Of a stretch of DNA of 15,054 nt, positions 1 through 15,054 are shown in pieces. The stretch is from a candidate division WOR-3 bacterium (lineage in GTDB: Bacteria > Hydrothermota > UBA3072). The stretch is taken from contig JBDRZZ010000033.1 of the NCBI GenBank assembly GCA_039804165.1, forward strand, positions 1 to 15,054, read 5' to 3'. How positions within the stretch are numbered: position 1 is the first letter of the stretch; each line of letters begins with the position of its first letter. The notes below the pieces were generated by a model. That model saw nothing but the letters and a program-made list of their open reading frames with translations. It searched no databases and was not told the origin of the DNA. Made by a program: the position numbers and the translations under genes.

Positions 1-3000
1 CCTAAAATAGAGTCTCTAACCTCTTTATCCCCTACTCTAATGATATTCCAATCAGTTGGGTCCAAACCTATTCCATATTCGAGGACATATTCCTTAAAAT
101 GGGAATCCTTCGCAGTTCCAATTATTGTGATTTCGTCACTCACCATTGTAGAATCAAGAGGTGATATTATCATCGCAAGAGGCGGCGTATTATCCAGTTC
201 ATAATACCTGGAATTAAACGACTCAAGATTTAAAACATTATCCCGAGCACGATAATCAACTTTATAACTCCCATCTTCGCCAGTAATCGTGAACATAACG
301 CTATCTCCTTCCATTGTCGCTGTTAGCTGTGAGCTGCCAGCTGAAAGCTCTGTAATTATGTATTCCACTTCCTTCACTCCTGAGGCAACATCACTTGATA
401 TTGGGTCTATAGCAGTTAATATAAGAGGAGTCCTGGAAGTTATTAATGTTCTACCTAAGCTGTCAGCTGGAAGCTCAAAACTCGGCTCCCCAGAAATAAG
501 CTTAGAAATCGGTGGAGTATTATCAACAGCAAAGTAAAAAGATTTCATTTCCTCTTCATTCCCTAAATTATCAATGCTCCTATAATAAAGAATATGCATT
601 CCTTCGCCAACCTTAGAAAAATCAAACGTCACTTCCTTATCGTATGAAACCCATCCAAGATCATCAATCTGATAATCAGAACTCTTCACCCCAGAACCCT
701 CTCCATCTGTAACAAGAAGAGTAATTGGTGTTAAAGAAGTCAAATAAATTAATCCAAGAGAATCACCACCTAAATAATGAGGCTCTCCAATATCCAAACT
801 CGTAACAGGAGCAGTGTTATCAAGATAAAAAGTTGTATCTTTTACATCCTCTACATTATTAACATTATCAATCGAACGATAGTAAATCTTATGTAAGCCA
901 TCCAAATCTATAACACTAAATCCCGAATCATAATCCTTAAATGGCTCATTATCAATATAATATTCAATCCTATTTAAACCAGAAGAAACTCCGTTTATTT
1001 CCGGATCTAAAGAAATTATCTCTACTTTTGTCTCCGAATTAATAAAAATTGGTGAACCAGTGATTGAATAATAAGGCTCACCAACCTTAAGAGTGCTAAA
1101 AGGCACAGTATTATCAAGCTTTAAAGAATCCTCTTTTATCTTCTCCGCATTTTCAACGTGGTCTTTTCCATAATACTCAATTTTATAAACACCATCCTCA
1201 CCAGAAATAGAAAACTCCGCCATATTTCTTTCAACCTCTTCCCACGACCCTTCATTTATCCTATAATAAATCTCCCAAATCCCAGAAGCAACACCCAAAG
1301 AGATAGGATCAAAAGAGGATATAACTATAGGAGTTTTGGAACTAATGAATAAAGAATCAAATTGAGGCTCTCCTAAAGTTCTCTTACTAATTGGAGGAGT
1401 ATTATCAACCCTTATCTCTTTTATCTTAACAACTTCTCTATTCCCGGCCCTATCAATAGAATAATACTCAACAAAATGAATCCCTTCGCCTTCAACTTTG
1501 AATTCAATGTGGTCACCGGCAGGCGGATAGCGGTTAGCAATCCATATCCCTCCATCTATCCTGTAATACAAGCTATCAACTCCAGAGATGTCATCAGTTG
1601 CCTCAAAACTTAAGGGGGTAGCAGAGGTGATGTATTGCGGTTCGCCAGAAGCGGCAAGCGGATAGCGGGGGAGGCCGATGTGCAGGGTGGTAATAGGTGG
1701 CTCACAATCAAAAGCAACAACAGTATCCTTTGGAGATTCGGCATTACCGAGATTATCCACGGAGTAATAAGAAATCACATATCTATAATGTGGTGGAGTG
1801 TATGGGATATTAAAACTACCAAGAGCTTCTGTCCATGGTTGTAAAACATCTCCCGAAATAGTAGAAACAGCATAGAAAAAACTCGCAATCCCGCATGTAT
1901 CAAGAGCCTCAATCCAAATAGGAGTCTCTGGTGAAATGTAAAGAATCCCATTAAACAACTTTTTCGGCTCCCCAAAAACAAGATAAGACAGTGGTGGAGT
2001 ATTATCCATCGTCAATTTTCTGGATTTTATTTCTTCTCTATTTCCTAATTTATCAACCGAATAATACTCAATTATATGAGTTCCTTCTTCAACCAAATTA
2101 AATTCTACACCAGTGTAGACATTCCACGTATTATCATCTATACGGTAATAAGTTGTATCCACACCACACCCTACATCGTCCGTTTTCAGAGAGAGCGCGG
2201 TCTTGGAGGAGATGTAAAGCTGTGAGCTATCAGCTGGCTCGTAGCTAGGGGTTCCGGGGATGAGGGTGGTAACCGGTGGTGTATTATCCACAAATAATTC
2301 CGTTGACTTGACTTCTTCTCTATTCCCGGCTCTATCTACCGAATAGTACTCAATAACATGGATTCCTTCGTCTCTTACTTTAAACTCTCCACCAGCATAT
2401 ACGTTCCACAAATTATCGTCAATACGATAATATGTGGAATCTACTCCCGATGTTACATTATTTTTCTCTACATCCTCTCCAGTTATTGAGAGGGGAGTTG
2501 TAGAGGTAATGTAAAGCGGAGAGCCCTCAACAAGTAGATAGTGAGGTGGACCAATGTGCAGAGTGGTTATCGGTTCCGTATTATCGATTTTAAGCCTTAC
2601 TTCAACTGGATTTAAATCACCTGTTGAAGTATTCCAGTTGTTTCCTCCCTTATCCTCAGCTCTTATTGTTAGAATATATTCTCCGTCTTCAACGTTTTCG
2701 CTCTCCCATGAGCCTTCATATACTCCGTTAATCGAATCTCCTTCAACCCTTATAATCTCATTATATGATAGACCGTCTATTCTGTATTCAACCTTTTTAA
2801 CCCCACTGACATCATCCATAACCCTCGCCTTTACTTCCACGTTCTTCGAATAATATTCATCTTCAACAGGAGATATTGTTTCCGTTATAAGAGGTGCAGT
2901 AACATCCAGTATTCTTATATTATCTATCCCTACCCCTATCTTTTCACCCCTTGCCTCCACAACAAATGAAACAAGATAATCCTTTGTAGCATAATACTTC

Positions 3001-6000
3001 CCACTTTCCATCCTTAAAGTGTCCAGGTAAGTTGAATCTATCTTTATTGAAATAGAGGTTTTTACTGTATCTTTTTCTTCTTTTGTGACCGGGTCTATAA
3101 CATTTGTTATTCCGTAGCCAATGATATCTATATTGCCTGTATTCTTCACCCATCTTGCGACATCGAAATACTCCCCCCACTCGATGCTTTCCTGAATTAC
3201 ATTTATTCCTCCCATAAGAACAACAGATTCTGATAAAGTAATCCAGAGAGAGTCTAGAGAAAGAATAGAACCATCAGCGTTATTTATAAGAATACCCTTT
3301 ATTTTGTATTCACCAGGAACTCTTGATTCTGTATTCCAGAAATCCTTTCTATTTACAATTTCATCCAGCGAAAGTCCGAATAAATGTGAATACCTTTTCA
3401 GAGTATCATTATCAGGTGAAATAACGATAATTTTAAGGGTCACTTCATTGAATAGACAATTCGGAGAATTGTTTTTCGCAATTGAATTTATCTCAACATT
3501 CTCATAGGATTTGTAGGATGATTTATTTGTAAATAAAGAAAGACTTGTGGAAATTTCAGGAATTATTTCGAAATCATCTTCGTCTTTAGCTCTGAGCCTT
3601 TCCCCTTCATTCGCTTCTCCAAGAACAGTATAAGTTCCCCAGAAGGTTCTCTGGGTATTCCAGTAAATTATAGTATCTTTTATCGCATGTGGTTCTAAAG
3701 TTATATTAAATGTCGAAATTAACTCATCTTTCTCTTTGACCTTTAAATTAACCATTAAATCTTTAGTGCTTTCTCCATTATTCTCTATTCTTGTTATTAC
3801 TCTAACACTATCATAAGCGCCATATTCTTCCTTATCAGTTGTAACTGAGAGAATAATAGGTGAAGGACCAATAATTATGGTTTTACTCATTGTGTTATTG
3901 TCTTCAGATAATTCTTCTATTAAGTTAGAAGGGTCGGCATATAATTCTATTTCGTGAGTGCCGGACCATCCATAAGTATCCCATTCTATTTCTACAGGAA
4001 CAGTCTCTCCGGTTTTAAGGCTATCATTGATAATCTCACTTCCTATTAGGCTTCCATCCGAATAGAAGTTGACCCTGAAATTAGAAATAGAAATACCTGA
4101 GTTCTCGACAACACCTGTTATTCTTACTATATCTCCTTCCTTTGGTTCTGGGGGCAAGAACTCTATGTCTCTTATCCCTAAATCAGGTAAACTCGGGAGT
4201 GTTATCTCCACAGTGGTCATCAAACGGTTATTGTTCTCATTTGATTCTTTTACACTATCTTCAGCGTCAACCCACGCCCAGATGGTATTAGTGCCGGGAT
4301 AACCTTTCGACCACCATTTGATCTCTATCGAAGTATTCTCTCCCGGATTTAAAGCCTGAACAGAACCCTCATCAATAAGTTCTCCATTCTCAGGCATTCT
4401 AAGGAAGAACTTTATCTTATTCTCCTTAGCAGGAAGTGAACCTTGATTTAGAATATCTGCTCCTACCTGTATTGTGTCTCCTTCTATAGCACTCTTGGGG
4501 AAAGGTGTTAAACTTGTTATAAGCAAGTCAGGATAAGAAACAATTATAATTCTGCGTTGAGTAACAAATTCATTCCCTGCCTTATCATAAGTCTTAAGCC
4601 TCAAAGTATAAATTCCTGCTGGAAATCCAGTAATATCAAGAGAACCGAGAACGCCATCAATAATTACTATTACCCCTTCCGAGATTAAATCCCAATTTAC
4701 TGGATTCTCGCCTTTTCCGTATTCAAGAACGAAATGCTCAAAATTAATAGCTTTTCCTTCCCAGTTGGAATCTGTAACAGTACCTATTATATTTAAAACA
4801 GAAATATCTGTAGTGATAGTGTCCCATTCGGAAGGATAGAGAATTATCCCTTTAGGTGGTATATTATCTATCTCAACAGTATCTTTTACCGAAAAACCAT
4901 GATTACTCTCTATTATATACGGATATATCCCACTCCCAATGAACCTTCCATCCCAGCTTTCCTTGTGAAAACCACTCTTCCTATTAAAAGGACCAAGGGT
5001 AGTTATATTGTTTCCAAAAATATCCAAAATATAAATGGTTATATCTGAATTCCCAGAAAGTACATACCTAATATACGTTGTATCTTTAATCCCAGGGCTT
5101 GCTTCTGGAGAAAATGGATCAGGAAATGCTCCTTCTGAAGAAAGATTAAATTCAACAATATCAACCGAAGCCCAATCAATATCGCTCATTCTCTTTGTAT
5201 CTTCAACTTTAAGACCTATTTTCCCTTTAAATGGTTTATTCCATATCCATTCACCCTTCTTTCCAAAGAAGTCATCAAAATCTCCATCACCATCAATTTC
5301 CCACTTATACGAGAGGATAGAATCGCCTACCAGAGTATCTGGGTCATAAGAAAAAGAACCATCAAGTAAGACTGGAGAATTTATAAATCCTTCATAAGGA
5401 CCTCCTGCATTCGCACGAGGAGGATGATTCCCAAGAGTCACAAAAACTATACACACATCAATGTCTGATTTTGGAGGAACGTTATCATCCCACACTCTAA
5501 GTGTAACATAGTATTTTCCTGTATCAGCCCACATATATGTTGCCTCGACACCTGTTGAGTCGAAAATACCATCATTATTAAAGTCCCATTCGTATTTCAC
5601 TATGGTTCTTGCAGTATCTTTGTGATAGGACCCAGAACCATTGAAATGAACAATATCTCTTGGTGCAACAATCTGGTCAGGTCCTGCGTCTGCTACAGGC
5701 GGTTTACCTATCACGAACGGAGTTAAAATAAGAGTTGCCCAAGCTGTGGAGAGCACCTCATTTGAATAGGTACTCCGAGGATGGGACCCATCTTTCCTTT
5801 GCGCTGAAAGTAAATAATCTGAATATTCTTCATACCAATTATGCCCTCCAATATATTCAATCGGTGGGTTTGCAATCCTACATCCTTTCATCACTGTATA
5901 CATTGCGTAGTAATTACCAAAGTTACCATTTTCCCCAGTTTTATTCCAATTTTTATCAAGATAATCTATAGCTTTTTTAATACATATCGTATCAGATGAG

Positions 6001-9000
6001 AGCCCACAGTATGAATATCCACAAATTCCTGCACCTGTTCTTGCTATATTTCCGTTATCTGGCCCAGTATATCCAAATCCGCCGTCTTCAAGTTGGGAAT
6101 ATTCGAGCCAGACCATTAATTCATCCTTCACCCAAGGCGGAGCATAAATTCCCCATTCTCTTTCTGCAGATTCAAGAGCAAGAACTGGCCATTGGGTTAC
6201 GGAATTGTCTGCTTCCTTATTAGGAGAATACCTCCAACCCCCTCTGTACCTTCCACTTGCGGAATCAGTTTGCCCAAATGCAAGATAATCCACAGCATCT
6301 ACGATTAACTCTCGCCAGGTGACTTCACTTTCATTAGGTCCATAAGGACCGGCAATATCCTCCGGGTTATGAGCTCCAATAAATCCCATCATTGCAATTG
6401 GGTGTTGGTAACCCCAGTCTATATTACAAATATTTAATCCTAAACCATCCCGATCAGAATCAGGATTTCCCCTATATTGTTCAGAAATAGCTTCATACTT
6501 CATCCCTTTAAGAATCCAATCTTCTGCCTTTTTCAAATATTCAGCATATATTTCTTTATCGAAATCTCCATTAGATGTATACCCACTATTCGCAAAAGCA
6601 AGTATTGCAATACCAGTAGGTCCAACACTATCATAATCCCCATATCTCCAATAGCCTTCTTTATCTTGAGACAAGTATAAATATCTAAGCCCATCCTCCA
6701 CTGCTGCCCCAATTTTCGTTTCCTTTGTTTCGGGTAGGACATGGATTACAGTTGTATCACTATCCCAATTCCCTTCCTCATCTTTTATTGTAAGAACTGC
6801 CTTATAATCTTTCCAAACACCTGTATAAGTATGCTTTTTGAAAATGAATTTAGAGTTACTTACCAAACCTTCCGCAATAGGAGAACCGTCTCCAAAATCC
6901 CAAGTGTAAAATAGTGTGTCAGAATAAAAAGGTTTAAAAAGAAGTGATTTCTGAGAAGGAGGAAATTTAGAATAAACTGCAGCATTTTCTCCATTTTCAT
7001 TTATTCCTACTATAGCTGTAAAAGGTCCTTTAAGACCATTATAATTAAATCTAATATTCCCATTCTCATATATAACTGCCTGAAAATTATTAGCATCTTC
7101 CCTATCAAGAGTATTATAAGAAACTCCTAACCAAGTAATAACTACTTTCTTATAAGTAGAATCCAAAACCTCTTTGTAAAAAACCTTGCCATTTTTGGGA
7201 CTCTTGTTATATTTTGCCCAAAGGGGAGCAACTGCCCATTTCGCTCTATCGGAAGGGAAAGAATCCCATACATATATCAAATTCTCATTCCCAACTAAAA
7301 AATCAAGAACACCATTTGATACTAAATCAAATCTTGTAAATGTAGTATCAAAAAGCGAAAATTTAAATGGCAACGTTACTGTCTTTAACCAATACTTTTC
7401 CTCACTATTTACTGCATAATTAAGAAATTTCCCATAATCTCCTTCCAAATAAAATCTCTCCTTTTTTATAGAATACCTTATTGGCTCATATAGAATTGAA
7501 AGCCCCTTATAGGGGGAACTCACATACTTCGTAAAAGTTATTCCATCCCCATAATTTACCCCAATATCAAATTTATAGTCGCTGTATTTTTCAAAATCTT
7601 TACAATTCATCATTATCCTTCCTGAAGAATAAAATACTATCTGGAAAGTATAAAGGTCCTGTTCTTTAGGAACATTATCTGAATTTGTAGCATACGCAGT
7701 GGTTACAACAAAAATAGTATCTTTATCTCCCTTCTTTTCAAATTTGTATATCCCCCCTCCTTTCCTATAAGTTTTCATCCCGTAATACTGAAGCACAGGA
7801 TGACAGATATAACCTCCATAACTAAGGTGAAAATTTGGTATTTCAGGAAGACCATCATACCAATTCTTATTAACAATTGAATTAAAGTAAAAGAAACCAT
7901 TAGTTACAACGTTAACTGTATCCCAGTTCCTATCATAGAAATCAAATTTAAAAGGTAATCCAAGTTTCGCCAAGCCTTTCTCGTAATTCCACTTTGAGAT
8001 TTCAACATAATCTCCATAAGCAATCCATCTGAATTCTCTATCAATAAAACTATAAGTAGAACTATTTGGTTTAAAAGTGATTGTTAAACCATCCGTAATA
8101 GGATAAGTCTTAAAATCTACCTTCACTCCATTTATTCCATCCCCTTTGTTAAGACCAACACGGGGGATCAAAGTCCCCGGTTGTGATGTGAACTTGTAAT
8201 TAAATAGTATTTCTCCTGACTCTTTTATCACAAGTTGAAAAGTATATTTTTCAGGCTTAACTCTTGATAAACTATCCCATGTAATCACACATTTTTTACC
8301 ATTTATATCCTCAGTATCATTTATCCAAACTGGTCTTTTGTAACTTACACTGAGATTACACCCAAAAGGAGAAATTACATAATCGGGATGGTCGTGCGGG
8401 AAATCTTCCTGTGGATAACTTTTATGATGCCACCAACTTGAATTGTTACCAGCCCAGAAGTCCACCCAACCATTTGTGCTTATATAAAGTGTATCAAAAG
8501 TGCTATCGTAAAAAGGAAATGAAAATTCTAATTTATGTTTTGTATAATTGTCGTCTCCATAAAGACCAGAGCTTTTGCCATAATCGCTTTCCCATTCAAA
8601 AGATTTTCTATACATAGTGTAAGAAACTCCTTTTGGGAACTCTATAGACCTCTCGCTTATTGGATGAACTGGATAAAGAGTCCCATCAACACCATCTCCT
8701 TTATTAATCCCTACAAGAGGCGAATCCGAAGAAAGAGTATTGATGCTGTAATAACTAAATCTTACCTCGTTCTTCTCAGTTAGAACAAGTTGGAAAGTGT
8801 ATGAGTTTTCAGGATGACCTTTTAAATGAGCATTTACCCAGCTTATTATAAAAACATCCCAGCTATTTTTCTTATCACTTTCATCTGAGACTTTTGTTGA
8901 AAGGTAGTAAACTCCTCCATCATCTTCAAAATAAAGGTCTTCAAGATAAGGAGCTAAAACATATTTGAAAGAAACTGAAGGGAAAGAATCACAGGAACTC

Positions 9001-12000
9001 AAAGTATAATCATTTTCATCCGAAAAACCCACATAACCATTTGTGCTTATATATACTTCGTTGAAAGTGGAACCATAAAGTTCAAAAGGAAATGGAAGGG
9101 AAACTTTTACCCATTCATCATCTCCTGAAAGACCTGTATTTCTTCCAAAATCCATCTCCCAGTGAGGTTCAACAATTTCCTTATCATAATCCCTTTCCAA
9201 CAAAGAAAGAGAAGTTTTACTTGTAGGTTTGCCCTCATAAGTCCTTCCTTCAACCCCATCCCCAAGATTTACACCGATTGTAGCATTTATTGTTGTATCT
9301 ATCTTTTCATAATTAAATCTTATATTTCCGTATTTATCAAGAGAAATCTGAAATATAAATTCCACATCTGGATTGTTTTTCGGGGAAACATTTACCCAGC
9401 TTATAATGAATTTATCACCAGAATACCAATAGTAAATTCCACTACTATCATTCATTACCAAATCGGTCCAGAAAGGTGCAATTACATATTTATCCTCAGT
9501 ATTTGGGAAACCGGAAGCATTGCTTTTACTATAATTATTCTCCGAAGAAAAACCAATAAAGCCATTTGTGCTAATATAAACTTCTAGAAATGTAGAATCA
9601 TAAAACTCAAATTCAAAAGGAAGATTCACTAAAGTATAATTATCATCTCCAGATAAACCAGTATTAGTTCCAAAATTTACCTCCCATTGCTCCTCTTTTT
9701 CTATCAGGAAGTAATTCTTCTCTCTCCAATTAGGATCATACACATTGCCCCAAACATATATTTCCCTACCTGGCCAAGTCGGATACTCGGGCATCACATT
9801 CACCCTTGGTGGATAACTACCAACAATAGGTCCTTCATTACTACTCAGTGGTCCTATCTCTTCTTTCGCAAGGTTCCCTTTTATATCTTTCGCTTCAAAT
9901 CTATAGTTAGCTTCAAGAGTTAAAGGAAGTTTTGTTAAATAAGAATATTCCTTTCCATCTCTATAATCATTATCGGAAAGGTCCACAGGGAACATTGAGA
10001 AAGAGCCTTCTTTCATTCCTCCGACTACATTATTGTAAAATCCATCTCCATCCAAATCAACCCAAACTTTTGGATAACCATCCATAGGAGGGTCATTATC
10101 AATATCTGTATAAACAATTCTATATTCAAAAATCTCATTTGTATCTCCAGTATTAGGATTAACACCATCGGTTATAAAACCATTTTCTTTTGACCAAGAA
10201 ATAATAGGTAATCTATTTCCAATCCATATTCCTCTTCCGGCGGTATTATTTTCTTTACTTGTTTCCATAATCAAATTATCAGGGTCTATCACAACAAAGA
10301 TACTGTGAGGGCCACCTCTATTAGAGCTCCAAGTAATCCTTGCCTTTCCAGAACCAAATGGAAAAATTTTAGATATAACATTACTACCAATCAGGGTTCC
10401 TCCTCCATTAGGATTCCCATCATAAAAATCAACTTTAACCAAATTTGCTGGGATATCTGAGATATTATGAATCTCCGCATTTATTTCCACAGATTCACTA
10501 ATCTCTGGATTTATTGGAAAAAAAGTAATATCAAGTGAATCAAGAGTAAGTTCTGTTATCTCAGGAAAGGTGACATATACTTCTTTATAAGCTTTATTGT
10601 TACGGTCGTTTTTTTCTACGATTTCATCATATGGGTCAGCCTTTGCATATATTCTTATTAACCCAAAAGTGTCAGGAACCCAATTTAATTTAACTTGAGC
10701 ACTGTCTTTTCCCATTAACTTCAATATATGAGAAAAACCAATAATATTCTCTTCAGTTGCTTCCTTCTTGTAAAAATTGACTCTTATTGTCTCATTAATC
10801 GATTTACTACCCCTATTATGAACCCAAACTAAAATATTTATTGTGTCTAAGAGGGTAGGATATTCAGGAAAAAGCACTATATCCTTACTTTTAATCTCAA
10901 GGTCCGGTTCAGAAGGCTTAACTTTAATACTTGCATGAGCTATATTATTTAATTTGGTAATCTCTTCTATCCGATTCTCCGGGTCTATTACAACCCATAT
11001 GTCATTATAACCCTCTTTGCCGATTGTCCCCCAATTTATATCAACTTTTTTGGAACCCCCAGGAAGAACAAAGTTTATAAAAACAGACCCAATTTGTTTT
11101 GCTCCTAAATTTGGATTCCCTTCATAAAAACTAACAGTTATTCCCTGTGCGCCTCCCTCTCCAATATTACGAATTACGGCTGAAATTTTTACCGAATCCC
11201 CCTCTTCAGGTGAAGTGGGAGTAAATGTGATATCGTTATTATTTACGGCAAGGTCTGGCGGAAATCCTGTAACATTGAATGAACGGGTTGCCGTGTTATT
11301 TGTCTCGTTCGATTCCAAAATTATATTATCAGGGTCTGCCAAAACATATAAAGTATGATTTCCCTGGGGAAGCATTGTCAAAAATCTCCCACTTACAAAT
11401 TGCCCACCGCCTATAACAGGAAAATCAAAATTTACAAGGAGGAGCCCTCCATTTTGAGGGTCTCCATCGTAAACCGCAGTTTTTACATTCTTCACACTCA
11501 TCTCTCCAGTATTATAAACAGAAAAATTAACCTGAATAGTATCTTTCTCTGTAGGTCTTATAGGTTCTATCTTTATATCCTGGGGATAAACGACTAAATC
11601 AGCTGGGGTAAATACATTTAAATGATAAACATATTCATTATCTCCCTCATTCCCTTCCCTTATTTTGTTCTCCCAATCCACAGTTCCTTTAATCTCATAT
11701 CTTCCAGAAGGCAAATTATAAGAGAAATCTACTATTGTTGAATCACCGGGAAGAAGACTATCGATTACTCCTTCCCAGAGAAGAAGAGTATCAAGAATAA
11801 ATTTAACCTTAAACCCATCCGCCTTTTCCATCCCAATGTTCTTAATAACCGCAGAAAGAGTAAAAACCTGCCCATCACCTATAGTGGAAGGATCTGTCCA
11901 GGCAGAAGAAATCACAAGATTTGGACTCATTGTAGAAAGTGCCAAAATCGCAAGAGCAGTCTCATAAGCATTATTGTTCCAACTCCCCTCACTATCCTGA

Positions 12001-12758
12001 GCAGAAAGGAGGAAGTTTTTTGTTTTTTCTATTGCTGTGAGCCGTGAGCTGTCAGCTGTAACCGGATGTTGCAGGGCCATCAAGGAAAGGGCGCTCTCAT
12101 ATATTGAAGTTGTATCCTTCCCAAAACTACCATTTGTGTTCTGTTGACTAAGAAGCCAGGAGATTCCATTTCTGATTTGGGTGCTTAAATCATATATACC
12201 ATGGAATCTTTCCAGAGAAATGAGAGTTAATGCGGTAATATAAACAGATGAACTATCATTTATATCACACCAATAATTGTCTTTTTGTTTGTTTACGATG
12301 TAATAAATAATTCTCCCAATCCTATCATAATCAGAATAATTAGTCGCATTTAAAGCACGAAGAAGAAGCGAAACATCAAGAGGATAACTCCCATAGAAAC
12401 GCAAAGCACCAAAACCTCCATCCTGATTCTGGAAAGTTAGAATAGTATCAATTAGTCCCGTCGTATCCGGGAAAAAAGGAGTTACAACTTCCAGATACCT
12501 TGAAATGTGGTCTAAGGAAGGAAGAGAAAAAGACATGAACCTCTTAAGACCAATATCAAAAATCGAATCTTCTCCATTCAGAATAAGAGCTCTTAAGACC
12601 TCTGATGTGGAAAGAAAATTATTGTATTCTTCTCCCCATGTGGAATCTGGATTTTGATTGAGTTTTAACCACTCAATCCCCTTGTTAATGGCATCATCAA
12701 CTGGAGATGCGATTAAAGTTATACAAATGAATATACAGATTAAAATCTTTCTAAACAT
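1..12758 (-). CDS. Giant multidomain secreted/cell-surface protein (3' end beyond window)
   Basis: A single reading frame runs from ATG at 12758-12756 to base 1 without a stop: 4,252 complete codons plus two bases, so the protein is larger than 4,252 residues and its C-terminus is missing. The start is fixed by an AGGAGG ribosome site 4 bases upstream and by the signal peptide MFRKILICIFICITLIAS that follows. Order of domains: alpha/alpha toroid, CARDB x5, linker domain, five nidogen-like modules, PKD-like, second toroid, PKD x2, FlgD-Ig, Ig-like, CARDB or CARDB-like x4, Ig-like segments, eight DNTPP-linked Ig-like units, then a partial Ig-like domain. Everything recognised is a beta-sandwich or toroid used for extracellular architecture and binding; no catalytic motif was seen. 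The gene starts 16 bases after the upstream gene stops, so the two are probably co-transcribed. The role is inferred to be adhesion, surface layer or matrix. Few cysteines and short in-frame palindromic elements are further features. The ORF is near certain; the function is not. Confidence 0.95.
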   Translation of the reverse strand, partial: MFRKILICIFICITLIASPVDDAINKGIEWLKLNQNPDSTWGEEYNNFLSTSEVLRALILNGEDSIFDIGLKRFMSFSLPSLDHISRYLEVVTPFFPDTTGLIDTILTFQNQDGGFGALRFYGSYPLDVSLLLRALNATNYSDYDRIGRIIYYIVNKQKDNYWCDINDSSSVYITALTLISLERFHGIYDLSTQIRNGISWLLSQQNTNGSFGKDTTSIYESALSLMALQHPVTADSSRLTAIEKTKNFLLSAQDSEGSWNNNAYETALAILALSTMSPNLVISSAWTDPSTIGDGQVFTLSAVIKNIGMEKADGFKVKFILDTLLLWEGVIDSLLPGDSTIVDFSYNLPSGRYEIKGTVDWENKIREGNEGDNEYVYHLNVFTPADLVVYPQDIKIEPIRPTEKDTIQVNFSVYNTGEMSVKNVKTAVYDGDPQNGGLLLVNFDFPVIGGGQFVSGRFLTMLPQGNHTLYVLADPDNIILESNETNNTATRSFNVTGFPPDLAVNNNDITFTPTSPEEGDSVKISAVIRNIGEGGAQGITVSFYEGNPNLGAKQIGSVFINFVLPGGSKKVDINWGTIGKEGYNDIWVVIDPENRIEEITKLNNIAHASIKVKPSEPDLEIKSKDIVLFPEYPTLLDTINILVWVHNRGSKSINETIRVNFYKKEATEENIIGFSHILKLMGKDSAQVKLNWVPDTFGLIRIYAKADPYDEIVEKNDRNNKAYKEVYVTFPEITELTLDSLDITFFPINPEISESVEINAEIHNISDIPANLVKVDFYDGNPNGGGTLIGSNVISKIFPFGSGKARITWSSNRGGPHSIFVVIDPDNLIMETSKENNTAGRGIWIGNRLPIISWSKENGFITDGVNPNTGDTNEIFEYRIVYTDIDNDPPMDGYPKVWVDLDGDGFYNNVVGGMKEGSFSMFPVDLSDNDYRDGKEYSYLTKLPLTLEANYRFEAKDIKGNLAKEEIGPLSSNEGPIVGSYPPRVNVMPEYPTWPGREIYVWGNVYDPNWREKNYFLIEKEEQWEVNFGTNTGLSGDDNYTLVNLPFEFEFYDSTFLEVYISTNGFIGFSSENNYSKSNASGFPNTEDKYVIAPFWTDLVMNDSSGIYYWYSGDKFIISWVNVSPKNNPDVEFIFQISLDKYGNIRFNYEKIDTTINATIGVNLGDGVEGRTYEGKPTSKTSLSLLERDYDKEIVEPHWEMDFGRNTGLSGDDEWVKVSLPFPFELYGSTFNEVYISTNGYVGFSDENDYTLSSCDSFPSVSFKYVLAPYLEDLYFEDDGGVYYLSTKVSDESDKKNSWDVFIISWVNAHLKGHPENSYTFQLVLTEKNEVRFSYYSINTLSSDSPLVGINKGDGVDGTLYPVHPISERSIEFPKGVSYTMYRKSFEWESDYGKSSGLYGDDNYTKHKLEFSFPFYDSTFDTLYISTNGWVDFWAGNNSSWWHHKSYPQEDFPHDHPDYVISPFGCNLSVSYKRPVWINDTEDINGKKCVITWDSLSRVKPEKYTFQLVIKESGEILFNYKFTSQPGTLIPRVGLNKGDGINGVKVDFKTYPITDGLTITFKPNSSTYSFIDREFRWIAYGDYVEISKWNYEKGLAKLGLPFKFDFYDRNWDTVNVVTNGFFYFNSIVNKNWYDGLPEIPNFHLSYGGYICHPVLQYYGMKTYRKGGGIYKFEKKGDKDTIFVVTTAYATNSDNVPKEQDLYTFQIVFYSSGRIMMNCKDFEKYSDYKFDIGVNYGDGITFTKYVSSPYKGLSILYEPIRYSIKKERFYLEGDYGKFLNYAVNSEEKYWLKTVTLPFKFSLFDTTFTRFDLVSNGVLDFLVGNENLIYVWDSFPSDRAKWAVAPLWAKYNKSPKNGKVFYKEVLDSTYKKVVITWLGVSYNTLDREDANNFQAVIYENGNIRFNYNGLKGPFTAIVGINENGENAAVYSKFPPSQKSLLFKPFYSDTLFYTWDFGDGSPIAEGLVSNSKFIFKKHTYTGVWKDYKAVLTIKDEEGNWDSDTTVIHVLPETKETKIGAAVEDGLRYLYLSQDKEGYWRYGDYDSVGPTGIAILAFANSGYTSNGDFDKEIYAEYLKKAEDWILKGMKYEAISEQYRGNPDSDRDGLGLNICNIDWGYQHPIAMMGFIGAHNPEDIAGPYGPNESEVTWRELIVDAVDYLAFGQTDSASGRYRGGWRYSPNKEADNSVTQWPVLALESAEREWGIYAPPWVKDELMVWLEYSQLEDGGFGYTGPDNGNIARTGAGICGYSYCGLSSDTICIKKAIDYLDKNWNKTGENGNFGNYYAMYTVMKGCRIANPPIEYIGGHNWYEEYSDYLLSAQRKDGSHPRSTYSNEVLSTAWATLILTPFVIGKPPVADAGPDQIVAPRDIVHFNGSGSYHKDTARTIVKYEWDFNNDGIFDSTGVEATYMWADTGKYYVTLRVWDDNVPPKSDIDVCIVFVTLGNHPPRANAGGPYEGFINSPVLLDGSFSYDPDTLVGDSILSYKWEIDGDGDFDDFFGKKGEWIWNKPFKGKIGLKVEDTKRMSDIDWASVDIVEFNLSSEGAFPDPFSPEASPGIKDTTYIRYVLSGNSDITIYILDIFGNNITTLGPFNRKSGFHKESWDGRFIGSGIYPYIIESNHGFSVKDTVEIDNIPPKGIILYPSEWDTITTDISVLNIIGTVTDSNWEGKAINFEHFVLEYGKGENPVNWDLISEGVIVIIDGVLGSLDITGFPAGIYTLRLKTYDKAGNEFVTQRRIIIVSYPDLLITSLTPFPKSAIEGDTIQVGADILNQGSLPAKENKIKFFLRMPENGELIDEGSVQALNPGENTSIEIKWWSKGYPGTNTIWAWVDAEDSVKESNENNNRLMTTVEITLPSLPDLGIRDIEFLPPEPKEGDIVRITGVVENSGISISNFRVNFYSDGSLIGSEIINDSLKTGETVPVEIEWDTYGWSGTHEIELYADPSNLIEELSEDNNTMSKTIIIGPSPIILSVTTDKEEYGAYDSVRVITRIENNGESTKDLMVNLKVKEKDELISTFNITLEPHAIKDTIIYWNTQRTFWGTYTVLGEANEGERLRAKDEDDFEIIPEISTSLSLFTNKSSYKSYENVEINSIAKNNSPNCLFNEVTLKIIVISPDNDTLKRYSHLFGLSLDEIVNRKDFWNTESRVPGEYKIKGILINNADGSILSLDSLWITLSESVVLMGGINVIQESIEWGEYFDVARWVKNTGNIDIIGYGITNVIDPVTKEEKDTVKTSISIKIDSTYLDTLRMESGKYYATKDYLVSFVVEARGEKIGVGIDNIRILDVTAPLITETISPVEDEYYSKNVEVKARVMDDVSGVKKVEYRIDGLSYNEIIRVEGDSINGVYEGSWESENVEDGEYILTIRAEDKGGNNWNTSTGDLNPVEVRLKIDNTEPITTLHIGPPHYLLVEGSPLYITSTTPLSITGEDVEKNNVTSGVDSTYYRIDDNLWNVYAGGEFKVRDEGIHVIEYYSVDRAGNREEVKSTELFVDNTPPVTTLIPGTPSYEPADSSQLYISSKTALSLKTDDVGCGVDTTYYRIDDNTWNVYTGVEFNLVEEGTHIIEYYSVDKLGNREEIKSRKLTMDNTPPLSYLVFGEPKKLFNGILYISPETPIWIEALDTCGIASFFYAVSTISGDVLQPWTEALGSFNIPYTPPHYRYVISYYSVDNLGNAESPKDTVVAFDCEPPITTLHIGLPRYPLAASGEPQYITSATPLSFEATDDISGVDSLYYRIDGGIWIANRYPPAGDHIEFKVEGEGIHFVEYYSIDRAGNREVVKIKEIRVDNTPPISKRTLGEPQFDSLFISSKTPIVISSFDPISLGVASGIWEIYYRINEGSWEEVERNMAEFSISGEDGVYKIEYYGKDHVENAEKIKEDSLKLDNTVPFSTLKVGEPYYSITGSPIFINSETKVEIISLDPEINGVSSGLNRIEYYIDNEPFKDYDSGFSVIDLDGLHKIYYRSIDNVNNVEDVKDTTFYLDNTAPVTSLDIGEPHYLGGDSLGLIYLTSLTPITLLVTDGEGSGVKSSDYQIDDLGWVSYDKEVTFDFSKVGEGMHILYYRSIDNLGNEEEMKSFYFAVDNTPPISKLISGEPSFELPADSLGRTLITSRTPLILTAIDPISSDVASGVKEVEYIITELSAGSSQLTATMEGDSVMFTITGEDGSYKVDYRARDNVLNLESFNSRYYELDNTPPLAMIISPLDSTMVSDEITIIGTAKDSHFKEYVLEYGIGLDPTDWNIIRVGDKEVRDSIL
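3..194 (-). other. Partial Ig-like domain (second GTxxDxxF..LEYGxG copy) at window edge
   Basis: Residues 4189-4252 read DNTPPLAMIISPLDSTM, IIGTAKDSHFKEYVLEYGIG and DPTDWNII, matching residues about 2634-2690 in layout and motif. The domain is cut by the window edge, so at least tens of residues of it, and probably a further C-terminal domain, lie outside. Confidence 0.65.
320..350 (-). repeat. In-frame palindromic element, family A copy 1
   Basis: The minus strand carries CAGCTGGCAGCTCACAGCT (325-343), read as SAGSSQLT. It sits in the loop after the 'YYRID..W' strand of Ig-like unit 8 (loop 2). Compared with unit 5 the segment is about six residues longer and the usual Trp is lost. Confidence 0.7.
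456..476 (-). repeat. In-frame palindromic element, family A copy 2 (short)
   Basis: The minus strand carries GAGCTTCCAGCTGACAGCTT, which keeps the left 12 bases of the family core and then diverges. It is read as ELPADSL in the loop after 'GEPSF' (loop 1) of Ig-like unit 8. The matching loop in unit 5 is about five or six residues shorter. Confidence 0.6.
1517..1533 (-). repeat. In-frame GC-rich element, family B copy 1
   Basis: The minus strand carries CCGCTATCCGCCTGCCG, read as RYPPA, in loop 2 of Ig-like unit 4 (after DGGIWIAN). It matches copy 2 at 16 of 17 bases in the same codon phase. Confidence 0.6.
1652..1668 (-). repeat. In-frame GC-rich element, family B copy 2
   Basis: The minus strand carries CCGCTATCCGCTTGCCG, read as RYPLA, in loop 1 of Ig-like unit 4 (after HIGLP). 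The flanks (about 1640-1690) are also unusually GC-rich for this gene. Confidence 0.6.
2218..2246 (-). repeat. In-frame palindromic element, family A copy 3
   Basis: The minus strand carries CAGCTGATAGCTCACAGCT (2218-2236), preceded by a further AGCT. It is read as PADSSQL in loop 1 of Ig-like unit 2. The core differs from copy 1 at two adjacent positions. The surrounding unit is locally richer in G+C than the rest of the array. Confidence 0.7.
2586..2900 (-). other. Ig-like domain preceding the DNTPP array
   Basis: Residues 3287-3391 contain LITETISPVEDEYYSKNVEV, DDVSGVKKVEYRIDG and EDGEYILTIRAEDKGGNN. This is the common 'P..g..v.g.v.v.a...D..SGV..VeY.iDG...' bacterial Ig-like (Big) type. 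It is similar enough to the units that follow to be their more distant relative. Confidence 0.6.
2901..3227 (-). other. Unassigned beta-rich segment of the giant protein
   Basis: Residues 3178-3286 (VVLMGGINVIQESIEWGEY through GVGIDNIRILDV) form an extended beta-rich segment. The closing phrase IGVGIDNIRILDVTAP looks like the edge of a jelly-roll carbohydrate-binding-like fold (such folds often end 'vDNI.i'). I cannot assign it firmly. Confidence 0.4.
3228..4532 (-). repeat. CARDB-like Ig domains (block 2: two clear, two diverged)
   Basis: Units begin near residues 2743, 2858, 2967 and 3070. The first two are clear CARDB: PDLLITSLTPFPKSAIEGD ending VKESNENNN, and PDLGIRDIEFLPPEPKEGD ending DPSNLIEELSEDNNTMS. 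The last two open with a different signature (SVTTDKEEYGAYDSVRV and SLFTNKSSYKSYENVEI), closer to macroglobulin-type Ig domains that start 'l.t.k..Y..ge.v'. They are probably stalk or adhesive domains, as in block 1. Confidence 0.7.
4539..4859 (-). other. Ig-like domain of the GTxxDxxF..LEYGxG type
   Basis: Residues 2634-2740 contain IIGTVTDSNWEG, FVLEYGKGENPVNWDLI and an IYTLRLKTYDKAGNE closing strand. The same type reappears at residues 4189-4252 at the window edge. I recognise the pattern from surface proteins of uncultured bacteria but cannot give a family name. Confidence 0.6.
4866..5138 (-). other. FlgD-type Ig-like domain in an internal position
   Basis: Residues 2541-2631 read PDPFSPEASPG, then a YIRYVLSGNSDITIYILDIFGN strand pair, then a SWDGRFIGSGIYPYIIES end. 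This is the FlgD Ig-like pattern (NPF.P ... v.I.d..G ... WDG....G.Y.Y). In secreted FCB-group proteins this domain normally ends the protein or forms part of a C-terminal sorting region. Here more than 1,600 residues follow it. Confidence 0.75.
5148..5702 (-). other. Two consecutive PKD domains
   Basis: The first (residues about 2353-2441) opens with PPVADAGPDQIV, has NGSGSYHKD and YEWDFNNDGIFD, and closes with DTGKYYVTLRVWDD. The second (about 2445-2537) opens with HPPRANAGGPYEGF, has LDGSFSYDPD and KWEIDGDGDFDD, and is less regular at the end. These are standard PKD landmarks. Both contain acidic loops that could bind calcium. Confidence 0.9.
5709..6722 (-). other. Alpha/alpha-toroid domain 2
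   Basis: Residues about 2013-2350 repeat the prenyltransferase/cyclase-like hairpin pattern: LYLSQDKEGYWRYG (about 2027-2040), GPTGIAILAFANSG, FGQTDSASGRYRGGWRYSP, VTQWPVLALESAE, YSQLEDGGFGYTGP (about 2220-2233) and LLSAQRKDGSHP (about 2316-2327) with LSTAWATLIL. A D-x-D-x-D-G loop (NPDSDRDGLGLN, about 2098-2109) suggests bound calcium. Neither the cyclase acid motif nor a thioester motif is present. It is longer than toroid 1 and only distantly similar to it in sequence, so it looks like an old duplication or a separately acquired module. Confidence 0.75.
6732..6926 (-). other. PKD-like domain
   Basis: Residues 1945-2009 contain YTWDFGDGSP followed by KHTYTGVWKDYKAVLTIKDE, the hallmark WDFGDG and H-x-Y-x-x-x-G-x-Y elements of a PKD beta-sandwich. 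It lies directly between the nidogen-like array and the second toroid and is probably a rigid spacer. Confidence 0.75.
6927..9692 (-). repeat. Array of five nidogen-like 'STNG' beta modules
   Basis: Five tandem units of about 175-190 residues: residues 1023-1196, 1197-1384, 1385-1572, 1573-1763 and 1764-1944. Shared elements in order are a W-x-x-[DN]-[FY]-G opening (WEVNFGTNTGLSGDD, WEMDFGRNTGLSGDD, WESDYGKSSGLYGDD), LPF.F.FYDSTF, VYISTNGFIGF, an APFW.DL-type segment, a SWVNV strand, FQ..L...G.IRFNY, and GVN.GDG near the end. This resembles the NIDO-type module (FPFYG...V.VSSNG..F...APFWADV). Units 1-3 are close to each other. Units 4 and 5 have drifted (VTNGFFYF, LVSNGVLDF) and lost the WE..FG opening. 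At DNA level the VYISTNG segments near 8474, 9041 and 9566 remain nearly identical. The family name is an inference; the repeat structure is seen directly. Confidence 0.8.
9693..10223 (-). other. Linker domain with EF-hand-like calcium loop
   Basis: Residues 846-1022 read as a beta-rich domain opening with LPIISWSKENGFITDG and containing the acidic loop DLDGDGFYNN (about 901-910), which fits a D-x-D-x-D-G calcium-binding loop, and a closing NYRFEAKDIKGN strand. Similar 'sW.....G...DGv.P..G...' segments occur in archaeal and bacterial surface proteins, but I cannot name the family. A Pro-rich stretch (SYPPRVNVMPEYPTWPG) joins it to the next array. Confidence 0.5.
10224..11924 (-). repeat. Five tandem CARDB-like Ig domains (block 1)
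   Basis: Five units of about 105-115 residues begin near residues 279, 386, 500, 618 and 734. Each opens with PDL or a similar start plus a 'P..P..GD.V.....I.N.G' stretch (for example PEEGDSVKISAVIRNIG) and closes with a 'VDPDN.I.E....NN.A' stretch (DPDNIILESNETNNTA, DPENRIEEITKLNN, DPYDEIVEKNDRNN, DPDNLIMETSKENNTA). These are the signatures of CARDB, the cell-adhesion-related domain of bacteria and archaea. Unit 1 is the most diverged. They probably act as an extended spacer or adhesive stalk after the toroid. Confidence 0.85.
11934..12701 (-). other. Alpha/alpha-toroid domain 1 (prenyltransferase/squalene-cyclase-like repeats)
   Basis: Residues about 20-275 consist of helical hairpins, each ending in a QW-like turn: QNQDGGFG (about 110-117), QQNTNGSFG (about 205-213) and QDSEGSW (about 254-260), with helices such as TSEVLRALIL and YETALAILAL between them. 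This is the pattern of the six-hairpin toroid shared by squalene/oxidosqualene cyclases, prenyltransferase beta subunits and the thioester domains of alpha-2-macroglobulins. The acidic DxDD motif of cyclases and the CxEQ thioester motif are both absent, so it probably acts as a scaffold or binding domain. One palindromic element (family A) lies in an inter-helix loop at 12034-12061. Confidence 0.75.
12034..12061 (-). repeat. In-frame palindromic element, family A copy 4
   Basis: The minus strand carries CAGCTGACAGCTCACGGCT (12040-12058), read as TADSSRL. It lies in toroid 1 between the helix ending SLMALQHP and the next helix AIEKTKNFLL. It is about 9.8 kb from copy 3 and in an unrelated domain, so common descent of the Ig-like units cannot explain it. 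Confidence 0.7.
12702..12758 (-). other. Signal peptide of the giant protein
   Basis: Residues 1-19 have a basic start (FRK), a hydrophobic core (ILICIFICITLIA) and a polar exit (SPVDD), typical of Sec export. There is no lipobox: no Cys follows an L-[AS]-[GA] triplet at the end of the core, so a lipoprotein is unlikely. Cleavage is probably around residues 17-20. Confidence 0.8.
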
Positions 12759-12760
12759 AA

Positions 12761-12770
12761 TACCTCCTCA
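12761..12770 (-). promoter_or_regulatory. Ribosome binding site of the giant gene
   Basis: The minus strand reads TGAGGAGGTA, a near-perfect Shine-Dalgarno site, with AGGAGG ending 4 bases before the ATG. It sits in the 16-base gap after the upstream stop codon and fixes the start of the giant protein. Confidence 0.9.
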
Positions 12771-12774
12771 TTTT

Positions 12775-13911
12775 TTAATTTGTTTTTTTCCAAAGTAAAT
12801 ATTTAATTTTTATTTTCAGGGAATACATCTTTACAGAAACAAAATCCCACATCTTTCCAATGCCTTTATTGGGCACCACAAGTATTGAAGGGCCTATCCA
12901 ACGTTCTTCTAACCGGCTTATATCAAAATTTTCTAAAATAGTATCTGCGTAAGTATATTTCAATTGGCATGAAAAGGTGTTAGGAGCAACACACCTTAAG
13001 AGGGAATACCTCACTTTTATACTTTCTGGAGCTGCAGAATTAATTCTAAGAAAGAAAACTTCTTTATATTCTCCTTTTATCTTTAATCGCTGAAACCCTA
13101 CTCTCTTGTCCAAAACTATTGCATTATCTCTTAAAAAGGGAGGCCAACCGTAATAGTCGTAAATAAATTCTATATAATCCTTCGGAATGTTTTCTTTATC
13201 CACAACACCTTCCAAGTCTAACCCAAACTTCCAGGTGGTAGGAATAAATAAAAGATAAATATGGCCTTTCTTAGAGGCTCTCAAATGTTCCTCGATTTCT
13301 TCCGCTCCAAAATAATAAATTACATCCAAATAAGAACCTGAGCTAAAAATGTAGCCATCATGACATAATTTATAACAATTCCAAGGATTCTTAGTAATAT
13401 TATATTCTTTTGCAAGAGAACAACGTTCTTTAATATAACCTCCATATTTCCAGTTCCCCAAATGGATACCTTCAAGATAAAAATTATTTGGAGAACTTTC
13501 TCTAAAAAGAAATAAAAATAAACTATCTCGTAGCGGGAAATAAAATCTTTTTATTTCAAAAGGTTTTATAAGAAAACTCTCCTTTTTCTCAAGAAACAAA
13601 GAGATACTATCTGTTACCATATAAAAATAATCTGTAGGGAGTCTATTAGCTATATAATAACCCCAAATTCCATTTTGTTTTTTCTTACTCCAATTATAAA
13701 CTTCAACAACATATTTACTATGTCCATTTTCTTCAATCCACGGGAAACTCTTTAACTTGGCAACATCTGTAACTGACGGAAGTACCGGGAACATCCCCCC
13801 ATGATAACCACAAACCTTTGAAAGGAGTTCTCCTAATTCAGAAATAGTATCTGGAATCTCTGGAAATGGAGAAGACATTTGAAAAATAAAAATCACCACT
13901 AACCATTGCAT
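12775..13911 (-). CDS. Secreted protein of unknown family, 378 residues
   Basis: I do not recognise a family. The protein starts with a short hydrophobic stretch (MQWLVVIFIFQ) followed by MSSPFPEIPD, consistent with a Sec signal peptide but short for one. The rest is a soluble, aromatic-rich mixed alpha/beta sequence with no other membrane segment. Six cysteines (residues about 34, 164, 179, 183, 307 and 315) could pair as disulfides after export; three of them fall in a KERCSL...NPWNCYKLCHDG segment. Other visible segments are WKFGLDLEGVVDKENIPKDY (about 227-246) and DNAIVLDKRVGF. The start has an AAGGAG site 7 bases upstream. The gene ends with TAA 16 bases before the giant gene and begins 55 bases after the preceding gene, so all three probably form one operon. 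It may be an export, assembly or processing partner of its giant neighbours, which is inference from position only. Confidence 0.9.
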   Translation of the reverse strand: MQWLVVIFIFQMSSPFPEIPDTISELGELLSKVCGYHGGMFPVLPSVTDVAKLKSFPWIEENGHSKYVVEVYNWSKKKQNGIWGYYIANRLPTDYFYMVTDSISLFLEKKESFLIKPFEIKRFYFPLRDSLFLFLFRESSPNNFYLEGIHLGNWKYGGYIKERCSLAKEYNITKNPWNCYKLCHDGYIFSSGSYLDVIYYFGAEEIEEHLRASKKGHIYLLFIPTTWKFGLDLEGVVDKENIPKDYIEFIYDYYGWPPFLRDNAIVLDKRVGFQRLKIKGEYKEVFFLRINSAAPESIKVRYSLLRCVAPNTFSCQLKYTYADTILENFDISRLEERWIGPSILVVPNKGIGKMWDFVSVKMYSLKIKIKYLLWKKTN

Positions 13912-13918
13912 AATTATA

Positions 13919-13927
13919 CTCCTTTTT
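13919..13927 (-). promoter_or_regulatory. Ribosome binding site of the 378-residue gene
   Basis: The minus strand reads AAAAAGGAG followed by TATAATT and the ATG, giving 7-base spacing. It supports the ATG at 13911-13909 as the start. Confidence 0.8.
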
Positions 13928-13966
13928 ACCTCTTAAATATATTTTGTACACCCATTTTTATTCCCT

Positions 13967-15054
13967 TCATTTATCTTTCTCTTCATTTCCTTTAAGTCTT
14001 AATTTTGAATCCCCCACATATGTAAAACGAGCCCAAACTGCCCCAATACATCTATTCCTACAATCCTTTTTAATCTGTTCCTTCGCTAAATTTAAAGATT
14101 CCTTCAAGTTCATTCCTACCGCAAAACCAGCATACATAATAGCTGCGCTCCTCTCATTTTCAAAATCATGGAGCCCACTCCATCCCACTGAAGCTCTCGC
14201 GGGAAAAGCACTTGCAACTCCTATACTATAGCAAGCATCAATATGCACAAGACCACATGGAGGTATACCCAAATCTGGAATTTCATCTTTCCGTAGACTA
14301 ACCTTATGCCCAGTCTTATAGTTCTTGTATATTAATAATTCATCAGGACGACCATCACTGTTATAATAGAAAACTTCTAAACTTATATTTTTACTTTTAA
14401 GGGCCTCTATTAAACATTCCTTACTTGTAGGAGTAAAGGGCTGAATAACATTATAACCTATTGCTGAAAGATAATGTGTAATATAAACTATCTGTATCAT
14501 CATTTCCTCTCCAAATTGATGCCCTTGATTATATCCCAATATAGCAGCTTTCTTAACAAAGGTCTTTTTTGCTCTAACAGTTACGCCTACCCCAGCTAAT
14601 TTATACTCTGTTGCAGTACTCCCCCCGTTAAATCCACCAGAAATCAAATACGAACCTGAACCTGTAGTTGGGTCCGTCAGTATATATCCAACTCCTCGCC
14701 AGTCCTCAAGAGTAACTGAAGATTCCGATACCTTGGCAATAAGCCCTCTATTCACAGCATTCATTATATCTACTTTAGCATCCTCTGGAATATTTAAGTT
14801 TGGAAGTATATTATCAATATTTGATTTATCTATATCATAAATCGGAATCCCATTAAGCGAGGCTATCTGAAGAGCTTTAACTGCTGAAACCGAAGGTAAA
14901 TCCATCCAATGCTCAAATATAAAATGCTCAAGATATGAACTCTCATACCCAGTTATTTTTGTATACTTAATTTCCTTCGTTTTATCTCCATAAATAGAAA
15001 AAACTTTCTCAAGATTTCTATCAGCATCAATAAACATTCTACTTAAAGAAACTT
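13967..15054 (-). CDS. C-terminal part of a large protein with a caspase-like domain (5' end beyond window)
   Basis: The frame is open to the right edge. The first Met (15037-15035) has no ribosome site before it and the codons upstream (V-S-L-S-R) contain no stop, so the gene almost certainly begins outside the window. At least 361 residues are visible, ending in TGA. Two parts can be seen, numbered from that Met. Residues about 28-150 (GYESSYLEHFIFEHWMDLPSV, NGIPIYDIDKSNIDNILP, VGYILTDPTTGSGSYLISGG) resemble a module I recall near the ends of very large bacterial transglutaminase-like or RHS-like proteins. Residues about 161-345 fit a caspase-type fold: KKAAILGYN, an IGYNVIQP strand, VFYYNSDG, VHIDACYS, and a late helix MNLKESLNLAKEQ. 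The Cys (269) is present, but Asp228 stands where SGHG would supply the His. Its role, perhaps processing or sensing, is inferred. Confidence 0.85.
   Translation of the reverse strand, partial: VSLSRMFIDADRNLEKVFSIYGDKTKEIKYTKITGYESSYLEHFIFEHWMDLPSVSAVKALQIASLNGIPIYDIDKSNIDNILPNLNIPEDAKVDIMNAVNRGLIAKVSESSVTLEDWRGVGYILTDPTTGSGSYLISGGFNGGSTATEYKLAGVGVTVRAKKTFVKKAAILGYNQGHQFGEEMMIQIVYITHYLSAIGYNVIQPFTPTSKECLIEALKSKNISLEVFYYNSDGRPDELLIYKNYKTGHKVSLRKDEIPDLGIPPCGLVHIDACYSIGVASAFPARASVGWSGLHDFENERSAAIMYAGFAVGMNLKESLNLAKEQIKKDCRNRCIGAVWARFTYVGDSKLRLKGNEEKDK
14003..14557 (-). other. Caspase-like (clan CD) domain, possibly inactive
   Basis: Landmarks in order: beta-1 KKAAILGYN (161-169), a helix and strand ITHYLSAIGYNVIQPFTPTS that matches 'L..lGf.V.....pt', beta-3 LEVFYYNSDG (220-229) where caspase-like enzymes have yySGHG, beta-4 LVHIDACYS (263-271) with the nucleophile-type Cys269, and a C-terminal helix region with MYAGFAVGMNLKESLNLA. 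The Cys is in the classic DACxS context. The catalytic His position is Asp228. Other His residues (His173, His244, His265) are not in the expected place. Confidence 0.55.
14588..14956 (-). other. Conserved module ahead of the caspase-like domain
   Basis: Residues about 28-150 from the first Met: ESSYLEHFIFEHW, then SAVKALQIASLNGIPIYDID, then a helix pair (EDAKVDIMNAVNRG), then WRGVGYILTDPTTGSGSYL. The 'EsSyLEH..wE', 'aLq.An..gIP.y.i...Ni...LP.L' and 'GvGYi..DP.TG.G.Y.isGG' pattern is one I associate with the C-terminal parts of giant secreted bacterial proteins. No family name is offered. Confidence 0.5.

Follow-up and report, generated by a model that had tools for sequence, protein, structure and literature searches.

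Intergenic-type heptamer repeats carried in frame in loops of a giant, probably exported protein of a WOR-3 bacterium

Four short arrays of a degenerate tandem heptamer lie in frame inside one giant gene of a candidate division WOR-3 bacterium, in a 15,054-nucleotide stretch of DNA that we refer to as the window. With a probability of roughly 0.8, we consider these arrays to be heptamer simple-sequence repeats of a widespread and usually intergenic kind that were captured in tolerant loops of giant, probably exported proteins. According to the open reading frame listing, the host gene occupies positions 3 to 12758 on the minus strand and encodes 4252 amino acids, with its 3' end cut by the end of the contig. 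Pfam assigns to the product an N-terminal alpha/alpha toroid (squalene-cyclase-like), CARDB, NIDO and PKD domains and about nine Ig-like repeat units, and the hydrophobic N-terminus together with these domain types indicates that the protein is probably exported. The gene has a GC content of 36.6%, and the heptamer arrays inside it have 50-57%. This is a concrete and checkable case in which short tandem repeats of the intergenic type are found in frame in loops that vary while the surrounding protein is kept.

The 19-mer CAGCTGRYAGCTCACRGCT occurs with 0 mismatches at 325-343, 2218-2236 and 12040-12058, each time on the minus strand, which is the coding strand, and in the same codon phase [(12758 - end) mod 3 = 1], where it is read as SAGSSQL, PADSSQL and TADSSRL. 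No match to it was found in 200 dinucleotide shuffles, even when up to 3 mismatches were allowed. A preliminary description of the window, made from its letters, had reported three 19-base cores on one strand and in one phase with peptides of the form (S/P/T)A(G/D)SSxL, and these observations are exact. The arrays extend past the 19-mer: TRF (period 7) and a profile scan of the window with the 7-nt unit A-G-C-Y-G-W-N delimit them as 319-349, 456-475, 2218-2236 and 12034-12061, all on the minus strand. The repeating unit, set head to tail in 2.7-4.4 copies per array in the window, is the degenerate 7-mer AGC(T/C)GT(S) (AGCYGTS; antisense GCTSACRGCT). Array 1 (319-349; 37.3 bits, 4.4 units) is read as ELSAGSSQLTA and falls in a hairpin loop of Ig-like unit 9; a second loop of that unit holds array 2 (456-475; 22.3 bits, 2.9 units), which is weak or degenerate and is read as LPADSL. 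Array 3 (2218-2236; 25.0 bits, 2.7 units) gives ADSSQL and belongs to Ig-like unit 2, and array 4 (12034-12061; 39.1 bits, TRF period 7, 4 units) gives TADSSRLTA in the N-terminal helical domain, with a helix on either side of it. When the gene was shuffled among synonymous codons (n = 300), the mean number of arrays was 0.10 at >=22 bits and 0.02 at >=25 bits, with none at >=30 bits, and a first-order Markov control for the array scan gave practically no matches. Because these controls seldom or never reach the scores of the arrays, the similarity between the arrays lies at the level of DNA. The shortened copy named in the preliminary description is present as array 2, but it is weak by itself, with 0.10 such matches expected per synonymous shuffle of the gene.

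The arrays occupy loops of the protein. In an AlphaFold2 model, array 1 corresponds to loop 60-65 between strands 50-59 and 66-72 (pLDDT 82 in the block, mean 92 overall), and in an alignment of the Ig-like units it falls where unit 9 has 6 aa more than most of its sister units. The same alignment shows an unchanged length for array 3 relative to Ig-like unit 1. Array 4 lies in an all-helical domain according to both Pfam (SQHop_cyclase_C/Prenyltrans) and the structure model, where AlphaFold2 places it in the loop between helices 199-209 and 217-233, with a pLDDT of 80 in the best model and of 37 to 63 in the other four. The location of this copy in an unrelated helical domain had been recognized from the letters, together with the argument that descent of repeat units does not explain the pattern. 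Arrays 2 and 3, however, occupy one and the same loop in each of two Ig-like units that are related, and there the sequences may reflect repeat descent.

The codon phase of the arrays follows from the unit itself. Since 7 mod 3 = 1, three units (21 nt) encode one heptapeptide whichever frame of a strand is read, and here this heptapeptide is the hydrophilic QLTADSS. Wherever a unit in the seven coding arrays examined places T at the first codon position, the following base is C or T and not G or A, and G at that unit position is found only in other codon phases. The shared codon phase of the cores is thus explained by stop avoidance, with C or T kept where TGA or TAA would form in frame, rather than by a coding mobile element, of which the phase had been taken as a sign. 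Stop avoidance explains the phase but proves no history, because any open frame partly requires it. The pattern of "same strand, same codon phase" in a heptamer repeat is therefore to be expected from the avoidance of stop codons, and no dedicated coding mobile element has to be invoked for it. All six coding arrays of the window's own genome, and the one of a relative of the same genus, have GCTSAC (QLTADSS) rather than AGCYGTS (SCELSAV) on their coding strand. Both strands can be open, and it is our guess that selection against cysteine and hydrophobic residues lies behind the choice.

The window's own genome (G000, 1.96 Mb) was compared with that of the same-genus relative (G001), with two genomes of the same family (G002 and G004) and with further genomes. 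G000 contains only seven arrays: the four in the window gene, a further two in another giant gene (C8:2026-13041, 3671 aa) and one in the 5' leader of C8:644, downstream of a promoter-like sequence and upstream of the ribosome-binding site. Six of the seven are coding and in frame, in two giant genes, and the reversed-pattern control over G000 gave no matches. The possibility of a single giant gene across C33 and C8 is rejected, since the C8 gene begins with a start of its own and no sequence is common to the contig ends. The preliminary description had named few copies elsewhere in the genome as an outcome that would speak against its mobile element, and the three additional arrays in 1.96 Mb come close to this outcome.

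Matches occur in 22 of 100 relatives, and longer matches in 17 of 147 genomes of the phylum, with a patchy distribution even inside a genus. About 20 of the 21 arrays in G001 are found outside long ORFs. In G045, G082 and G092, which represent another genus, there are dozens of arrays with 3-16 units, all of them intergenic, outside ORFs >170 aa and among mosaics of other short repeats. At orthologous intergenic sites the unit number turns over by whole blocks of units: between G045 and G082, one site has 54 vs 110 nt with 97% identical flanks and another 54 vs 98 nt with 88% identity, and at a third the array is unchanged (31 vs 31 nt). For the 24-base pattern, the matches listed include Acidobacteria, Planctomycetota, Cyanobacteria (Moorena, Nostocales), Nitrospirae, Spirochaetes, Pseudoalteromonas, WOR-3 and others; among the matches listed, the lower-GC loci have 52 arrays outside and 11 inside ORFs >=300 aa, in both orientations, and the high-GC matches (Streptomyces and others) may have arisen by chance in coding sequence. 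Judged by these sequence matches, the heptamer family is not restricted to one lineage and extends over many phyla.

In G082, an identical 45-nt heptamer string with flanks ...TTTAAGGG / CCTAGGGGGGTT is found at three loci that differ in their outer flanks (L104, L106, L109), and the string with these flanks is near-identical at L122, L123 and L127 of G045. Taken together, TTTAAGGG, the 45-nt string and CCTAGGGGGGTT form a longer composite dispersed element in the two genomes. Because the identical string recurs at several loci, copying of longer blocks happens in these relatives. As a separate observation, 34 of 70 intergenic arrays (G001, G045, G082; L104-L160), when read on the AGCYGTS strand, have the -35-like sequence TTGAC in the 60 nt downstream of them, and 9 of 70 have it on the other side, the background being 6-10% per 60-mer in DNA that is not intergenic alone. 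In these three genomes the arrays are often followed closely by a promoter-like sequence, in one orientation. With the reversed control pattern (GTCGA heptamer-like), G002 and G004 each gave about 100 matches at 3 mismatches, which suggests another heptamer-type repeat family in those genomes.

The loops that carry arrays differ between orthologues. The C8 gene has orthologues in relatives, and those of G001, G004_C150 and G004_C497 were compared. Site 1 of this gene is a short loop in G004_C150, carries the heptamer in G000, is occupied by another long stretch in G004_C497, and in G001 holds a heptamer array together with a GTTGAGT-type repeat. Site 2 has no insert in G004_C150, and in G001 it contains, all in frame, a heptamer fragment, a CACAAAG-type repeat (SSHKATKNTE) and an AAATCC-type repeat (NPNPQILNPN), the last two being types that are also present elsewhere in G001. 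CACARAG pairs number 295 in G001 vs 2 in G000, and this difference of about 100-fold within one genus provides a natural comparison for the spread or purging of repeats. In a comparison of orthologues with and without the element, as the preliminary description had proposed, the G004 orthologues are without inserts (G004_C150 at both sites), but the loops are too diverged to give a clean junction, and the orthologue comparison yielded no clean pair of empty and filled sites with a target duplication. The loop at 12034 is about 4 aa longer than in the G004 orthologue, which is less than the coding length of the array, so that replacement and not addition is needed there.

A paralogue in the same genome, C46, varies in the same way, its DNA being nearly identical on both sides of the 12034 array with a different 7/32-nt repeat (GGTATAG type) inside. 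The segment (G000:C46:449-1300, L311/L054, against window positions 11889-12200) comprises roughly 300 nt that are almost identical in paralogues otherwise about 50% identical. A near-identical segment with different repeats in its middle looks as if recent gene conversion had taken place. A dispersed family behind the GGTATAG repeat was rejected, since only C46 and one marginal C15 site carry it. We interpret the host loops as variable sites at which short tandem repeats from several families are taken up. The earlier claim of an element in proteins stands in this form, as a DNA-level family with many copies in relatives that is found in frame in loops differing between orthologues.

We envisage that the arrays are normally intergenic, gaining and losing whole units, and that a few would become fixed inside protein loops. 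They would enter a site by insertion or replacement and be altered afterwards through slippage or recombination. Survival in frame would be possible where loops tolerate change in both length and sequence, where any frame gives a hydrophilic heptapeptide and where stops are avoided, and coding copies would persist since dropping a 7-nt unit breaks the reading frame. A wider scheme is conceivable, although we would sooner doubt it than adopt it, in which intergenic short tandem repeats of several unrelated families land in the loops of giant exported proteins in this lineage. The repeats would be copied into the loops, maintained in frame and exchanged, gene conversion between paralogues being one route, and so form a continuing source of new loop sequence; the coding copies would then outlast intergenic purging because a 7-nt loss is a frameshift.

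The preliminary description had instead proposed a small mobile palindromic element like those of Rickettsia. A discrete element of this or of the REPIN kind would be moved by an enzyme (a transposase or other) and insert in frame. The recurrence of the 45-nt string with common flanks and different outer flanks at several G082 and G045 loci would fit such an element, as would presence and absence at orthologous loops, but the arrays do not have its form. Those in G000 have at most about 19 nt in common, they differ in length, and among them we found no terminal inverted repeats, fixed length or common ends; arrays in general differ in unit order and length, the longest elsewhere reaching about 16 units. 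A strong hairpin is rejected, the single-strand folds being weak (-2.6 to -9.3 kcal/mol, z -0.2 to -2.6). The inverted pairs AGCTG/CAGCT are present as had been described, but they are a by-product of the tandem heptamer, because AGCT is self-complementary and CAGCTG arises whenever the variable base fits. With so few arrays in G000 and a turnover of unit number like that of simple repeats, we regard such an element as improbable. There is a slimmer chance that each array grew up independently in its place, by slippage on short seeds that contain AGCT, and without exchange among sites. The variation in unit order and length between arrays would agree with this, and heptamers are over-represented as simple repeats in many bacteria (PMC4692102), but the same consensus heptamer appears at sites that are unrelated and across many genomes, identical 45-mers exist at several loci in relatives, and the arrays are far GC-richer than the gene. 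Very improbable, and rejected as the source of the pattern, is a protein motif (S/P/T)A(G/D)SSxL conserved by selection with the DNA likeness as a by-product, since the alike peptides at all three sites and the position of all sites in loops of exported-type domains are outweighed by the failure of synonymous-codon shuffles of the same protein to give the DNA pattern, by unrelated residues at these sites in the paralogue and orthologues, and by the absence of the motif from the sister Ig units.

A literature search for the letters of the repeat returned no relevant paper. The captured simple-sequence repeats that we favor were compared with known systems by their properties. Heptamer direct repeats of the unit TAACTGA (TCAGTTA) are known from Beggiatoaceae, Cyanobacteria and Bacteroidetes, some of them inside ORFs (MacGregor 2015, PMC4679880). 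Similar to the arrays described here, these are tandem 7-mers with a patchy distribution, mostly intergenic and with few copies within ORFs, as in the relatives G001, G045, G082 and G092 though not in G000, where six of seven arrays are coding, and they give an open heptapeptide on the reverse reading (LSVISYQ there; SCQLSAV or QLTADSS here); Moorena/Moorea, Nostocales and Pseudoalteromonas are matched in both cases, and the units AGTTATC and AGCTGTC are two transitions apart. The TAACTGA repeats differ in unit and lineage, their coding copies are mostly at protein ends whereas ours are in internal loops of giant proteins, and many are located just upstream of start codons, for which a role in translation was proposed; a comparison of coding copies between orthologues is added in the present study. 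The cyanobacterial STRR and the GGGAATC/GGGGAYT heptamers of Xanthomonas and Nostoc (PMC4692102) are likewise dispersed heptameric tandem arrays, mainly intergenic, whose arrays at the same site vary in length and sequence between related species, but the unit here is another sequence that is not G-rich, and no quadruplex is expected. Rickettsia palindromic elements (PMC2229807) are also small repeated DNA found in frame in protein genes and between genes, tolerated rather than clearly useful. However, they are 105-146 bp long, with terminal inverted repeats and a long stem-loop, in conserved proteins, whereas the present arrays are tandem heptamers of 19-68 nt without fixed ends in variable loops. 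REP/REPIN palindromes are imperfect palindromes of 20-40 bp, often in inverted pairs, unlike direct tandem heptamers without a strong hairpin. On the best reading of these sequence comparisons, the arrays belong with the known heptamer repeats, closest to TAACTGA/TCAGTTA, and the likeness to Rickettsia elements put forward in the preliminary description would be one of outcome only.

What the first reader, a model, noticed from the sequence alone, without database searches (positions are those of the whole stretch)
14003..14557. Caspase-like domain with the Cys but not the His: pseudo-protease or altered catalysis
The order KKAAILGYN, IGYNVIQP, VFYYNSDG, VHIDACYS and a late helix fits clan CD, with Cys269 in DACxS. 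The dyad His position, expected in SGHG, is Asp228 in NSDG. This could be a catalytically dead sensor or assembly domain, or the His could come from elsewhere (His244 in TGHK). Such a domain at the end of a giant secreted protein, next to another giant secreted protein, hints at a processing or maturation relationship.
Basis: partly seen in the sequence, partly recalled or inferred. Interest (0 to 1): 0.6.

Follow-up and report, generated by a model that had tools for sequence, protein, structure and literature searches.

The report
Caspase-like effector domain missing its histidine
At the end of a secreted protein of an uncultured WOR-3 bacterium sits a caspase-fold domain that has kept the catalytic cysteine but lost the catalytic histidine present in all 13 relatives; it looks like one allele of a swappable, toxin-like tip encoded next to its own small partner gene, probably a dead or badly weakened protease.

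Summary
The minus-strand ORF 13967-15052 (cut at its N-terminus by the contig end) ends in a clan CD (caspase/gingipain/CHAT) domain. The AlphaFold2 model (pLDDT 73, pTM 0.75) matches SAVED-CHAT (Z 18.1), gingipain RgpB (14.6) and caspase-11 (13.4). I found 13 related C-terminal domains on the same upstream module in WOR-3, Nitrospirota-type and other genomes. All 13 have His (GHG/GHT) where the window has Asp (NSDG), and all 14 keep the Cys. The window also keeps the Gly after the His position, but the Gly before it is Ser. So this is a real His-to-Asp allele of a His-Cys family.

The domain is the variable tip of a polymorphic, toxin-like protein: a mostly Cys-less transglutaminase domain, a conserved "trailer", then an interchangeable C-terminal domain (caspase-like, NlpC/P60, M15, membrane types). 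A cognate partner gene follows (here 12775-13911), then the toroid/CARDB giant. Tips and partners co-vary (21 cross-genome pairs against 0.6 expected; none of 5000 permutations reached it). The giant sits beside every kind of tip checked, so a dedicated processing role is unlikely.

Most likely this is an impaired or dead protease allele. Residual or altered catalysis is not excluded.

The parts
13970..14599 (-). Clan CD (caspase/CHAT/gingipain-like) C-terminal domain, aa 152-361 of the truncated ORF
   Evidence: AF2 model pLDDT 73.3/pTM 0.75; VIA Z 18.1 SAVED-CHAT, 14.6 RgpB, 13.4 caspase-11; profile of 13 relatives 36.3 bits vs best shuffle 6.1
14351..14362 (-). NSDG motif (AAC AGT GAT GGT): Asp codon 14354-14356 at the dyad-His position; preceding Gly is Ser; following Gly kept
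   Evidence: 13 of 13 relatives have GHG/GHT here
14225..14239 (-). DACYS motif; nucleophile Cys codon 14231-14233
   Evidence: Cys invariant in 14 of 14
14306..14308 (-).
14519..14521 (-). His178 (QGHQF) in the predicted loop after the first core strand, where clan CD S1-site residues lie; untested alternative base
   Evidence: loop role from PMC4357240
14600..15052 (-). Conserved 'trailer' module ending in a Gly-rich linker (ISGGFNGG), which in relatives follows a transglutaminase-like domain; gene cut off by the contig end
   Evidence: 37-50% identity to relatives; TG-core upstream in L002, L005, L024, L026
12775..13911 (-). Partner gene (378 aa), predicted cognate immunity/inhibitor-like protein; hydrophobic N-terminus (MQWLVVIFIF), 55 bp downstream of the caspase-like gene with its own AGGAG
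   Evidence: position conserved in 77 of 77 cassettes and tip-partner co-variation in the family; this particular partner has no detectable homologue (best E 0.16); spacing and AGGAG
3..12758 (-). Giant secreted alpha/alpha-toroid + CARDB/PKD/Nidogen/Big protein, third gene of the conserved order, runs off the contig
   Evidence: Pfam SQHop_cyclase_C 8.6e-11, CARDB 4.2e-96; toroid gene also third in L018/L022, L024, L026, L099, L141-L143, L145

Best explanation
The domain is the variable C-terminal effector tip of a polymorphic, toxin-like secreted protein (signal region, inactive transglutaminase-like domain, trailer, tip), followed by a gene for its cognate partner, most likely an immunity or inhibitor protein in the envelope. 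In relatives the tip is a His-Cys clan CD protease, presumably cutting an envelope protein of a rival or sister cell unless the partner blocks it. In this allele the catalytic His has become Asp and the preceding Gly has become Ser, while the nucleophile Cys and the Gly after the His position (oxyanion-hole Gly in caspases) remain, so it is most likely a dead or strongly weakened protease. Shown: fold, His loss, Cys retention, modular swapping, tip-partner co-variation. Inferred: toxin role, partner as immunity, loss of activity.
For: Clan CD fold. His in 13 of 13 relatives and Cys in 14 of 14. Two residues of GHG are changed in the window (two nucleotide changes relative to a GGT CAT GGT-type motif), which speaks against a single base error. 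The same trailer carries unrelated tips: caspase-like, NlpC/P60, Peptidase_M15_3, second TG, hydrophobic. Tandem orphan cassettes that start inside or just before the trailer (L018, L023, L145, L103). Tip and next gene co-vary: 21 cross-genome pairs with both homologous, 0.6 expected, maximum 6 in 5000 permutations. TG catalytic Cys lost in 11 of 14 TG domains, as described for inactive TG domains of polymorphic toxins (PMC3482391). Caspase-like C-terminal domains are a described polymorphic toxin class (PMC3482391).
Against: No killing, secretion or immunity experiment exists. The window's own partner has no recognisable homologue, so the cognate-pair reading here rests on position and on the family. 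Caspase-1 H237A/K/Q cells still make 9-15% of wild-type IL-1beta (PMC10088814), so loss of His need not mean loss of all activity. The true N-terminus of the window protein is missing, and its TG domain was not seen.
Confidence: 0.66

Rival explanations
1. Altered catalysis: the domain is still an active Cys protease, with Asp233, His178 (loop L1) or His249 doing the job of the lost His, or with no base at all.
For: Cys and the Gly after the His position are kept. A DFT/MM study argues that in clan CD the Cys proton goes directly to the substrate and that caspase-1 His mutants keep 9-15% output (PMC10088814). Gln-Cys variants of orthocaspases exist in nature (PMC6426788).
Against: No relative has Asp in this place; His249 and His178 are not shared. 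The Gly before the His is also lost. The window keeps 13 of 22 conserved columns against 15-21 of 22-24 in relatives, which suggests relaxed constraint.
Confidence: 0.15
2. Functional pseudo-protease: catalysis is lost but the domain is kept as a peptide-binding, decoy or assembly domain, like pseudo-orthocaspases or c-FLIP.
For: Intact ORF and predicted fold despite loss of the dyad. Catalytically dead caspase repeats are noted in polymorphic toxins (PMC3482391); 858 of 9,994 bacterial orthocaspases lack part or all of the dyad (PMC6426788).
Against: A single allele; no second Asp-Cys member was found among 561 genomes searched with the domain profile, so long-term maintenance cannot be shown.
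Confidence: 0.3
3. Decaying allele or assembly artefact: the tip recently lost its His and is drifting, or the sequence is wrong.
For: Contigs of this family break in the trailer, as expected for near-identical copies. Broken relatives exist: L023 has an in-frame stop and a frame change, and the G306 C38 tip ends just after GHG. Fewer conserved columns are kept.
Against: The 361-aa frame is open and the order with the partner and giant genes is intact. Two residues changed in one motif, with no frameshift or stop, is unlike a simple error.
Confidence: 0.25
4. Processing or maturation protease for the adjacent giant secreted protein.
For: Conserved adjacency; caspase-like domains process some large surface proteins (PMC3482391).
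Against: The same giant toroid gene follows modules whose tips are NlpC/P60, M15-like or hydrophobic. The tip co-varies with the small partner. The dyad is broken here.
Confidence: 0.05

Closest known systems
Tox-Caspase domains of polymorphic toxins (Zhang et al. 2012, PMC3482391)
   Same: Caspase-fold domain as the C-terminal-most, swappable domain of a secreted protein, with an adjacent partner gene and orphan cassettes.
   Different: Here without RHS repeats, on a TG-trailer chassis in WOR-3/Nitrospirota-type genomes, with a toroid/CARDB giant in the operon; the window allele lacks the His. No Pfam, NCBIfam or PADLOC model matches it.
Inactive N-terminal transglutaminase polymorphic toxins (PMC3482391)
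   Same: Transglutaminase-like domain with lost catalytic Cys, followed by variable C-terminal domains.
   Different: The published ones are followed by RHS arrays; here a 145-aa trailer leads directly to the tip.
SAVED-CHAT (PCaspase, PDB 8tl0) and gingipain RgpB (4ief)
   Same: Closest solved folds (VIA Z 18.1, rmsd 3.0 over 181 aa; Z 14.6, rmsd 3.4 over 182 aa).
   Different: 13% sequence identity; those are His-Cys enzymes in unrelated architectures (cyclic-nucleotide defence; secreted protease).
Pseudo-orthocaspases (PMC6426788)
   Same: Bacterial clan CD domains with a substituted dyad, including ones that keep Cys (Gln-Cys).
   Different: Those are p20 orthocaspases, most often Tyr-Ser; Asp-Cys was not in the passages I read, and they are not tips of polymorphic secreted proteins.

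Membership tests
Clan CD (caspase/haemoglobinase fold) | Alpha/beta sandwich with dyad positions at the ends of strands 3 and 4 | tested here: met
   Model and VIA Z 12-18 to several clan CD families over about 175-185 residues; candidate positions follow strands E73-80 and E115-121
Clan CD peptidase | Catalytic Cys | tested here: met
   Cys274, invariant in 14 of 14
Clan CD peptidase | Catalytic His before a conserved Gly | tested here: not met
   Asp233 in NSDG; 13 of 13 relatives have His. Gly after the position is kept
Clan CD peptidase | Proteolytic activity | not testable with these tools
   Needs an assay
Pfam caspase-like families | Match above the gathering score | tested here: not met
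   No Pfam family for the domain; one relative hits Raptor_N below cut-off
Polymorphic toxin systems | One conserved N-terminal module with many unrelated C-terminal domains | tested here: met
Polymorphic toxin systems | Cognate downstream gene co-varying with the C-terminal domain | tested here: met
   21 pairs vs 0.6 expected, 0 of 5000 permutations. For the window pair itself: inconclusive
Polymorphic toxin systems | Orphan cassettes in tandem | tested here: met
   L018, L023, L103, L145; not seen in the window itself
Polymorphic toxin systems | Toxicity neutralised by the immunity protein | not testable with these tools
   No experiment
Inactive-TG polymorphic toxins | N-terminal TG-like domain with a lost catalytic residue | tested here: inconclusive
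   Met in relatives (Cys lost in 11 of 14); the window gene is truncated before this part
RHS toxins | RHS/YD repeats | tested here: inconclusive
   No Pfam RHS match in full-length relatives L024 and L026; the truncated window gene cannot be tested. One divergent relative (L014) has an RHS-like ORF next door
Known anti-phage defence proteins | Match in PADLOC-DB | tested here: not met
   No hit

The most novel reading that the evidence does not exclude
A distinct, RHS-less class of polymorphic toxins (inactive TG, trailer, swappable protease tips, toroid/CARDB giant) whose protease tips are restrained by envelope-anchored inhibitor-type immunity proteins (PepSY/YcdB-like in one subgroup), in which the window carries a natural Asp-Cys clan CD allele kept as a non-cutting binder or as a protease with altered chemistry.
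Probability: 0.3. Interest if true: 0.68.

Novelty: new variant of a known kind. Interest (0 to 1): 0.45.

Why it matters
It places an unannotated protein of an uncultured phylum in a recognisable conflict-type architecture and gives a testable natural case of what clan CD domains do without the dyad His, a residue whose role in caspases is disputed. The wider family (up to 12 trailer copies in one genome) offers many natural protease tips paired with candidate inhibitors that no curated family model in Pfam, NCBIfam or PADLOC recognised here.

Tried and rejected
Single-sequence searches of the protein or domain against Pfam, NCBIfam, PADLOC and PDB sequences gave nothing useful, as did plasmid, phage and viral collections. 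The full-length protein as a pattern query in genome contigs failed; the trailer alignment worked. Pairwise hhalign of the window domain with the first three relatives was not significant; significance came only with 13 relatives. Homology of the window partner to the WOR-3 partners (G070, G096) was tested and not shown. A second AF2 run on trailer plus domain gave a confident trailer (pLDDT 84-96 for aa 61-100) but a poor tip, and Foldseek found no credible match for it; this is not evidence that the trailer fold is new. Direct processing of the giant neighbour was considered and set aside because the neighbour is the same for all tip types checked. A homologous tip reported in a Thermoplasmata MAG (L023) is broken and was only read in pieces.

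Full report
Observation. The minus-strand ORF 13967-15052 contains every motif quoted. From 15052 the key residues are Asp233 (GAT, 14354-14356), Cys274 (TGC, 14231-14233) and His249 in TGHK. The genome belongs to candidate division WOR-3: genomes G070 and G096, listed as the same phylum, are JAJRUZ010000041.1 and QNBE01000115.1, titled WOR-3 (the same contigs by length and match).

Relatives. Sequence searches with the single protein found only its N-terminal part. That part, aa 1-145, which I call the trailer, is conserved (37-50% identity). A trailer profile found the rest of the family in WOR-3, in genome contigs, in 45 of 395 sampled genomes of the phylum of L026 (a Thermodesulfovibrionales MAG) and in 10 of 19 genomes of the phylum of L024. 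One genome (G561) has 12 trailer matches. Behind the trailer the proteins differ: caspase-like, NlpC/P60 (PF00877, 9.9e-6), M15-like (PF08291, 1.5e-7), a second transglutaminase-like domain, or short hydrophobic domains.

The caspase-like tips. Thirteen other tips are caspase-like. All have GHG (one GHT) followed by a Cys motif; the window alone has NSDG. The Cys is invariant. Excluding the window, the profile of the 13 scores the window domain 36.3 bits against 6.1 for the best of 2000 shuffles, and BLASTP links it to the G562 tip at E = 7e-7. Searching 147 WOR-3, 395 L026-phylum and 19 L024-phylum genomes with the 14-sequence profile gave no second Asp allele; the weaker, more distant hits whose alignments I could read also show His before Gly or Ser.

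Fold. The AF2 model of aa 152-361 (7-sequence alignment) has pLDDT 73.3 and pTM 0.75. VIA-align gives Z 18.1 to SAVED-CHAT (rmsd 3.0 over 181 residues), 14.6 to RgpB, 13.4 to caspase-11 and about 13 to legumain; Foldseek agrees. The candidate dyad positions follow the strands 73-80 and 115-121, where clan CD dyads sit (PMC4357240). A 361-aa construct with a thinner alignment for the tip gave a low-confidence tip; I count that as a caveat. No coordinates are returned, so the Cys-His distance was not measured.

Context. Relatives with complete genes start with a signal-like segment and a transglutaminase-like domain (PF01841), whose catalytic Cys position is Phe, Met, Trp, Tyr or Leu in 11 of 14 domains. 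Zhang et al. 2012 (PMC3482391) described inactive N-terminal transglutaminase domains in polymorphic toxins, followed there by RHS repeats, and caspase-like domains both as processing and as C-terminal toxin domains. Here no RHS array separates chassis and tip. Tandem arrays of partial cassettes starting in or just before the trailer occur in L018, L023, L103 and L145, as expected of polymorphic systems.

Partner genes. Directly behind each tip lies another gene, usually membrane-anchored or secreted, with start codons mostly within a few bases of the tip's stop codon; it was never the toroid gene (77 of 77). Pairs of tips from different genomes that are homologous tend to have homologous partners: 21 such pairs against a permutation mean of 0.6, maximum 6 in 5000. 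Permutation ignores genome relatedness beyond excluding same-genome pairs, so the number is not an exact probability. Among caspase-like tips, L026, G375, G326 and G552 share a partner family with weak YcdB/PepSY similarity (DUF4901 2.4e-4, below cut-off); L024, G561 and G562 share another with a nearly identical C-terminal 52 residues. PepSY-type domains are known as peptidase propeptide/inhibitor domains (general knowledge). The window's partner, 12775-13911, has a hydrophobic N-terminus and a ribosome-binding-like AGGAG but no detectable homologue (best E 0.16).

The giant gene. Window 3-12758 encodes an alpha/alpha toroid with CARDB, PKD, Nidogen-like and Big domains. The toroid gene is the next stable element behind the cassette in WOR-3, L024, L026 and other genomes, whatever the tip. 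It is therefore a companion of the system rather than a substrate dedicated to this protease.

Mechanism. I infer that the canonical tips are envelope-directed Cys proteases restrained by the partner. The window tip has lost the His and the preceding Gly but kept Cys and the Gly after the His position. In caspase-1, His mutants keep 9-15% of product formation and a DFT/MM study assigns the His an auxiliary role (PMC10088814), so 'impaired' is safer than 'dead'. Natural bacterial orthocaspases with substituted dyads, including Gln-Cys, are known (PMC6426788). Whether the allele is decaying or maintained cannot be decided from one sequence; it keeps somewhat fewer conserved columns (13 of 22) than the relatives (15-21 of 22-24).

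Verdict. It is a His-to-Asp allele in a new branch of a known kind of system. The broader cassette family is the more interesting discovery; the lost His is a good test case but a single allele.

Noticed in passing
L145, L146 (G561 C82, C98), L103, L109 (G306), L108 (G193): Large tandem arrays of trailer-tip-partner cassettes ending in a toroid gene; G561 has 12 trailer matches. Many tips are short (about 100-140 aa) and hydrophobic with small hydrophobic partners, reminiscent of membrane-acting toxins.
   Followed up: partly
L020 1342-2109 (own genome, contig C46): The partner gene of the second family member in this genome contains two stretches resembling the trailer (profile E 3e-5 and 9e-7), as if the partner mimicked part of its neighbour.
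   Followed up: no
L020 2144-5260: The TG-trailer gene on contig C46 is split into three overlapping frames, and the same N-terminus recurs at the other contig end; either a broken gene or an assembly problem in near-identical copies.
   Followed up: no
L023 1-1013 (QMTB01000155.1): A WOR-3-like cassette in a MAG labelled Thermoplasmata archaeon, broken by an in-frame TAG and a frame change; probably misbinned.
   Followed up: partly
L096 3360-4199 (G306 C38): A caspase-like tip that stops shortly after its GHG motif; a truncated allele.
   Followed up: partly
L024 7117-7806, L141 1189-1950, L143 1051-1773: Partners of one caspase-like subgroup share a 52-aa C-terminus (71-83% identical) that looks pilin-like (GGWIYSSNSGDIRINC) while the rest diverges.
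   Followed up: no
model mbc00288ff148 vs PDB 8rw5/8rot: The anti-sigma factor DdvA (residues 800-991) is among the best fold matches (Z 13.3), suggesting a clan CD-like domain there.
   Followed up: no
L010 (G004 C18): A TG-type relative in the same family of bacteria carries a subtilisin-like domain within the trailer region.
   Followed up: no
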